A DNA stretch of 64,000 bases from an uncultured Colwellia sp. (GTDB taxonomy: Bacteria; Pseudomonadota; Gammaproteobacteria; Enterobacterales; Alteromonadaceae). Below are positions 1 through 64,000 of this stretch, piece after piece; within the stretch, counting starts at the first letter, position 1; each line of letters opens with the position of its first letter. A program made the translations under genes and the position numbers. Location of the stretch: NCBI GenBank assembly GCA_913049915.1, contig CAJWZC010000001.1:55271-119270 (forward strand), given 5' to 3'. Below the pieces are notes generated by a model. That model did not search any database and was not told the DNA's origin. It saw only the letters and a program-made list of their open reading frames with translations.

Positions 1-14
1 AATAAGAGAAATAC

Positions 15-3000
15 ATGGAAAACATAGCCGTAGTAGGTATAGCAAATTTATTTCCCGGTTCAAGTGCACCAGAAGAATTCTGGCAACAACTGCTGACTAA
101 GCAAGATTGTCGCAGTAAAGCCACCTATGAACAAATGGGCGCGGATGTAGAAAAATACATAGGAAAAAAAGGTGATACTGATAAGTTTTATTGTGTCCAT
201 GGCGGGTATATTCGAGGTTTCAACTTTGATGCCCAGTCTTTTTGTCACAGCAGTAATATTTCAGGCACTAAGGACTTAACGAGTAATGATTTAACTATTG
301 AGTATCTAACGCAACTTGATGATTTAAACCAATGGTCTTTGTATGTAACACAACAAGCACTCGTTGATGCCGGATATTGGCGTAGTGATAAGTTAGCGAA
401 CTGTGGCGTTATTTTAGGTAATTTATCTTTCCCAACAAAATCGTCGAATCATTTATTTATGCCTTTGTATCACCAAGTGGTTGATGACACCTTAAAGCAA
501 GTGATTGATAACGATTTTGAACTTACGCCATTTTCAAAAGATGAATCTGAACAGCCAGTCCACGAAGGTTTAGTGCACGAGGATAATGCATTAGTTGCGG
601 GTTATCCTGCGGCATTGTTAGCAAAAGCGGCGGGTTTAGGTGGCGCACATTTCTCTCTTGATGCTGCCTGTGCCTCAAGCTGTTACTCAGTAAAACTGGC
701 TTGTGATTATTTGCATACCGGAAAAGCCGATATGATGTTGGCTGGCGCGGTATCTGGCGCAGATCCTATGTTTGTTAATATGGGGTTCTCAATTTTTCAA
801 GCTTACCCAGCGAATAATATTCACGCCCCGTTTGATAAAAACTCGCAAGGACTCTTTGCCGGTGAAGGTGCCGGTATGATGGTACTTAAACGCCATAGCG
901 ATGCTGTGCGAGATGGCGATAAAATTCACGCTATTATCAAAGGTGGCGCACTATCTAACGATGGTAAAGGCGAATTTGTGTTAAGCCCTAATACTAAAGG
1001 GCAAGTACTGGTCTATGAACGTGCTTATGAAAATGCACAAGTAAATCCAGCAGATGTCGATTACATAGAATGTCATGCTACAGGTACACCTAAAGGTGAT
1101 AATGTTGAGCTGGCTTCAATGGAAACCTTCTTCTCTCGCTATGGTCTTTTTGGTGATAAAAGTGATGGCAATACCGAAGTTAAAAAACCTTTATTAGGCT
1201 CAGTTAAATCGAATTTAGGTCACTTACTTACCGCGGCAGGTATGCCAGGTATGACTAAAGCTATTTGGGCGCTTAATCACGGAAAAATTCCCGGGACTAT
1301 TAATCTGAATGAGCCATTAAGCTCGAAAAAAGGTTATTTTGGTGCTGCTCAAATGCCAACCCAAACTATTGATTGGCCAGTTAAAGCAAATAATTCACAA
1401 AAACCACGTACTGCAGGAGTTAGTGTATTTGGTTTTGGTGGCTCTAATGCCCATTTGGTTTTACAGCAGCCAACCTACACCTTAGAAACCGCAACGTTAT
1501 CTGCAACAAAGACAGTAGCGAAACCTGCGCAACCTTTAGCGATTGTTGGTATGGACGCACACTTTGGCTCAGCGCATAATTTATCAGCCTTTAAAACATT
1601 ACTCGACAAGAAAGCCACCACGTTTAGAGAGTTACCGCCAAAACGTTGGAAAGGTATTAATAACAATACCGCGGTAATGAATGCTTTAGCATTAAATAAA
1701 GCGCCAATGGGCGGTTATGTTGAAGACTTTGAACTCGATTTTTTACGCTTTAAAGTACCGCCAAACGAGCAGGATTGTTTGATCCCTCAGCAATTGATGA
1801 TGATGAAAGTAGCTGACAATGCCGCGAAAGACGCTAACTTAACACCCGGCAGTAATGTTGCGGTTTTAGTGGCCATGGGTATGGAGTTAGAGCTTCACCA
1901 ATACCGTGGTCGTGTAAATTTAACCACACAAATTGAAGATAGCTTGTTGCAACAGGGTATAGAACTTAGCTTTGAACAACGCGAAACACTGACTAATATT
2001 GCCAAAGATGGCGTGGCTTTTGCCGCACAGCTTAACCAATACACCAGTTTTATTGGTAATATCATGGCGTCGCGTATTTCAGCTTTATGGGATTTTTCAG
2101 GGCCAGCAATTACTGTGTCAGCGGAAGAAAACTCTGTTTATCGCTGTGTTGAATTAGCGCAGAACCTATTTCAAACGAGTGATGTTGATGCTGTTATTAT
2201 TGCCGGTGTTGATCTTTCTGGCTCAATAGAAAATATCACCTTACGTCAACATTTTGGTGAAGTAGATTCAAGTAACCTTACACAGCATCTATCAGATAAC
2301 GCATTGCTTGATAACTCACTACTAAATAATAATCAATGGAAAGTAGGTGAAGGCGCCGCAGCCTTTGTGCTTAAGCCAAAAAGTAACGTTGACGAGCAGG
2401 GTGTTTATGCCACGATTGATGGCATTGCCTTTGTTAATGATAAAAGCGCACAAGCGATTGAAAAGGCGGCGAGTAACGCGCTTGCTCAAGCTAATATTAA
2501 TGCCAATGATATAAGCCAAGTAGAAGCACATAACAGTGGTTTTATAGCAGAGAATGAAGCTGAGAAAGCAAGTTTGCCTGCTTTGTATCAAGGTAAAACC
2601 ATCAGCTCAGTGAAAAGCCAAATAGGTCACACCTTTAATGCCTCAGGTGCAGCCAGTATTATTAAAGTAGCACTGGCTTTATCTGCCCAAAGCAATACCA
2701 GCAGCATTACCTGTAGTAATCGTACTAACGGCAAAGAATACAGCGCGATTAATGGTCTAGGCAAAGACGGTAGTTGTGCACATCTTGTTTTATCATCAAG
2801 TGCTAATTCACGAGCCAAAGTAACTAACCAGTTAGAGAACGCTGTAAATCAAACCGCTGTTAAAAAAAGGCCTCAGTTAATAAAGACTATCGCGTTAGGT
2901 GGCAATGCCATTGATGAAACGATTATAAAAGCCAGTCAACAGCCGAATGTTAGCTCGTATCTTTCTGCTATTAAAGTAGCGTTCAATACTCGTCAATTAT

Positions 3001-6000
3001 CGCTAATAGCGAATCCAAGCCATCCCGCTAAGATTGACCTTGCTCAAATAAAACCTAGATTTAGCCAAATGAAAAATACCGTACAAACAATGCAAATAAC
3101 TCAAAGCAATGATGCTGAATTAACAGTTTCAAGCGGAGCAACAGTGAATAAATCAACTAATCCTAACGTTATTACTAAAAATAGTACCCAGACTTTACGT
3201 ACACATATTAGCCAAGTAAGTAAAAGTATTAGCCAAGAGACAGCAACACATAAAGCGTTTTTAACTAACCGTCAACTTGCCCAAGAGCAAATTTGTAAAA
3301 TGCTGACGCTACAAGTTGAAGCTTCTTTTGATTCGGCTTTTAATTCGGTAAGTATCGGTAACGCTAAAGCCATACCAGTATTAATTCCAGCGTCAATGCA
3401 GCAACTAGTAGCTGTTTCAGCAGCAGAAAATGTTGACTCGGGTATTAATAACTCTGTTCAAGGTTCCTTTAAAGTGAAAGGTCCCGCAGGTTATCAATAC
3501 CCGCCTTTACAACTAAAAGAACGTTTCAATCAACCGAGCGAAATCATCTGGGATACTGCAGACTTAGTTGAGTTTGCCGAAGGTGATATCGGTAATGTTT
3601 TTGGTGAAGACTACCGTATTATTGATAGTTACTCGCGCCGTGTTCGTTTGCCGTCTACTGATTATTTATTGGTTTCGCGGGTAACAGCACTTGACGCCAC
3701 GGTGAATGAATATAAAAAGGCATACATGTGCACAGAGTATGATATTCCACTTGATGCACCATTTTTAATAGATGGCCAAATACCATGGTCAGTGTCGGTA
3801 GAATCAGGTCAATGTGATTTACTGCTTATTGCCTATATCGGTATTGATTTTCAAGCCAAAGGTGAGCGTGTTTATCGCTTATTAGATTGTGAACTTACTT
3901 TCCTTGAAGAGATGGCGTTTGGCGGCGAAACACTACGGTATGAAATTCATATTGATTCGTATGCTAAGAATGGCGAACAGTTATTATTTTTCTTTCACTA
4001 CGATTGTTATGTCGGTGATAAAAAAGTATTAATCATGCGCAATGGTTGCGCAGGGTTTTTCACCGATGAAGAACTAAAAGACGGTAAAGGTGTTATTCAT
4101 AATGACACCGATAAAGCGCAATTAACTAACGCTAAAAAATCAGTATTTACGCCATTAATGCAGCGTAATCGTGATATTTATGATTATGCAGATATGATGA
4201 AGTTAGTTAATGGAGATGTCGGAGGTTGTTTTGGTAGTAATTACGACCAAAAAGGTCGTAACCCCTCGTTAAAATTCTCATCTAAAAAATTCTTAATGAT
4301 TGAGCGTATTACTAAAGTGAATGCTGCTGGTGGACATTGGGGTTTAGGTTTACTTGAAGGGCAAAAAGATTTAGATCCACAGCATTGGTACTTCCCGTGT
4401 CACTTTAAAGGTGACCAAGTCATGGCTGGCTCATTAATGAGTGAAGGTTGTGGTCAAATGGCGATGTTTTATATGTTGTCACTAGGCATGCACAGTGGTG
4501 TTAATAATGCACGTTTCCAACCCATGCCAGGTGAATCTCAAACGGTTCGTTGTCGTGGTCAAGTATTACCACAGCATAATACGTTAACTTACCGTATGGA
4601 AGTAACAGAAATGGGCATGAAACCTTTCCCATTTTTAAAAGCTAATATAGATATTATTCTTGATGATAAAGTTGTCGTTGATTTTAAAAACCTCTCGGTG
4701 ATGATCACCGAGCAAGATGAAAATTCACCTTATCCAGTAACACTGCCTGATAACGTTAAACTCGTTCAAGGTATCAGTCAGTGGACTACTGAAAAGCAGT
4801 TAAGTGAGCAAGTAGTAGATTTGGCAGAGCTAGATGAGCGAGGAATAGCGCCGTTTAAACACGCACATCGGCCGTTAATGAAAGTGATGTCTGATTTAAG
4901 TTCGCCAAAAGAGAAGGGTGTAACCCCTATTCAACATTTTGAAGCACCTATGGTCGCCGGACAAAATCGTGTCCCTAATCAAGCACCCTTTACGCCATGG
5001 CATATGTTTGAATTTGCTACCGGTAATATCTCAAAATGCTTTGGTCCTGATTTTGATATTTACTCAAATAAAGGAGCCAAAGGACGTATTCCACCACGTA
5101 CCCCTTGTGGCGATTTACAAGTCGTAACACAAGTGGTTGAAGTACAGGGTAAACGCTTAGATCTTAAAAAACAGTCAAGCTGTATTGCTGAATATTATGT
5201 ACCAAGTGATGCCTGGTATTTTACCAAAAATAGCCATGAAGGTTGGATGCCGTATTCATTGATTATGGAAATTGCTTTACAGCCAAATGGTTTTATTTCA
5301 GGTTACATGGGCACTACGTTAAAGTACCCTGACAAAGATTTGTTCTTCCGTAACCTTGATGGCTCAGGTGATTTAATAAAGCAGGTTGATTTACGCGGTA
5401 AAACTATCGTCAATAAATCAGTCTTGTTAAGCACAACCATGGCTGGCGGCATGATAGTACAAAGTTTCACTTTTGAGCTTTATGTTAAAAATGAAAACGT
5501 AGCCGTATCACTAGAAAGTCATGACCTAGTTCGGCATGAATTGTTCTATAAAGGTACCGCTGTGTTTGGTTATTTTGGCGCTGATGCACTGACCAATCAA
5601 CTCGGTATTGATAACGGTAGAATTACCCATGCTTGGTATGTTGATAATGAAACACCCGCAGCTAATATTGAGACCATTAATTTACGTGATGAGCACTTGT
5701 CTTTCTATCAAGCACCAGTAAATAAACCGCACTATAAATTAGCGGGCGGACAAATGAACTTTATCGACACTGTTTCAATTGTTGAAGGTGGTGGCTCTGC
5801 AGGTGTTGCGTATGTTTATGGCGAAAGAACCATTGACCCTACCGATTGGTTTTTCCGTTATCACTTCCATCAAGACCCAGTAATGCCAGGCTCTTTAGGT
5901 ATTGAAGCGATTATCGAGTTAATGCAAACTTACGCACTTAAAAATGACTTAGGTAAAGCGTTTACTAACCCACGATTTACCGCACCAAATAGTGTGATTA

Positions 6001-6179
6001 AATGGAAGTATCGCGGGCAAATAACGCCGCTAAATAAACAAATGTCATTAGATGTGCATATTAGCGAAATCATCAATACAGCAGGTGAGGTACGTTTGAT
6101 TGGCGATGCCAATTTATCTAAAGATGGCCTACGCATATATCAAGTTAAAGATATTGTATTAAGTATCGTAGAAGCATAA
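15..6179 (+). CDS. pfaC: Omega-3 PUFA synthase subunit PfaC (KS-CLF-DH-DH)
   Basis: Multidomain subunit of the iterative PUFA synthase (polyketide-synthase-like) that makes EPA/DHA-type fatty acids in the cytoplasm. An N-terminal ketosynthase covers about residues 1-470, with the nucleophile in DAACASSC (Cys near 219), HATGTP near 354 and a SNLGH motif. A second KS fold (about 500-920) lacks the cysteine motif (SAEENSVYRC at that place), so it is a chain-length factor. Two FabA-like hot-dog dehydratase regions follow, marked by HFKGDQVMAG near 1462 and HFHQDPVMPG near 1949. The length of 2054 aa and the domain order are typical of PfaC in Shewanella, Colwellia and Moritella. The window starts 14 bp before the ATG, with a weak AAGAGAAA ribosome site; pfaA and pfaB are presumably upstream, outside the window. 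The identification is firm; the exact product (EPA or DHA) cannot be read from this gene. Confidence 0.96.
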   Translation: MENIAVVGIANLFPGSSAPEEFWQQLLTKQDCRSKATYEQMGADVEKYIGKKGDTDKFYCVHGGYIRGFNFDAQSFCHSSNISGTKDLTSNDLTIEYLTQLDDLNQWSLYVTQQALVDAGYWRSDKLANCGVILGNLSFPTKSSNHLFMPLYHQVVDDTLKQVIDNDFELTPFSKDESEQPVHEGLVHEDNALVAGYPAALLAKAAGLGGAHFSLDAACASSCYSVKLACDYLHTGKADMMLAGAVSGADPMFVNMGFSIFQAYPANNIHAPFDKNSQGLFAGEGAGMMVLKRHSDAVRDGDKIHAIIKGGALSNDGKGEFVLSPNTKGQVLVYERAYENAQVNPADVDYIECHATGTPKGDNVELASMETFFSRYGLFGDKSDGNTEVKKPLLGSVKSNLGHLLTAAGMPGMTKAIWALNHGKIPGTINLNEPLSSKKGYFGAAQMPTQTIDWPVKANNSQKPRTAGVSVFGFGGSNAHLVLQQPTYTLETATLSATKTVAKPAQPLAIVGMDAHFGSAHNLSAFKTLLDKKATTFRELPPKRWKGINNNTAVMNALALNKAPMGGYVEDFELDFLRFKVPPNEQDCLIPQQLMMMKVADNAAKDANLTPGSNVAVLVAMGMELELHQYRGRVNLTTQIEDSLLQQGIELSFEQRETLTNIAKDGVAFAAQLNQYTSFIGNIMASRISALWDFSGPAITVSAEENSVYRCVELAQNLFQTSDVDAVIIAGVDLSGSIENITLRQHFGEVDSSNLTQHLSDNALLDNSLLNNNQWKVGEGAAAFVLKPKSNVDEQGVYATIDGIAFVNDKSAQAIEKAASNALAQANINANDISQVEAHNSGFIAENEAEKASLPALYQGKTISSVKSQIGHTFNASGAASIIKVALALSAQSNTSSITCSNRTNGKEYSAINGLGKDGSCAHLVLSSSANSRAKVTNQLENAVNQTAVKKRPQLIKTIALGGNAIDETIIKASQQPNVSSYLSAIKVAFNTRQLSLIANPSHPAKIDLAQIKPRFSQMKNTVQTMQITQSNDAELTVSSGATVNKSTNPNVITKNSTQTLRTHISQVSKSISQETATHKAFLTNRQLAQEQICKMLTLQVEASFDSAFNSVSIGNAKAIPVLIPASMQQLVAVSAAENVDSGINNSVQGSFKVKGPAGYQYPPLQLKERFNQPSEIIWDTADLVEFAEGDIGNVFGEDYRIIDSYSRRVRLPSTDYLLVSRVTALDATVNEYKKAYMCTEYDIPLDAPFLIDGQIPWSVSVESGQCDLLLIAYIGIDFQAKGERVYRLLDCELTFLEEMAFGGETLRYEIHIDSYAKNGEQLLFFFHYDCYVGDKKVLIMRNGCAGFFTDEELKDGKGVIHNDTDKAQLTNAKKSVFTPLMQRNRDIYDYADMMKLVNGDVGGCFGSNYDQKGRNPSLKFSSKKFLMIERITKVNAAGGHWGLGLLEGQKDLDPQHWYFPCHFKGDQVMAGSLMSEGCGQMAMFYMLSLGMHSGVNNARFQPMPGESQTVRCRGQVLPQHNTLTYRMEVTEMGMKPFPFLKANIDIILDDKVVVDFKNLSVMITEQDENSPYPVTLPDNVKLVQGISQWTTEKQLSEQVVDLAELDERGIAPFKHAHRPLMKVMSDLSSPKEKGVTPIQHFEAPMVAGQNRVPNQAPFTPWHMFEFATGNISKCFGPDFDIYSNKGAKGRIPPRTPCGDLQVVTQVVEVQGKRLDLKKQSSCIAEYYVPSDAWYFTKNSHEGWMPYSLIMEIALQPNGFISGYMGTTLKYPDKDLFFRNLDGSGDLIKQVDLRGKTIVNKSVLLSTTMAGGMIVQSFTFELYVKNENVAVSLESHDLVRHELFYKGTAVFGYFGADALTNQLGIDNGRITHAWYVDNETPAANIETINLRDEHLSFYQAPVNKPHYKLAGGQMNFIDTVSIVEGGGSAGVAYVYGERTIDPTDWFFRYHFHQDPVMPGSLGIEAIIELMQTYALKNDLGKAFTNPRFTAPNSVIKWKYRGQITPLNKQMSLDVHISEIINTAGEVRLIGDANLSKDGLRIYQVKDIVLSIVEA

Positions 6180-6189
6180 ATAGCACTCG

Positions 6190-6375
6190 TCATTCCCACA
6201 TTGTCTTAGTAGCACCCCTGTTCGCTGGATGTATTGAAATAGGCATAACGCGAATAAGTGAAATGGATACCCGATCAGATACTTCGGGTATGAGGTAAAT
6301 AAGCAAAAATTTATTTATTGTTAAGGTATAAGCCTCGATGACGTCATCCTCGAGTTTACTTAATCGAGGATCCAG
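6190..6375. repeat. REP-like palindromic repeat cluster between pfaC and pfaD
   Basis: The 246-bp gap between pfaC and pfaD holds short palindromes rather than a gene. ATACCCGA (6267-6274) pairs perfectly with TCGGGTAT (6284-6291), and TCCTCGA (6347-6353) pairs with TCGAGGA (6364-6370), preceded by TGACGTCA. The flanking GTCATCC...GGATCCAG wording resembles the dispersed REP/BIME-type units common in gammaproteobacteria. In an mRNA running from pfaC into pfaD these would form hairpins, which could attenuate or stabilise the transcript. That role is inference. Confidence 0.5.
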
Positions 6376-6425
6376 CTCTATGAACCAATTTAAGAATAAT
6401 ACTAAATAAAAGAACAGGAAATAAT

Positions 6426-8024
6426 ATGTCAAATATCGTTTTTAATACTGCCAGAGCCATTGATTGGGCATGGAAAGTTAACGCTAATGAAATTAACAGT
6501 GGCAACGCACAAATAAAGTCAGCGTTAATGGATTTAACAAAACCAGTATATGTCGCAAAATCGTCGACTGGCTTAGGTGTCGTCAGTGCTACCGCTACTT
6601 CAGGTAGTACTGATGTATTAGCTTTTGCCCAAAAGCTTACTCCTCAAGATTTAGGCGATGATGCATATAAAAAACAACATGGTGTTAAATACGCATATCA
6701 TGGCGGTGCTATGGCTAATGGTATCGCCTCAGTTGAATTAGTGGTCGCTTTAGGTAAAGCTGGTTTCTTATGCTCATTTGGCGCTGCGGGTTTAGTACCT
6801 GATGCGGTAGAAGATGCGATTAAACGTATTCAAGCTGTATTGCCTAATGGCCCTTACGCGGTTAACTTAATTCATGCTCCAGCGGAAGAAGCTTTAGAGC
6901 GTGGCGCAGTTGAGCGATTTTTAAAACTTGGTGTTAAAACTGTTGAAGCCTCAGCTTACTTAGGTTTAACCGAACATATTGTTTGGTATCGATTAGCGGG
7001 TTTAAGCGAAAATAGTGATGGTAGTGTCAATATTGGTAACAAAGTTATTGCGAAAGTATCTCGCACGGAAGTAGGACGACGTTTTATGGAGCCAGCACCG
7101 CAAAAACTCATTGATAAACTACTTAGTCAAGGCAAGATAACTCCAGAGCAAGCAGAGCTATCAAAACGCGTACCAATGGCTGATGATATTACTGCCGAAG
7201 CTGATTCTGGCGGCCATACCGATAATCGTCCCTTCTTAACTTTATTACCGACTATCATCGCACTTCGTGATGAAGTTCAGGCACAATATAACTTCTCTCC
7301 CGCATTACGTGTTGGTGCTGGTGGTGGTATTGGTACTCCTGAATCAGCCTTAGCTGCATTTAATATGGGCGCTGCCTATATTGTACTTGGTTCAGTAAAC
7401 CAAGCCTGTGTTGAAGCTGGCGCTTCAGAGCATACCCGTAAACTATTAGCTGATGTTGAAATGGCTGATGTGACAATGGCTCCTGCCGCTGATATGTTTG
7501 AAATGGGTGTTAAGTTACAAGTCGTTAAGCGTGGTTCAATGTTCGCTATGCGTGCGAAGAAACTTTATGAGCTATATATTAACTATGACTCAATTGAAGG
7601 TATTCCAGCAGAAGAGCGGATTAAGATTGAAAAACAAATATTTAGGTCTAATCTCGATGATGTGTGGGCAGGAACTGAGGCCTTCTTTGCGGAACGTGAT
7701 CCTGAAATGTTAGCACGAGCACAGTCTAGCCCAAAACGTAAAATGGCGTTAATTTTCCGTTGGTATTTAGGCTTAAGTTCGCGTTGGTCAAATACCGGTG
7801 AAAAAGGCCGTGAAATGGATTATCAAATTTGGGCTGGTCCAAGTTTAGGCGCATTTAATAGCTGGGTAAAAGGTACGTACCTAGAGGATTACACTCGCCG
7901 TTACGCCGTTGATGTTGCTTTGCATATGTTGAAAGGTGCTGCCTACTTACAACGAGTAAACCAGTTGAAATTACAAGGTGTTACACTAACTACGGCTTTA
8001 GCAAGTTATCATAGCGAAGACTAG
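6426..8024 (+). CDS. pfaD: PUFA synthase enoyl reductase PfaD
   Basis: Stand-alone trans-acting enoyl reductase of the PUFA synthase. It is an FMN-dependent TIM-barrel protein of the nitronate monooxygenase/2-nitropropane dioxygenase superfamily and acts on intermediates carried on PfaA ACP domains. Visible signs are the glycine-rich phosphate-binding stretches (VGAGGGIGTPESAL, IVLGSVNQ), the family-specific AYHGGAMANGIAS segment near the N terminus, and a C-terminal extension (RKMALIFRWYLGLSSRW) that distinguishes PfaD from ordinary nitronate monooxygenases. The 532-aa length fits the family. The start has a good AGGAAATAAT ribosome site. It lies downstream of pfaC on the same strand, separated by REP-like repeats, so it is probably the last pfa gene of the operon. 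Confidence 0.95.
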   Translation: MSNIVFNTARAIDWAWKVNANEINSGNAQIKSALMDLTKPVYVAKSSTGLGVVSATATSGSTDVLAFAQKLTPQDLGDDAYKKQHGVKYAYHGGAMANGIASVELVVALGKAGFLCSFGAAGLVPDAVEDAIKRIQAVLPNGPYAVNLIHAPAEEALERGAVERFLKLGVKTVEASAYLGLTEHIVWYRLAGLSENSDGSVNIGNKVIAKVSRTEVGRRFMEPAPQKLIDKLLSQGKITPEQAELSKRVPMADDITAEADSGGHTDNRPFLTLLPTIIALRDEVQAQYNFSPALRVGAGGGIGTPESALAAFNMGAAYIVLGSVNQACVEAGASEHTRKLLADVEMADVTMAPAADMFEMGVKLQVVKRGSMFAMRAKKLYELYINYDSIEGIPAEERIKIEKQIFRSNLDDVWAGTEAFFAERDPEMLARAQSSPKRKMALIFRWYLGLSSRWSNTGEKGREMDYQIWAGPSLGAFNSWVKGTYLEDYTRRYAVDVALHMLKGAAYLQRVNQLKLQGVTLTTALASYHSED

Positions 8025-8035
8025 TATTATAAAAG

Positions 8036-8070
8036 TATTAGGCTAGTTACAGACTTTATTTAGCCTAATA
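8036..8070 (+). terminator. Hairpin after pfaD
   Basis: TATTAGGCTA (8036-8045) and TAGCCTAATA (8061-8070) form a perfect 10-bp stem with a 15-nt loop, 11 bp after the pfaD stop. No T-run follows, so it is either a weak terminator or a 3'-end-stabilising hairpin for the pfa transcript. Confidence 0.4.
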
Positions 8071-8106
8071 TTAGAAATTCTGATAATAAATAAACAAGGA
8101 AATATT

Positions 8107-8409
8107 ATGTCAACATGTACTGAGTTTGCAGTTTTTAAGGTTAAAAAAGCTAACTTAGCGCGTATTGTCGCGTTAAGTGAGTCACTTTTTCTTGAAATTA
8201 ATGTAGATAATAAAAATATTATTGCTCATGAAATATTAGTAAAAACTGATAATGAAGAAGAGATATGTTGGCATTTAACGTGGGCTAATATTGAAGCCGT
8301 AGAGGCAAGTTCATACAAGTGGTCAACTTACCCAAGTGCTTCAGAAATAGAAAGTTTAGTAGGTAAAAAACTCTATTATGGCCATTTTGTTGCTGTTTTT
8401 GCTAATTAA
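8107..8409 (+). CDS. Small unknown protein downstream of pfaD
   Basis: A 100-aa cytoplasmic protein without signal peptide or membrane segment that I do not recognise with confidence. It has a ribosome site (AAGGAAATATT) and ordinary codon use. The N-terminal FAVFKVKKANLARIVALSESLF and a C-terminal YGHFVAVF strand would suit a small alpha/beta-barrel fold, such as the dimeric monooxygenase-like (ABM) fold, but this is a guess. It follows pfaD by 82 bp on the same strand, beyond a hairpin, so co-transcription is possible but unproven. No catalytic motif is evident. Confidence 0.7.
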   Translation: MSTCTEFAVFKVKKANLARIVALSESLFLEINVDNKNIIAHEILVKTDNEEEICWHLTWANIEAVEASSYKWSTYPSASEIESLVGKKLYYGHFVAVFAN

Positions 8410-8495
8410 TAGTAACCCAAAACATAAGGAAGGTACCGAGATTAGCTATCAGTCTTAAGGACCTTCTCTTACAACTTATTTTTATATCGCTAGTG

Positions 8496-8790
8496 TTAGG
8501 TAACTACCTTGGTATAAGTAGTACGGACAATATCAACCACTTCTACCGAAATAGAACAGGCCTTAAACCATAGTTCTTCTAATATTGAAAGTACCAAGTT
8601 TGCTAATATGACCTTCTGCTGAATATTATGCTCAGACAATACCTTCAACGTCACGTGAATAAAATCTAGCTGATCAGAGCAGCTTTGTAAAACGACGGTC
8701 TGGTATTAAATAAATGGTATTACGTACTTTAATATCACTATATAGCGGCATAACCGAAACGTTCAAGGCAATGATATAATAAGCCGTGAT
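8496..8790 (-). pseudogene. Degenerate 5-carboxymethyl-2-hydroxymuconate isomerase-like gene
   Basis: Minus-strand coding remnant too broken for the ORF track. One frame reads LYSDIKVRNTIYLIPD, and after a frame change it continues as DFIHVTLKVLSEHNIQQKV... ending SVEVVDIVRTTYTKVVT and a stop. The spacing and wording (DIKVR..., FIHVTLKVL, SISVEVVDI) resemble the tautomerase-superfamily CHMI proteins (HpaF-like, homoprotocatechuate pathway). The frameshift lies near 8680-8700. No intact start was found, so this is a decayed gene filling most of the 433-bp gap between its neighbours. The family call is moderate; the coding remnant itself is clear. Confidence 0.5.
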
Positions 8791-8842
8791 ATACCTTACT
8801 GCTTAGCTTCTATTAGCTAAGTAAACTGAACTCAGGTTAACT

Positions 8843-9244
8843 ATGAAAGATTGTAATCAATGCGGGAAATGTTGTATCAAATACGGAGGAGGCGATCTTT
8901 CAGCAACAAAAGAAGAAATTGATCTATGGGAAATATTTAACCCAGAAATCTTCAAATTCGTTAAGAATAACGAAATATGGTTCGACCCCAAATCGGGCGT
9001 AAGTCTAAAAACTTGTCCTTTTCTCGATATTGCGCCAAAAAAAGATCCGTCAGCGCCCAATATGTATACCTGCAGCATTTACTTGGACAGACCTGAAGAC
9101 TGTCGACATTACCCGAGTTTAATTGCTGAAATGATCAGAGATGAATGTGAAATGATTGAAGTCGTCGATTTAGATAATACAAAAAAAGCGCAAGTAAAGT
9201 TAGATATATTGATGAGTGATAGTCGGCCACCAAGTAATTCATAA
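8843..9244 (+). CDS. YkgJ-family cysteine-cluster protein
   Basis: A 133-aa protein opening with CNQCGKCCIKYGGG, the CxxCxxCC signature of the YkgJ/Fe-S or zinc cluster family (UPF0153-like). Further cysteines occur in TCPFLD, YTCSIY and RPEDCRHYP, which complete the usual set of metal ligands. The biochemical role of the family is not established; a metal cluster is expected. It is a single-gene unit between a decayed isomerase gene and the convergent PhzF gene. A second, shorter member of the same broad family lies at 61.5 kb. Confidence 0.85.
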   Translation: MKDCNQCGKCCIKYGGGDLSATKEEIDLWEIFNPEIFKFVKNNEIWFDPKSGVSLKTCPFLDIAPKKDPSAPNMYTCSIYLDRPEDCRHYPSLIAEMIRDECEMIEVVDLDNTKKAQVKLDILMSDSRPPSNS

Positions 9245-9297
9245 GCCCACTTTATGATAGTCACTGTATGTCATTCGTTTGAAGTTTAGCGAAAATT

Positions 9298-10092
9298 TTA
9301 TAGGGTTATTTCGCCGACCATGTAATCAATAGCATTGCCGGTCAAAATAACTCTGTCTTTATTCAGTTTACAAAAAACTAGACCACTACGCATTGATAGT
9401 TGCCGCGCTATTAACGTTTTTTTGTTGAGTTTTTCTGCCCAATATGGCGTTAGTTCGCAGTGCGCAGAACCAGTAATAGGGTCTTCATTAACTCTTAATT
9501 TAGGGAAAAAGCACCGACTGATAAAATCTACATCAGCATCATTTGCTGGCGCAGTGACAACAACGCCCCTTAAATCAATATTCAACCACAATGAAAGATC
9601 AGGGGTTAACTCTGTAACTTCTTCTTCACTATCGAGCACAATAAGATAATCAAATGCTGACAAAATTTGTAATGGTCTTATCCCCCCTAAACCGTTAATC
9701 AAGTCAGTAGGAATATTTGAATTTAATTCAATAGGCATTGAAGCAGGGAAGTCCATACTGTAGCCAGAATTTGTTTGACTGACAATCAGCCTACCACTTT
9801 TAGTTTGGAAGTTTATTTGAGCTTTACTGTAGCCTAAATGTTTATATAATACATGAGCGCACGCTAACGTGGCATGACCACATAAATCTACTTCCTCTAA
9901 TGGGGTAAACCAACGCAACTGAATATCATTGACGCTATAGACAAAAAATGCAGTTTCCGATAAGTTATTTTCTTCAGCTATTTTTTGAAGAATGTCATCA
10001 TCAAGCCAATCATTTAATGGAATTATAGCGGCAGGGTTTCCTTCAAAAGCTTTTGAGGCAAAGGCATCAACTTGATAAATTTGTAATTTCAT
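9298..10092 (-). CDS. PhzF-family isomerase/epimerase-like protein (copy 1)
   Basis: A 264-aa protein of the PhzF/diaminopimelate-epimerase fold. Family landmarks include QVDAFASKAFEGNPAAI at the N terminus, AEENNLSETAFFV with the conserved catalytic-type Glu, LRWFTPLEEVDLCGHATLA, and DPITGSAHCELTPYW near the C terminus. Members catalyse isomerisations, but most, like this one, have unknown substrates; no phenazine genes are nearby. A paralogue of the same length class lies at 11.2-12.0 kb inside the cassette-like region. The start has a weak ribosome site (AGGGCACTC). Confidence 0.9.
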   Translation of the reverse strand: MKLQIYQVDAFASKAFEGNPAAIIPLNDWLDDDILQKIAEENNLSETAFFVYSVNDIQLRWFTPLEEVDLCGHATLACAHVLYKHLGYSKAQINFQTKSGRLIVSQTNSGYSMDFPASMPIELNSNIPTDLINGLGGIRPLQILSAFDYLIVLDSEEEVTELTPDLSLWLNIDLRGVVVTAPANDADVDFISRCFFPKLRVNEDPITGSAHCELTPYWAEKLNKKTLIARQLSMRSGLVFCKLNKDRVILTGNAIDYMVGEITL

Positions 10093-10171
10093 GAGTGCCC
10101 TAGAGGATAATATAAAGTAAAGTCTACCGTGCTTATGAACAGACTAATATTAGAGGCTAAACTGAGATAAA

Positions 10172-10207
10172 GGTAAAATATAACGATTTTTTAAGACTAT
10201 AAACTTA
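10172..10207 (-). other. Collapsed attC-like remnant between PhzF and the 119-aa gene
   Basis: On the minus strand the stop codon of the 119-aa gene lies in GAGTAAGTTTATAG, and only about 25 bp later comes TCGTTATATTTTACC. That second piece looks like the right-hand core (GTTATAT) of the neighbouring attC-like repeats. It may be an attC that has lost its stem. The evidence is weak because only the short core remains. Confidence 0.25.
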
Positions 10208-10564
10208 CTCAAAAAAAACCCAGATTCTTTTACTGGAATTCGAGTACGAATACTTTAATTCTAATAAATGATTTGCTAAATTTACGGCATTGACATCTGT
10301 GTTTCCCCAAGCACTTTCTTCAGACCAATGCTCGGCAATATTTTTCAGGCTTTCATCATCGATTATTGATAATGTTTCAGAAAAATTAACAGACAATAAC
10401 CACAGGTTATCCGTTTGAGCAGAGCTACCACTTTTGAAACAATCGAGTAGCTCGCTGATATTATCTTTAGTAAAACGACCACCGCCAAGAACAGAATCAT
10501 CAGGAATGTCATCAGAACTTTTGAAAGCGTTATCATCTACTGCTGTAAAGAAGGTTACATCCAT
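10205..10564 (-). CDS. Unknown 119-aa cassette-type gene product
   Basis: An acidic 119-aa soluble protein (MDVTFFTAVDDNAF... ending RIWVFFE) with no signal peptide, membrane segment or motif I recognise. The segment DDSVLGGGRFTKDNISELLDCF and a Trp-rich C-terminal third are its only notable features. It starts 20 bp after the right-hand core of attC-like site A, with no room for a long promoter, as expected of an integron cassette gene. The reading frame is intact, unlike most of its neighbours. Confidence 0.65.
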   Translation of the reverse strand: MDVTFFTAVDDNAFKSSDDIPDDSVLGGGRFTKDNISELLDCFKSGSSAQTDNLWLLSVNFSETLSIIDDESLKNIAEHWSEESAWGNTDVNAVNLANHLLELKYSYSNSSKRIWVFFE

Positions 10565-10583
10565 AATCTATTCTCTATGTATT

Positions 10584-10685
10584 TATAATGCCTAGTTATG
10601 AGCTAAGTGATAGTTGACTAAAATGTGTAAGGAGATAGATCCAATCAACTGAACCATATTATTTCTTGTTTAGCCGCTTGTTACT
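10584..10685 (-). repeat. attC-like site A
   Basis: Read on the minus strand, the site opens with AGTAACAAGCGG (R''/L''-like) and closes with AGGCATTATAAA (L'/R'-like). Between these, CAGTTGA and TCAACT form a stem around a variable loop that includes CTCCTTACACATTTTA. Length (102 bp), core positions and stem wording match sites B-E in this window. The 119-aa gene begins just beyond its R' end. Confidence 0.7.
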
Positions 10686-10771
10686 ACCTTTTTTAATACT
10701 AAAACGGTTAAAGCCGATGTGATAAAGGTTAGTCCTGCGCCAATATTTAATATATTAATAAGATGAGTTTT
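10670..10771 (-). pseudogene. Remnant of a small membrane peptide gene upstream of attC A
   Basis: An open stretch of 33 codons ending LNIGAGLTFITSALTVLVLKKVVTSG and a stop lies within the first bases of attC A. It contains one hydrophobic segment. No ATG is present: the open frame begins after TAA, at a run of A residues where a start codon may have been lost by slippage. It looks like the 3' part of a former cassette gene. Confidence 0.3.
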
Positions 10772-10846
10772 TTATTGAAGTAAATTAGTGGTTTTTATAT
10801 AAAACACTTTATTAACATGGGTTTATAGCTATTAAGAGAGTAAAGT

Positions 10847-11023
10847 ATGCGTCATGAATTATCATTTGTATTGTCACTGTCCTCAGGATTAAAAAATATT
10901 ATAAGAAAAAGGCTATCTCTAGACGTTTGTATTATTAATATTAGTTCAAAAGTAGTGGTGAGGATACGAAATAAAATACTAAAACTATGCCTTTTTACTA
11001 AAAGTAAACACGCTAAGGTATAA
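10847..11023 (+). other. Gap 10686-11224 with one doubtful 58-codon ORF
   Basis: Between attC A and the second PhzF gene there are about 540 bp with no recognisable gene. The only open frame worth recording is a plus-strand ORF starting MRHELSFVLSLSSGL, with a loose GAGAG upstream. It runs against the local gene direction and resembles nothing known to me, so it may be chance. Confidence 0.2.
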
Positions 11024-11224
11024 TTTTTTCAAACTTCCATTGCAAAGATAGATCTTCCTTGACCACTACAAACGTCCTAGTAGTATGGAGATCATTAGAT
11101 AATATACTGATCAACAAAGGCAGTTGATTATTTTTTTATCTTCTTCTTAATAAACATACACAGTTATCTAGCGTTTTATATTCCATTAGCGAACAGTAAT
11201 TAGTACCTGATAAAGCAAGAACGA

Positions 11225-12016
11225 CTAAACTTGAATTGTACCTTTTAAATACTGTACGGCTTTACCTAAAAGAGAAACTTTATTATCCTCAACGTCACAT
11301 ATTATATTACCGCCACGTTTAGAAGACTGATATGCAATTAACTTAGACTTATTGAGCTTCCCAGCCCAATAAGGTGCTAAACCAGTATGAATAGAACCCG
11401 TAACGGGATCTTCATCACCACCATTCGCAGGCCAGAAATAACGAGAAACAAAGTCATAATCGTTTGATTTAGCGGTTACAACAACATCATATGGGGCGAG
11501 CTGTTTTAATAACTCATTATTTGGAACGACAGAAGTCACATCAACTTCGTTTTCATACACAACAAAGTATGCTTGATTGTTCAATAATACTTCCTTTGGG
11601 GCAATTGAAAGACCATTTAATAATGCTAATGGTATATCGCTAATATTTTCAGGTGGTCTACTCGGGAAATCCATTTTAATATAACCGTTATCCATTTTCG
11701 TAATAGATAAATTACCTACTGCTTTAGCGTAAAAACTAATATTTTTCACATCATGATTTTTAGAAAAAATAACAAATGAAGATGCTAATGTGGCATGACC
11801 ACAAAAGTCAATTTCAGTTATTGGAGAAAACCAACGAATTTCATAGTTATGAATATCGAGTTTTTTAACATACGCAGTTTCTGATAAATTATTTTCAATA
11901 GCAATGGACTGCATAAGCTCATCAGAAAGCCAATCCTTGGTAATAATTACTGCAGCTGAGTTTCCTTTAAACACCGCATCTGTGAATGCGTCAACAATAT
12001 TGATTTCTAATTCCAT
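11225..12016 (-). CDS. PhzF-family isomerase/epimerase-like protein (copy 2, cassette-type)
   Basis: Second PhzF-fold protein, about 263 aa. It shows the same landmarks: IVDAFTDAVFKGNSAAVI, IENNLSETAYV with the catalytic-type Glu, IRWFSPITEIDFCGHATLA and DPVTGSIHTGLAPYW. The ORF track begins at an upstream TTG; the ATG at 12016 (MELEINIVDAF) is preferred because GGAG lies about 12 bases before it and because the first residues then align with copy 1. It begins about 30 bp after the R' core of attC-like site B, so it sits as a cassette gene. The substrate is unknown. Confidence 0.9.
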   Translation of the reverse strand: MELEINIVDAFTDAVFKGNSAAVIITKDWLSDELMQSIAIENNLSETAYVKKLDIHNYEIRWFSPITEIDFCGHATLASSFVIFSKNHDVKNISFYAKAVGNLSITKMDNGYIKMDFPSRPPENISDIPLALLNGLSIAPKEVLLNNQAYFVVYENEVDVTSVVPNNELLKQLAPYDVVVTAKSNDYDFVSRYFWPANGGDEDPVTGSIHTGLAPYWAGKLNKSKLIAYQSSKRGGNIICDVEDNKVSLLGKAVQYLKGTIQV

Positions 12017-12047
12017 TTGAGAATATATCTCCAAAGATATATTTACT

Positions 12048-12140
12048 TTATAACGCCAAATTAAGCGGTGTAAAGCAGTTAGTTAAAATTTATGATAAAT
12101 GAAATATAGCCAACTATGTGGACTTCCCTAGGTTAACAAC
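12048..12140 (-). repeat. attC-like site B
   Basis: The minus strand reads GTTGTTAACC at the left core, then ATAGTTGGC...TAACTAACT as imperfect stem arms around ATATTTCATTTATCATAAA, ending CTTAATTTGGCGTTATAA at the right core. TTTGGCGTTATA is a typical L'/R' ending of gammaproteobacterial attC sites. The PhzF copy 2 start follows directly. Confidence 0.65.
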
Positions 12141-12305
12141 AAGACTCTATTACAAAGAAATAAATACGAACTTATGAACGAGTTTAGACTCTGATATTTA
12201 TACAAACTAGTTGTCAAATCTTTAAAAAATAGCACTGAGCGCTTAGTTAGCTACTGACTAAACTAGCTGGTTTTATCTTTGTTTTTACCCTTTTTGTTGT
12301 ATAAC

Positions 12306-12339
12306 TGAAACCAGTTTAATTGAAATTAAACTGGTTTCA
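12306..12339. repeat. Perfect 15-bp palindrome in the gap 12141-12644
   Basis: TGAAACCAGTTTAAT and ATTAAACTGGTTTCA flank the 4-nt loop TGAA. No T-run follows on either strand, so it is not a standard terminator. The remaining bases from 12141 to 12644 show no gene I can support. The region may contain the lost attC that should follow the thioesterase gene. Confidence 0.5.
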
Positions 12340-12644
12340 TGACCTGCATGAGTTGCTTTTATTTCCTGTAATTCGATGACAAGCCTCAAATATGATCGTT
12401 ATGGGTTTACTATTGATAAGCCAGTAAAGGAATTCGTTTGGTGTCATCCCAATATTTGATTACACCTTTTTGTTTCTATAAATGCAAACTTGAATAACTT
12501 ATTTTGTTAAATCAACAGCAACCTTAGAACAATACATATCAGGATCCTTTATAATATATTTGTGTGATAACTTTTATATTATCTCACTCTTTAGGGAGTC
12601 TAATTATCTGCTTAGCGTTGGTTTTAGTAACTTGTGATGAATTT

Positions 12645-13067
12645 TTATTTCGCATAAAGAACTATCTGGGTACAGCGAAAGATAGCAATTGTTTTTCCCG
12701 AGTCTTTATTTGAGACAGTAGCATCCCAAACCTGAGTTGTTTTTCCAACATGAATCGCTTGTGCAATACACTCCACCATCCCTTCTCGTGCTGTACCTAG
12801 ATGATTCGATTTTAACTCAATAGTAGTAAACCCTGTTGCATTATCAGGAAGATTGGCGAAACAACCATACCCAGCACATGTATCTGCTAAAGATACTACA
12901 CTACCAGCATGAAAATATCCGTTTGCGGAAAGTAACGATTTTTGAACTTGTAATTATGCTCTAAGTTCTCCAGGAAGTACATCAGTAACAACAATCCCAA
13001 GGTGCCCAGGCAGATTTTCAAGACCAAATTTATTGAAGAACTCAGGAGTAAATTTTGAAGAGTTCAT
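12645..13067 (-). pseudogene. PaaI-type hot-dog thioesterase gene with in-frame stop
   Basis: One frame runs from ATG (13067, ribosome site TAAGGA) to TAA at 12645 and reads as a PaaI/YbgC-like acyl-CoA thioesterase: NKFGLENLPGHLGI, then GYFHAGSVVSLADTCAGYG, FTTIELKSNHLG and a C-terminal GKTIAIFRCTQIVLY. A single TAA interrupts it at 12954-12956 (LRA-stop-LQVQ). This is most simply a nonsense mutation of a glutamine, lysine or glutamate codon. The rest of the frame is intact, so the inactivation is either recent or bypassed. The gene follows attC-like site C directly, as a cassette gene would. Confidence 0.85.
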
Positions 13068-13075
13068 AATATTCC

Positions 13076-13175
13076 TTACGCTTACATAAGCTGAAAATTA
13101 TAGTTGGCTATAAGATTTGAGGAACGAAATACAGCTAACTGTAATTTTTACATTTAATGTTCTTGTATGGATAAT
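13076..13175 (-). repeat. attC-like site C (degenerate right core)
   Basis: The minus strand contains AAAATTACAGTTAGCTGTATTTCG...TTATAGCCAACTATAATTTTC, the same stem arms as sites D and E. It then ends CAGCTTATGTAAGCGTAAGG. The expected GCGTTATA core has been shortened to GCGTAAGG, so the site is probably no longer recombinogenic. The left end is uncertain because IS110-related sequence begins nearby. Confidence 0.6.
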
Positions 13176-13199
13176 ATATCCACATTCAATGTTCTTTTT

Positions 13200-14205
13200 A
13201 AAACTATTTTAGGTAAAGTGAAGCCCAAGCTTTGGCTGCAACCAAAGTCTTTTTATACGGTAGTTCGATTGATTGCTGGCTCCTCTATTGAGAGACCGAT
13301 AACAAGGTGGAACACCGTATAAAACGCCAAGCACTAAACTCGAATAGTCAAATGGGCCTCGAGCTCGAATAGTAGACAAAGTCAGTTTATTATCAATACG
13401 TAAATTAATCAAAATGAAATTAACGTTGGTGTTGACACAGATAAAGTACAATTCGACATTTACATACGCCCATTAGATATTTATTTCGTCGTAAGTAACG
13501 ATAAAATTGTTATAAAAGAACCCATTACTGAAATCAAAAAGCTAAAACAGATAAATTGGATGTACAATTAATCACGTATTATGCAGAGGCTATTAAGCCA
13601 AGACTATCTCAGCTAAAACCGGAGCAGATATGGCTGATGAGTAATTCACTCTCTTGCAGAAGTCAGTTAATAGGTATACCAACAATGGAGAAAAGCGTCT
13701 AAAATTATGCCTAAAGCAATAATATCATCCATTAAACTGGTACTTACGGTATTAAAAATCAGTTGGATAAAATTACAAAAAAATATAGAAACATATTGAA
13801 AGCTGTTACGAATATAAAATTAAAAATGACAAAATATAGAGCGTTTCTGGTGTTAGAAATGTTGTCGCGTTTAACTTGATGAATGAAATGCCAGAGCTAG
13901 GCTATATTACTAATAAAGAAGCGTCATCCTTGCTTGATGTTGTCTCATCTAATCGTGAAAGTGGCTAGTATAAAGGTAAGCGAATAATGAGTGGACAAAT
14001 TCGAACCGCGATACACATGGTAATGATATCAGCTATTCAAGGTGATCTAACATTTAAAACACTATATTAACGATTAGTTACGGCTTTAAACCCCAAAAAA
14101 ATAGCGATAATTTCTGCATTAGGATGCTAGTTATTACGCTAAATTTTATAGCAAGAGATGGTATCTATTAGGATCCTAAAATGAATTAAAAGTTAGGATT
14201 TGATC
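13200..14205 (+). mobile_element. Decayed, internally deleted IS110-family element
   Basis: Fragments of one transposase read in order on the plus strand. First comes VGVDTDKVQFDIYIRPLDIY (from about 13413), then after a junction at about 13541 KTDKLDVQLITYYAEAIKP, and later VVAFNLMNEMPELGYITNKE followed by NRESG-stop-YKGKR. These are the DEDD (RuvC-like) N-terminal domain and the Transposase_20 C-terminal domain of IS110-family enzymes. About 40-45 codons between the first two fragments are missing, removing the expected Glu of the catalytic set. At least five stops occur in the C-terminal part. About 200 bp of non-coding sequence precedes the transposase and only about 50 bp follows it. The element lies directly after the stop codon and half-site of the membrane-protein cassette. 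Confidence 0.8.
13254..13373 (+). ncRNA. Possible bridge-RNA relic in the IS110 left end
   Basis: The non-coding 5' part of the IS110 remnant has RNA-like structure. TATACGGT (13254-13261) pairs perfectly with ACCGTATA (13314-13321) across a 52-nt interior, and the 10-mer CTCGAATAGT occurs twice (13339-13348 and 13364-13373). IS110-group elements encode a structured bridge RNA in this position, which makes the idea reasonable. No alignment to known bridge RNAs was possible, and the element is dead. Confidence 0.3.
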
Positions 14206-14208
14206 CCA

Positions 14209-14222
14209 TAGTCACTTGTTAT
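14209..14222 (-). repeat. attC left half-site overlapping the stop of the small membrane gene
   Basis: On the minus strand the gene ends GTAATATAACAAGTGAC. The TAA stop lies inside ATATAACAAG, the R''/L''-like start found in the other sites. The rest of this attC is replaced by the IS110 remnant. Confidence 0.45.
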
Positions 14223-14494
14223 ATTACAAATGCAACGATAATTGCTGTTACCGCTAATATACTGTACTCCGGCGTTCCAGTTGGTACTTTAGTCATCAGT
14301 AAAAAACAAACAAAAGCTAACGCAAATAATATAGCACTGCCAACGAATACCCCAATTAATGTATGTCCCATAATTAAACCAATAATGGCTAAAGGAATAC
14401 TAAATAGTAAGGCTGAAAAGTAAGGTTCCTTCTTCACTAAATATAATTTATATGACAGAGCTAACATCAAAAGTTTGATAATGAAAAAGAGCAT
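14219..14494 (-). CDS. Small integral membrane protein (cassette-type)
   Basis: A 91-aa protein, nearly all hydrophobic, with about three predicted membrane spans (LFFIIKLLMLALSYKLYL, LLFSIPLAIIGLIMGHTLIGVFVGSAILFALAFVCFLLM and YSILAVTAIIVAFVI). I recognise no family. It begins 14 bp after the R' core of attC-like site D with AAGG as ribosome site, and its stop codon lies inside a further attC-like half-site. It is therefore framed on both sides like a gene cassette. The frame is intact. Confidence 0.65.
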   Translation of the reverse strand: MLFFIIKLLMLALSYKLYLVKKEPYFSALLFSIPLAIIGLIMGHTLIGVFVGSAILFALAFVCFLLMTKVPTGTPEYSILAVTAIIVAFVI

Positions 14495-14508
14495 GAATAT
14501 ACCTTGTA

Positions 14509-14606
14509 ATATAACACCCTAATAAGAGGCAAATTGTAGTTGTCTATAATGTGAGCAGAGCGAAACAGCCAACTGTAATTTGTCTCGCTTAAACAGCTTA
14601 TTATAG
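14509..14606 (-). repeat. attC-like site D
   Basis: The minus strand reads TTATAATAAGCTG at the left core, stem arms AAATTACAGTTGGCTG and AGACAACTACAATTTGCC around a CGCTCTGCTCAC loop, then CTCTTATTAGGGTGTTATAT at the right core and CAAGG before the next ATG. It aligns over its whole length with site E. Confidence 0.75.
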
Positions 14607-14611
14607 ATAAA

Positions 14612-14625
14612 TTAACGCCAAATTT
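14612..14625 (-). repeat. Partial attC right end next to site D
   Basis: The minus strand AAATTTGGCGTTAAT matches the TTTGGCGTTATAA ending of site B. It lies a few bases before the left core of site D. This suggests a second attC whose gene, stem or both were lost, leaving two sites back to back. Confidence 0.35.
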
Positions 14626-14791
14626 AATATTTGTGTAATGATGATATGTCACAATCTATTATCTGTATATAAATATTACGTTCATTTCAAATTTTCTCTA
14701 GATCGTATAAGCAGAAATAGTAGTTTGTAGGGTCTTCTGCCCATTAGCCTTCAGTTTTTACCTATACAGAAGTCAATAACTGGTTGTCATT

Positions 14792-14935
14792 CTAACACCA
14801 AACTAAAACTAAATAATCGTAACTAGCACCATCATTAAAAATAATAAAAGAAGGCGTACATAACCAGTCAATGTCACGTTCAGATTTTAAGTTATTAAGG
14901 TACTGTAAATATTTTGATTTTACTAGTTGTTCAAC
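14792..14935 (-). pseudogene. Unidentified coding remnant downstream of the DUF2726 gene
   Basis: A minus-strand open stretch reads VEQLVKSKYLQYLNNLKSERDIDWL and continues CTPSFIIFNDGASYDYLVLVWC to a TAG stop. It begins right after a TGA, in a frame shifted from the DUF2726/zinc-ribbon remnant. It could be the shifted C terminus of that gene or a separate small gene. No family is recognised. Confidence 0.3.
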
Positions 14936-14948
14936 TCAGGGCGTATTT

Positions 14949-15598
14949 CTATACATCAACTTCTTGGATATATCTACACTTAGGGAAGCTACTATACGCT
15001 AAAAAATTGTTTCCCTTATTCTTGCCTTTTTGCGCAGTTTTAACAGTCAATTCAGACGAACACTTAGGACATGTTTTACTATTATCTTTTGCAGAGATAG
15101 TTAACTCTACTAAAACTTAGGGAGTAGAAAATAATTAATTTTTAATTTCATCCACTGCATAGTTAGCTAACGCCTTGAATCGATGTAGTTTTAAACGTGC
15201 AGTTTCACATGCCGATTCAACGAATTGTCATGTTTAATTTGTTTTTGCTGAGTGTGACTTTTATCATCAAGCTCAATGACTCCGATAACGGAAAGATCTT
15301 TAGGGTTGCATAGGACAAAATCAAAATGTTTGGCTGATATTTTATTAAATGTAATTTGCCACTGGCTTCGGTTAAGTCCTTTTCTTGGTTTAAGGATATC
15401 GGCGATTCTTACTTTACCAACTACAACTACTTTATCTTCACAAGCAAGTTTTAATACCCCATAAAAATATCGTTCGGCTAGTGTAAATAGTGATCCACAT
15501 AATTCATATGGTGTTACCATTTTTTTAGAACTTTTGTTCTTAGATAGGAATATGAATAATAAAATTATAACAATGATAAAGAGTACAATAAATTCCAT
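14949..15598 (-). pseudogene. Frameshifted DUF2726 / topoisomerase-type zinc-ribbon protein
   Basis: Begins as a 135-aa ORF with an N-terminal membrane anchor (FIVLFIIVIILLFIFL) and a DUF2726 nuclease-like domain (TLAERYFYGVL, FDFVLCNPKDLSVIGVIELDD). Near 15225 the frame is lost. The other frame continues ESACETARLKLHRFKALANYAVDEIKN to a stop, and beyond it TCPKCSSELTVKTAQKGKNKGNNF and FPKCRY form a C4 zinc ribbon whose third cysteine position has become Tyr (LAYSSFPKC). A full-length protein of about 215 aa was therefore broken by at least one frameshift and one nonsense change. The start follows attC-like site E by 14 bp, with AAGGTG as ribosome site. It is a cassette gene in decay. Confidence 0.85.
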
Positions 15599-15612
15599 TT
15601 GATCACCTTGAA

Positions 15613-15713
15613 ATATAACGCCTCACAAGAGGCAAATAATAGTTGGTTAAAATAAGTGACGAAGGAGCAAAAACCAACTGTTATTTGTTCAACTTTAAAA
15701 CCCTTGTTAGCTG
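15613..15713 (-). repeat. attC-like site E
   Basis: Clearest site on this strand. It opens GCTAACAAGGG, with the TAA being the stop codon of the upstream alpha/beta hydrolase. The stem arms are AAATAACAGTTGGTT and AACCAACTATTATTT (one mismatch) around TTTGCTCCTTCGTCACTTATTTT. The right end is CTCTTGTGAGGCGTTATAT. CTAAC and GTTAT sit at the base of the fold as R''/R' cores. Confidence 0.8.
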
Positions 15714-16488
15714 TTTTTACAGCAAACCAATTTATTAATAAAGTCCTGATATGCTTTTATTGCTTTGTCTTTTCTCATTGTTTCGCCATGCTCAGTATCG
15801 GGTATGATAGCCAAAACCTTAATCTGATTTGAAGAAATATTGTAAAGTTCTTTCGAGTTTTCCTCTGGAGTAGTTGAATCATCTTCACCAATTAAGAACA
15901 GTAATGGTTCTCTATATTCTTTAATGAAATCATCATTATTTATTTCTGCTAATTCAGGTGATAAATTAACTGAATAAAATAGTTTTGACCAACTAGGTAT
16001 CAAATTATTAACTAACACCAGAACTGTGCTAATGGCACCATCAAGATTTAACGCATCTATTTTTTTATTAGCTACAACATAACTTGCAACTAAAGATCCC
16101 ATTGATAAACCATGGATAGTTGTTGGTAAATTAGTAGGGAATTCACTTTTTTAAAAATCAAAAAATTCTTAATACATCAGCTCGTAAGCTAATAAGAGAT
16201 AAGTTCTCTTTTTTATCACTTACTCCCATACCTCTATAATCAAACCAAATCACATTTGCGGGTAATAATGAAAACTTATTTAATATTTTTGATGAAGCGC
16301 TAATTTTCATACCGTTAGCACTGAAAAAAACAATATTCACCAAAGCATCCTTGTTTATTAATTTAACAGGCTCTAAGCGTAATACCATCCTCAGTAGTTA
16401 AACTTACAGCTGCTACAACCGCCGAAATCTTCGCTTCAGTTAGGTCTGTTTGAATTTAAGTGATATTGAGTTTCTTCTGGTTATTCAT
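15707..16488 (-). pseudogene. Alpha/beta hydrolase gene with several lesions
   Basis: A cytoplasmic esterase-like alpha/beta hydrolase, once about 255 aa. The N terminus MNNQKKLNIT is followed by an in-frame TAA and then IQTDLTEAKISAVVAAVSLTTED. After one frameshift comes NVIWFDYRGMGVSDKKE (oxyanion/HG-region strand). After a second frameshift and a TAA comes THGLSMGSLVASY with the nucleophile elbow GLSMGS, then LLFLIGEDDSTTP with the Asp, and PDTEHGETM with the His. The catalytic residues are all still readable, but four lesions separate them. The terminal TAA lies inside the left core of attC E. The two ORF-track entries at 15707 and 16158 are pieces of this one gene. Confidence 0.85.
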
Positions 16489-16529
16489 CTTTATAAATAA
16501 ATGATTCAGCTGTATTTTTTCCGTTTGAA

Positions 16530-16545
16530 GCGCTTGTTATAAACC
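16530..16545 (-). repeat. attC left half-site downstream of the lipoprotein gene
   Basis: The minus strand GGTTTATAACAAGCGC follows the lipoprotein stop by 1-2 bp and matches the R''/L'' start TAACAAGC of the other sites. The stem and right core are missing: the alpha/beta hydrolase start lies only about 40 bp further on. Confidence 0.5.
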
Positions 16546-16546
16546 T

Positions 16547-16906
16547 TTAAACACTACAGTCATCTTTGACATATAGTTCTTCATAATCGTTACTATCGGG
16601 TGCAGTAAAATCTATGTTCTCGGCAATTTTTTCATTCGCTTTATCAATAGTAAACACATGTATATTTCACATCGGATCGACACATAGCCGAGGAGAATAA
16701 AGTTCGTCGATACGACCGCAACTTTCGGATTTAATTTCTATATTTGCGTCTAACAAATAACTTCTAGTTTCTAAAATAGTTAAAGTATTTCCCTGACACA
16801 TTATCTCACCTGTACTTATATATATTTCGACATCATTATTTACATCAGATTTATCACAACCACTGAGAATAATGAATAGTAGTAAAATTAAATAAGTTAT
16901 TTTCAT
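16547..16906 (-). pseudogene. Small lipoprotein gene with in-frame TGA
   Basis: From ATG 16906 (ribosome site GGAAG five bases upstream) the frame encodes a lipoprotein signal peptide MKITYLILLLFIILSGC with lipobox LSGC, followed by SDVNNDVEIYISTGEIMCQGN and more cysteines. A TGA at 16667-16669 interrupts it. The same frame then stays open for 39 codons, NIHVFTIDKANEKIAENIDF through YVKDDCSV, to a TAA beside an attC half-site. One nonsense mutation in a protein of about 119 aa is the simplest reading. The upstream in-frame ATG (16918) has poorer spacing. Function unknown. Confidence 0.7.
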
Positions 16907-16930
16907 TGAGTCTTCCATAACTTTATTAAG

Positions 16931-17148
16931 GTTTATAACAGTTTAATATGAGGAAAAATTCCTTCTTTATACAAGGTGAGATTAATCGTCCATAATTTGA
17001 TAACATCAAGAGGTTACTTTATTATTATTTTATAATCAAAAAGTTAAAAATAAATAATAAAGTGGTTGATGTATTAAAGAAGGAGATTTTCCTGCTTTCT
17101 TGTAGAAATAAGGGATTTAACAATTACTGTGTATAAATACAGTAATTG
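16931..17148. repeat. Boundary region: GTTATAAAC core, large imperfect inverted repeat and hairpin
   Basis: Upstream of the lipoprotein cassette the minus strand has CTGTTATAAACC (16931-16942), a core-like site. Beyond it lies a large imperfect inverted repeat. AGGAAAAATTCCTTCTTTAT (16951-16970) pairs with ATTAAAGAAGGAGATTTTCCT (17073-17093), and an inner arm containing ACATCAA...CTTTATTATT pairs with AATAATAAAG...TTGATGT. A perfect 10-bp hairpin CAATTACTGT/ACAGTAATTG follows at 17121-17148. No gene is seen from 16919 to 17340. Confidence 0.45.
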
Positions 17149-17340
17149 TAGGGCGGATATTAATACTACTTTTTTATTAAAAAGCTTTTAGTTAAAATCA
17201 TTATTACTGACATAGTGGATTTCGCTTAGTCTTCTTGTGAGATAGCTTCATTACTCGTCTTCATTTACATAATAAGTAATCACAGTATAATTACGGCCAT
17301 ATTATTAATAGTATTTAATCAAAGGCATTTACTCTTCAGC

Positions 17341-19026
17341 ATGGCAGAGCAAAAAAATCATCCAGAACTAACTATCACCCAAGTTCCTCATACTGAAGGC
17401 AATACTCCTATTTCAATAACATCTAAGCTAATGAAGTCATATTCAGTAAAGCCTGAGCTAATAAATAAGGATACACAGCTTATACATCAAAGTGGTGATG
17501 AAAGTGAAGTGATCACTCCTAAAATTGTGCTCGCGACACTTAATGCAAGGTACTTTCACACCAGTTTTGGTTTACGTTATCTTTATGCGAATTTAAAAGA
17601 ATTACAGGATGTTTGTGAAATAAAAGAGTTTATTATCCAAACACGCGCCATGGATATTGTTGAACAAATTTTAGCAGTAAAACCAAGTATTATTGGTTTT
17701 GGTGTTTATATCTGGAACATTGTTGAAACGACAGCTGTTGTTAATTTATTAAAAGTTATCGCACCAGAAGTTAATATTGTTTTAGGTGGGCCTGAGGTCA
17801 GTTATGAAACTGAGCAACAAGCGATTGTCCAGTGTGCCGATTATGTATTAACGGGGCCGGCAGATTTAAGTTTCTATCAACTGTGTAAAGATATTATAAG
17901 CAATACGCCGCCAGATAAAAAAATCGTTCACTCAAAGCCGGTAGAGCTAAGCGACTTAGAGTTACCTTATCAATATTATACCGATGAAGATTTAACGCAC
18001 CGTTTACTGTACGTTGAAGCGTCGCGTGGTTGCCCCTTTAAATGTGAATTTTGTTTATCATCTTTGGACAAAACATCGGTACCCTTTGCGTTAGACTTAT
18101 TTCTTGAACAAATGGAAATACTCTACCAACGTGGAGCGAGAAACTTTAAATTTATCGATCGAACCTTTAATTTAAATATTAAAACTACCATGCAAATCAT
18201 GCAGTTTTTCTTAGACAAAATGACAGACGATCTTTATCTTCATTTTGAAGTGGTACCCGATCACCTACCTAGAAAATTAAAGGAGTTGTTAGCGCAGTTT
18301 CCTAAAGGTAGTTTACAATTTGAAATTGGTATACAAACCTTTAATATCGAAGTACAAAAGAATATCAGTAGAAAGCAAAATAACGCAAAATCAAAAGAGA
18401 ATTTAATCTGGCTAAAAGATAATACCCATGCACATATTCATGCAGATCTCATTTTTGGTTTACCCGGTGAGACGTTAGACACCTTTAAAGATAGTTTCAA
18501 TCAACTTTATCATTGCCGACCGCATGAAATTCAAATGGGTATTTTGAAACGTTTGAGAGGTAGTCCAATCATTCGACATACCAAAGCATTCGACTTACGT
18601 TTTAATCCCTTACCGCCCTTTAATATATTAAGTACTGACAGGGTCAGTTTTGCTACCATGCAACGTATTAATCGCTTTGCACGTTATTGGGACATGATTG
18701 GGAATTCAGGGCGTTTTAAATACGCTTTACCCCATATATTGTCGGATAAACCGTTTGATGATTTTATGGCGATTACCGAGTGGATTTTTAACAAAACAGG
18801 ACAAATCCATAAAATTAGTCTGAAAAAGTTATTTGAGTTAATTTCACAAGCGGTAGAAGCCTTATTTCCAGAAAAACATCAACTCGTGATTGAGACAATT
18901 GAACAAGACTACGATGCAGCACAATTGAAAAGCTTATTTAGTGGACTCAAACTTTATGCCGTCCCTGAGATAGAAACGGTAAGCAAAAATAAAGCATTAA
19001 AACGCCAACAACAACACATGAGTTAA
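17341..19026 (+). CDS. B12-binding radical SAM protein (DUF4080 type)
   Basis: A 561-aa radical SAM enzyme. A cobalamin-binding Rossmann domain occupies about residues 60-200 (KIVLATLNARYFHTSFGLRY, IIGFGVYIWN, VNIVLGGPEVSYE). The radical SAM core follows with ASRGCPFKCEFC, whose three cysteines at 231, 235 and 238 bind the 4Fe-4S cluster, then FKFIDRTFNLN and HADLIFGLPGET. The C-terminal region (RINRFARYWDMIGNSGRF) matches the DUF4080 extension. The substrate is unknown. It is monocistronic with a terminator downstream. The first about 55 residues are low in conservation-like pattern, so the true start may be the internal Met at MKSYSV; the ATG at 17341 has no strong ribosome site. Confidence 0.88.
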   Translation: MAEQKNHPELTITQVPHTEGNTPISITSKLMKSYSVKPELINKDTQLIHQSGDESEVITPKIVLATLNARYFHTSFGLRYLYANLKELQDVCEIKEFIIQTRAMDIVEQILAVKPSIIGFGVYIWNIVETTAVVNLLKVIAPEVNIVLGGPEVSYETEQQAIVQCADYVLTGPADLSFYQLCKDIISNTPPDKKIVHSKPVELSDLELPYQYYTDEDLTHRLLYVEASRGCPFKCEFCLSSLDKTSVPFALDLFLEQMEILYQRGARNFKFIDRTFNLNIKTTMQIMQFFLDKMTDDLYLHFEVVPDHLPRKLKELLAQFPKGSLQFEIGIQTFNIEVQKNISRKQNNAKSKENLIWLKDNTHAHIHADLIFGLPGETLDTFKDSFNQLYHCRPHEIQMGILKRLRGSPIIRHTKAFDLRFNPLPPFNILSTDRVSFATMQRINRFARYWDMIGNSGRFKYALPHILSDKPFDDFMAITEWIFNKTGQIHKISLKKLFELISQAVEALFPEKHQLVIETIEQDYDAAQLKSLFSGLKLYAVPEIETVSKNKALKRQQQHMS

Positions 19027-19119
19027 TGGTTGGGAGCCAAATATCTACTTACATTACTCACAAGAATAGACAAAGTCGCTAATCGAAAGCGTAACGGTAT
19101 TTTTCATAATAATAAACAT

Positions 19120-19170
19120 AATCATTACTGATATTATTACTGGTATCAGTAATGATTTTATCATTTTTTA
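19120..19170 (+). terminator. Terminator after the radical SAM gene
   Basis: AATCATTACTGATA and TATCAGTAATGATT form a perfect 14-bp stem with a 10-nt loop, followed by TTATCATTTTTTA. It lies about 95 bp after the stop codon. The stretch from 19171 to 19459 holds no gene I can support. Confidence 0.65.
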
Positions 19171-19459
19171 AGTGGCAACAATCATTAAATATTTTCAGTA
19201 ATCCTCTTTTTACACGCGGCATTTAAGCGTTGAGTAACTTAGCCCTAACTGCTTGGCGTATTTCTTTTATGACTAATTATTTAAATAGATCGCCGTTAAT
19301 ACATTTCTGTATTTATCTAGTAGGCTTCAAAAAGGGGAGTTGTAGTTTGATAAATCAATATTGCTCTGGGGTGAAATTTTGTGAGGGAATAACGCTTATT
19401 AGTTGCAGCTTAAGCACGGGCTTTTTTTCGGTAGTAATGAATAATAGTGTTATTGGTGA

Positions 19460-19894
19460 TTTGAAATAACCACGATTTATCGCTTTATAAACAAACTGAC
19501 TGATGAGGGAAAATCTAAACACACATTGGCTCAAACAGTTACAGAATTGAATCAACAAGCTAATCACTATCAATGTTATCAATATCAAGACATTCCAACA
19601 AAATTTAATGCGTCTAAAACAAACCGTATTGGTGATATTACTTGTTTAACGGATAAAAATTGGTCAATTGGTTTTACCGGAAAAACTAATAAGGGAAATC
19701 ATGGTTGGAGCCAGTTTAATACAAGAGATATGGATGGAATATTCTATGCAACAGTACTCGCGTTTAAGAAAAACTTCCAATTAGATACTGTTAAGAATAT
19801 AAATATTATGCCGTTACTTGCTCAAATTTTAGGGTTACATATTACTACGCTAATTGATGGTAAATTAGACATAATGAAACCATTACTTAAATAA
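19460..19894 (+). pseudogene. C-terminal fragment of an alkaline phosphatase-fold phosphodiesterase (ENPP-like)
   Basis: About 145 codons open from 19460, preceded by TGA, with no start codon in a sensible place. The text GNHGWSQFNTRDMDGIFYATV, then AFKKNFQLDTVKNINIMPLLA and QILGLHITTLIDGKLDIMKPLLK is the C terminus of nucleotide pyrophosphatase/phosphodiesterases of the alkaline phosphatase superfamily. It includes a GNHG with the metal-binding His. The N-terminal about 260 residues with the Thr nucleophile are absent, so this is a truncated relic. The ORF-track start at 19526 is only the first available alternative start. Confidence 0.75.
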
Positions 19895-20037
19895 AGACAT
19901 AAATAAATTTTTGAATTTTAGTTTAATTATTTTTGGATGTATATTGTTATTCACAAGTGAGCGAGATCAAGCTTGTGAATAACAAAGTCAGTGATTTATT
20001 AGGATCATTTTATACGGGTGACTTTACTTGTTTAGTT

Positions 20038-22200
20038 TTACCTTGGTAATAACGAGATAAAAAAGCTCATCTCTAAGGCTTTTTCTTTTAAGCTTTTAAA
20101 ACGTCCTGATGCTCCGCCATGTCCCGCTTCCATATCAGTTTTAAAAAGTAGTAGGTTATCATCTGTTTTAAACTCTCTCAATTTTGCTACCCACTTCATT
20201 GGTTCAAAGTACTGAACTTGAGAGTCGTGAAGGCCAGTAGTCACAAGAATATTGGGATAGTCTTGTTCGGTGATATTATCAATAGGTGAATACGCTAAAA
20301 TATCTGAATAGGCCTGTGCTTCGTTTGGATTACCCCATTCGTCATATTCATTAGTCGTTAGTGGTATCGTTTCATCTAGCATTGTCGTCAGCACATCTAA
20401 AAATGGCACATGTGCACCAATGCCTAAATACAGTTCAGGTGCTTGATTGACTACTGCACCCATTAACAAACCGCCAGCACTGCCTCCAGAGGCGAATATT
20501 TTATCTTTAGCGCCATAACCTTGTTCAACTAAAGCCTTGGTAACATCAATGAAATCATTAAAGGTATTTTGTTTATGTGCCATTTTACCTTTTTCGTACC
20601 ATTCTCGGCCTAACATTTCTGAGCCACGAACATGGGCGATAACGTAAACAAAACCTCGGTCGAGTAAGCTTAACGTTTGACTAGAAAAATCAGGGTCTAT
20701 GGTAATACCGTAAGCACCATAACCGTATTGTAGTAGTGGGTTGGTACCATCTTTTTTAAATTGGTCACTACGATACACAATGGACACTGGTACTTCTATA
20801 CCATCGCGGGCGGTAATGAATAAGCGCTGTGATTGATAATTTTCTTTGGTAAAGTCACCTAATATTTTTTGCTGTTTAAGTAGTTTTCGCTCACCAGTAG
20901 CTAAGTCGAACTCATATAAAGAGCTAGGTGTTGTTAAGCTTGAATAATATAATCTCGCAGTCGTACTTTTGGGCTCTGGGTTATCACCAAGGCAAGCAAA
21001 ATAACACGGATCATTAAAAGATAGAGGATAGTGATGACCTATATTTTCGCCATTCGTTGCGTTGGTGGTATGTACAATAAAACGGATTTGGCCATGTTCT
21101 CGTTCGGTGGCTACAATGAAGTTTTGAAATAATTCAATGCCTTCTAGTAATACCTCTTTTCTGTGTGGGATCACTTCTTGCCAGTTATTTATATCATGAA
21201 CCTGACCAACAGTGGCTTTCATTAATCTAAAGTTTTTAGCTTGATAATTGGTGACAATATAAAAGTGTTCACCCATTTTATCAGCATGGTATTCGTGTTG
21301 TTCTTGATAAGGGAATAGTTCATCAAACTCACTATTAGGCTCATCAGCACTGAGCGCTAAATAATGGGTTGATTCCGTAGCATGTAAACAGATATAAATT
21401 TGTGAATCATCTCTGCTCTTATCTAAACTCATATAAAAACTGTGATCGTCTGCTTCATAAACAAGCAGATCATCAGCTTGTTGTGTGCCTAACTTATGAC
21501 GATAAACTTGCGTACCTAATAAGGTTTCTAAATCTTTTTTTACATAAAATACGGTTTTATTATCATTGGCCCAGACAATTTGTCCTTCAGTTTCAATGAG
21601 CGTGTCTGGTAAATAATAGTCTGTTAAATAAGTGTTTTGTGCGTCAGTTAACTTGCTGTTTAAGTTACCGTTTAAGTTACGTAAGTCTTTAAAATAAATG
21701 GTATAAATACGGCGACTGTCAGTATCTTCTGATATTGTCATTAATTGATCATTAGGACTTATCGATAAATCACCTAAATCATAAAATTCATGATCTATGG
21801 CTCGATCATTAACATCTAATAACAGGGTTTTGTTCTCACCAGTAAAGCTGGTTGAACGGTAATAATTTGAATATTCTTGCTCGCCATTTATTTCGCTGTG
21901 ATACCAATATTTACCGTCTTTTTCTGGCACGGTATTATCGTCTTTCACTATACGTGCTTTAAGTTCTTGAAACAGAGACTCTTGCAACGTTTTTTGATCG
22001 GACAACATAGCATCAGCATAGTTATTTTCATCATTTAGGTGTGCTAATATTTCTTCATCGCTACGCTGGTCATCACGCATCCAATAATAATTATCAATAC
22101 GTTGATGATTATGCATTTCTATTTTATGGGGAATTTTTTTGGCTATTGGTGCGGTAATACTTTTGTCCGACGTATCTGATATAATTGAAGATGTTGGCAC
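20038..22200 (-). CDS. ptrB: Oligopeptidase B (prolyl oligopeptidase family S9A)
   Basis: A 720-aa cytosolic serine peptidase that cleaves oligopeptides after Arg/Lys. The N-terminal half forms the seven-bladed propeller that gates access (starting KIEMHNHQRIDNYYWMRDD). The C-terminal alpha/beta hydrolase domain shows YGYGAYGITIDPDF, FVYVIAHVRGSEMLGREWYE and the nucleophile in ASGGSAGGLLMG (Ser about 574). The Asp is in TTGLHDSQVQYFEP and the His in EAGHGGASGRF. Length fits the family (about 690-720). The gene stands alone between divergent or convergent neighbours; its start has AGGAGC immediately upstream. Confidence 0.95.
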   Translation of the reverse strand: MPTSSIISDTSDKSITAPIAKKIPHKIEMHNHQRIDNYYWMRDDQRSDEEILAHLNDENNYADAMLSDQKTLQESLFQELKARIVKDDNTVPEKDGKYWYHSEINGEQEYSNYYRSTSFTGENKTLLLDVNDRAIDHEFYDLGDLSISPNDQLMTISEDTDSRRIYTIYFKDLRNLNGNLNSKLTDAQNTYLTDYYLPDTLIETEGQIVWANDNKTVFYVKKDLETLLGTQVYRHKLGTQQADDLLVYEADDHSFYMSLDKSRDDSQIYICLHATESTHYLALSADEPNSEFDELFPYQEQHEYHADKMGEHFYIVTNYQAKNFRLMKATVGQVHDINNWQEVIPHRKEVLLEGIELFQNFIVATEREHGQIRFIVHTTNATNGENIGHHYPLSFNDPCYFACLGDNPEPKSTTARLYYSSLTTPSSLYEFDLATGERKLLKQQKILGDFTKENYQSQRLFITARDGIEVPVSIVYRSDQFKKDGTNPLLQYGYGAYGITIDPDFSSQTLSLLDRGFVYVIAHVRGSEMLGREWYEKGKMAHKQNTFNDFIDVTKALVEQGYGAKDKIFASGGSAGGLLMGAVVNQAPELYLGIGAHVPFLDVLTTMLDETIPLTTNEYDEWGNPNEAQAYSDILAYSPIDNITEQDYPNILVTTGLHDSQVQYFEPMKWVAKLREFKTDDNLLLFKTDMEAGHGGASGRFKSLKEKALEMSFFISLLPR

Positions 22201-22506
22201 TAAGTGCTCCTATTAAATGATGTAGTATTTAGAATGACGAGAAACTATCGAAGGACAAGTTTATCGATATTTCAGCAATTAAGTAACTTAAAAGTAAGTT
22301 AATTATTTAATAACCAATGCTCCAATTACCATTAATTTGTCGCCTAATTAGTATTGATAAATATTCGTCATTATTTTAGTTTGTAAGACTTAACAATCAT
22401 GAGATATTAATGCTAATCAAATTGTGAGAAAGTTATAAATTTTGTAGGGCCTGTATTAAAAATATATATCCTTTAAGAAGCGTTTAATTATTATTTTGGA
22501 AAATTA

Positions 22507-23100
22507 ATGGAAAAACTAAATAAACAATTAGATTTTATTATTGAATTAGATAAGCTCAAAGGGATTTATCGACAAGCACTGGTAAAGTCTGATAAGAATA
22601 GGTTTGAGAATAGTGCGGAGCATAGTTGGCATATTTCATTAACAGCTCAAATACTTCAAGAATATATAGTAGAAAAAATCAATGTTTCACGTGTCATGAG
22701 TATGTTACTTATACATGACATTGTCGAAATTGATGCTGGTGATATGTTTGCCTTTTCAACTGAGAAAAATATTGCAGAGCAGGAAGATAAAGAAATTGCT
22801 GCAGCAAGCCGTATTTTTGGCTTATTACCTGAAAAACAGTTTCAACATTATAAAGCACTATGGCTAGAGTTTGAAAATGCTGAAACCATTGATGCTCGAT
22901 TTGCTAAAGCAATAGATCGTATTTTACCTTTATTACAAAACATGAGAAATAAAGGTGGTAGCTGGGCTAGACACAATATTACAAAATCACAGGTAATGGA
23001 ACGTAATAAATATCTTGAGGATTTAGCACCACAATTATGGGCATACGTTTGCAAACAAATTGACTTTGCCGTAACAAAAGGTTGGTTAAAAAATGAGTAG
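22507..23100 (+). CDS. HD-domain nucleotide phosphohydrolase (YfbR/HDDC2-like)
   Basis: A 197-aa metal-dependent HD-domain protein. The motif H...HD...D is visible as SAEHSWHISLTAQIL, MLLIHDIVEIDAGD and DARFAKAIDRILPLL. It matches the HD_3/YfbR-like 5'-deoxynucleotidase group, which dephosphorylates deoxynucleoside monophosphates. The substrate here is inferred from family only. ATG at 22507 has a loose GGAAAATTA ribosome site. The 306-bp gap upstream (22201-22506) shows no further gene. Confidence 0.85.
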   Translation: MEKLNKQLDFIIELDKLKGIYRQALVKSDKNRFENSAEHSWHISLTAQILQEYIVEKINVSRVMSMLLIHDIVEIDAGDMFAFSTEKNIAEQEDKEIAAASRIFGLLPEKQFQHYKALWLEFENAETIDARFAKAIDRILPLLQNMRNKGGSWARHNITKSQVMERNKYLEDLAPQLWAYVCKQIDFAVTKGWLKNE

Positions 23101-23152
23101 TACTTAGTAAATGAATGCTAAAAAATTATCTAGTGTTTGTGCTCATTTTTTA

Positions 23153-24379
23153 TTAATTAATAAAAGCAGCTTTGAAAAATTGCAGTAAATTAATATTGTA
23201 CTCGCTAGGTTTAATACAGCAATCAATTTCGTCTTTTTGCTTGGCTTGGCTGAGATTTATCTCTTCCATTGCAATGGCTTGATTTAGTCTAGTGTTATAA
23301 AATACTCGAACAAAAGGTTGCAATGGTCGACTTTTATTAAGACAACTTATCAGGCCAAGTTTACCACTAGTAAGTTTGACTAAAGTGCCTATAGGATAGA
23401 TACCAAGACAGTTAATAAATTGTTCAACTAAAGTCTTGTCATAACTATTTGGCGTTTCTTTCATTAAAATATTGAAGGCATTGATAGGGTGCATTGCGTC
23501 CTTATAAGGACGCTCACCGGTCATAGCATCATAACTGTCAACAATTGCTATCATACGTCCATATTGAGTGATTTGTTGTTCATTTAGTTGATTGGGGTAA
23601 CCTTTACCATCAAGACGTTCGTGATGTTGTTGTACTATTTCTATCACGAGTTTAGGTAAGTCAGGGCTTTGCTTTAGCAGTTCGATGCCCAAGTTTACAT
23701 GACTTTTCATCACTTCATACTCTTGAGGATCGAGTTTACTGGGTTTGTGTAATATTTCTGGTGGGACTAAGACCTTACCGATGTCATGTAAAAATGCACC
23801 GAGGGCTAGTTGTTCAATAATTTTACGGTCAAAGGCTAAATGTTTTGCAAATAAAGTCATTAAGATAGAAACATTGAGGGAATGCTCGACTAAGTATTCA
23901 TCTTTAATACGCAGGCGTGTCATGCAGACTAAGGCATCTTGATTTCGAAATATAGAGTCGACAATGGCATCGGTAGACTCTTTTGCTTGTAATACATTAA
24001 TCGTTTTGTGTTCGGTAAGACTGTTAAGTATTTTATGCTGTAAACTTTTTGCACCATCATAGAGTTTACTGGCTTTGATCATCTCTTGGTCAAATGAAAT
24101 CCCATTACTTTCTTTTTTCGATTTAACTGGCGTTATTTTTGTATTAATTTGAGGTAGGATTTTATCAATTTTCTCTACTTTTTTTTGTTTTTTAGGGTCA
24201 ACGGTTAAGTCGGTAATACCGGCTTTAATGAGCTTTTGGATACTTTCTTTAGAATTTATATACCCTTCAGATTTTATACCAACAGCTTTACCTTTGATAC
24301 GAACAGACAAAACATACATGCCAGGCTCAAGTCGATCGACTGTTATTTTTTGGATAGGGGACTCAGGGATAATACTCAT
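23153..24379 (-). CDS. HD-GYP domain cyclic-di-GMP phosphodiesterase (DUF3391-HD-GYP)
   Basis: A 408-aa cytoplasmic protein with an N-terminal DUF3391 domain (VDRLEPGMYVLSVRIKGKAVG) and a full HD-GYP domain from about residue 150: LVEHSLNVSILMTLFAKHL, FLHDIGKVLVPPEILHKPSKL, VQQHHERLDGKGYPNQL and YDAMTGERPYK. All metal ligands and the GYP triplet are present, so hydrolysis of c-di-GMP is likely. There is no receiver or sensor domain other than DUF3391. The gene is convergent with the HD gene at 22.5 kb. It contrasts with the degenerate HD-GYP protein at 41.8 kb. Confidence 0.92.
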   Translation of the reverse strand: MSIIPESPIQKITVDRLEPGMYVLSVRIKGKAVGIKSEGYINSKESIQKLIKAGITDLTVDPKKQKKVEKIDKILPQINTKITPVKSKKESNGISFDQEMIKASKLYDGAKSLQHKILNSLTEHKTINVLQAKESTDAIVDSIFRNQDALVCMTRLRIKDEYLVEHSLNVSILMTLFAKHLAFDRKIIEQLALGAFLHDIGKVLVPPEILHKPSKLDPQEYEVMKSHVNLGIELLKQSPDLPKLVIEIVQQHHERLDGKGYPNQLNEQQITQYGRMIAIVDSYDAMTGERPYKDAMHPINAFNILMKETPNSYDKTLVEQFINCLGIYPIGTLVKLTSGKLGLISCLNKSRPLQPFVRVFYNTRLNQAIAMEEINLSQAKQKDEIDCCIKPSEYNINLLQFFKAAFIN

Positions 24380-24516
24380 AAGATATTACTCAAAATTTTG
24401 TCCTTCAGAGAAGTAAATTATAAAAACATCAAAAATGCTTTTAATAATTATAGTCAAAGAAACTATCATCCCACCTTTTATTAGCTAATAGGTAGTTATA
24501 AACAAAAGAATTTGTA

Positions 24517-25128
24517 TCATGTCGAATTTGATAAAAATAGTCTGACAGCATAATCACAGATTTCATCAATTTTACTGTTATCAGTGTATATACCATCAAT
24601 AAATAGCTTAGCGATACCGTGCACTGTGCCCCACAAGATTTGAGATACCCGCAAGGCATTATCATCGATATTGAACAGCCCTTGTTTTTGCCATTCTTGA
24701 GTCATATCTACTTGAAATTGAAAGCAAGGATAGGCTGAGTCACGCAGTTCAAGGGTGCTACTTTTATCTTTCCATATAGTTCGGCCAAACATTAGCTCGT
24801 AAAGTTCAGGATTGTTATTAGCAAATTGAATGTAATCATGAATAAAACGATAAAAACGTTCTTTTACTGATATTTCTTCAAGTTTAGAACCACATTTGTT
24901 GATTTGGTGTAGTTGTTCAAAACCCTTTTCGGCTATACCACAGAGCAGGGCGTTTTTATCTTTGAAGTGATGGTAAGGTGCTGTTCTAGAAACCCCTACA
25001 CGGGAAGCAAGTTTACGTAAGGAAACTTCTTTTATACCACTTTCTTGCAACATTTCAGTTGCCACTAGTAGTAGTGTTTCGCGTAGATCACCGTGGTGAT
25101 ATTTTGATTTTTCTTCAGTATTTTTCAT
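24517..25128 (-). CDS. TetR/AcrR-family transcriptional regulator
   Basis: About 203 aa. The N-terminal TetR DNA-binding domain reads YHHGDLRETLLLVATEML...EVSLRKLASRVGVSRTAPYHHFKDKNALL, followed by a TetR_C-type ligand domain (WGTVHGIAKLFIDG). The ORF track starts at 25179, but that ATG lies inside the palindrome TGACAGTGTCA and would be under an operator. The ATG at 25128 (MKNTEEKSKYHHGD) is preferred because it places the HTH near the usual position. It is divergent from the FadH-like reductase gene and probably represses it; the effector may be an acyl-CoA or electrophile (inference). Confidence 0.9.
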   Translation of the reverse strand: MKNTEEKSKYHHGDLRETLLLVATEMLQESGIKEVSLRKLASRVGVSRTAPYHHFKDKNALLCGIAEKGFEQLHQINKCGSKLEEISVKERFYRFIHDYIQFANNNPELYELMFGRTIWKDKSSTLELRDSAYPCFQFQVDMTQEWQKQGLFNIDDNALRVSQILWGTVHGIAKLFIDGIYTDNSKIDEICDYAVRLFLSNST

Positions 25129-25167
25129 AACAAGCAATTTAGCAACAAACTGATAAACAAGCAATCT

Positions 25168-25220
25168 TGACAGTGTCATATTTAAGGTGTATCTTTTATC
25201 CGTGATAACTAGACAGTGTC
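25168..25220. promoter_or_regulatory. Paired operator candidate for the TetR regulator
   Basis: The 9-mer GACAGTGTC occurs twice in the divergent control region, at 25169-25177 (within the perfect palindrome TGACAGTGTCA) and at 25212-25220 (TAGACAGTGTCAA). The centres are 43 bp apart, about four helical turns. TetR-family proteins bind such short palindromes, so both divergent genes are likely controlled here. Confidence 0.6.
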
Positions 25221-25313
25221 AACTTTGAGGCGTTCAGTATTTTACCACCTCATTTTTTAACATAGGATTCTAACATAAGTAGTAAAAGTCCTAACGTTTC
25301 ATACCCGTAATAA

Positions 25314-27350
<2,037 letters not shown>

Positions 27351-27508
27351 ATTGTCTTGCGTTCTCTAAAGCTATTGATGAGACTGAGGTAACTTAACAT
27401 TGGATGTTATTAGAGGTTATTGGTACGGTTGGTAATATATTTATCGCTCTGCAATAGTTTGACATTAAAATGCGTATATTTTAATATTTATGGTATGACA
27501 TCGGGCCT

Positions 27509-27536
27509 AATAGAGTGCTGTCAACAGCGCTCTATT
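27509..27536 (+). terminator. Hairpin after the FadH-like gene
   Basis: AATAGAGTGCTGT and ACAGCGCTCTATT form a 13-bp stem with one mismatch around CA, about 160 bp past the stop. It has no strong T-run. It could end transcription from either side, since the crotonase gene converges here. Confidence 0.5.
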
Positions 27537-27621
27537 CAGTAAAATGGTTCGAAGATAAGAGTAATCAACAAGTGACTAATACCTTCGTTCCTGATGTTAT
27601 GCTTTACGTTTAAAACTTGCT

Positions 27622-28314
27622 CTACAAATTTAATGTCATTGTTGAATCTATTTCTATGGCAGCATCTAGCGCATGTAATATTTCTTTTCGCTCTCTTAAT
27701 TTAGTACCGTGATGTGCGGTCATATTGAGCGTAAGCATTTGTTTAGCGACCGCCATTGCTGTCAGCATCAATTGTTCAGGTTGAACAACAGTATCGAGAA
27801 ATCCAGCGGCTATTGCTGTTTCTGGGCTGAATAGTTCAGCATTGATTACTGAACGTGTTAAATAATTAATAGGCACGCGATTACGCGCTAATTCAATACC
27901 TGCTTGGTGCATAGTCATGCCAATAGCGACTTCATTTAATCCTAATTTAAATGCACCTATGCTCCCTATACGAAAATCGCAACTGAGTAATAAAAATGCG
28001 CCTTTAGCAATAGCGTGACCGGTACAAGCAGCAATTATAGGAAATGGGAATGACAACATACGACGCGTTAAGGTCGATCCAGCGGTAACTAGTGCAACAG
28101 CTGAAGCTGAGCTTTCTTTCATGGTTTTTAGATCATAACCACCTGAAAATATACCTTGCTGTCCTGTTATAATTACCACAGCTCCTGCTATTTCTGCTTG
28201 ATCTAATGCGCTATTTATTTCTGTTATTACTTGAGACGAAATAGCATTAACTTTGCCATTTTTTAAGGTAATGACTGCAATTTTTTCATTTATCGAAAAA
28301 TCGATTAATTTCAT
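27622..28314 (-). CDS. Enoyl-CoA hydratase/isomerase family protein (crotonase)
   Basis: A 230-aa single-domain crotonase-fold protein. Visible are IAVITLKNGKVNAISSQVI at the N terminus, the oxyanion-hole segments VVIITGQQGIFSGGYDL and AIAKGAFLLLSCDFRIG, and GLNEVAIGMTMHQAGIEL. The common hydratase glutamates are not clearly present in the second half, so the reaction could be isomerase or another crotonase chemistry. It is shorter than typical FadB-type hydratases. It lies 74 bp downstream of the GST gene on the same strand and probably shares its transcript. Confidence 0.88.
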   Translation of the reverse strand: MKLIDFSINEKIAVITLKNGKVNAISSQVITEINSALDQAEIAGAVVIITGQQGIFSGGYDLKTMKESSASAVALVTAGSTLTRRMLSFPFPIIAACTGHAIAKGAFLLLSCDFRIGSIGAFKLGLNEVAIGMTMHQAGIELARNRVPINYLTRSVINAELFSPETAIAAGFLDTVVQPEQLMLTAMAVAKQMLTLNMTAHHGTKLRERKEILHALDAAIEIDSTMTLNL

Positions 28315-28388
28315 GATTATTCCTCAGGGTTATTTTATGGTTATGCGTAAGCTCCATGAGCTATTACAACAGCGAATTTAATATTTTA

Positions 28389-28997
28389 TTATCCGTAATT
28401 TGCTGCAGTTTGGTAGGCGCTACGTTGTTGCATAGTCGTTAGGTAAGCGTTGGTCTTTATTTTGTTTTTCAGTAAGCCCAGATTATCAGCAATTTCTAAT
28501 ATTATTGTCATCATGATATCTGCTGCACTAAAATTATCACCTGAAAAATAGCGGCGTTCATTTAATGTACTTTCGATATAAGATAAGTCGAGTTGTATTT
28601 CTTTAGCGATGTAGCCATCTAATGGTTTTGTCCCATCCCGATCTTCCATAGACATTAGTAATGTTGTAATCACAGGTAAACTTAACGAGCCCTCTGCAAA
28701 ATGTAACCACTCTAGATAATAATAATATTCGGGACTATTAATCGCGGGTCTTAATTTATCAGTAGTTGCTTGATTTAAAACATATTCCATTATCGCGCCA
28801 GATTCACATAAGGTGATTGTACCATCAACAATTATTGGTGCTTTAGCCAATGGGTGTATCAATTTTAAACTTTCTGGCGCTAAATTACTTTTAGAATCAC
28901 GCTGATGTTCTACTATTGTATAGGCTATTTTAAGTTCTTCTAATAACCAAATAACGCGTTTCGATCTTGATTTATTAAGATGATGAATAGTAATCAT
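28389..28997 (-). CDS. Glutathione S-transferase
   Basis: A 202-aa soluble GST. The N-terminal thioredoxin-fold domain reads ITIHHLNKSRSKRVIWLLEELKIAYTIV, with the G-site motif LCESGAIMEYVL (Glu-Ser). The C-terminal helical domain carries the N-capping motif FSAADIMMTIILE. It resembles bacterial beta/theta-like GSTs; the substrate is unknown. It is upstream of the crotonase gene in the same direction, suggesting a two-gene unit. The ribosome site AAGGTAAAAATATT is adequate. Confidence 0.9.
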   Translation of the reverse strand: MITIHHLNKSRSKRVIWLLEELKIAYTIVEHQRDSKSNLAPESLKLIHPLAKAPIIVDGTITLCESGAIMEYVLNQATTDKLRPAINSPEYYYYLEWLHFAEGSLSLPVITTLLMSMEDRDGTKPLDGYIAKEIQLDLSYIESTLNERRYFSGDNFSAADIMMTIILEIADNLGLLKNKIKTNAYLTTMQQRSAYQTAANYG

Positions 28998-29274
28998 AAT
29001 ATTTTTACCTTTTATAGTGTAATTTTCTTATTATAAAATAAAAACACACAATTAAAACGATTGTTTTATTATTCTGTTTTTACTAGCATTTATTGGTGTT
29101 ACTATTTCGTTCCCAAATGCGTTAAAGATAAAGACGGTGAACTAAATACTGTTATCTTTTATCCAGACAAGCATAAATAATCAGCTAATATATACTGACA
29201 AATTTAAATCGATAAAAGTTGTCATCTGAGTAACGTTTTAATCGGATCTCAATAGACTCTAAATAGGTAATAAC

Positions 29275-30108
29275 ATGTTTAAAAGTACAGAGAATTATAT
29301 TGCGTCAGACGATCTTCGCTTAGCAGTAAATGCCGCTATCACATTGGAAAAACCTTTATTAATTAAAGGTGAGCCAGGAACGGGTAAAACACAATTAGCT
29401 GAAGAGTTAGCCAAATCACTCAATTGTAAGTTGTATCAATGGCACATTAAATCGACCACTAAAGCACAACAAGGTTTATATGAGTATGACGCAGTATCAC
29501 GATTGCGAGATAGCCAACTAGGTGATGAACGTGTCAATGATATTGGTAACTACATTGTCAAAGGTAAGTTGTGGCAGGCGTTTGAAGAAGAACAAAGACC
29601 GATATTACTCATTGATGAAATTGATAAAGCGGATATTGAATTTCCTAATGATTTACTACAAGAACTTGATAAAATGGAGTTTTTTGTATATGAAACTCAA
29701 CAGGTAATTAAAGCAAAACAAAGACCAATAATCATTATCACCTCAAATAACGAGAAAGAATTACCTGATGCTTTTTTAAGACGCTGCTTTTTTCACTACA
29801 TCAAGTTCCCAACTAAAGTTGAAATGCAGAAAATTATAGATGTGCATCATCCTCATGTTAAACAAGACCTTTTAACACAAACACTAGAAGTGTTTTTTGA
29901 ATTAAGAGAATTAAAGGGGATTAAGAAAAAGCCTTCTACCTCTGAATTAATTGACTGGCTAAAACTACTCATGGCTGATGACATCTCTCAAGATGTTTTA
30001 ATGGATAATAAATCAGACATTATTCCGCTATTTGGTGCCTTATTGAAAAATGAGCAAGATGTTACGTTATTGGAAAAGCTCGCCTTTATGAGCCGAAGAA
30101 ACAGGTGA
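29275..30108 (+). CDS. MoxR-family AAA+ ATPase
   Basis: A 277-aa AAA+ ATPase. Walker A is GEPGTGKTQLAEELA, Walker B is PILLIDEIDKAD, sensor 1 is IIITSNNEKELPDAFLRRC with the arginine finger. MoxR proteins act as chaperones that assemble or activate metalloenzyme complexes together with a VWA-domain partner. The VWA gene follows after only 7 bp, so the two form an operon. The target complex is not identifiable here. Confidence 0.93.
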   Translation: MFKSTENYIASDDLRLAVNAAITLEKPLLIKGEPGTGKTQLAEELAKSLNCKLYQWHIKSTTKAQQGLYEYDAVSRLRDSQLGDERVNDIGNYIVKGKLWQAFEEEQRPILLIDEIDKADIEFPNDLLQELDKMEFFVYETQQVIKAKQRPIIIITSNNEKELPDAFLRRCFFHYIKFPTKVEMQKIIDVHHPHVKQDLLTQTLEVFFELRELKGIKKKPSTSELIDWLKLLMADDISQDVLMDNKSDIIPLFGALLKNEQDVTLLEKLAFMSRRNR

Positions 30109-30115
30109 TATAACC

Positions 30116-31288
30116 GTGTTTATTGATTTTTTTCTGGCACTAAAAAAACACAAAGTGCCGTGCAGCTTACGTGAGCTGTTAGATTTAATCGCACTATTAA
30201 AAAAAGGTGTGATTTTTGCTGATGTCGATGATTTTTATAACCTTGCTAAAATAGTGATGGTTAAAGATGAAATTCACTACGATAAGTATGACCGTGCCTT
30301 TGCTGAATATTTTAAAGGTATTGAACAGATAGATATTTTTGACCGACTGTTACCTGAAGATTGGTTAAGAAAAGAGTTTGAAAAGAACTTAAGCCTCGAA
30401 GAAAAAGAAAAGCTTAAGTCGTTAGGTGGTCTTGAAGAATTGATGAAGGCCTTAAAAGAGCGTCTTGAAGAGCAGAAAAAACGCCATGCTGGCGGAAGTA
30501 AATGGGTTGGCACCGGCGGTACTTCTCCTTTTGGTGCCTATGGTTATAATCCCGAAGGTATTAGAGTAGGGCAGGACAAAAACCGAAATAATAGCGCGGT
30601 AAAAGTTTGGGATAAACGAGAGTTTAAAAACTTTGACCAAGACCGAGAGTTAGGCTCTAGAAATATAAAGCTAGCATTGAAAAAATTAAGAAAATTTGCT
30701 CGTACTGGTGCTAGTGAAAAGCTTGATATCAATACTACCATAATATCAACGGCGAAAAATGGTGGCTTGTTAGATGTCCATATGGAGCCAGAACGTCATA
30801 ACGCAGTAAAAGTGTTAATGTTTTTTGATATTGGTGGCTCTATGGATGAATACATTCATACTTGTGAAGAACTATTCTCAGCGGCGCACAGTGAATTTAA
30901 ATATTTAGAATTCTTTTATTTTCATAACTGCGTTTATGAAAAAGTATGGCGAGACAATGAAAGACGCTACACCGAAACTATTGATATAGAAGAAATCATA
31001 AGAACTTTTGGCTCGGATTATAAAGTAATATTTGTTGGTGATGCGACCATGGGACCCTACGAAATAATTGCGCCAGGCGGAAGTGTTGAGCACTGGAATG
31101 AAAAACCAGGAAGTGACTATATGAATAGAATAACCAGTCATTTTACTAAAGTTGCTTGGTTAAACCCACAACCTGAGCCGCAATGGTCATATTATCAATC
31201 TATATCACTGATCAATCAGTTGATTGATAGCAAGATGTTTCCTTTAACGGTAGATGGAATAGGACGGGCAATAAAAGAAATCAGCTAA
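30116..31288 (+). CDS. VWA (CoxE-like) domain protein, partner of MoxR
   Basis: A 390-aa protein with an N-terminal helical region (FFLALKKHKVPCSLRELLDL, typical of VWA_CoxE proteins). A charged linker follows (EEQKKRHAGGSKWVGTGGTSPFG), then a VWA domain whose MIDAS motif reads FFDIGGSMDEY in place of the usual DxSxS, with downstream Thr/Asp (VIFVGDATMGPYE). The serine-to-glycine change at the first MIDAS position is a mild departure that recurs in this family. The start is GTG with the MoxR stop just upstream. Confidence 0.9.
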   Translation: MFIDFFLALKKHKVPCSLRELLDLIALLKKGVIFADVDDFYNLAKIVMVKDEIHYDKYDRAFAEYFKGIEQIDIFDRLLPEDWLRKEFEKNLSLEEKEKLKSLGGLEELMKALKERLEEQKKRHAGGSKWVGTGGTSPFGAYGYNPEGIRVGQDKNRNNSAVKVWDKREFKNFDQDRELGSRNIKLALKKLRKFARTGASEKLDINTTIISTAKNGGLLDVHMEPERHNAVKVLMFFDIGGSMDEYIHTCEELFSAAHSEFKYLEFFYFHNCVYEKVWRDNERRYTETIDIEEIIRTFGSDYKVIFVGDATMGPYEIIAPGGSVEHWNEKPGSDYMNRITSHFTKVAWLNPQPEPQWSYYQSISLINQLIDSKMFPLTVDGIGRAIKEIS

Positions 31289-31361
31289 GCAAAAAATTAT
31301 AAAAATCGCACATTGTAAGAGTAATTGAAAGTTATAAATTAACCAGTGTATGGGAAGGAAT

Positions 31362-31889
31362 ATGAGATGTTTTAGTATTATCTGTGTTGTATTATTTATC
31401 AGTGCTTGTTCGAATACTGATTGGCGCACAGCGAGTAGACAGCCTGCAGGTATTGCAACGGCGCCAAGTGAAGACAACAGAGCAATCATTGAATTTTATG
31501 CGGCGGATGCTTTTAGTTGGCGCGGCTGGTTTGCTGTTCATCCTTGGGTAGCAATTAAAACAGAGCAAGCGACTGAATATAGTGTTTATGAGGTTATAGG
31601 CTGGCAAGTAAAACGCGGGTTACCTGCAATTAGGCAATATCAAACCCTTACACCAGATAGGTACTGGTATGGATCAAAACCTGATTTATTACTTTCGATT
31701 AAAGGTGATAAAGCCTCAATACTTATTCCTAAGATTCAGCAGGCTATCGCTCTTTACCCTTGGATAAATGAGTACAGTGTTTTCCCTGGTCCTAATAGCA
31801 ATACTTTTGTCGCTTGGATAGGTCTTCAAGTACCTGAGCTTGGATTAGAGCTTCCCTTTAGTGCCATTGGCAGCGGCTACGTGGATTAA
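31362..31889 (+). CDS. DUF3750 lipoprotein
   Basis: About 175 aa. It has a lipoprotein signal peptide MRCFSIICVVLFISAC with lipobox ISAC. The DUF3750 pattern is visible in WFAVHPWVAIKTEQ, YEVIGWQVKRGLP, YWYGSKPDLLLSIKG and GPNSNTFVAWIGLQVPELGLELPFSAIG. The ATG at 31362 is chosen over 31350 because AAGGA lies six bases before it and the signal peptide then has the usual short N-region. It follows the MoxR/VWA pair by 73 bp on the same strand. Function is unknown; the likely location is the periplasmic face of a membrane. Confidence 0.88.
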   Translation: MRCFSIICVVLFISACSNTDWRTASRQPAGIATAPSEDNRAIIEFYAADAFSWRGWFAVHPWVAIKTEQATEYSVYEVIGWQVKRGLPAIRQYQTLTPDRYWYGSKPDLLLSIKGDKASILIPKIQQAIALYPWINEYSVFPGPNSNTFVAWIGLQVPELGLELPFSAIGSGYVD

Positions 31890-32110
31890 TTGCCGTTTGA
31901 GTAAACCAGCGTGCCTGTTTATGATGTTATATATAATTATCTCATAAGTAGGCACCATAAAAATCGAAGACGGACAGTTCTTATGTAGAATAAAAGTGGC
32001 CTAGAAGTAAACTGTGTAATGTCATCTAGAGAATATAAAATTAGAAATAATGTACCTAAAGCACTAAGTACTATATCTTAGCGGCATTAGCACCCTTGGA
32101 TTACAAAAAG

Positions 32111-32428
32111 ATGGCGTTAAAAGTAAAATTAACACAATTTCTTGACGAAGAAGGTAATAACTTAGAACTCACAGAACAAGCAAAAACGGTTTTTAAATTT
32201 CTTACTAAAATAGTATTATTGGTTTCTGAAAATATCGAAAAACCACTCATTGATGTTGATTTAAAATGTAATAGCCGTGCGGATTCAATATTGTGTGAGG
32301 GTGACGTTAAAGCCGAAAGTATCGCAATTGATATTATTGAGTGGCATTGTGATACCTGTGAAGCTGTTGGAACTATATTGAACTGGCAAGGAAGTAAGTG
32401 GGACCAGCAAAAACGCATTATTCACTAG
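32111..32428 (+). CDS. Unknown 105-aa protein
   Basis: A small acidic protein (MALKVKLTQFLDEEGNNLEL...) ending DIIEWHCDTCEAVGTILNWQGSKWD. The CDTC pair and Trp-rich C terminus could bind a metal, but no family is recognised. The ORF track uses a TTG 15 bp upstream; the ATG at 32111 is the more usual start, although neither has a good ribosome site. The antisense ORF over the same bases is a shadow. Confidence 0.55.
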   Translation: MALKVKLTQFLDEEGNNLELTEQAKTVFKFLTKIVLLVSENIEKPLIDVDLKCNSRADSILCEGDVKAESIAIDIIEWHCDTCEAVGTILNWQGSKWDQQKRIIH

Positions 32429-33001
32429 TGCTTATTTGAGTACTAACCAGTGTCGTATTTCGATAATATCGGCTATGCAGTATAACAATATGACTGGTTT
32501 TCTGATTGACTAAGCGCCATGTTACTATGTGGTTTTTACTGCGTTATGTATTCATTCAATTTAGAATCAGGTATATATCTTTTGTGAGCAGCATCGGATT
32601 GGAAATTATTGACTATAAAGTATCTACAGTATGGTGAAAATATGATACTAATACTTAACCTTTTGGCAATGATTTTGGTGTCAACTTTATCGTTAGTGAT
32701 GTTTTAAAATCTAAAGCAGAAGCGCTGATAAGCCCTGTTTTAGTCTTTATTTTCTAATCCGGGTTATGGTAGATAAATTCTTCTCTGATGTATCTTATCT
32801 TTAAGTTAAAGAGAAATACTTTAAAGAGTCAGTTAAGCTAGTTACAACGATTTTAACACATGAAAAAAACGCTAAATAATAAAATACGTAAGCGCTTATT
32901 ATGTTTACTTCGTATAAGTTTACACTAGTAATTTTAGGTGCTCAGTAACATGTTATATGTTTTTTATGAGATTAATAGAGTAAATATTGAAGGTGAGTAG
33001 G
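32429..33001. other. Intergenic region without supported gene
   Basis: 573 bp between the unknown 105-aa gene and the DUF962 gene. I found no open frame, tRNA or clear repeat. Only short A/T-rich palindromes such as TAAGCGCTTA are present. It could contain an unrecognisable decayed gene. Confidence 0.4.
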
Positions 33002-33307
33002 ATGACAAAAAGATATAAAAAATTTGCCGATTTTTACCCATTTTATCTCAGTCAGCATACTAACTTGATATGTCGCCGACTTCATTTTGTTGGCTCTTCT
33101 CTTATTATTTCACTGTTTTTTTATGTTGTAGTATTCGGTGGCTTATACTTATTGTTGATTATACCCTTTATTGGTTATGGTTTCGCTTGGGTAGGGCATT
33201 TTATATTTGAAAAGAATAGACCCGCTACTTTTACATATCCACTTTATAGTTTGATAGGAGATTGGGTTATGTTTAAAGACATGGTAATCGGTAAAATTAA
33301 ATTCTAA
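33002..33307 (+). CDS. DUF962 / Mpo1-like membrane protein
   Basis: A 101-aa protein beginning KFADFYPFYLSQHTNLICRRLHFVGS, with the conserved H...HxxNxxxRRxHxxG arrangement. Two hydrophobic spans follow (SLIISLFFYVVVFGGLYLLLIIPFIGYGFAW) and then GHFIFEKNRPATFTYPLYSLIGDW. Histidines in such positions bind iron in yeast Mpo1, a 2-hydroxy fatty acid dioxygenase; bacterial members are uncharacterised. The start ATG 33002 has AAGGTGAGTAGG upstream; the ORF-track TTG start is rejected. Confidence 0.88.
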   Translation: MTKRYKKFADFYPFYLSQHTNLICRRLHFVGSSLIISLFFYVVVFGGLYLLLIIPFIGYGFAWVGHFIFEKNRPATFTYPLYSLIGDWVMFKDMVIGKIKF

Positions 33308-33336
33308 TGAGATAAATAAATCGTATATAGTAGGCT

Positions 33337-33592
33337 CTGTTGATCTTTCGCGATTAAATTTTGTTCGAGATAAAAGCGTTTTAATCGTGGTAGCTAGTAT
33401 GTAGCCTAGTTACTCTAAGCAAATACTACTTAACAAAAAATAAAACGCTTTTAGCTGAATCCTTCGGACAGTCTTTGTTGGCCATTTATACCGCGTTATC
33501 GCCTTTTTATGTGGAATAACCATATTACCAAGGCTCTGGCTTGTATAAATACTCAACGAATAGCTGCAAAAAAAATCTCGAGAGATCAACAG
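33337..33592. mobile_element. MITE-like element with 16-bp terminal inverted repeats
   Basis: CTGTTGATCTTTCGCG (33337-33352) and CTCGAGAGATCAACAG (33577-33592) are terminal inverted repeats with two mismatches. Inside, AAAAGCGTTTTA and TAAAACGCTTTT form a second inverted pair. The element is about 256 bp and non-coding. I believe similar wording (AAAGATCAACAGACACTA) is common between genes in Alteromonadales, but this was not searched. No target duplication is clear. Confidence 0.6.
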
Positions 33593-33685
33593 ACACTAAT
33601 ATTTCATTTTTAAATTCAAATAATAAAAACTAAAATATCTTTATAAACGTATAAAGATAAAGACCCAACTAAATGGTAATTAAAA

Positions 33686-33865
33686 ATGTTTTCAATATTT
33701 AAAAGAGATCCAATCAAAAAATTAAATAAACGCTATGAAGCCATGCTAGAACAAGCTATGCATGCACAAAGAAATGGAGATATTAAATCTTATTCGTTGA
33801 TTACTGCTGAAGCTGAAAAAATAACAGTAGAAATACAAGCATTAGAAAGTTTAGCTAAAAGCTAA
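33686..33865 (+). CDS. DUF6435-type small protein
   Basis: A 59-aa protein, too short for the ORF track: MFSIFKRDPIKKLNKRYEAM, then LEQAMHAQRNGDIKSYSLIT and a helical C terminus ending ALESLAKS. The pattern FxRDPxKKLxKxYxxxLEQAMxAQRNGDIxxY is characteristic of the small DUF6435 family in gammaproteobacteria. It is probably a two-helix soluble protein of unknown role. It is followed immediately by a strong hairpin terminator shared with the convergent YggL gene. Confidence 0.8.
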   Translation: MFSIFKRDPIKKLNKRYEAMLEQAMHAQRNGDIKSYSLITAEAEKITVEIQALESLAKS

Positions 33866-33868
33866 TAA

Positions 33869-33903
33869 ATAAGAGGTGTCGTGTAGGTGACACCTCTTAT
33901 TAT
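33869..33903. terminator. Bidirectional terminator between DUF6435 and yggL
   Basis: AAGAGGTGTC and GACACCTCTT form a perfect stem, extended by flanking A/T pairs, around GTGTAGGT. T-rich tails are present on both sides (TTATTATTTATT on the plus strand). It lies between two convergent stop codons. Confidence 0.8.
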
Positions 33904-33906
33904 TTA

Positions 33907-34239
33907 TTACATGCCATAGTTAGCGTCTACAAGTTTTCCAATATTAAATTCTGCTACTATATTTTGCTCTTTTAACCAATGAGTGATACTTGATATATCA
34001 GCTTCAGTAACTGAACCATAACGTTCTTGAGAAGAAATAAAACCGGCAAAGGAGCTTAAATCGCCACCACCACCTATACATAAGTTTAGTGTTCCAGTAT
34101 AAGCGTAAAAATCGTCCATTATTATTTCTAAGTCAGACTCATTCTTGCAGGTTAAATTACAATCTAATTCAACGCCCATGGTAGCGAATTCGTCTAAAAA
34201 CAGCTTTTTTCTTAATCTACGAGATTTTTTAGAGTACAT
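33907..34239 (-). CDS. YggL-family 50S ribosome-binding protein (copy 1)
   Basis: A 110-aa protein of the YggL/DUF469 family. It has the basic N terminus KKSRRLRKKLFLDEFATMGVEL, the glycine patch LCIGGGGDLSSFAGF and the C-terminal GKLVDANYGM. E. coli YggL associates with the large ribosomal subunit. A second, equally long copy lies at 56.5 kb in the opposite orientation; the two share the same landmarks but differ in most other positions. Confidence 0.9.
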   Translation of the reverse strand: MYSKKSRRLRKKLFLDEFATMGVELDCNLTCKNESDLEIIMDDFYAYTGTLNLCIGGGGDLSSFAGFISSQERYGSVTEADISSITHWLKEQNIVAEFNIGKLVDANYGM

Positions 34240-34678
34240 AATGATTCCTTGATATAACAGTGTTTTATAGGGCGTTTCAGTAATGTCCGCTCCATAGGCC
34301 CTATTTAATTGGCGCTAATATCCCATACTTTAACTACTCTATAAACTAAAAATATTTTATTTTTATTATCATGATGAACTTGATGAAATAGCTGTGAAAT
34401 ATCGAATACAAAATAAAGAATGATCTACTTTAATATCAAAGAGTTACTTGTTAATCTACTAATCGAAGATTTATTAATGAGACTTATCTATTTTTTGATA
34501 CGAGTATTTTAAAGAATAGATACCATAGTTTTATTTAGATGGATGCTTTATTATTTAAATTTTTACAGAGTTCAAAACCCTATATCACTAAGTTATTCTA
34601 AAAATCTACGTTAACGAGTAGCTGTTTATTTTTTCTTTAATATAACTCTCTTAAAAATATAGAGTTTTTACTTTATTG

Positions 34679-34695
34679 TTGATAATTATTATCAA
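34679..34695. promoter_or_regulatory. Fur-box-like palindrome in the 872-bp region upstream of gltB
   Basis: TTGATAATTATTATCAA is a perfect palindrome around a central T and fits the 7-1-7 Fur pattern TGATAAT-N-ATTATCA. A weaker relative, TAATGATTTTCATTA, lies near 34926-34940. The surrounding region (34240-35111) is A/T rich with no gene I can support. Several ATTCA half-sites (about 34828-34873) could also suit ArgR. Which promoter these serve is uncertain: gltB begins about 415 bp downstream of the palindrome. Confidence 0.4.
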
Positions 34696-35111
34696 TTTGT
34701 AGTACTAAAGAAATAATCCATTATATGAATGGACAATATTTTTAATAAAAATAACAAATAGTCTTAATGAGCTGGTGCAAAAGAGTTTAAGGTATCCTTT
34801 AGAGTAAACACTAGTAATTTTTGATAATTATTTATTCATTTATATATTCAAATAATCAGTATATATATTCATAAAATATTTGACTCAGAGCCATTTTACG
34901 GGTATTTTTTCCGACCGCATTAAATAATGATTTTCATTAATGGCAGTTCGTCCAATAAAGACTTAGTAGAAGTCTGACGTTCAAGGTTCAAGAAATTCTA
35001 AATAATATTCTGAAGGATCAGTCGCGCACACTTTGAGCAATAAAAATATATGCCTTAATTAGTAAGTAAAGTTTAGCTAATAGAAATAGGTTGATGAAAT
35101 AGGAACAAGCA

Positions 35112-38100
35112 ATGAACAATATAAGTAAAAAATCCCAAGGCCTTTATCGCGCCGAATTCGAACATGACAGTTGTGGTATTGGTTTTGTCGCCAACCTCAA
35201 GGGTAAAAAATCACACGATATTATTGAGAATGCACTCACCATGTTGAGTTGTATGGAACATCGTGGTGGTACTGGTTTTGACGTCAAAAGTGGTGACGGT
35301 GCTGGTATTCTTATTCAAATTCCTCATGATTTTTTTAGTGAAGAAACCAGTAAATTAGGTTTTAATTTACCCGATGCTGGAAGTTACGGTGTTGGCATGA
35401 TTTTCTTTCCACGTGAACAAGCACAAAGCAACGCGTGTAAAGACATTTTAAACGAAAATATTACTGAACTGGGTTTAACTTTACTTGGTTATCGTGATGT
35501 CCCAGGTGATAACTCTATGTTGGGCGCGGCTTCCTTTGACAGCGAACCGAATATTGAGCAAGTATTTATTGCTAAGCCAGCAGAATTATCTATACAAGAG
35601 TTTGAGCGTAAGTTGTTTGTGTTACGAAAGTACACTTCACATAAAATTAATGGCAGCATTGCTAAAGAGCGTGACGAGTTTTATGTCACCTCAATGTCAT
35701 CGACTAAGATCGTCTATAAAGGACAGTTTACTACCCAGCAAGTTCGTCAATATTATCTTGATCTTCAAGACGAACGTACTATTTCTGGTATGGCGATGTT
35801 CCACTCACGCTTCTCAACGAATACTTTCCCAGCTTGGCGACGAGCACAACCGTTTCGTTATATCGCCCATAACGGCGAAATTAATACAGTACGCGGTAAC
35901 ATCAACTGGATGAATGCACGTGAAGCATTGTTTAGTTCAGTAAACTTTAGTGATGCTGAATTGAAAATGTTGAATCCGATTTGTAATAATGACAACTCTG
36001 ATTCTGCTAACCTTGATATGGCTATTGAGTTATTAGTACTTAGCGGACGTTCGCTAGCCCAAGTGATGATGATGATGGTACCTGAAGCTTGGCAAACTCA
36101 AGCAGACATGGACCCAACCAAACGTGCATTTTATGAGTATTATGCGTGTATTATGGAGCCATGGGATGGTCCTGCTTCGTTATCCTTTACCGATGGCAAT
36201 GTTATCGGCGCAACACTTGATCGCAACGGTTTACGTCCATCTCGTTACTTACTAACCGAAGATGGTACCTTAGTGATGGGCTCTGAAACCGGTACTTTGT
36301 GTGTTGACCAGTCAACAGTTGTTGAAAAAGGTCGCCTGCAGCCTGGTAAAATATTCATTGCTGATTTGAAGCAAGGTCGCATAATTAGTGACGATGAAGT
36401 TAAAACCCAAGTGAGTTCCGCGCAGCCTTACGCTCAGTGGTTAGAAGAAAACAAAATTGAATTAGAGCAATTACCTGTACCAACAGCTTCTATTGCTCAA
36501 CCACCACTAACTGAATTGCGTAAAATACAAAAAGCTTTTGGTTATACCAGTGAAGACCTTAATTTGGTACTTGCTGGCATGGTAGGTACGTCAAAAGAGC
36601 CATTAGGTGCTATGGGTACAGATACGCCTTTAGCCGTCTTATCGCATCGTCCACAGCAATTATCACATTACTTTAAGCAGTTGTTTGCCCAGGTTACTAA
36701 CCCACCAATCGATCCAATTCGTGAAGAGTTGGTTATGTCGTTACGTGGTTATGTCGGTAAGTCACTTAACTTACTTGATGAAACTGCAGCACATTGTCAT
36801 AAAGTTGAAATTGATCAACCAGTACTAACAAACGAGCAATTACGTAAGTTGCAGCATATTGATAATGACCACTTACAATCAAAAACGATTAGTATCACCT
36901 TTAAAGCAAATGGTGAAGCTGGATCGCTTAAAAAAGCGCTTGACCGTGTTTGTTTATACGCAAAAAATGCGGTTGAAGACGGTTATGCCTTATTAATATT
37001 AAGTGATCGTGAAGTAGACAGTGACCATGTGGCTATTCCGTCGGTATTAGCAACAGCAGCGGTTCATCATTATTTAATTCGCGAAAAATTACGTTCTCAT
37101 GCTGATATTATTCTTGAGTCCGCTGATATTCGTGAAACGCATCATTTTGCTACGGTTATTGGTTATGGAGCAGCCGCGGTAAACCCATACTTAGCACTAG
37201 AGAGTATGTATGGTTTACGTGATGAAGGTGTACTTGATAATAAATTGTCAAATGACCAAATCATAGCTAAATATACGGCAGCGGTAGGCAGTGGTTTATT
37301 GAAAACGTTCTCTAAAATGGGAATTTCGACTTTACAGTCCTATTTAGGCGCGCAAATATTTGAAGCGCTCGGTATTAACTCGGATGTAGTTAGTGAGTAT
37401 TTTACCGGTACAGTGAGTCGAATCCAAGGGTTAAGCTTAGATCAAATCGCGCAAGAAGCTTTGTTACGTCATCGTGAAGGTTTCCCAGAAGCGAGTCGTA
37501 TTGCTATTGAAAATTTATTGCCAACGGGTGGTGAGTATTCATGGCGTCATGATGGAGAGCGTCACTTATTTAGTCCAACAGTTATCCGTTTACTCCAGCA
37601 TTCAACGGCAAGTAACGATACTAATCAATTCAAGCAATACGCAAAAACAGTTGATGATCAAAGTAAAGATGCTTTTACTCTTCGAGGTTTACTTGATTTC
37701 ACTAGCGACCGTACTTCAATTCCATTAAGTGACGTTGAACCAATAGAAAATATCTTTAAACGTTTTGCTTCAGGTGCTATGTCATTTGGATCAATCTCGT
37801 GGGAAGCTCACACTACATTAGCTATTGCTATGAATCGTATTGGTGGTAAGAGTAATAGCGGTGAGGGTGGTGAAGATCCAATTCGTTTTACCCCACTTGA
37901 AAATGGCGATTCAATGAATTCGCGCATTAAGCAAGTTGCTTCGGGTCGTTTTGGTGTGACTAGTCATTACTTAGCGAATGCCGATGAGCTACAAATTAAA
38001 ATGGCGCAGGGCGCTAAACCTGGTGAAGGAGGGCAATTACCGGGAGATAAAGTTGATGCATGGATTGGTAAAACCCGTGGTTCTACGCCAGGAGTTGGTT

Positions 38101-39719
38101 TGATTTCACCACCACCACATCATGATATTTACTCGATTGAAGATTTGTCTCAGCTTATTTTTGATCTTAAAAATGCTAACCGTGAAGCACGTGTTAACGT
38201 TAAATTAGTATCAGAAGCAGGTGTTGGTACTATCGCATCGGGTGTAACTAAAGCTTACGCTGATGTAGTACTTATTGCTGGTCATGATGGCGGCACTGGT
38301 GCTTCACCGCTTAGCTCAATTAAACATACTGGCTTACCGTGGGAACTTGGTTTGGCTGAAACTCATCAAACACTGGTGCGTAATAAACTGCGTAGCCGTA
38401 TTACTGTTCAGACTGATGGTCAGCTTAAAACGCCTCGTGATTTAGCGATTGCAACCCTACTTGGCGCCGAAGAATATGGTATGGCTACTGCCGCTTTAGT
38501 TGTTGAAGGTTGTATCATGATGCGTAAGTGTCATCTAAATACTTGTCCGGTTGGTATCGCCACGCAAGATAAAGGATTACGTGATAAATTTACTGGCCGT
38601 GCTGATATTTTAGTAAATTTCTTTACCCTAATGGCTGAAGGATTACGAGAAATTATGGCTGAGTTAGGCTTTTGTAGTATTGATGAAATGGTAGGTCAAA
38701 CACAATGTCTTAAACAGCGTAGTGATGTCGACCATTGGAAATATAAGGGAGTAGATTTATCGCCGCTATTGCATAAAGAAGAATGTGGTGAGAATGAAAC
38801 ACTTTATAAATCAATAGATCAAAAGCATCTGATTGACGATATTATTGACCGTAAGATGATTAAAGATGCGCAAGTGGCACTTGATTTAGCGCAAAGCGTT
38901 GAACTTGAATATGACGTTATCAATACAGACAGAACCATTGGTGCGATGATTTCGAATGAAATATCTAAAAAGTACCAAGATAAAGGTTTACCAGAAAATA
39001 CTATCAAGGTTAAGTTTAACGGTTCTGCCGGTCAGAGCTTTGGTTGTTTCTCTGCTAAAGGTTTACGTTTTGAACTTGAAGGTGATTCGAATGATTACTT
39101 TGGTAAAGGGCTGTCGGGTGCAAACTTGGTTGTTTACCCAAGTAAACAGGCTAAATTCTCGCCACGTGATAATATCCTCATTGGTAACGTTGCCTTTTTT
39201 GGTGCTACTTCTGGTACTGCATTTATACGCGGTATTGCTGGCGAACGTTTCTGTGTTCGTAATTCAGGAGCGACAACGGTTGTTGAAGGTATTGGTGATC
39301 ACGGTTGCGAATATATGACCGGTGGTAAAGCAGTAATACTTGGCGCAACAGGACGTAACTTCGCTGCAGGTATGTCTGGTGGTGTTGCTTATGTACTTGA
39401 TGTTAACAATGATTTCGCATCTAAATGCAACATGGAAATGGTTGCATTAGAATCGATTGATACTGATGCTGAAAGTCACGAATTAAAAGCCTTAATTACT
39501 GAACATTTTGACGCAACAGGCTCAGATGTTGCTAGTGAGTTATTAAGTGATTGGGATAATAGTATTAAACGTTTTATTAAAGTAATGCCAGTTGATTTTA
39601 AGCGTATGCAAGGTTACATGAATGAGGTACGTCAAAGCGGTAAATTCGAATCAGAATATGACATTGCCGTACAAGCATTCGATATTCATTTAAACAAACT
39701 AGCAAGCGCGAAAGCCTAA
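35112..39719 (+). CDS. gltB: Glutamate synthase (NADPH) large subunit
   Basis: A 1535-aa enzyme that transfers the amide of glutamine to 2-oxoglutarate. A short propeptide precedes Cys21 ([17 protein letters not shown]), the N-terminal nucleophile of the amidotransferase domain. The central and FMN-binding synthase domains follow ([40 protein letters not shown]). The 3Fe-4S ligands are in [20 protein letters not shown] and a C-terminal beta-helix domain is rich in glycine ([21 protein letters not shown]). It is followed after 20 bp by gltD. The start has AGGAACAAGCA as ribosome site. Confidence 0.97.
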
Positions 39720-39739
39720 GCTGCCAAGGAGAATATATT

Positions 39740-41230
39740 ATGGGAAATCCAACAGGGTTTATCAACGTAGGTCGTGCCTTGCCAACTGAACGCAACGCAG
39801 GAGAACGTTTAATTGATTGGCTTGAAGTATATGAAGAAATTCCACAAGCCGATGTAGAGAAGCAAGCTTCTCGCTGTATGGACTGTGGTGTACCATTTTG
39901 TCAGTCGGCAAAGTCAGATTTTGCACCGGTCGTTGCCGGTTGTCCTGTGAACAATGTTATTCCTGAATGGAATGATTTGATTTACCGAGGTCGTTGGAAA
40001 GATGCTATAGAATTATTACATAAAACTAATAACTTCCCTGAGTTCACTGGTCGAGTATGTCCTGCGCCTTGTGAAGGCGCTTGTGTACTTGGTATAAATG
40101 CTGATCCTGTTGCTATTAAGTTGCATGAAAAAGAAATTATCGATCATGCTTTTAAAGAAGGTTGGGTTGTTGCTTTACCACCATCAGGGCGTACCGGTAA
40201 AAATGTTGCTGTAATTGGTTCAGGGCCTGCAGGTCTTGCTGCTGCTGCGCAACTTAATAAAGCGGGTCATATGGTTACTGTCTATGAGCGTGCCGATCGT
40301 ATTGGTGGTTTGCTAATGTACGGTATTCCAAACATGAAATTGCAAAAAGAGTTAGTGCAGCGTCGTGTTGACATTTTAGCGGAAGAGGGTATTGTTTTTG
40401 TTACGAATACTGAAGTGGGTAGTGATATTAGTGTCGAACAACTTGAAAACGATTTTGATTCGGTAGTACTGTGTATTGGCGCAACCGTGCCACGAGATTT
40501 ACCCGTTGAAGGTCGAGAACTTAATGGTGTTCATTTCGCTATGGATTTCTTGAAGGCAAATACTAAAAGCCTACTCGATAGCGAACATAAAGATGGTCAG
40601 TACATTAATGCTCAAGGTAAAAATGTGGTAGTTATTGGTGGTGGTGATACTGGTACCGATTGTATTGGTACCTCATTACGACATCAGTGTAGTAGCGCTA
40701 TTCAGCTAGAAATTATGCCGTGCCCTCCAGAGAAACGAGAAGAGAAAAGTAATCCATGGCCACAATGGCCAAAACGTTTATTGGTTGATTATGGCCAAAA
40801 GGAAGCTGTTGCAATTCAAGGACATGATCCTCGTCAATACTTGGTGATGACTAAGAAAATTGAAAGTGACGACCAAGGTAATGTTAAAGCTGTTCATACA
40901 GTTGATATTACTTGGGAGCGAAATGATAAGGGGCAAATTTCCCCGCAGGAGGTCGCAGGTAGTGAAAAAGTGATTCCAGCAGATATAGTACTTATCGCTA
41001 TGGGATTCATGGGGCCTGAAGGTGGCTTAATTGAGCAATTTGGCCTTGAGCAAGATAACCGCTCTAATATTGCCGCAGAATATGATAAGTTTGCTACTAG
41101 TAAACAAGGTGTTTTCGCTGCTGGTGATGGTCGTCGTGGTCAAAGTTTGATTGTTTGGGCAATTGATGAAGGTCGACGTTGTGCACGTGAAGTTGACAGT
41201 TATTTAATGGGTAAGAGCTATTTGCCATAA
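39740..41230 (+). CDS. gltD: Glutamate synthase small subunit
   Basis: A 496-aa FAD- and Fe-S-containing subunit that passes electrons from NADPH to GltB. N-terminal cysteines for 4Fe-4S clusters are in [21 protein letters not shown] and [12 protein letters not shown]. The FAD motif is [19 protein letters not shown], the NADPH motif [14 protein letters not shown], and the C terminus has [19 protein letters not shown]. It is the second gene of a gltBD operon that ends in a strong terminator. Confidence 0.97.
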
Positions 41231-41270
41231 ACAGATAGTTGTCACTGCTTTACCTTAAAGAGTATTCCTT

Positions 41271-41307
41271 AAAAACCCTACTGTATTAAATACAGTGGGG
41301 TTTTTTA
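41271..41307 (+). terminator. Rho-independent terminator of gltBD
   Basis: AAAACCC-T-ACTGTATT and AATACAGT-G-GGGTTTTTT form a long stem with a two-base loop region and end in a T-run, about 40 bp after the gltD stop. Confidence 0.9.
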
Positions 41308-41454
41308 GTAATGTCGCTTATTCGATAAAAGTTATTATTATAAATACATTATTCAAATAAATAAGATTATCTCAATATAATTTAATATCTTATAGACAAA
41401 GTGTTTTATTGATGTAATCTAAAATGACACTTTAATTTAATAAGAATAAAAAAT

Positions 41455-41751
41455 ATGGAAAGATTAAAAGAATCTCAAAAAGCGTTAACGCTTATCTATA
41501 ATGCTTATAATGAAGTAACACCGACTCCTCTAACCGCCTTAGATATTGATGATGAGGCGGGACTGAAGATATTACTTAATACCGTGATGAATCGAGAATC
41601 GGTCTCGCATATGCAAAATAAAAAAGCACTTAAAGAGAGTATCGAACTGCGTAGCTCTATAGCCGATGTACTATTGTTGCTTGATAACTGTGACATTAAG
41701 GAAATTAAAGCTAACATGAAAAAAGCGACAGCTGTGGAAGCTACTAACTAA
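41455..41751 (+). CDS. Unknown 98-aa helical protein
   Basis: A mostly helical soluble protein (MERLKESQKALTLIYNAYNE...VLLLLDNCDIKEIKANMKK). I do not recognise a family. No signal peptide and no cysteine cluster. It sits alone between the gltBD terminator and the convergent response-regulator gene. Codon use looks like its neighbours. The ribosome site is poor (AATAAAAAAT). Confidence 0.6.
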   Translation: MERLKESQKALTLIYNAYNEVTPTPLTALDIDDEAGLKILLNTVMNRESVSHMQNKKALKESIELRSSIADVLLLLDNCDIKEIKANMKKATAVEATN

Positions 41752-41839
41752 ATTTTAGTATGCTATTGAAGTCCTAACCTGACTTATATTATATAAACCT
41801 TTCGTATTGGTAAGGAGCATTATGTAAGGCCGGTAAGGT

Positions 41840-43135
41840 TTACGGTTGGTTTTGAATGAACAGAGAGAATTGTTCCTCATGTTCCTTACTGATCTCTAGT
41901 AACTTATCTATATGACTTTGCTCAATGACAGTACCTTTTGTTAATAATATATTTGATGAGCTATTTACTACATCTTGCGTCAATATTAAGCCCTTAGATA
42001 GCTGTAATAAGTCAATTGGAAATTCTAGTTTGTTCGCGGTACTACTATCAGAAAACCCTGATAACATATTAAGATAAATTGAGAGTAATTTAGGGTCAAA
42101 TCGACTTCCAGCTAATTTCGCCAACCTTTGTTTTGCTTCAGTGACGGATACGGGTGTTATTTGTTGCCGACCAATCACTAAATTATCAAAGCTAGTAACA
42201 ATCGCTAGAATTCGGGATCCAAGGGGAATGTCGTCACCGATTAAGTGTTCTGGTAAGCCAGTGCCATTAATATGTTCAGGGATATGTTTGATTATTTCAA
42301 TAACAAAGGAGAGTTCATCGACACCACTTAATAAATCAGCGCTTGTTTGATAAAAACTATCAAAAAGAGTCTGCTCCTGATGATTAAGTTGTTCGTAAGG
42401 CTGTCTAAGAAGCTTTTGCGGTAATGATATTTTTCCAGCTTCATATAATAATCCAGCGATATATATTTGATAACTGAGTAACTTATCACAGCCTTGTAGT
42501 TCAGCAATATAACGGGCATGAGAGGCAATTCTATAATTATGTTGTCTATACTCTTCATTATGTAATGCAATACTGTTGGCATAAATACAGACAAAGGTAT
42601 TAAAGGTTTTCTTTAAACGCGCAAAACTTTTTGCTTCTTTTGTCGAAATTAGATCAAGTTTTTTTTTACTTTTATTAATTTCAAGCTCCATCGAGCTATT
42701 TAATAAAGAAAGCTTAGCATTCTTTTCTTTATTCACCCTGAGTAACTTCTTGGTACTTAACTCAGACAAATAGACAGTAAAAGCATCTTTTAGCTCTGCA
42801 ATAAGCTCTATATTGTCCCATGGTTTAGTAAAGTAGTGGCTGATTTTTCCTTCATTAACAGCGGCAACGGTAAGATTAATATCAGCATAACCTGATAATA
42901 AAAATCGTTTTGAGCTAGGATTTATTTCACTAATATGGCCTAATAGTGCGGCACCATCCATTTCAGGCATTCTCATATCAGACAATACTAACGGCGTTGG
43001 TTTCTCGCGATAAAATTCTAGCGCTGCAATAGGGTCAGAAAATAGAAACAATTCAAATTCCAATCTTAATGCTCTATTTAGCGCACTTAGAACTTCCTTA
43101 TCATCATCAATAACCAATAAAGCTGGCTTACTCAT
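41840..43135 (-). CDS. Response regulator with degenerate HD-GYP output domain
   Basis: A 431-aa protein. The N-terminal receiver is intact (LLVIDDDKEVLSALNRAL, phospho-acceptor Asp in VLSDMRMPEMDG, Lys in YFTKPWDN). A helical linker follows (about 130-165), then an HD-GYP-like domain in which key residues are lost. The HD dyad position reads AGLLYEAGKISLP instead of LHDIGKI.P, the HHExxDGxGYP position reads HIPEHINGTGLPEHL, and several metal-binding His/Asp are absent. Catalysis of c-di-GMP hydrolysis is therefore unlikely; it may bind ligand or partner. It is divergent from the sigma-54 activator gene, with which it shares a 181-bp control region. Confidence 0.88.
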   Translation of the reverse strand: MSKPALLVIDDDKEVLSALNRALRLEFELFLFSDPIAALEFYREKPTPLVLSDMRMPEMDGAALLGHISEINPSSKRFLLSGYADINLTVAAVNEGKISHYFTKPWDNIELIAELKDAFTVYLSELSTKKLLRVNKEKNAKLSLLNSSMELEINKSKKKLDLISTKEAKSFARLKKTFNTFVCIYANSIALHNEEYRQHNYRIASHARYIAELQGCDKLLSYQIYIAGLLYEAGKISLPQKLLRQPYEQLNHQEQTLFDSFYQTSADLLSGVDELSFVIEIIKHIPEHINGTGLPEHLIGDDIPLGSRILAIVTSFDNLVIGRQQITPVSVTEAKQRLAKLAGSRFDPKLLSIYLNMLSGFSDSSTANKLEFPIDLLQLSKGLILTQDVVNSSSNILLTKGTVIEQSHIDKLLEISKEHEEQFSLFIQNQP

Positions 43136-43316
43136 TTCTTCTTCCTTAGGTTTTACAACTATCTAACCCTAATATAATACTTTTATACGAAAAAAGAAGA
43201 TTTTCTTTATAAATTGATTGGTTATTATACTATATTCTTATATTACAAAGGATTTTTAGCAGAATGCGAAAAATGTTCTAGACTTAAACTTACCGAATGT
43301 AAGATAAGTAATTTAT

Positions 43317-44786
43317 ATGAATATAGTCAATGAAGCTCAAAATACCTATTTACCATTACTTGTATTGGTTGATGATGAACAAGATATCCTTACAGCCTTG
43401 GAAAGGGTTTTACGTGGCCTACATATCAATATTCAAAGTTTTAGCTCTGCGCTTGCTGCCTTAGAGTTCTGTCACCACAACCAACCTGAAATTGTTATTT
43501 CGGATCAACAGATGCCTGAAATAGAAGGTTGTACTTTTTTAAATGAAATAAAAGCGTTATGGCCAAAATCTCAGCGAATTATTTTGTCAGCACATCAAGA
43601 TTTTGACAAAATATCGAAGGCGTTTAATTCTGGGACCGTCGACAGGTTCATATGTAAACCATGGAACAACAAAGAGTTAAAATTTATTATTACTAAAGCA
43701 TTAGATAATACTCCTTTGAAAAGTACGGAAGTCGCTGAAAAAGGTTTCATCAATGAACCGATAAATTTTCATGGTATGGTCGCCGCTGATGAGGCGATGA
43801 AAGAGCTCTTTGTTAGTATTCGTCATGCGGCGACTACTAATGCACCTATTTTTATCACCGGTGAAACGGGTACTGGTAAAGAGTTAGTAGCTAAAGCGTG
43901 TCACAAAGAAAGTTATCAGCAAAGTCAGCCTTTTATCGCGGTTAATTGCGCTAACTTTACGAAGCACTTAATGGAGTCTCAGTTATTTGGCCATACAAAA
44001 GGTGCATTTACTGGCGCTACCACCTCGCAAGAAGGATTATTTGCTGCAGCTAAATCTGGCATGTTGTTTTTAGATGAAATAACGACTTTATCAACAACAC
44101 TACAAGCTAAGTTACTGCGGGTTGTGCAAGAACGAGAATTTACGCCATTGGGCACCAATAAAGTAGAAAAGTTTCATGCTCAACTTATCTCAGCGTCTTC
44201 AAATTCAATAAGACAAGCAGTGTTAGATGGTAATTTTCGAGAAGATCTCTATTACCGCTTAAACGTGATTACTTTTTGTCTACCACCATTAAGGGATCGC
44301 GGTGGAGATATTGTATTAATTGCTCGTTACTTTCTTAAAAAATACAGTAAAATTGAAAATAAATTGTTTGTTCGTTTTTCAAAAGGTTGCCTTCAAATTA
44401 TTTGCCAATATGATTGGCCGGGTAATATTAGACAACTAGAAAATATTATTCATGGTATGGTGATATTAAATACTGGCGATAAGTTAACCAGTGAAATGAT
44501 TATTAAGGCTTTATCTAGTACGATTGGTTTATCTGATAATATTTTACCAGTATCAAATCGAGTAACCAGACCTGCAATTCGGTCTGAAGAGCGGTCTGAA
44601 ACACCTATTGAACAAACGTCAAATCCGTTAGCGACTAATACTAATACTGAAATAATACCATTATGGTTGACAGAGAAAAATGCTATTGAAAATGCGATAA
44701 ATTATTGCCAAGGAAATATTCCTCAAGCAGCAGCATTACTTGAAGTAAGTCCATCGACACTGTATCGAAAAAAACTCAGTTGGTAG
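43317..44786 (+). CDS. NtrC-type sigma-54-dependent response regulator
   Basis: A 489-aa protein. The receiver domain (about 12-130) has PLLVLVDDEQDILTALERVL, the Asp in VISDQQMPEIEG and the Lys in FICKPWNN. The central AAA+ domain has Walker A GETGTGKELVAKACH, the sigma-54-contact loop GAFTGA and Walker B GMLFLDEI. The C-terminal Fis-type HTH reads NAINYCQGNIPQAAALLEVSPSTLYRKK. It activates sigma-54 promoters when phosphorylated; no kinase gene is in the window. Its receiver is similar in wording to that of the divergent degenerate HD-GYP protein. The polysaccharide cluster that begins next door has -24/-12-like promoters, making it the likely target. Confidence 0.95.
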   Translation: MNIVNEAQNTYLPLLVLVDDEQDILTALERVLRGLHINIQSFSSALAALEFCHHNQPEIVISDQQMPEIEGCTFLNEIKALWPKSQRIILSAHQDFDKISKAFNSGTVDRFICKPWNNKELKFIITKALDNTPLKSTEVAEKGFINEPINFHGMVAADEAMKELFVSIRHAATTNAPIFITGETGTGKELVAKACHKESYQQSQPFIAVNCANFTKHLMESQLFGHTKGAFTGATTSQEGLFAAAKSGMLFLDEITTLSTTLQAKLLRVVQEREFTPLGTNKVEKFHAQLISASSNSIRQAVLDGNFREDLYYRLNVITFCLPPLRDRGGDIVLIARYFLKKYSKIENKLFVRFSKGCLQIICQYDWPGNIRQLENIIHGMVILNTGDKLTSEMIIKALSSTIGLSDNILPVSNRVTRPAIRSEERSETPIEQTSNPLATNTNTEIIPLWLTEKNAIENAINYCQGNIPQAAALLEVSPSTLYRKKLSW

Positions 44787-44853
44787 TACACGACTATTCT
44801 AGAGCCCCCTAAAAATCATTATTAATTACTGAATGATATACATGTTTTAGCTG

Positions 44854-46122
44854 TTAACACATCACTAAGTAGCGTTGAACATCTATTGCTCTACTTTCCC
44901 ATGATTCATTAATGACTGATGATTTTCTTATATTTTTAATGTCAGTAATGGCTAGTAAATCAGTTATCTTTTCAAGTTTATCAAAATTAATGGCAGGTGT
45001 TATTTCAGCATTTGCTAGCAATATTGCTTGATGAAAAGGGGTGACCTTACTAGCAATTTGTAGGTATTTTCGATACCCCTTTAATGCATTGAAATCTGTG
45101 GTGACTATCGGTGTGCCACTAGCTAGATACTCTCTTAATTTCAGAGGGTTACACATTTTTATTTGTTTGTTGTTTACAAAGGGTAACATCGCTACATTCC
45201 AGTTCTGTATATATTTAGGTAAGTCATTATGTGGTCTAGTCCCTAAAAAATAGACATTAGAAAATTGTTGTAGTTTATCCACATTACAGGCAACTTTACC
45301 GATAAAAACAAAATGCCAATGCGGCAATGCTTTAATAGTTTCCACTAATAAATTTTGATCTAACCAAGCTGAAATACTGCCATAAAAACCAGCGATAGGT
45401 TTGCCTTGCGGTAAATCATTTGGTGTATGCATTACCTGCTTACTAAAGAGTTTAAAATCAACACCATGGGGAATATTGACTGTCTTTTCATGAGGAAATC
45501 TTTCTAACATTTTTTCACTAGCGGTAAAGATATAGTTTGATTTTTCAACTAACAACGCTTCTTTGTCTGATACAAAATTGTGATCAACACCTGCAAGGCT
45601 ATTAAAGTCATCTCCGCAATAATAAATGCAAGGAGCATTGTCAAAGAGTTCTAAATAATCAACGGCGGTAGGTAAAGATGACCAAATAATAGGATCTTTT
45701 ATCGTAAGTTTTTTATAGGCTAAGTTGAGTTGCCATTTCAAGATAACTTTACTTAGTTTTAAAGAAAACCAACTATTAGCACAGGGCATAACTAACGGGT
45801 TTATGATGAGGAAATGACTGCTGGTGTCAATATGAGTGACTTCATTGGTATTATTACCTTTTTCACTGTTAGTGGACTGATTAACAAAGAACGACTTAAC
45901 TTTGTTAAAAAGTCGCTTCAAGTCATGTGGTGTTACCTTTGGCTTTCTTAGTCCAATTGAATTAAGCCAAATAACCGGTCTTGTTTTACAGAGCACTTTC
46001 ACTATATGCTGAGTTGAGCTAGGATGAGCGCCCCAGTCCTCGCCAAAAACGATGATAGGCTTATTTTTAATTGATGGTAGTGACGCCTTTGAAGGTTTTG
46101 AATTGCTTATCATACTAGTCAT
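44854..46122 (-). CDS. Glycosyltransferase (GT4-like), last gene of polysaccharide cluster
   Basis: About 422 aa. It has a GT-B fold without membrane spans: the N-terminal domain contains KPIIVFGEDWGAHPSSTQHIVKVL, and the C-terminal domain shows GKPIAGFYGSISAWLDQNLL, FIGKVACNVDKLQQFSNVYFLG and KLREYLASGTPIVTTD, the donor-binding E-x7-E-like region. The ORF-track start at 46179 overlaps the upstream gene too far. The ATG at 46122 (MTSMISNSKPSK) has GAGGAGG seven bases before it and overlaps the acetyltransferase stop by 8 bp, indicating translational coupling. Confidence 0.85.
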   Translation of the reverse strand: MTSMISNSKPSKASLPSIKNKPIIVFGEDWGAHPSSTQHIVKVLCKTRPVIWLNSIGLRKPKVTPHDLKRLFNKVKSFFVNQSTNSEKGNNTNEVTHIDTSSHFLIINPLVMPCANSWFSLKLSKVILKWQLNLAYKKLTIKDPIIWSSLPTAVDYLELFDNAPCIYYCGDDFNSLAGVDHNFVSDKEALLVEKSNYIFTASEKMLERFPHEKTVNIPHGVDFKLFSKQVMHTPNDLPQGKPIAGFYGSISAWLDQNLLVETIKALPHWHFVFIGKVACNVDKLQQFSNVYFLGTRPHNDLPKYIQNWNVAMLPFVNNKQIKMCNPLKLREYLASGTPIVTTDFNALKGYRKYLQIASKVTPFHQAILLANAEITPAINFDKLEKITDLLAITDIKNIRKSSVINESWESRAIDVQRYLVMC

Positions 46123-46843
46123 GACTATCCTCCTCGATTGAATTAATAACCCTTGCTGGTACGCCAGCAGCGAGTACAAAACAGGGTAAGTCTTTGGTGA
46201 CTACACTACCCGCTGCGACGATAGTGCCACGACCAATTGTTACCCCTGGCATTACTTTTACCCCTGTGGCTAGCCAAACGTCGTCATCCAATATAATGTC
46301 ACCGACTTGTGAGTCTTCATCAGGTTTACCTAAAGCGCGTAACTTAGCATTAATAGGATGTCCCGGATAACCAGCTAGATAACAATCACCAGCAATACGT
46401 ACATTATTACCAAGGATAATGGTATTACCGACTGATATTGAGGTACGCCAACCAATGCCAACATTATCACCAATAATTAACTGCGGAATGTTATCTCCAA
46501 CAGCACGCCCACTGATTGTTGTCATAGCCGCTAATCTTACTTTATCTCCCATGATAATATCTAAGCTGCCTATTACTACAGGCAAGCCACCATATAAATA
46601 TAAGCCTTGAGGATTATTCTTTAGCCTAGACTTAAGTAAAGGCGTGTAATAAATAATGCGTAGTACATCTGAAATCGTTTGCTTTAAAATTACATGTACT
46701 AAATAAAGTAGTTTAAATACAACAGGGATGTTCGGCATCGCTAGAACTTTAATTTTAAACCATACTGTTTTTATAAGTAGGGCTAAAAAACTATCACTAT
46801 TTTTAGCCCACTGCTTTGCGTGGTCTACATTAAAGGAATTCAT
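46115..46843 (-). CDS. Hexapeptide-repeat acyltransferase (WcaF-like)
   Basis: A 242-aa left-handed beta-helix acyltransferase. Hexapeptide repeats run from about residue 90 to the end: IGDNVGIGWRTSISVGNTIILGNNVRIAG, then the loop DCYLAGYPGHPINA and IGRGTIVAAGSVVTKDLPCFVLAAGVPARVI. It likely O-acetylates a sugar of the polysaccharide, as WcaF does for colanic acid. It starts inside the glmS stop (ATGA overlap) and overlaps the next glycosyltransferase, so it belongs to the same transcript. Confidence 0.88.
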   Translation of the reverse strand: MNSFNVDHAKQWAKNSDSFLALLIKTVWFKIKVLAMPNIPVVFKLLYLVHVILKQTISDVLRIIYYTPLLKSRLKNNPQGLYLYGGLPVVIGSLDIIMGDKVRLAAMTTISGRAVGDNIPQLIIGDNVGIGWRTSISVGNTIILGNNVRIAGDCYLAGYPGHPINAKLRALGKPDEDSQVGDIILDDDVWLATGVKVMPGVTIGRGTIVAAGSVVTKDLPCFVLAAGVPARVINSIEEDSHD

Positions 46844-48636
46844 TCTACTGTTACCGATTTTGCTAAGTTTCTGGGTTGGTCAACATTTTTTCCTAATATT
46901 TGAGCTGTGTATAAGGCCAGTAATTGCATGGGGATAACACTGATTATCGGTAGTATTGATTCTGGTATTTCTGGTAGTTCAAAAAATTCATTTTCTTGTA
47001 AGCTGATATGCTGCTTAATGCTACTATCGCCAATAATAAACAGCGGGGCATTTCGTGCTTGTGCTTCTTGAATATTTGAAAGTAATTTATCTGTCAGCGT
47101 ATTTTTAGGCGCAATAACCAGTACTGGCATGTGTTCATCAAGTAAAGCTATAGGGCCATGTTTTAACTCACCCGCAGCATAGGCTTCAGCATGAATGTAA
47201 CTAATTTCTTTTAATTTTAACGCGCCTTCTTGCGCTATAGCGGTTAGTGCACCACGACCAAGGAAAAGAGCATTTGAATAGTTTGCTAATTTTTTCGCTA
47301 TTTTTTTCATATCAGTACAGCGTTGTAATACTGTCTCCATGATATAAGGCAATTTCATAAAATTAAGCGCTAACTGCTTTACTTCAACATTTTTGATAAA
47401 GGCTCTTTGTTTGGCGGCCTCAATAGCCATCTTATAAAAGATTGCTAACTGACAGGTAAATGCTTTTGTTGAAGCAACCCCAATTTCTGGACCAGCAAAA
47501 ATTTCAAAGGTGAAATTAGCTTCTCGCGCTATGCTACTGTTTGCAACATTGACTAAAGCGAGTGTTTGACAATTTTTATTTTTTGCATAACGCAAGGCTG
47601 CTAACGTATCTGCGGTTTCACCAGACTGAGAGACAAAAATAACCAATTCATTGTCTATGATGATAGGTGAACGATAACGGTATTCTGAGGCGATATCTAT
47701 TTCTACTAGGATATTGGCGTACTTTTCAAACCAAGATTTTGCTACTGAGGCTGCATAATATGAGGTGCCGCAAGCTATAATAGTGATCTTATTTAAGTTT
47801 TTAAAATTTATAGTTGAATACTCGCCAGTATGGTTATTAACTGACAACCTTTTAAGGAGATCTACTTGTTCAAAAATTTCTTTTTCCATGAAAGAGCTAT
47901 AATCGCCTTTTGATATTACCTTTACACAATGTTTGTTATTAATATAATGAATTTTTTTATTGGCTGAACCACTGCATAATTTTATTTCATTGGTATTTAA
48001 TTTGATTAATTCATTGTCTTTAGGGTAATAGATCTTACCACTATCAGGACCTAATGCCATCGCATCTGAAGCCATATAAGCACCATTATTACCTTCGGAT
48101 ATGACTAAGGGACTACCTTGCTTAATGGCATAGAGGTTTTTGCTAGCGCCATTAATTAACACACCAAGGGCATAGCTACCTTTTAATTGGTTGATAGCTT
48201 GTTCAATAGCTTCTTCTTGCGACATTTGCTGAGCAAGGTAATGGTTTATTAAATGTGGGATCACTTCACTATCCGTTGAACTATTAAAGTGATGACCCCA
48301 TTGCATTAATTGCTGCTTTAACTGCAAGTAGTTTTCAATAATGCCATTGTGTACAACAGATACTTGACCACATTGATGAGGGTGAGCATTAGTGACATTG
48401 GCTTTACCGTGTGTTGCCCATCGGGTATGACCTATGCAACAGTCACCCTCTATTGGTTGCATCGACAATCGTTGTTTTAGATTATTAAGTTTACCTTGTG
48501 CTTTGATGGTTTGAATTTCGTTATTTGATAATATTGAAATACCTGAAGAATCATAACCTCGATATTCAAGTTTACCCAAACCTTCTAATACAGGATTTAT
48601 TGCTGATTCTGCTACTGCTCCAATAATTCCACACAT
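46840..48636 (-). CDS. glmS: Glutamine--fructose-6-phosphate aminotransferase (isomerizing) within the EPS cluster
   Basis: A 598-aa GlmS. Cys2 (MCGIIGAV) is the glutaminase nucleophile. The amidotransferase domain has GHTRWATHGKANVTNAHPH. Two SIS domains follow (ACGTSYYAASVAKSW, VSQSGETADTLAALRYAK, STKAFTCQLAI) and the C terminus is NLAKSVTVE. It makes glucosamine-6-phosphate, the start of UDP-GlcNAc synthesis. Its position between glycosyltransferase genes suggests a pathway-dedicated copy beside the housekeeping one, which is not visible here. It has its own upstream -24/-12-like promoter. Confidence 0.94.
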   Translation of the reverse strand: MCGIIGAVAESAINPVLEGLGKLEYRGYDSSGISILSNNEIQTIKAQGKLNNLKQRLSMQPIEGDCCIGHTRWATHGKANVTNAHPHQCGQVSVVHNGIIENYLQLKQQLMQWGHHFNSSTDSEVIPHLINHYLAQQMSQEEAIEQAINQLKGSYALGVLINGASKNLYAIKQGSPLVISEGNNGAYMASDAMALGPDSGKIYYPKDNELIKLNTNEIKLCSGSANKKIHYINNKHCVKVISKGDYSSFMEKEIFEQVDLLKRLSVNNHTGEYSTINFKNLNKITIIACGTSYYAASVAKSWFEKYANILVEIDIASEYRYRSPIIIDNELVIFVSQSGETADTLAALRYAKNKNCQTLALVNVANSSIAREANFTFEIFAGPEIGVASTKAFTCQLAIFYKMAIEAAKQRAFIKNVEVKQLALNFMKLPYIMETVLQRCTDMKKIAKKLANYSNALFLGRGALTAIAQEGALKLKEISYIHAEAYAAGELKHGPIALLDEHMPVLVIAPKNTLTDKLLSNIQEAQARNAPLFIIGDSSIKQHISLQENEFFELPEIPESILPIISVIPMQLLALYTAQILGKNVDQPRNLAKSVTVE

Positions 48637-48695
48637 AACAATTACCTCTTAATATTATTAGTTTATTTATATTGTGAGTTGATTATTATTACTGT

Positions 48696-48711
48696 TGCAG
48701 TTATTGAGCCA
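48696..48711 (-). promoter_or_regulatory. Candidate sigma-54 promoter upstream of glmS
   Basis: The minus strand reads TGGCTCAATAACTGCA. Compared with TGGCACG-N4-TTGCW it keeps TGGC and C in the -24 element and TGCA in the -12 element, with the correct GG-to-GC spacing. The -12 element lies about 60 bp before the glmS ATG. Three of the twelve defined positions differ. Confidence 0.55.
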
Positions 48712-48786
48712 TAATATAATGGTATTATAATCAATGGTATACTTATGGAAATATATTTCATTTGCATTTTGCAATGTGATATTTTG

Positions 48787-49908
48787 CTAATTAGGAATAC
48801 ATTTAATAATCTGAGAATAGCAATCTAGATGACAATATTGTTGTGCTGAATTTCTAGCTTGATGAGAAACTTCCTGTAAAAAGTTAGGTTCTTCTATTAA
48901 TCGAGTTAATGCTTGAACTAAACTTTTTATGCTATTAGGATCATATTTTACACAGTCGAAACCGTCGGTTAAGTGTTGATCCCAATAAGCATTATCAGCA
49001 GGAATTACAATGGCAAGTCCAGCAACCATTGATTCTAAAATTGATAGACCAAAAGGCTCATTTTGTGAAGTAGAGATAAATACAGATGAGTTTGCTCTAA
49101 TATCATTTAAATTCTTAGGATCTACATACCAGTGAATATTTTTTGCCTCATCAAAACTATCAATATTTACATAGGTCTTAGTTTGTGGCTTGATATAACA
49201 AACATTAGCAAAATATTTATCTACGTCATTAGAAATACTATTGAGCTCTGAAATAGCGGCTAAAAAGAGCTCTATACGTTTCCATTCTAATAAAGAAGCA
49301 GCCCATAAAAAGCCAATTTTATTCCGGGTAATTTTCGCTTTTATCGTTGAACAGTCAATACCATTAACAAAAGGTATATACTTGTTGTCTGCCATTGTCA
49401 TATTGTCATTCAGCAGGTCGTTATTACTGTAGGATTTTAGTGCATCTAAAATGGAAGCATGAGCAGAGGGTAGGTAAAACACTTTTTTTGCTCTTGCTAA
49501 ACCAAAACCCGCAACTTTTGAGTTAGCAATATCACCTTGAATAAGTTGAATAATTTCTATGTTAATTAGTTCAGTAAGTAGATATAAAGAAAAGTCTACA
49601 TTCGGGCCAGAAAAACCAATTATTTTTGTAAAACGCTTAAGTTTTATTATATTGAATATCAACGAAAATAAATAAATAAGGTGCTTAAAAAAGTAAAGTA
49701 TTCCGGTCGTTTTATCCTGCAAAAAATGAGGAGAAAACAACGGCACAAAGTGTAGATTATTATCGCAACTGTTATACCACGAGTCGTTATCGTTAGAAAT
49801 AACCCATACCTCAATATCTAGGGGTAATTCAGCGAGGATTGTTTTCATCACTTTTTTAGATCCGCCTTTAAAAGGTACAGGATCATAAATTAATACGCGA
49901 TTAATCAT
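48787..49908 (-). CDS. Glycosyltransferase family 4-like protein
   Basis: A 373-aa GT-B protein. It begins RVLIYDPVPFKGGSKKVMKTIL, with the acceptor-side glycine loop. The C-terminal donor-site region shows FVNGIDCSTIKAK, KIGFLWAASLLEWKRIELFL and FISTSQNEPFGLSILESMVAGLAIVIPAD, i.e. the E-x7-E motif of GT4 enzymes. It presumably adds one sugar of the polysaccharide repeat. It overlaps the upstream glycosyltransferase by 8 bp and is followed by the 150-bp gap that carries the glmS promoter candidate. Confidence 0.88.
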   Translation of the reverse strand: MINRVLIYDPVPFKGGSKKVMKTILAELPLDIEVWVISNDNDSWYNSCDNNLHFVPLFSPHFLQDKTTGILYFFKHLIYLFSLIFNIIKLKRFTKIIGFSGPNVDFSLYLLTELINIEIIQLIQGDIANSKVAGFGLARAKKVFYLPSAHASILDALKSYSNNDLLNDNMTMADNKYIPFVNGIDCSTIKAKITRNKIGFLWAASLLEWKRIELFLAAISELNSISNDVDKYFANVCYIKPQTKTYVNIDSFDEAKNIHWYVDPKNLNDIRANSSVFISTSQNEPFGLSILESMVAGLAIVIPADNAYWDQHLTDGFDCVKYDPNSIKSLVQALTRLIEEPNFLQEVSHQARNSAQQYCHLDCYSQIIKCIPN

Positions 49909-51202
49909 GATTTTTACTCCCAGTAAGATTCAATACTAAGTGCTTAAAGTTGTGTGTTAAAAATTTGGGTAAGACTTTTGTTAAGGTTTTAATTAAAATA
50001 GCTATACATAGTGTTTTAACATGTAATAACAACATTTTTGTCATACCATATTTAGTTTTACGCTTTAACAAAGTTTGATAAGCACGATTGAACGCTACCC
50101 ATTGCTGCTTTAAAGAGAATTTTTTTACTATGTGTTTTTCTGCATTCTCAGCAAGACTCTTTCTTAACAGTGGCTTATCAATTAAAGACTTTATTGCCAC
50201 AACCAGTTCATCGGTATTATTAGGAGGAACTAATAGTGCGTGTTTTTTATCGGTATATATTTCATTAATACCTGCAATATTACTGGTGATGACAGGAAGA
50301 TTAGCAATACTTGCTTCGGCCAGCGTTAAGCCAAAAACTTCTTCCGAAGGCACTGAAATAAAACAATCTGCATTGCTTGAATACATTTCAGCAACTTTAT
50401 CGCAAGCTGAAAAAAATTTAACCTTGTTATGTAAATTAAGCTTATTAACCAAATGTATTAATTTAGCCTTTTCACTACCAGAGCCAACAATAGCAAGTTT
50501 TATTTGATAACCTTGTTTTAAGTTATCTATGGCATACAGTAATTGATGCACTAATTTTCTTGGGATTAATGAGCCAATATACAAGATGACAAAATCAGTC
50601 GCTTTTGCTGATAGTTCTTCTCTAATATCTCTAGGCTTAAGGCAAAGCACTCTATTTGGGTCAATACCATTATAGATAACTTCTACTTTCTGATGGCTAA
50701 ATTCATTATTTTTAAATATTCTAGTGACTGATTGGCTGACACCTACGATGCTATCCGCGCCGTGAAACAATAAGGTTAATCTGTCTCTAAACATGTAACG
50801 CGCATGTAAATGCAGTAATAGCGCAGTCCTGGTAAATTTACAAATGGGTACCATCCATTGGCAGGGTGCTCCATTATTACAATGTACTAGACAAATTTTA
50901 TACGTTTTTATTATTTTTTCAGCTTTAAGTAATAGTCGGAAAAACTGTAAAAAATTCCATCTAGGCAAGGTCCAGTAACCTAAGCACACAAAGTCATCGA
51001 CAATAACTTCAACACCTAAATCAGTCGCTTTTTTGGCTAAAACATTACTATTGCACCAAAGTAATGGCGAGTAATTATTTTCTTTAGCTGACTTGAGTAA
51101 ATCTAATAAAACAATTTCGCTACCTCTGATCCAATTATCACCGTAGTGAACATATAAAACCGTTGGCCTAATTTCTCTATCTAGTACGATAGTTTTAGAC
51201 AT
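49901..51202 (-). CDS. Glycosyltransferase family 4 protein
   Basis: About 433 aa with a GT-B fold. The N-terminal region is VLYVHYGDNWIRGSEIVLLDLLK. The GT4 core reads VIYNGIDPNRVLCL, FVILYIGSLIPRKLVHQLLYAI, KVKFFSACDKVAEMYSSNADCFISVPSEEVFGLTLAEASIANLPVITSNIAGINEI. A C-terminal basic and hydrophobic tail (HVKTLCIAILIKTLTKVL) may attach it to the membrane. The ATG at 51202 is preferred over the GTG two codons upstream because GGAG is well spaced. It is part of the minus-strand operon. Confidence 0.9.
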   Translation of the reverse strand: MSKTIVLDREIRPTVLYVHYGDNWIRGSEIVLLDLLKSAKENNYSPLLWCNSNVLAKKATDLGVEVIVDDFVCLGYWTLPRWNFLQFFRLLLKAEKIIKTYKICLVHCNNGAPCQWMVPICKFTRTALLLHLHARYMFRDRLTLLFHGADSIVGVSQSVTRIFKNNEFSHQKVEVIYNGIDPNRVLCLKPRDIREELSAKATDFVILYIGSLIPRKLVHQLLYAIDNLKQGYQIKLAIVGSGSEKAKLIHLVNKLNLHNKVKFFSACDKVAEMYSSNADCFISVPSEEVFGLTLAEASIANLPVITSNIAGINEIYTDKKHALLVPPNNTDELVVAIKSLIDKPLLRKSLAENAEKHIVKKFSLKQQWVAFNRAYQTLLKRKTKYGMTKMLLLHVKTLCIAILIKTLTKVLPKFLTHNFKHLVLNLTGSKNHD

Positions 51203-51230
51203 ATTCACTACTCCTGTTACTGGCTATAGT

Positions 51231-52607
51231 TTATGGTCGTTTTGAATTGACGTTTATTATTGAGTTGTTTTTAGATGTTAAATAACGGTTTAACGCTATT
51301 ACTAAAGCGACTTGTAAGTAAATTGCCCAGATAAAGCCTTGGGTTAAAAATGTGCCAGAAACAATAAAACCAATAATACCAGCTGGGGCTGCATTAAGCG
51401 CAACACGTATACCTGGGGTGTGGTGTTCATCATTGGCTGTTTTCAACATTTTTAAAGACATCAATAAAGTACTGACAATCAAAGACACGAATAATATAAG
51501 ACCAACGAAACCAGATTCAGCCAACACACCAAACCAAGTAGAATGAACGGCATGATTTAATCCATCCCAGTGAGGGCTATAGTAAAAATAATTATAATAA
51601 AAATTATTAATACCAACACCTAATATAGGATTATCTAGTGCCATATTCCATGCTGCTTCCCATGCATACAAACGGCCCATTGCTGATTCATCTATACCTG
51701 ATTCTGCAGCGCCTCCAGAAGATCGTTCACTAATACCTGCCACGATAAATAAAATAATTACCAAAATTATACTACCTGAAAATAGTAAAATTTTAGAGCG
51801 TATGCGTTTATAGGCAAATAGGCTTACTACCGCTAAAAATCCTAATAAACCACCACGGCTTTGAGTAGCCAATATCGCATAAAGTAGAATACTAAAAGTA
51901 GTAAAGCTAAAAAATCGTTCGAACTTAGAAAGAGATTTTTCTAGAAAAGAGGCTATAGCGAACGCCATGGGATACAAAAGTACCAGCGCTAAATCATTGG
52001 GATCGCCAAGTAAAGATCCTATGCTTCGACCTATAGTGACCCGAGTTCCTTCAACTAAACCAATATTATTAAACTTGTTATACAAGGCAACTAAGCCAAC
52101 ACAAGCACCAGCAAAGATAAATACTCTACTTGTGGTAATAAAGTGGATTTCTTTACGCATCATCCAAGCAACAATAAAGGTAATTAATATAATTTTGCTA
52201 TACGTTCCTGACCAAGACTTTACTGCTACGGCGACATTGGTAGCAAAAGGTATCGCAATAGTCACCACAATAAAAAATAGTAATAAATAGGTAAATTGTC
52301 GACACCAGTAAGGCTGGAGATTTTTACTGATGGTAGCGCGTAAACAAACGACAAATATTGCTGCTAACGCTAATAACAAAGGTAATTTTAACGGCTCTAA
52401 AAACGGAAATACTTCATGGATACGGAAAAAAGAAAAAACGACGAATGCTAAGACTATATAAAATGAGAAATTAACTATTCCCCAAAGCGCAAAGGGAAAC
52501 AATCCTATAACAATGAGAATAAATGGATGAGGGAAAAAGCATAACGCTAATGTCGTTAGCGTTAATACCACCACCATACTTACTATTACTAAAGGAGAAT
52601 AAGTCAT
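51231..52607 (-). CDS. O-antigen ligase/polymerase family membrane protein (Wzy/WaaL-like)
   Basis: A 458-aa inner-membrane protein with about 10-12 hydrophobic spans. The large periplasmic loop contains GRLYAWEAAWNMALDNPILGVGINNFYYNYFYYSPHWDGLNHAVHSTWFGVLAESG, the Wzy_C (O-antigen ligase) signature with the conserved H...H pair. It would polymerise or ligate undecaprenyl-linked repeats on the periplasmic side. The flippase gene ends 3 bp upstream, so the two are co-translated. Confidence 0.9.
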   Translation of the reverse strand: MTYSPLVIVSMVVVLTLTTLALCFFPHPFILIVIGLFPFALWGIVNFSFYIVLAFVVFSFFRIHEVFPFLEPLKLPLLLALAAIFVVCLRATISKNLQPYWCRQFTYLLLFFIVVTIAIPFATNVAVAVKSWSGTYSKIILITFIVAWMMRKEIHFITTSRVFIFAGACVGLVALYNKFNNIGLVEGTRVTIGRSIGSLLGDPNDLALVLLYPMAFAIASFLEKSLSKFERFFSFTTFSILLYAILATQSRGGLLGFLAVVSLFAYKRIRSKILLFSGSIILVIILFIVAGISERSSGGAAESGIDESAMGRLYAWEAAWNMALDNPILGVGINNFYYNYFYYSPHWDGLNHAVHSTWFGVLAESGFVGLILFVSLIVSTLLMSLKMLKTANDEHHTPGIRVALNAAPAGIIGFIVSGTFLTQGFIWAIYLQVALVIALNRYLTSKNNSIINVNSKRP

Positions 52608-52609
52608 GT

Positions 52610-53920
52610 TTAGCTCACTTGTCCAAACCAGGTGGCGACAACAGCAGCGCCAATTGCTGGATATAAATAACTAAATTTGTACGGCAGGTAGATCTTTTTT
52701 TGACTGAAATAAAAGAAAAGTCCAAACCGGATAATACCGGCAACTATCAGCGCTATTAGTGCACCATCGATCATAAATAATGGTACCAACAGTATTAGTA
52801 ATAACCCACCAATGGTACTGGCTACTAAATTAATATTCATTTGTACTTTTGAGCTTTTTTCTATAAAACAACCTAAGTTTAATAGATCAGACAGCATCTT
52901 TAATAAGGTAAAAAGTAATAACCAAGGTAAAATACTAATAGCGCCGTGGTAAGCGATAGGTGTTAAATAATGAATGAGTAGCGGCCCTAGTAAGCCTAAA
53001 CCACCACATATAAGTACTGATATGATGGCGCCAACCATAGCAAAGTGTGCGTTAATGCTTTTGCCATCATGTTCTTTAAGCACAGAAAACCGTTTAGGAA
53101 ACCACCATAAGGTGAAAGGTTGAATAAGTAGGGTAGGGACTAAGGCAAACTTGATTGCGATAGCATAGGCAGCAATTTGGGTAGTACCAAAATAGTCAGT
53201 GAGTAACCATCTGTCCATGCCTGATAAAGTAAATGTCGCTGCACCCCCTATAAATATTGGACCTGCATAAGTGATTATGCTTTTAAGATTTTTTAGCGAA
53301 AAGCTAATTTTTGTTTCTTTTAATTGAATGATACATAAAATAATTGCAACAATAACTGAGGATATAGCGCCTGCAGCTAAAATACTGGTGATTCCCCAGC
53401 CATTGATCAACCAGTAAAAAGTGAGCGAAACTTGCAGTACTACCTTTAGTATCGAAATGGTGAAGAATAATCCAGCTCGTTCAGTAATTCGTAACCAGGC
53501 TAATGGGATATTAATTAGTCCCCCTACAGACAATGCTACGCCAAGTAAATAAAGCTCATTTTCTGTGATATCTCCCGGTAAGAAAGGCAATAACTCTTTA
53601 GAATAAAAATGGAAAAATCCATAAGAAATAAGGGCTATTACACCCGCTACTAATAAACATTCAGCGGCATGACGTTGCTTTTTTTCAATACCATCAGCTA
53701 AACCGACAAACCGATATAGTGCTTCGACTAAACCAAATCCTAAGACGATAGAAACAATATTAGAAAATACTACTAACAGCTCCAATCTACCGTAATCTGA
53801 TGGCATTAAGTAGCTGGTATAAATAGGCAGCATCACTAAAGAAATACCTTTCATTAGGAAAATACTAAGGCCATAAAGTGCCGATTGGTTTAATAGGTTT
53901 TTATATCGACTATTTAGCAT
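52610..53920 (-). CDS. Oligosaccharide flippase (Wzx-like, MOP superfamily)
   Basis: A 436-aa polytopic membrane protein with about 12 spans. It begins YKNLLNQSALYGLSIFLMKGISLVMLPIYTSYLMPSDYGRLELLVV, the N-terminal pattern of polysaccharide transporters of the Polysacc_synt/MOP superfamily. It likely moves lipid-linked repeat units across the inner membrane for the neighbouring polymerase. It overlaps the first GT gene by 11 bp. Confidence 0.9.
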   Translation of the reverse strand: MLNSRYKNLLNQSALYGLSIFLMKGISLVMLPIYTSYLMPSDYGRLELLVVFSNIVSIVLGFGLVEALYRFVGLADGIEKKQRHAAECLLVAGVIALISYGFFHFYSKELLPFLPGDITENELYLLGVALSVGGLINIPLAWLRITERAGLFFTISILKVVLQVSLTFYWLINGWGITSILAAGAISSVIVAIILCIIQLKETKISFSLKNLKSIITYAGPIFIGGAATFTLSGMDRWLLTDYFGTTQIAAYAIAIKFALVPTLLIQPFTLWWFPKRFSVLKEHDGKSINAHFAMVGAIISVLICGGLGLLGPLLIHYLTPIAYHGAISILPWLLLFTLLKMLSDLLNLGCFIEKSSKVQMNINLVASTIGGLLLILLVPLFMIDGALIALIVAGIIRFGLFFYFSQKKIYLPYKFSYLYPAIGAAVVATWFGQVS

Positions 53921-54950
53921 GAGAGGCTTCTATTAACGCTTTACTGTAAACATTAAAAATTTTAGGTATAACTGCATTAGTTGAAAAATTATTTTTAATA
54001 TACGAATACGAAAATGAAGTTATTTTTCTTCGTTGTTTAGCGGTTAACCTTTGTCCTATTTTGATTGACTCTAGAAAAGCTGCTTCATTATAGGGTGCTA
54101 TCAACCAGCCATTTACGTTATTTATTACTACTGAGGCAATGCCACCAATATCAAAACTGATAACAGGGATCCCCCTTACAAGCGCTTCAATAGCAACCAG
54201 TGGTAAGCCTTCTTCTCGACTGGTAATACATAACAAGCTTATTTTTGACCAGTGGGAGTTCATTGACTTAACATGCCCCTCTAGAGTCACGTTACTCGTT
54301 GCAGCAGTACTGATATCTTCTAACATAGGACCACTGCCGTATATTGAAAAATCGTACTCGGGTAACTGCTTAGCTAAGCGGATAAATACATCAGGACCCT
54401 TTTCATAACTTAAGCGACCAACAAAAGCGACTTGTGTTGCTGGTGCGGTTGTTTTAAATAACTTGGTAGGTAATACAACAAAATTTTCAATAACATCTGC
54501 GGATAAATTAGCCGATTGTTTAATTTGTTCAGAGACACAAATACAAGGGAATGAATGTGCCGTTATGCGATCAATCCAAGCATATAATCTCAACTTAATA
54601 TTACCTTTCTCACCAGAATGAAAGGTAGAAACGACCGATTTTTTTGCTAACTTACAAGTGAGCCGTCCTATAATTCCTGCTTTATAACCATGGGTGTGAA
54701 CAAGATGAATATTCGATTCTTTTAGTAAGGTAAAGAGTGCGGTAAGACTACCATCTAATTTTATCAGTATTGAGCGAAGGAATTCTTCGGACTCAAAAAC
54801 TGGATGTTCACCATAGTTGTTTAATAATATAATTTGTACGATATGTCCTGATGAATGAAGGCCTTTGGCAAGGTTAGCAACATGAGTTTCAATACCGCCA
54901 TAATCTTTACTATCAATCAGTAAAGCTATGTTTATATCTTTAGTTGTCAT
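53910..54950 (-). CDS. Glycosyltransferase family 4 protein, first gene of the cluster
   Basis: A 346-aa GT4 enzyme. It has IALLIDSKDYGGIETHVANLAKGLHSSG at the acceptor side, HTHGYKAGIIGRLTCKLAKKSVVSTFHSG, and the donor-site region VAFVGRLSYEKGPDVFIRLAKQLPEYDFSIYGSGP...LLCITSREEGLPLVAIEALVRGIPVISFDIGG. It is the first minus-strand gene of the cluster. A tandem repeat and a sigma-54-like promoter lie about 60-90 bp upstream. The ribosome site is weak (AGGTTTATTATG). Confidence 0.9.
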   Translation of the reverse strand: MTTKDINIALLIDSKDYGGIETHVANLAKGLHSSGHIVQIILLNNYGEHPVFESEEFLRSILIKLDGSLTALFTLLKESNIHLVHTHGYKAGIIGRLTCKLAKKSVVSTFHSGEKGNIKLRLYAWIDRITAHSFPCICVSEQIKQSANLSADVIENFVVLPTKLFKTTAPATQVAFVGRLSYEKGPDVFIRLAKQLPEYDFSIYGSGPMLEDISTAATSNVTLEGHVKSMNSHWSKISLLCITSREEGLPLVAIEALVRGIPVISFDIGGIASVVINNVNGWLIAPYNEAAFLESIKIGQRLTAKQRRKITSFSYSYIKNNFSTNAVIPKIFNVYSKALIEASHAK

Positions 54951-55005
54951 AATAAACCTATTTTAAAATAAGGAGGATTAAGCTATCACTCAATTGTTAT
55001 ACGTT

Positions 55006-55035
55006 GATAATGCATAAAATGATAATGCATAAAAT
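55006..55035. repeat. Tandem 15-bp direct repeat upstream of the EPS cluster
   Basis: GATAATGCATAAAAT occurs twice without spacing (55006-55020, 55021-55035). The right-hand copy overlaps the -12 part of the sigma-54-like promoter. Confidence 0.85.
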
Positions 55036-55041
55036 AGGCCA
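55026..55041 (-). promoter_or_regulatory. Candidate sigma-54 promoter of the polysaccharide cluster
   Basis: The minus strand reads TGGCCTATTTTATGCA. It has TGGC at -24 and TGCA at -12 with canonical spacing; four of the twelve defined positions differ from TGGCACG-N4-TTGCW. It would start transcription about 65 bp before the first GT gene. The rest of 54951-55283 holds no gene. Confidence 0.5.
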
Positions 55042-55283
55042 GTTGAAATAAAGGCTTTAATAGCGCTTAAAGGGCCATTTTATCTAAGTTTCATATTTTA
55101 TATTCGCAAATTGCATAAAACACTCTAGCTTTGCAAAGAACATTAGCAATAAGAGATAATTGACTATACCTGTGTTTATTTAAAGTATATTCTGAGGCAT
55201 TTATCTTGATTAGTGACGAGTATATATTTTTGAACTAAGATTTAAAGATAAGAGACTAAGTTATTGTGGTGGTTTGATAAAGT

Positions 55284-55475
55284 ATGGAGATAAAACATTT
55301 CATACCCTTAGCACTGATGTTTATATTGGGGATAATATCAAGTATTATTTGGCTATTATTGAAACAAATTCACTCGACTTGGTGGCTAGAAAATTCTTTA
55401 TCAACACCCTTTACAGTCTTAATTATTCACAATGTATTGATGCTGACACTGATTCACATTGTTTCATCTATTTAA
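55284..55475 (+). CDS. Small two-span membrane protein (doubtful)
   Basis: A 63-aa hydrophobic ORF starting MEIKHFIPLALMFILGIISS, with two probable membrane spans (PLALMFILGIISSIIWLLL and FTVLIIHNVLMLTLIHIVSS). There is no clear ribosome site. It lies just upstream of the EEP pseudogene on the same strand and may be that gene's detached N-terminal membrane region. An overlapping 74-aa ORF in another frame is less credible. Confidence 0.35.
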   Translation: MEIKHFIPLALMFILGIISSIIWLLLKQIHSTWWLENSLSTPFTVLIIHNVLMLTLIHIVSSI

Positions 55476-55623
55476 TGTGTAGGTTACTTTTTCATTAACT
55501 TTATTTTAGCCGTTTTGTTAAATAACAACACTAGCTTTAATAATGTAGTCCCTTAAATGACAAAACCTGTATTAATCCCGTTAGTTTTTTATCAATTCAA
55601 TATAAAAATATACCCATAATAAA

Positions 55624-56244
55624 GATGGGCTCGATGAATTTATAGAATACCTTATCGTAGGACAATATCATTTAATTACCTTACAAGGCGTCAGTCAGCA
55701 ATCAAAAAAATATAATATTAAAAAATTAAGTCCTTATTATCCCTATTTTATTCGAGGTGAAAATAAACATAAGGATGTTGTAAGTGATCAGCTATTATTT
55801 AGTAAATATGCATTTACTAAGATTAAATATTATAAAAAGAGCGTTGGCTCATTTTTAATATCGAGTGTATGGCAAATGCCTTCTAGTGAAATAAGTTTAT
55901 ACTCATTACATCCGCCATCACCACGTAATAAAAATCTGTGGCAAACCAGAAATAAAACCTTATACCAATTAAAGCATGCACTTAAATATTCATCAGTAAG
56001 TAAATCAATAGTCATAGGAGATTTAAATCTTTCAAAGCATTCAGGGCGAATAAATATATTAAAATAAAAGATGAATACAACGTTTGTCAATTCATGGCCA
56101 AAAAATAGTTATGCGTTACCTATTATAGGGTTGGCGATTGATCATTTTTGGATATCAAAATCGGCGGTTATTTGCTCTAGACAACGTATTAAAAATTCAA
56201 CTGGTCAGATCATTATGCAATCAAAACAGGTAGACTTTAAATAA
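55624..56244 (+). pseudogene. Endonuclease/exonuclease/phosphatase-family gene, broken
   Basis: An open frame without start reads DGLDEFIEYLIVGQYHLITLQGVSQQ (the Glu of LQE is replaced by Gly), then LLFSKYAFTKIKYYK, SLHPPSPRNK and IVIGDLNLSKHSGR. The GDLN motif is the metal-binding part of the EEP fold. The frame stops at 56068. A second frame then continues FVNSWPKNSYALPIIGLAIDHFWISKS to 56244, with the IDH motif intact but the final SDH motif reduced to TGQ. The loss of a start, one frameshift and two active-site changes show decay. Confidence 0.75.
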
Positions 56245-56511
56245 TAATTATATCTACAGATCTATTTAAGGATCAGTAAAGTTAATTGATAAATGTCATT
56301 AGTTAATCTTTATAGTGTTACAAATAAGTAAATTTGAACAAGTGTAACTTTGACATGTCTAGTGTTGAATTTATGGCGCTTATTGCTAAATTTGTGCTGT
56401 TTAATACCTAATAATTAATAAAACCTAATTGACTCTATTGTTATCACTGGTTATTTTATTATTTATTATTTAAAATGACTTTAATAGATCGTTATATCCC
56501 TAAGGAAAATT

Positions 56512-56844
56512 ATGAACAGTGTTAAGAATCGTAGATTACGTAAAAAACTATATTTAGATGAATTTGCTATGCTAGGTTTTGAATTTTCATGTACATTAAA
56601 TGCAAAAGATTCAAATGACTTTGATTCATTATTAAGTCAATTGGTAGAGTTTGTTGAAAGCCGTGAACTTTCTATGGGAGGAGGTGGAGACAATACGCTT
56701 TTTAGCGCATTTATCTGTTCAGATCATCGTTATAAATCAGTAACTGATGAAGATCGAGCTGCTATTACAGCTTGGCTTGATGAGAACACAGCCATTGACA
56801 ATGTTATTATAGGCGAATTGATTGACGCAAATTACGGTATATAA
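56512..56844 (+). CDS. YggL-family 50S ribosome-binding protein (copy 2)
   Basis: A 110-aa YggL/DUF469 protein: NRRLRKKLYLDEFAMLGFEF, the GGGG patch MGGGGDNTLFSAF and C-terminal GELIDANYGI. It is the same length as copy 1 at 33.9 kb and shares its key motifs, but the acidic middle differs. The ribosome site TAAGGAAAATT is good. It is flanked by decayed genes, yet its own frame is clean, which argues that it is still used. Confidence 0.9.
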   Translation: MNSVKNRRLRKKLYLDEFAMLGFEFSCTLNAKDSNDFDSLLSQLVEFVESRELSMGGGGDNTLFSAFICSDHRYKSVTDEDRAAITAWLDENTAIDNVIIGELIDANYGI

Positions 56845-56910
56845 TAATGGATAGTGGTGTCAAACAAACACCAGTAGTGAATGTCATCATTATTAAGAAA
56901 AAATTAATGA

Positions 56911-56946
56911 GTTAACGAGATACTTAAACGTAGTATCCCGTTAACT
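56911..56946. terminator. Hairpin after yggL copy 2
   Basis: GTTAACGAGATACT and AGTATCCCGTTAAC form a stem with a two-base internal mismatch and a loop of about six bases. No T-run is present. It also overlaps the 3' end of a doubtful minus-strand ORF. Confidence 0.45.
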
Positions 56947-57138
56947 AGCGTTATGACATAAGCAATACCAAAAACTAGAGTATTCACCATGAATACTCTG
57001 CAGGGGTTGTACGGCACTGGTTAAGAAAGACAAGTGTTCGTATGCTTTTGGCATAACTTGGATAAAATAGTATTCTGCGGTTTTAATCATTTCCCCCCAA
57101 GATAATTCCTGTTGATATAACCTGAATGCATTAATCAT
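56941..57138 (-). CDS. Doubtful 65-aa ORF
   Basis: MINAFRLYQQELSWGEMIKT...EYSSFWYCLCHNAS, with composition plausible for a real protein (Trp, Tyr, Cys) but no recognised family and no clear ribosome site. It may be a fragment of a larger decayed gene. The following 57139-57408 holds only short minus-strand coding-like text (TSLKTIATAMVSLASYILVDYIEL) near 57215-57310. Confidence 0.3.
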   Translation of the reverse strand: MINAFRLYQQELSWGEMIKTAEYYFIQVMPKAYEHLSFLTSAVQPLQSIHGEYSSFWYCLCHNAS

Positions 57139-57408
57139 TACAAAGACGTTAGATCAATTTCATCAATATTAACTTGCTATCACGGCAATATTTTTAGTCA
57201 CTTCTGCTTAAAGCTCTATGTAGTCAACCAATATATAAGAAGCTAATGAAACCATAGCTGTAGCAATTGTTTTTAATGACGTTCTAGGGCTGGTCTTGCC
57301 TAGGTAATTAAGTTACCACCGCATTAAAACTCTAAGAATTAGCCGTATTGCTTTAGATTTTTATAAGCACAACTTATAATAAGAACAGTGTTTTCTTGAC
57401 GTGACTGA

Positions 57409-57630
57409 AGGCTTATAGTGACTGGCATTTATGCCAGTATCATCACACTTGTTGGTATGAGTAGTATTTTTTTATTTGTGGCGCCACGAAAACCATCTCT
57501 ATGATTTGTTGTGTGGTTTGTCACAGATGGGCTTTTTTTAGCTGCCATAGCAAATGGTGTTATTGACTGGTTTTGGATCTATGGGAATAACAGTATAGGA
57601 TTCTATCACACTGAAAAATATGTAAATTAG
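57409..57630 (+). pseudogene. Small membrane protein remnant with in-frame TGA
   Basis: One frame reads VTGIYASIITLVGMSSIFLF, then VAPRKPSL, a TGA at 57502-57504, then FVVWFVTDGLFLAAIANGVI and DWFWIYGNNSIGFYH to a TAG. The text is hydrophobic and protein-like on both sides of the stop. The family is not recognised. It could be translated from an internal ATG (57457), but the TGA would end it after 15 codons. The gap 57631-57903 shows no gene. Confidence 0.35.
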
Positions 57631-57903
57631 TTTTTATATATTAGTTTACAGTGTATGATAATTAATTTTATACGAGTGACTTTGTGGTATGAAAATAGCT
57701 TGTATAAGCCTGTGACTGAATAAACCACCTAACCATATTTTTTGGTTAATATAGCTTTATGTGTTCGAGTGGGGTAGCGATATCGTATTGATCGGTATAC
57801 TTAGGTTAAGATATGTACCGTTGATATTATGAAGAGCGCAATCTATGGTAAAATACCGTATTATAAAGGCTTCAATCTTGAAGTTATCTAGAGGAGAGTA
57901 CAA

Positions 57904-58050
57904 GTGGCTAAGCAAAATTACAGTTTTGAAAAACGTCAGAAAGAAATAGCAAAAAAGAAAAAAAAGGAAGATAAGCGTTTGAAAAAATCAGCTGTAGAGG
58001 AAAGTCCGTCGCAGGAAGTTGACCCTATAGCTGAAACAGATGCAGAATAA
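57904..58050 (+). CDS. Small basic lysine-rich protein
   Basis: A 48-aa protein too short for the ORF track: VAKQNYSFEKRQKEIAKKKK, then KEDKRLKKSAVEES and an acidic tail DPIAETDAE. The (M)ARQNYSFEKRQKELAKKKKKEEKR pattern recurs as a small conserved protein in gammaproteobacteria, function unknown. The start is GTG with GAGGAGAG upstream. Its stop codon is immediately followed by an attC-like site on the same strand, which is unusual for a core gene. Confidence 0.75.
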   Translation: MAKQNYSFEKRQKEIAKKKKKEDKRLKKSAVEESPSQEVDPIAETDAE

Positions 58051-58166
58051 CTAACAATAGGCGAGATAAAATACCTTAATCAGTAAGGACAAAAAAATAG
58101 TTGGCTGCATTTGCTTCCTCAACAAATTTAGTCAACTCAAACCTCCCCATTAGTAGGGCGTTAGCT
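58049..58166 (+). repeat. Isolated attC-like site F on the plus strand
   Basis: Left core AACTAACAATAGGCG starts at the stop codon of the 48-aa gene. Stem arms ATAGTTGGCTG and AGTCAACT enclose CATTTGCTTCCTCAACAAATTT. The right end is CATTAGTAGGGCGTTAGCT. The left core AACTAAC and right core GTTAGCT are complementary at six of seven positions. The wording parallels sites D and E at 14.5-15.7 kb, but it lies more than 40 kb away on the other strand. Confidence 0.65.
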
Positions 58167-58239
58167 GCTAGCCAAAATGTCATCAGAATGCATAATATTT
58201 ATGAGCATTTATGAACTTAAATTTTGAGCTTAGGATTTT

Positions 58240-58793
58240 TTGAATAACACTAAGGTAGTTGCCATTAGTGGTGTGTCAGGTGCAGGTAAAACCACCCTAG
58301 TGAAGCAATTAGCTCAAGAATTTAGTTGTCCTTTTTTACTTTTTGATGATCATACCGATAAAGAAACCTATCCTCAGAACATGAAATATTGGTTCGAGAG
58401 TGGGACAAGTTTTTCTCTAATTAAAACACCAAAATTTGTTTATTTATTAGAGAAATTACTTAATAAAAATAGCAGTGTTTATTTTTTATTGAGGAGCCTT
58501 TTGGTAAAGAACGCGATGTTATGTCTACCTAATCGATTATGTTATTTTGTTAGACCAACCGTTAGAATTATGTTTAAGTCGTATTATAAAAAGATATATT
58601 GATCACCCACATTCAGATTCTATTGCTAGTTACTTAAATAAATACGATGATCACTTGAGAGAAATTTATATATGCAGCAAATAAAGTTAGGAATAACTGT
58701 AATTTAAACATTAAACAAGTGACTTCAATAAAAATCACAAGTAATATAATTAATAGCTGGTTGAAAAATAAACAAAAAAGGGGGCTTAAGTAG
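58240..58793 (+). pseudogene. P-loop nucleoside/shikimate-kinase-like gene, frameshifted
   Basis: It begins NNTKVVAISGVSGAGKTTLVKQLAQEF with a good Walker A motif (GVSGAGKT), then FDDHTDKETYPQN. The ORF-track protein ends at 58602 in the wrong frame. The coding text moves to another frame, EEPFGKERDVMST with a stop, and then to VILLDQPLELCLSRIIKRYI...DDHLREIYICSK, ending near SNIINSWLKNKQKRGLK at 58793. At least two frameshifts and one stop are therefore present. The start codon is TTG, perhaps a decayed ATG. It lies 74 bp after the attC-like site, in the position of a cassette gene. Confidence 0.75.
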
Positions 58794-59036
58794 ATTAACT
58801 CTCGATTAATAGTTTTTATAAAAGTAGCATTATTTATCTTACTGGTTCTAGCATAAAACAGTTATATGAATCTATCCAGCCAAAATCTAATGGTCATGAG
58901 TGCAGAAACCAACCGCCGATGAATATGACGATGCATGTAGTATTAAACAAAATCATATGAACAATATAAAAAAGAGCCGAGGCTATTAACAAATAACCTT
59001 AACTGTAAACGAGCAATATGACTGAAGGAGAATATA

Positions 59037-59579
59037 TTGAGCTTGGTGAAAAATTTTATAATGATGTCTCTGTATAATCAACGGATTAATGTGCAATTAA
59101 TGGAAAGTTGTCTAAAACTTCCAAATCATATACTTAAGAAAGAAACACATTCATTTTTTCCTAATATCATTAGTTATTGGAACCACTTACTTTTCGGTGA
59201 TTTAATTTTAGTAGGACGATTAGCGTTAAATGAAATAGCTAATCTTTCACCACAAGATTTATTAGTATTCCCCACACCACAAGCACCTAAAGATATTTAC
59301 TTTAGTACGTTGTTAGATATAGCAGTAATAAGAGCACAGCTTGATAAGTTAATAATACAATATTGTTCAAATTTAACTGAAGCTGATTGTGATAAATTTA
59401 TTACTTATACAACAACCGAAGGTATTGAGATAACTAGGGCTGTTGCTGATGTAACCCAGCATATTTTCAATCATCAGGCTCATCATCGAGGACAATTGAC
59501 CTGCGTATTAAGTCAGTTTGGTGTAGATTATGCTTGTATGGATTTACCTGTAATTGTTGCAGAAGGTAGTCGAAAATAA
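59037..59579 (+). CDS. DinB-family protein
   Basis: A 180-aa four-helix-bundle protein of the DinB/YfiT-like group (PF05163 type). Metal-binding histidines are visible in ISYWNHLLFGDLIL and QHIFNHQAHHRGQLTCVLSQFG. Such enzymes are often thiol-dependent transferases, but the substrate is unknown. TTG is taken as start because GAAGGAG is well placed; an ATG at 59061 or 59064 would shorten it by eight or nine residues without affecting the fold. Confidence 0.85.
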   Translation: MSLVKNFIMMSLYNQRINVQLMESCLKLPNHILKKETHSFFPNIISYWNHLLFGDLILVGRLALNEIANLSPQDLLVFPTPQAPKDIYFSTLLDIAVIRAQLDKLIIQYCSNLTEADCDKFITYTTTEGIEITRAVADVTQHIFNHQAHHRGQLTCVLSQFGVDYACMDLPVIVAEGSRK

Positions 59580-59613
59580 TCGAGTAACAGAGCGTTTTTT
59601 AATAGGAATGAAT

Positions 59614-59985
59614 ATGAATAAAGTGAGAGGGTTTGCTGTTTCAATTTTAATAGTTATTATTGCTTTTTTAGTTTCTGCTATAACGGCGGGGATACTTGCT
59701 GATTTGGCGGGTGTTTGGAAAAAACCATTTATTGGTTCAAGTGCTGCCTTTTTCGTAGTGCTCACTGGATATGTAACGGCACCAACCCATAAACAAATAG
59801 CCTCAATCATTTGGTTAATTGTAGGCGCTGTTTCTGCTTGGATTTTAGCTGGTAATTCATACTACCCAGAAGATTATGCACAGGCGTATCAACCGACTTT
59901 GATACCTATGTTAGCAACTTATCTGAGTGGCCTGATTGCATTATTGATATGCATGATATGGCATAAAAAATATAACAAAAAATAA
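59614..59985 (+). CDS. Small inner-membrane protein
   Basis: About 123 aa with four probable spans: GFAVSILIVIIAFLVSAITAGIL, FIGSSAAFFVVLTGYVT, IASIIWLIVGAVSAWILAG and MLATYLSGLIALLICMIWH. Charged residues cluster at the cytoplasmic C terminus (HKKYNKK). I recognise no family. The ORF track starts in the preceding gene; ATG 59614 is chosen because AGGA lies eight bases upstream. It is 34 bp downstream of the DinB gene and may be co-transcribed. Confidence 0.75.
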   Translation: MNKVRGFAVSILIVIIAFLVSAITAGILADLAGVWKKPFIGSSAAFFVVLTGYVTAPTHKQIASIIWLIVGAVSAWILAGNSYYPEDYAQAYQPTLIPMLATYLSGLIALLICMIWHKKYNKK

Positions 59986-59991
59986 ACGTTG

Positions 59992-60333
59992 TTACTTAGC
60001 ATTAACTACCTGCACTTTAAGCTTATGACCCTTGACGGGTATTAACTGTAAATCGGTTAGTAAATTTTTACTGTCGTAGTGTAAATGAAAATAAGTTTGT
60101 CAGAATCTTTGAGCTTGATTCGGTTGTAAATACTTTATGCTTAAAGAGCTTTAGCTTAAAACTTGGGTGACTTTACTATTTCGTTTATAAAGCGATTTAA
60201 TAACTAATTCCAGATCTCCGAAGGCTATTTTTAATGAGGTATTGTGACTAAATATGTCTTGGTATTTTTGTAAGGCTGAGGGCGATGAATTAGCTAAGCA
60301 CCATCGCTTAGTGGGCTTTGCTGTAATATATTA
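59992..60333 (-). pseudogene. Unrecognised gene remnant with two in-frame stops
   Basis: One minus-strand frame of 114 codons reads protein-like text throughout: ITAKPTKRWCLANSSPSALQ, DIFSHNTSLKIAFGDLELVI, a TAA, LSIKYLQPNQAQRF, a TGA, then TYFHLHYDSKNLLTDLQLIP and GHKLKVQVVNAK to TAA. The two stops are simple changes (TGA in place of TGG is likely before QTYF). I do not recognise the family. It fills most of the 630-bp gap before the SUKH gene; 60334-60614 has no further gene. Confidence 0.5.
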
Positions 60334-60614
60334 TTTCTTCTCGCTGCCTATTGAACACCTTCGTTCAGATATTTTGCTGACCATTTTGGTTGTTTTGTAA
60401 TAAGTGGCGTTGTTTTATAGTTGTTTCGCGAGGCAAGTATTTGTCATGGTTATTCTTTTTCGGTATTGCGAGTACAAGCTTATTTCGCGTAATATACGGT
60501 TAGCAAAAAATTCAAAGGGAAAAAGTACTATTGACCATACTTTTATCTATCATCAATTTTAGTAAACATTATCTTGCCCTTAACCTGGGTTTTATCTTTT
60601 TGGAGTATTTTTAA

Positions 60615-61073
60615 GTGAAGAGTATTGATCTATTTGTACAAAACTGGGGGACTAAAAATGCAATGGCCCCGATAGATAGTGACGATATTGTAGAACTTGA
60701 AACAAAATTTAATGCTTTTTTACCAGAGTCATATAAATATTTACTCTCTACCTATGGCTTGGTTCATACGCCAAATGTCTTAACTAAAATCTGTGACTTA
60801 AATGTCCCTATTTCTGAGGTACAAGACTTTCTAAGCTTAGACGATGTATTTTCACTATCAAAGTTATATGAAATGAGTGGTATGCCTAAAGGGCACGTTT
60901 TATTTGCCTCAGATTGTAAAGGTAACATGTTTTGTTTCAAGCTTGCTGATTGTGAAGATAAGCAAGTAGATGCGTCGGTATGGTTTTATAATCACGGCTT
61001 ATGCACGGTTGATAAAGTCTCTGATTCCTTTAGCGAATGGCTAGAGCAGTTTAATAAACTTGAAGAAAGCTAG
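60615..61073 (+). CDS. SMI1/KNR4 (SUKH) domain protein
   Basis: A 152-aa SUKH-fold protein. The pattern IDSDDIVELETKFNAFLPESYKYLLSTYGLVH, followed by VLFASDCKGNMFCFKLADCED and a C-terminal SDSFSEWLEQFN, is typical of the superfamily. SUKH proteins are frequently immunity proteins against contact-dependent or polymorphic toxins, but also occur as stand-alone proteins. No toxin gene is in the window. The start is GTG with GGAG about 11 bases upstream. Confidence 0.85.
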   Translation: MKSIDLFVQNWGTKNAMAPIDSDDIVELETKFNAFLPESYKYLLSTYGLVHTPNVLTKICDLNVPISEVQDFLSLDDVFSLSKLYEMSGMPKGHVLFASDCKGNMFCFKLADCEDKQVDASVWFYNHGLCTVDKVSDSFSEWLEQFNKLEES

Positions 61074-61083
61074 AGGTTTGAAA

Positions 61084-61416
61084 GTGAAAAATTCAACTAT
61101 TGAAGCTGAAATAAGGTTCCGATTCCTTAGTTTAGATAAATTTCAGGCCTATTCGTTAGTACGAGAGATTTTAGGTGCTACCCATAAAGAAGACGAAGCA
61201 AGTAATCGTTATGTGGCTTATGTACCGTTAACAAAACATAACTTTGAAGACATCAATGATTATTTCGTACGTCAAAGAGTTGAGGTTGAAGCCTGTGATA
61301 TTTTTGTTTCAGTAAACGCTGATGCCAAAGGGGCTAATGTAAATGTTCCTACTATCGTAAATCGTATGCTCAAGTATATTGATTGTAAGTTAACTTTTTC
61401 TTTTACTGTTGGGTGA
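61084..61416 (+). CDS. Unknown 110-aa protein following the SUKH gene
   Basis: A soluble protein starting (V)KNSTIEAEIRFRFLSLDKFQ, with alternating strands and helices and no recognised family. It begins 10 bp after the SUKH stop. GTG 61084 is chosen over the TTG inside the SUKH gene because AGAGG precedes it at the correct distance. The close spacing indicates one transcript with the SUKH gene, so the two may act together. Confidence 0.6.
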   Translation: MKNSTIEAEIRFRFLSLDKFQAYSLVREILGATHKEDEASNRYVAYVPLTKHNFEDINDYFVRQRVEVEACDIFVSVNADAKGANVNVPTIVNRMLKYIDCKLTFSFTVG

Positions 61417-61514
61417 AAGTGTTAATAATTTAATATACTAATAGTGCTCGTTGAACTCGAGAAAAGAGCCTATATAGAGTATGCTAGCGGCCATTAAATT
61501 TTTTGTTGTTATTT

Positions 61515-61805
61515 ATGTCTATTAAAGTAAAAAACTTACCTGTTAACGAAATCACTTGTTCAAATTGTGAAGCCTGTTGTTGTAGTTTAGAAGTTATGCT
61601 TCTAACCGATACAGGCGTCCCTGATAGGCATGTTTATGTTGATAAACACGGTAAAGAAACTATGTTGCGCTTTGATGATGGTTGGTGTTCAGCATTAGAT
61701 CGAGATACCTTAATGTGCTCTATTTATGAGAACAGACCTTGGGTTTGTCGAATCTTTGAGATGGGTTCTAATGAATGCATAGAAGAACGTGTAGAAAAGA
61801 TGTAA
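61515..61805 (+). CDS. YkgJ-family cysteine-cluster protein (short)
   Basis: A 96-aa protein with the cluster NEITCSNCEACCC near the N terminus and further cysteines in DGWCSALDRDTLMCSIYENRPWVCRIFEMG. The order C-x2-C-x2-CCC...C...C...C matches the YkgJ/UPF0153 metal-cluster family. It is shorter than copy 1 at 8.8 kb. ATG 61515 is preferred over 61503; both ribosome sites are poor. Confidence 0.8.
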   Translation: MSIKVKNLPVNEITCSNCEACCCSLEVMLLTDTGVPDRHVYVDKHGKETMLRFDDGWCSALDRDTLMCSIYENRPWVCRIFEMGSNECIEERVEKM

Positions 61806-62018
61806 TGTCTTCTTCAATGTCAGTTTATATTTTGTAAATTTCATTATTAAAATCAGGACTGTTCATATTGCTTTCCTGAATCACAACATTTTTATATTAA
61901 TAAACGTCTAACTGAGTAATCCTATTCTATTTACTCAGTTTTTTTCACTGTATAATATCCTTCAAACAGGATGCATTTTTTGCATCATCAGCTAATCCTA
62001 TAAGAGCCAAGTAACTTC

Positions 62019-62333
62019 ATGAATCCATATACAGATATTGCCGATTTAATTGTAACACTAGAATCAGAAATTAAAACACTTACCGAGACAATTCATACCT
62101 TGAAGCAAGAGCCTCAGGGATTTAATGAACAAATAATTTTTAAATATATTGATACCGCTAGTACAGGTAAAACGAAAGATTATGTTAGGTCATTGGGCAT
62201 AAAATCTGAGCGTGGTTCACTATTTTCGTCAGGCGATGTTAGTAAGTTAATCAAAAGTGGTGCTGAAGATATTTCTCCTGAGTTACTTGCTATAGCACGT
62301 GATGTAGTTAGTATGAAAAAGAAAAAACGCTAA
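62019..62333 (+). CDS. Unknown 104-aa helical protein
   Basis: Starts MNPYTDIADLIVTLESEIKT, with an N-terminal coiled-coil-like helix (IVTLESEIKTLTETIHTLKQE) and a C-terminal basic tail SMKKKKR. The middle (GKTKDYVRSLGIKSERGSLFSSGDVSKLIKSG) resembles a small DNA- or RNA-binding helical domain, but no family is recognised. It lies 64 bp before the peptidase gene on the same strand. Confidence 0.65.
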   Translation: MNPYTDIADLIVTLESEIKTLTETIHTLKQEPQGFNEQIIFKYIDTASTGKTKDYVRSLGIKSERGSLFSSGDVSKLIKSGAEDISPELLAIARDVVSMKKKKR

Positions 62334-62397
62334 ATACAGTTAACCTGTAAATACACTAGATGACACCATTAACTTAACTATCGGTAGGCTTTGCTCT

Positions 62398-63807
62398 ATG
62401 AATAAACGTATTACTTCTGTGATCTCAGGACTGCTTTTTGCTGCACTAAGCGTGAATTTTTCACTTGCACAAGCGAAATCAGATAACTTTTCAACGCAAC
62501 AATTAACACAAATTGCAGATATTAAACAACAGGCACTTGAAAGCGACTTAGCTTGGGATCTTGTTGAGTCGTTAACAACCGAAGTAGGACCGAGAATGCC
62601 AGGTACCCCTGGAGACAAAGCGGGGGTTTTATGGGCAGTAGCTAAGTTTAAAGCGATGGGATTTGACAAAGTATGGACAGAGCCAGCTACGTTTCCAAAA
62701 TGGATCCGCTATTCTGAGTCTGCCGCTATTATTAGCCCAGCACCACAAAAGCTACATATTACAGCATTAGGTAATAGTATAAGTACTCCTAAAGAGGGGA
62801 TACAAGCACAAGTCATTGAATTTAAAGACTTAGCTGAATTAGAAAAATCACCTGAAAACTCCGCTAAAGGAAAAATAGTTTTTATAAATTATCGTATGGA
62901 CCGAGATCGCGATGGTAATGGTTACGGACCTGCTGTTCAGGCCCGTAGACGTGGCGCTGTTGTCGCAGCACAAAAAGGTGCGGTAGGTTATGTTATGCGT
63001 TCAGTAAGTACTGCTTATCATCGTTTTGCACATACTGGAGGCAGTCACTATAAAGAAGGTGTGACTAAAATAGTTTCTTCTGCTATTTCTAATGCGGATG
63101 CAGATCAATTACACCGTTTAGTTGCTCTTACAAAACCCGTAACTATTAATATTAACGTGCAAGCAAAATCAATGGGCGAGGGGACTTCTTACAATGTTAT
63201 TGCTGAATATACAGGTAGTGAATTTCCAGAGCAGCACGTACTTATTGGTGGACATTTGGATTCATGGGATTTAGGTACGGGTGCGCTAGATGATGGTGCA
63301 GGTGTCGCTCTAACTATGGCAGCGGCCAAACTAGCTACTACTTATGGTAAACCTAAACGTAGCATTCGCGTAGTATTATTTGCTGCAGAAGAGTTTGGTT
63401 TATGGGGTGCTAAAGCCTATGTTAAAGCCCACCAAAATAGCTTGTCAAATATTGTTGCTGCCGCCGAATCTGATTTTGGCGCAGACAAAGTTTGGGCATT
63501 TGATGCTAACGTTCATGCTAGTGCATTACCTTTGGTGAGTGAAATTGCAGTAATGATGAAATCATTAGGTATAGAATATATTAATAAAAACTCAGCCCGT
63601 GGTGGCCCAGATCTAATCCCATTTCGTCCGTTTAATATTCCGGCGTTTGCTTTATCGCAAGATGGTACTGACTACTTTGATTACCATCACACAGCTGATG
63701 ATACGTTAGACAAAATAGACCCTGAAAAATTACGCCAAAATGTTTCAGCCTATGCGGTATTTACTTTCATGGCAGCTAACGCTAACACACGTATACTTGG
63801 TAAATAG
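62398..63807 (+). CDS. Secreted M28-family metallopeptidase (carboxypeptidase Q-like)
   Basis: A 469-aa exported zinc peptidase. The signal peptide is MNKRITSVISGLLFAALSVNFSLAQA. A propeptide and PA-like insert follow (VIEFKDLAELEKS...IVFINYRMDRDRDG). The catalytic domain has GGHLDSWDLGTGALDDGAGVAL (first zinc ligands and the bridging Asp), LFAAEEFGLWGAKAY (catalytic Glu) and YFDYHHTADDTLDKID (final His). This matches plasma glutamate carboxypeptidase-like enzymes that release N-terminal residues from dipeptides. It is likely periplasmic or extracellular. Confidence 0.93.
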   Translation: MNKRITSVISGLLFAALSVNFSLAQAKSDNFSTQQLTQIADIKQQALESDLAWDLVESLTTEVGPRMPGTPGDKAGVLWAVAKFKAMGFDKVWTEPATFPKWIRYSESAAIISPAPQKLHITALGNSISTPKEGIQAQVIEFKDLAELEKSPENSAKGKIVFINYRMDRDRDGNGYGPAVQARRRGAVVAAQKGAVGYVMRSVSTAYHRFAHTGGSHYKEGVTKIVSSAISNADADQLHRLVALTKPVTININVQAKSMGEGTSYNVIAEYTGSEFPEQHVLIGGHLDSWDLGTGALDDGAGVALTMAAAKLATTYGKPKRSIRVVLFAAEEFGLWGAKAYVKAHQNSLSNIVAAAESDFGADKVWAFDANVHASALPLVSEIAVMMKSLGIEYINKNSARGGPDLIPFRPFNIPAFALSQDGTDYFDYHHTADDTLDKIDPEKLRQNVSAYAVFTFMAANANTRILGK

Positions 63808-63862
63808 ATAGTTTATAATTTTGATGATTATTGACGAGTTTGAAGGTAACATTGAAGATAAT

Positions 63863-63893
63863 AAAGCACTGAGTATTACTTAGTGCTTTTTTA
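63863..63893 (+). terminator. Rho-independent terminator after the M28 peptidase
   Basis: AAAGCACT and AGTGCTTTTTT form an 8-bp stem with an 11-nt loop and a T-run, about 55 bp after the stop codon. Nothing further is recognisable to the window end. Confidence 0.85.
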
Positions 63894-64000
63894 TTGGTCT
63901 TGAAAAAGATTATATAATCATATAGATAAATGTTTTAGTTTGAAGTGTAATGGTTTAATGAAACTGGAAGGATTTATAGCTTAAAATAAGTAAAATCTTA

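Follow-up and report, generated by a model that had tools for sequence, protein, structure and literature searches.

The array of repeats and small genes at 9.3-17 kb of the window (the whole 64-kb stretch of DNA that was analysed, bases 55271-119270 of contig C1) is in all probability a decayed chromosomal integron of Colwellia, which has lost its integrase gene, intI, and has retained attI together with the SOS-controlled promoter of intI. The genome is that of an uncultured Colwellia sp. (3.8 Mb in 178 contigs). The left end of the window is a polyunsaturated fatty acid synthase (pfa) cluster, in which pfaC and pfaD were assigned by sequence, and a radical-SAM (rSAM) gene lies to the right of the array (Table 1). 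A first-pass annotation, made from the sequence of the window, had read the repeats as a relic integron array, i.e. an attC cluster lacking an integrase, and our results support that reading. They contradict the accompanying picture of a bare attC cluster without a platform, as attI and the LexA-boxed intI promoter persist at 16937-17142 and the array is therefore still attached to attI.

The repeats were scored with a covariance model (R1) built from 32 attC sites of intact integrons and arrays in other Colwellia genomes, none of them from the window. The R1 alignment folds as a hairpin of attC type, with changes on both sides at 14 of its 25 pairs (covariation), and by this model five sites of the array are imperfect palindromes with a conserved structure. 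These are the five minus-strand repeats A-E of the first-pass annotation, all of which were recovered, at 71 to 26 bits. The covariance search that it had proposed for the array and for 57-60 kb returned these five matches as well as one at 58.1 kb and one at 60.5 kb, and not the absence of matches that it had named as pointing to a different repeat family. B, C and D have imperfect versions of the TAACAAG-like left end that it had described, and its statement that genes start close behind the right ends holds throughout the array, where an ATG follows each right end after 7-33 bp. The partial ends that it had listed are of several kinds: the one at 16.53 kb is indeed the 5' half of an attC site and that at 14.21 kb an R'' half beside a decayed IS110-type transposase; but that at 14.61 kb is the left end of D, that at 10.18 kb is a short R'-like motif without support from the model, and that at 16.93 kb is the core site of attI and no attC end. 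Folding of the bottom strands as single-stranded DNA, likewise suggested as a check, gave a divided outcome: E, C and D fold better than shuffles (z -3.0, -2.1 and -1.7, respectively), A and B no longer do (z +1.9 and +0.6); an attC site of an intact relative reached z -4.3 in the same test. About 30 more attC sites of this family are spread over the other contigs of the genome, and some of them are near-consensus. Near-consensus attC arrays were seen on contigs C99 (L157 9772-12639) and C142 (L156), the attI side of which lies beyond the contig ends, and one of these arrays directly follows hemC-hemD-hemX-hemY. Within the window, a second and separate relic cluster at 57.9-61.1 kb contains the two additional matches; no attI was found beside this cluster.

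The window repeats are Colwellia attC sites that lie between cassette-like genes, several of which are broken, and the cargo of the array is typical of cassettes. Open reading frames and family matches bear out the earlier observation that small, unrelated genes of the same direction alternate with the repeats. The hydrolase-like gene is split in two reading frames (16158-16388 and 15707-16102), and the insertion sequence remnant at 13150-14160 was recognised by a translated match to an IS110 element in another Colwellia locus, L030 (PF01548). The gene at 10205-10564 has a homologue, 59% identical, between attC sites of another bacterium's intact integron (L074). The second PhzF-family gene (9298-10092) is perhaps the last cassette; R1 found no attC beyond it. 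Because the attC sites match R1, genes are broken and an IS110 remnant lies beside a half attC, we regard the array as real and decaying. IS110-family elements were also observed repeatedly in or beside attC sites in all arrays of the genome G010 (L031, L030 and L032).

The platform end of the window array was identified by homology. The crossover core site of attI, TTATAACAG, lies at 16933-16941 with the cassettes to its left on the minus strand; the attI segment starts exactly at this core and has a perfect LexA box as its end, in the position that the box occupies before the intact intI genes of relatives. The segment is 76-86% identical to the segments directly upstream of intI on contig C71 of the same genome (76%), where intI is a pseudogene, and in C. 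psychrerythraea GAB14E (G015), G010 and isolate DT_18 (G016), where intI is intact. Since the segment is homologous to the region upstream of intI, the platform end is present and only intI is missing. At the position where the start of intI is expected, the window has a scar that is common to the intI-less attI copies. Relative to the copy at the same locus in Colwellia sp. 75C3 (G009; L021), about 250 bp, including a terminator and the tail of serS, have been deleted from the window copy. The first-pass annotation had reported no tyrosine recombinase in the window, and we obtained no IntI match in the 64 kb; thus no intI adjoins the window attI. IntI matches occur elsewhere in the genome, on contigs C71, C77, C78, C17 and C2, and the sole full-length match is the C71 pseudogene, which has stops and a frame break. 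The genome-wide search for intI that had been recommended therefore did find one recognisable gene, on C71, but a decayed one. Short IntI-like fragments were observed at the starts of C77 (1-83) and C78 (44-172; L008 and L009), which are perhaps remnants of a further integrase.

Table 1 Features of the two attC clusters in the window, with IS91-family elements at attI in other loci (positions are those of the window unless a locus is named; R1, attC covariance model; R2, attI sequence profile).
Feature	Position	Strand	Basis
Second PhzF-family gene	9298-10092	-	PF02567, E=2e-58; 44% identical to first PhzF
Cassette gene, function not assigned	10205-10564	-	ORF and homologue in L074
attC A, degenerate	10585-10683	-	R1 40.0 bits, E=2e-8
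Cassette gene, PhzF-family isomerase	11225-12016	-	PF02567, E=3e-52; TIGR00654 above cut-off
attC B, degenerate	12050-12135	-	R1 25.8 bits, E=1.6e-4
Cassette pseudogene, thioesterase (4HBT), in-frame stop	12645-13067	-	PF03061, E=3e-14
attC C	13075-13168	-	R1 56.7 bits, E=3e-13
Decayed IS110-family insertion sequence inside the array	13150-14160	.	many stops in translation
Half attC, R'' only, beside IS110-type remnant	14208-14225	-	read directly
Cassette gene, small membrane protein, 91 aa	14219-14494	-	ORF; no family match (Pfam, NCBIfam)
attC D	14511-14603	-	R1 61.1 bits, E=2e-14
Cassette gene, DUF2726	15191-15598	-	PF10881, E=4e-29
attC E	15615-15709	-	R1 70.8 bits, E=4e-17
Second cassette gene, alpha/beta-hydrolase-like by eye	15707-16388	-	ORFs; Pfam matches neither piece
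Half attC, truncated, 5' half (R'' side) only	16520-16543	-	read directly; missed by R1
First cassette gene, next to attI; predicted small lipoprotein of 83 aa	16667-16918	-	ORF; no Pfam or NCBIfam match
attI-to-LexA-box segment, 206 bp, platform remnant	16937-17142	+	R2 145.7 bits, E=1e-43
LexA (SOS) box CTGTGTATAAATACAG, promoter of the lost intI	17127-17142	+	perfect CTGT-N8-ACAG
Scar common to the intI-less attI family, TTAATACTACTTTTTTATTAA, decayed here	17143-17203	+	alignment with L021, L036, L034 and L020
rSAM gene, right of the array	17341-19026		
attC, second separate relic cluster	58072-58164	+	R1 34.2 bits, E=7e-7
DinB-family gene in second cluster	59037-59579		
attC, weak, second cluster	60501-60595	+	R1 23.8 bits, E=6e-4
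SUKH-family gene, directly after weak attC	60615-61073	+	
IS91-family element at attI	L201 480-2560; L200 17276-19350; L203 114-2194; L202 604-end		

A search with the attI sequence profile (R2, threshold of at least 50 bits) of 39 Colwellia genomes, most of the counted genomes being draft assemblies, revealed 90 attI segments in 28 of them. An IntI match lies within 300 bp, with attI upstream of it, in 15 of the 90. The other 75 are without intI, and one of these is an artefact (G009:C16), where the contig ends and an insertion sequence has split intI off. In the same genome (L024 and L022), the insertion sequence was seen to interrupt the LexA box, with attI on one side and a frameshifted intI on the other, so that this platform is divided between contigs C21 and C16. 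In a hand tally of a subset of loci, 26 of 28 intI-less copies have attC sites on the array side, in the right orientation and within 2.4 kb; one such copy, in G020, is followed by a run of 15 strong, near-consensus attC sites. Multiple attI copies also occur in other genera of the family (8 in the complete genome G062, 10 in G100 and 4 in G137), and a search of plasmid and phage records returned no match to the segment. A perfect LexA box is present in 11 of 12 intI-linked copies but in only 25 of 60 intI-less ones (p=0.003). This scarcity of perfect boxes indicates that many intI-less copies are decaying and are not maintained as platforms.

The distribution of these copies among loci bears on their origin. 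Two relatives (L060 and L073) carry an intact intI directly beside serS, and in L060 a terminator lies between the convergent ends of the two genes. At the serS locus of the window's own genome, of Colwellia sp. 75C3 and of C. psychrerythraea GAB14E, attI, the LexA box and the terminator are found without intI. Intergenic intI-less attI copies also occupy the rSAM locus, in the window and at the orthologous site of Colwellia sp. 75C3, and a site beside the gene for phosphopantetheinyl transferase (PPTase) in the window's own genome, G006 and C. psychrerythraea GAB14E. A scar that follows the LexA box (TTAAGACTATTTTGTTATTAA and variants) is common to the copies without intI at the serS, rSAM and PPTase loci, and several of the scar-bearing copies still contain the terminator and remnants of the serS end. 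The window attI displays the pattern of this family, i.e. attI, LexA box, scar and no intI, with its terminator lost. The intact intI beside serS is likely to mark the ancestral platform. As the scar is common to these copies, and the terminator and serS tail to several, the simplest history would be that intI was lost once, at serS, and that the attI left behind was afterwards copied to other places. We propose a series of events, in which the ancestral platform would have lain beside serS and would have lost its intI, and the remaining attI, together with the scar and the terminator, would have been copied to other loci, including that of the window. An intact intI elsewhere would have inserted and removed cassettes at the intI-less sites in trans, until the integrase gene of the window's own genome decayed in its turn and left the window array as a relic.

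Orthologous intI-less attI sites of different species head arrays without any common cassette. The serS arrays are similar across species at the level of attC only, and the rSAM arrays have none of that similarity, in a comparison limited to 1 kb of Colwellia sp. 75C3. The attI copies themselves behave differently from their surroundings. Core and flank neighbours were both available for 46 copies; the nearest attI core is in the same genome for 22 of these and the nearest flank for only 3, which leaves 19 discordant copies in the one direction versus 0 in the other (p=4e-6, paired test; this test replaced a nearest-neighbour shuffle test, which ignores phylogeny). In the window's own genome, all four attI copies have a core nearest to that of another copy of the same genome and a flank whose nearest neighbour is at a locus of like kind in a different species. 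In C. psychrerythraea GAB14E, the core of the serS copy is 97% identical to that of the intI-linked attI of the same genome, and the flanks are unrelated. The attI cores are homogenised within a genome and the flanks group by locus, i.e. attI undergoes concerted evolution, which fits a shared integrase and plain gene conversion alike. The turnover of cassettes and the homogenised cores speak indirectly for use of the intI-less sites in the lineage, and the likeness of attI within a genome points to a single integrase that may act at many of them. However, this homogenisation could also be the result of gene conversion or of recent copying without IntI, and orthologous sites could owe their differing arrays to a homologous exchange of entire arrays among attI copies and not to the insertion of one cassette at a time. 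Judged from sequence comparison, the arguments for and against use of the intI-less sites in trans are evenly poised. We infer that those of Colwellia may have been used in this manner and that in some species they may be still; in the window's own genome, every attI copy is without a working integrase. Cassettes common to the platforms of the complete genome G010 were considered as proof of exchange and were rejected, as the near-identical stretches are IS110-family insertion sequences. A PEGA-domain cassette is 85% identical between the C71 and C99 arrays of the window's own genome, a likeness that is suggestive only as a sign of exchange. More tentatively still, and with somewhat less than even confidence, Colwellia and some related genera might possess a distributed integron, in which one SOS-controlled integrase would serve several attI sites across the chromosome, each heading an array. 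These sites, although without intI, would be kept exchangeable with the integrase's own attI by concerted evolution, and the attI segment would be the dispersing element.

By the standard definition of a CALIN (at least two attC sites and no intI nearby), the window cluster is a CALIN, set apart by its attI and SOS promoter and by the dispersed, homogenised family to which these belong. CALINs are common, and the literature describes the insertion of cassettes by IntI at secondary sites (attG), from which an ordinary CALIN would arise that was never attached to a platform. Such an origin is very improbable for the window array, given that a 206-bp attI with a perfect LexA box stands at its head in the right orientation, and likewise at the orthologous locus of Colwellia sp. 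75C3; it is a possible origin of the other cluster, at 58-60 kb, beside which we found no attI. The repeats might in principle belong to a family unrelated to integrons that mimics attC, and Rfam at the gathering threshold indeed has no match anywhere in the window. We consider this next to inconceivable, since the window sites match, with strong covariation, attC sites that lie beside intact IntI genes, and are interspersed with genes of the cassette type, all of which contradicts such a reading.

Two further explanations concern the intI-less copies as a family. Each of them could represent a separate, complete integron that lost its intI independently, with no dispersal and no use in trans. 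The intI fragments elsewhere (C77 and C78 of the window's own genome) and the decay of LexA boxes without intI are in line with such losses. Nevertheless, a single post-LexA scar in the serS, rSAM and PPTase copies, several of which also have one and the same terminator and serS tail, arrays that differ fully between species at orthologous intI-less sites, and the run of 15 near-consensus attC sites that follows an attI without intI in G020 all argue against independent losses, which we therefore hold to be rather unlikely, though worth serious attention. Alternatively, since several intI-less copies keep a LexA box with a strong terminator about 100 bp further on, the element from box to terminator could encode an SOS-induced small RNA, intI having been lost and attI kept by accident. 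Yet the sequence between box and terminator is poorly conserved, the LexA boxes decay, the terminator of the window copy is deleted, and Rfam has no match in the window. The terminator is moreover explained as the old one between intI and serS, as found in L060. A small RNA is thus a most improbable explanation.

If intI-less attI copies were dispersed from serS, as we propose, attI could have been carried by cassette packaging, by an IS91-family element or by an island between direct repeats. IntI of class 2 integrons is known to package attI fragments, in one case of 238 nt, into excisable cassettes (PMC12901181). Four attI copies from three genomes contain an IS91-family element with genes for a tyrosine recombinase and a Y2 transposase, and in each of them the insertion is precisely at the attI crossover (ACTG^TTGAACTAAACCGC) and the spacing is the same; this precision and the identical spacing suggest that the element targets attI site-specifically. 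On contig C1 itself, 30.6 kb comprising the pfa island and the array lie between direct attI repeats at 41.6 and 72.2 kb. The PPTase-pfaR-pfa island with the array spans 41.6-72.4 kb (L020 and positions 1-17145 of the window), and its outer neighbours are SEC-C/DUF1186 and DTW genes on one side and the rSAM gene on the other, genes that adjoin in most relatives. We also observed that attI adjoins the PPTase end of the pfa cluster in G002, and that intI is convergent with pfaD in Pseudoalteromonas denitrificans (L098).

The window array resembles the sedentary chromosomal integrons of Colwellia sp. E2M01 (L060) and C. psychrerythraea GAB14E (L057/L025) in its attC family and attI segment, in the LexA-boxed intI promoter, in the orientation of the array and in the kind of cargo. 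It differs from them in having no intI, broken cassette genes and some attC sites that are unable to fold. The CALINs of Xanthomonas (PMC12444791) are similarly attC arrays without a neighbouring intI, and standard tools would score the window array as a CALIN; the window array, unlike those, keeps attI and the intI promoter. Closer in another respect are the delta-attI-type cassettes of class 1 and class 2 integrons, including delta-attI2-238, in which attI likewise lies away from intI and the attI fragments, one of 238 nt, have been shown to recombine (PMC12901181). In those cassettes, which lie inside an integron, an attI fragment takes the terminal place of attC, whereas in the family described here a whole attI together with the promoter of intI stands at the head of separate arrays, at many loci of the chromosome. 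IntegronFinder searches for attI of class 1 only (PMC9024848), and this blindness of standard software to other attI sites would explain why intI-less copies go unseen. We found no description of multiple or orphan attI sites in the open-access literature; subscription journals lay outside the scope of our search and the novelty of the finding is therefore uncertain.

Integrons are usually described as having one integrase and one attI, and attC clusters elsewhere in a genome as degraded leftovers. The window is a clear example of the decay of a platform after the loss of intI. If intI-less attI sites are functional heads of arrays that are used in trans, some of the clusters now catalogued as CALINs would form a working multi-site system, which would provide several expression sites per genome for cassettes and would make the attI copies points of chromosomal exchange.

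Follow-up and report, generated by a model that had tools for sequence, protein, structure and literature searches.

A response regulator with a predicted catalytically dead HD-GYP domain, paired with a LuxO-like sigma-54 activator and linked to exopolysaccharide genes in Colwellia

Response regulators with a dead HD-GYP domain are already known from HnoD, the NosR of Burkholderia pseudomallei and PA2572, but work on them covers few species, and how they act is mostly obscure. HnoD of Shewanella oneidensis is a degenerate HD-GYP protein without phosphodiesterase activity that suppresses the EAL phosphodiesterase HnoB (PMC6335343), and the degenerate NosR of B. pseudomallei has been proposed to act in the same way (PMC12570481). 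The mechanism of PA2572 was called obscure by the authors who described it (PMC3411652). In the non-catalytic HD-GYP domain of DvhD, HD is replaced by SQ and c-di-GMP is bound without metal (PMC13090378). On the transcriptional side, the Vibrio regulator SypG, a sigma-54 activator of the same class as the one described below, turns on a polysaccharide locus (PMC10162802).

We analysed a stretch of 64,000 nucleotides from an uncultured Colwellia sp. (contig CAJWZC010000001.1; hereafter the window), in which an ORF with an ATG start encodes a 431-residue response regulator whose HD-GYP-like domain has lost most of its metal ligands.

41840 to 43135, minus strand: response regulator with the predicted catalytically dead HD-GYP-like domain, 431 aa
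42056 to 42595, minus strand: the HD-GYP-like domain itself (residues 181-360), with Y231 E232, F261, I285 P286 and T314 at metal-ligand positions and with E195, H199, K235, D317 and R323 kept

The protein consists of a receiver (residues 1-120), a long helix (about 108-192), the HD-GYP-like domain (about 181-360) and a small C-terminal alpha/beta domain (361-431). Pfam Response_reg matches residues 7-115 (1.4e-16) and HD_5 matches residues 187-350 (5.5e-34). The receiver was described as intact in a first-pass annotation of this DNA, and it is: the acidic pocket D10/D11, the phosphoacceptor D53 and K104 are all present and are invariant among 33 aligned sequences. A 98-aa ORF without a Pfam match lies between gltD and the HD-GYP gene (41455-41751, plus strand) and is 87-91% identical in two related loci (L036 and L037) despite rearranged surrounding genes. 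Elsewhere in the window, the genes at 15-8024 resemble polyunsaturated fatty acid synthase subunits (pfaC/pfaD-like, judged by eye from the translation).

The same annotation had reported loss of the catalytic motifs, and the segments that it quoted, LLYEAGK and IPEHINGTGLP, are present at the correct positions. When we aligned the domain to PmGH (4mcw), whose eight metal ligands are published (PMC4159591), only two ligands were retained, E185 (E195 here) and H189 (H199), while the other six were changed (H221 to Y231, D222 to E232, H250 to F261, H276 to I285, H277 to P286 and D305 to T314). The HD-GYP fold is recognizable from the HD_5 match and from a model that resembles the HD-GYP structures of PA4781, PmGH and DvhD. 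The HD and HH ligands and H250, which mark a catalytic HD-GYP phosphodiesterase, are absent, and their replacements are fixed in the clade. To judge from its sequence, the protein is a NosR/RpfG-type HD-GYP protein without a metal centre that would not cut c-di-GMP. Residual phosphodiesterase activity, or activity toward another substrate through a different metal site, is very improbable: E195, H199, K235 and D317 survive, but HD, H250 and HH are all replaced (the HH pair by Ile and Pro, H250 by Phe), and single alanine changes at H221, D222, H250, H276 or H277 essentially abolish PmGH activity (PMC4159591). A canonical HD-GYP enzyme is encoded in the genome as well, judging by the HD and HHE motifs left intact in a separate DUF3391/HD-GYP protein of the window (23153-24379, minus strand).

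We then asked how the replacement residues are conserved. The dead clade was sampled with 10 sequences, the window protein among them and the others coming from Colwellia, Psychromonas and an uncultured gammaproteobacterium. In this set, Y231, F261, I285 and N318 are each found in 10 of 10 and E232, P286 and R323 each in 9 of 10. Catalytic relatives retained HD, H250 and HH in 39 of 39 cases; intact HD and HH were the criteria by which these relatives were picked, so H250 alone provides an independent count. Since 35 of the 39 already have Asn at the D305 position, five replacements are specific to the dead branch. Pairwise dN/dS against two close relatives was 0.06 and 0.09 for the HD-like domain, compared with 0.04-0.07 for the receiver. 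Together with the fixed substitutions, these low values argue against a decaying pseudo-enzyme and suggest that the domain is constrained for something besides its original chemistry. In one metagenome-assembled genome (G023:C157; L028/L035/L070), the dead HD-GYP gene is in two frames, covering residues 1-102 and 98-427, which is a frameshift or an assembly error.

On a tree of 79 family proteins, the HD motif changes state at least eight times, with at least five of the changes forced by well-supported branches, indicating that catalytic loss recurs in this family; the window protein's own clade is degenerate throughout. Variants of the motif in the NosR-type family include HE, HN, HA, LQ, AD, KD and YE, spread across proteobacterial lineages (L061-L140). 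Repeated loss of HD offers natural comparisons of enzyme with pseudo-enzyme, and for the dead branch a database label like "c-di-GMP phosphodiesterase, NosR family" would be misleading.

The AlphaFold model of the protein (mean pLDDT 89, pTM 0.64) has as its closest structure the c-di-GMP-bound non-catalytic HD-GYP domain of DvhD (9rbz, TM 0.81 by target length), although active PA4781 and PmGH score nearly as high, so that the fold match cannot separate receptor from enzyme. At the level of residues, R323 aligns with DvhD R650 and PmGH R314 and is Thr in most catalytic relatives, and L250 and L319 match hydrophobic DvhD contacts. Against this, the other canonical-site contacts of DvhD (Y621, K582, Y652 and E668) and PmGH K317 are unmatched, and the position of the GYP tyrosine (L294) varies freely within the clade. 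Binding of c-di-GMP thus appears possible from the sequence and the model. The further step, that the protein is a metal-independent c-di-GMP receptor in which the ligand alters dimerization of the long helical stalk, gates the receiver, kinase or activator branch and so ties the c-di-GMP level to EPS transcription, we regard as the less likely reading, though one to be taken seriously.

We next examined the gene that faces the dead HD-GYP gene.

43317 to 44786, plus strand, divergent from the dead HD-GYP gene: sigma-54-dependent response regulator (REC-AAA+-Fis HTH, LuxO/NtrC type) with a NosR-type receiver

This protein has the features of a bacterial enhancer-binding protein, namely an AAA+ domain with a GAFTGA motif and a Fis-type HTH, and RpoN is encoded in the window genome. 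The closest solved structure in a structure database search was LuxO. It falls short of all three equivalog models that we considered, scoring 396.1 bits against a cut-off of 800 for LuxO (NF041946) and 309.6 bits against 502.6 for PrsR (TIGR02915), and lying far under the cut-off for NtrC. The receivers of the two proteins are 39% identical, and among all receivers of the genome the activator's gives the top non-self match to that of the dead protein (71.5 bits, with other receivers at 27.6 or below); the NosR family model also matches the activator's receiver, with 128 bits. A divergent NtrC-type neighbour with a similar receiver, as described in the first-pass annotation, is therefore present, and the co-conservation that it named as a check is borne out by the pair being adjacent and divergent in most orthologous loci, including those of most genus genomes that have the dead protein. 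The two genes are co-directional in two distant Colwellia homologues (L029 and L030). In at least three genomes (loci L041, L044 and L047, from G010, G012 and G003), the dead HD-GYP gene is kept and the adjoining sigma-54 activator is a different one, about 37% identical; these activators lie by an EPS cluster of their own, where the predicted upstream activating sequences are likewise TTGCAN3TGCAA.

Sister receivers are what would be expected if one kinase phosphorylates both regulators. They would also suit a phosphate sink, in which the receiver alone matters, drawing phosphate of the shared kinase away from the activator, and the rest of the dead protein is scaffold. Strong purifying selection on the HD-like domain and its fixed new pocket residues would be needless in a pure sink, and we give this explanation only a small chance.

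The kinase itself was found through a distant homologous locus (L055), where genes for a Peripla_BP_6 protein and a histidine kinase come after that for a dead-type regulator. The window genome encodes a homologue of this kinase on contig C2 (60% identity over 598 of 602 residues), in a gene that overlaps a Peripla_BP_6 gene and is unlinked to the regulator pair. The pair is thus not an orphan; the first-pass annotation had recognized the two regulators but not the kinase and periplasmic sensor, whose genes are at another locus of the genome. Across 39 Colwellia genomes, the kinase is present in 20 of the 21 that have the dead protein, and each of the 22 kinase-bearing genomes encodes either the dead protein or its distant homologue (Fisher p ~1e-7, uncorrected for relatedness and inflated because the genomes are non-independent). 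Colwellia sp. BB5 (L061), Psychromonas hadalis (L068) and an uncultured gammaproteobacterium (L069) each carry the genes for binding protein, kinase, activator and dead HD-GYP protein side by side.

In many wider relatives, catalytic ones included, a histidine kinase lies directly upstream of the HD-GYP regulator, which suggests that a kinase/HD-GYP pair is ancestral and that the sigma-54 activator joined it later. One could go further and propose that a former phosphodiesterase regulator became a nucleotide-responsive or protein-contact gate on its sister activator: the ancestral pair would have gained an activator carrying a copy of the receiver, after which the HD-GYP protein lost catalysis and gained the pocket residues F261, I285, P286 and R323. 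We hold this history to be speculative, with something like one chance in a handful of being correct; if true, a single kinase output would be read in two ways, through transcription and through c-di-GMP-dependent gating of EPS.

The regulator pair sits beside a cluster of EPS genes, as had been noted in the first-pass annotation, which spans 44854-54950 and contains glycosyltransferases, a Wzx flippase, a Wzy_C ligase, a hexapeptide transferase and glmS.

44854 to 46179, minus strand: glycosyltransferase (TuaH-like)
46115 to 46843, minus strand: hexapeptide acyltransferase
46840 to 48636, minus strand: glmS (glucosamine-6-phosphate synthase), first gene downstream of the predicted sigma-54 promoter
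48696 to 48711, minus strand: -24/-12 sigma-54-like element TGGCTCAATAACTGCA, 50 bp downstream of the UAS and upstream of glmS
48762 to 48774, no strand: palindrome TTGCATTTTGCAA, an exact LuxO-type upstream activating sequence (UAS), one of only five in the 3.8-Mb genome
48787 to 54950, minus strand: remainder of the EPS cluster, comprising the next five genes
48787 to 49908, minus strand: glycosyltransferase
49901 to 51208, minus strand: glycosyltransferase
51231 to 52607, minus strand: Wzy_C ligase/polymerase
52610 to 53920, minus strand: Wzx flippase
53910 to 54950, minus strand: glycosyltransferase
55026 to 55041, minus strand: weak candidate -24/-12 element TGGCCTATTTTATGCA upstream of 53910-54950, partly conserved in L038 and with no exact UAS, on which we do not rely

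Reading from glmS, the gene order continues with the hexapeptide transferase and a glycosyltransferase. We saw no Wzz or initiating transferase in the window cluster. The DNA next to it (55270-56850) holds short broken ORFs, one of them with a GDLN motif that may be the remnant of an endonuclease/exonuclease/phosphatase-family gene.

Comparison of the region upstream of glmS in three genomes revealed a conserved palindrome, TTGCAAAATGCAA, followed after 50 bp by a -24/-12-like element, which is kept in L036 and takes the form TGGCCTAAATACTGCT in L038. The palindrome is identical to the LuxO UAS, TTGCAW3TGCAA (PMC11443567, PMC10162802). Searching the window with a plain sigma-54 consensus yielded chance-level matches only, so the case for the predicted glmS promoter rests on conservation and on the adjoining UAS. 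Three of the five genomic UAS copies have a GG-N10-GC element 50-73 bp downstream and precede, respectively, glmS, a gene for a secreted DUF6923/GEVED/DUF4842 protein on contig C2 and a gene for a predicted secreted protein on contig C71. The remaining matches, between rluD and comL and inside nadB, have no adjoining sigma-54 promoter before a gene and were set aside as chance occurrences. The site on contig C71 (G000:C71:4694-4794; L145) precedes a predicted secreted protein without a Pfam match, which, on the strength of that site, is a candidate further matrix protein of the regulon. The site on contig C2 belongs to a second EPS locus.

G000:C2:47000-66000 (L146): second EPS locus with the Peripla_BP_6 protein, the histidine kinase, a UAS/sigma-54 promoter, the DUF4842 secreted protein, Wzz, two glycosyltransferases and a sugar-phosphate transferase

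The DUF4842 gene lies directly downstream of the kinase gene, with its predicted UAS/sigma-54 promoter between the two, and in several relatives it adjoins the activator. Because Wzz, the glycosyltransferases and the sugar-phosphate transferase (named by eye and from relatives in L045) follow the DUF4842 gene, the EPS genes of the window genome appear to be split over two loci; the C2 locus complements the window cluster.

To place these sites in a wider context, we searched 39 genomes for the composite of a UAS and a GG-N10-GC element and found 57 sites, versus 13 for a reversed control. The 25 genomes that have the system contain 49 composite sites, of which 30 lie within 40 kb of a dead-HD or kinase gene, an area that makes up about 2% of the sequence. 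In the loci examined outside Colwellia, no composite site was found, and the four-gene module lies among housekeeping genes rather than beside EPS genes. The EPS link is therefore seen in Colwellia only, and conservation of the pair next to EPS genes, which the first-pass annotation had suggested checking, holds within that genus and not in the loci examined outside it. Its broader interpretation fared unevenly as well: catalytic death is supported by the fixed pocket substitutions, the pairing by conservation of the gene pair, and the EPS connection, in Colwellia, by predicted activator sites upstream of EPS and matrix genes, whereas the proposed link to c-di-GMP has R323 in its favor and lacks the GYP tyrosine, PmGH K317 and most of the polar DvhD contacts. 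The structure prediction that it called for was similarly two-sided, with a dead c-di-GMP receptor nearest and active enzymes almost as close.

On balance, we favor a pseudo-phosphodiesterase response regulator that acts by protein contact within a four-component circuit switching on EPS and matrix genes, an explanation that we judge to be probable. The Peripla_BP_6 protein and the membrane histidine kinase would sense an extracytoplasmic signal, and the kinase would phosphorylate both regulators through their sister receivers. The LuxO-like activator would then bind TTGCAN3TGCAA and turn on the glmS/EPS genes and the secreted DUF4842 matrix proteins, while the dead HD-GYP protein, unable to cleave c-di-GMP, would modulate the same pathway through a phosphorylation-dependent conformation and contact with the kinase, the activator or, as in HnoD, a c-di-GMP enzyme. 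The sequences themselves show that the metal centre has been lost, that the replacement residues are constrained, that the module is conserved and that predicted target sites are present; from these we infer the shared kinase, direct binding of the activator to its sites, and the modulator role of the dead protein and its sign.

Among described systems, HnoK-HnoB/HnoC/HnoD resembles the proposed circuit in that one kinase serves both a transcriptional regulator and a degenerate HD-GYP protein working through protein contact. HnoC is not known to have an AAA+ domain. The Hno system also differs in having an NO/H-NOX input and a dedicated EAL enzyme, HnoB. An arrangement of that kind would have the dead regulator acting, as inhibitor or activator, on a separate c-di-GMP phosphodiesterase or cyclase, so that the kinase would set EPS transcription via the activator and the c-di-GMP level via the dead protein. 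It draws support from HnoD and the degenerate Burkholderia NosR being the closest studied analogues. Nevertheless, no constant GGDEF or EAL gene was found in the neighborhoods scanned, where a GGDEF-EAL gene occurs in L036 only, and we consider such an arrangement unlikely. NosR of the Burkholderia NosP-NosK-NosR system (PMC12570481) shares with the dead protein a receiver joined to an HD-GYP domain, an altered catalytic motif (HG-GTP in B. pseudomallei) and a histidine kinase partner; the dead protein differs in having YE, a Peripla_BP_6 sensor instead of FIST/NosP and a sigma-54 activator as partner. We do not regard it as a NosR equivalog, since its score against NF053512 (355.9 bits, residues 6-427) is below the cut-off of 400 and the gene content also differs: there is no FIST/NosP gene at the window locus, and the genome's only FIST match is on contig C127.

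PA2572 of Pseudomonas aeruginosa (YN-GYP) likewise combines a receiver with an inactive HD-GYP variant and contacts its partner via the receiver, but that partner is an orphan chemosensor, and no pairing with a sigma-54 regulator was reported there (PMC3411652). DvhD of Desulfovibrio vulgaris is non-catalytic and has the nearest solved fold, with R650 aligned to R323, but it is a membrane dCache-PAS receptor that controls a periplasmic protease, whereas the dead protein is a response regulator. The activator resembles Vibrio LuxO in its REC-AAA+-Fis architecture and identical UAS, although LuxO targets qrr RNAs and the predicted targets here are EPS and DUF4842 genes; in the literature examined, no dead HD-GYP partner was reported for LuxO or SypG. 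PrsK/PrsR of PEP-CTERM EPS systems also place a histidine kinase and a sigma-54 response regulator by EPS genes, and the activator is distinguished from PrsR by its score under the TIGR02915 cut-off. We did not find the combination of binding protein, kinase, LuxO-like activator and dead HD-GYP protein with sister receivers, and with sites before EPS/DUF4842 genes, in the literature searched. While dead HD-GYP regulators themselves are known, the module appears to be new in its combination, and because the protein comes with a kinase, a sensor, a sister activator and DNA target sites, all of them predicted, its role is testable.
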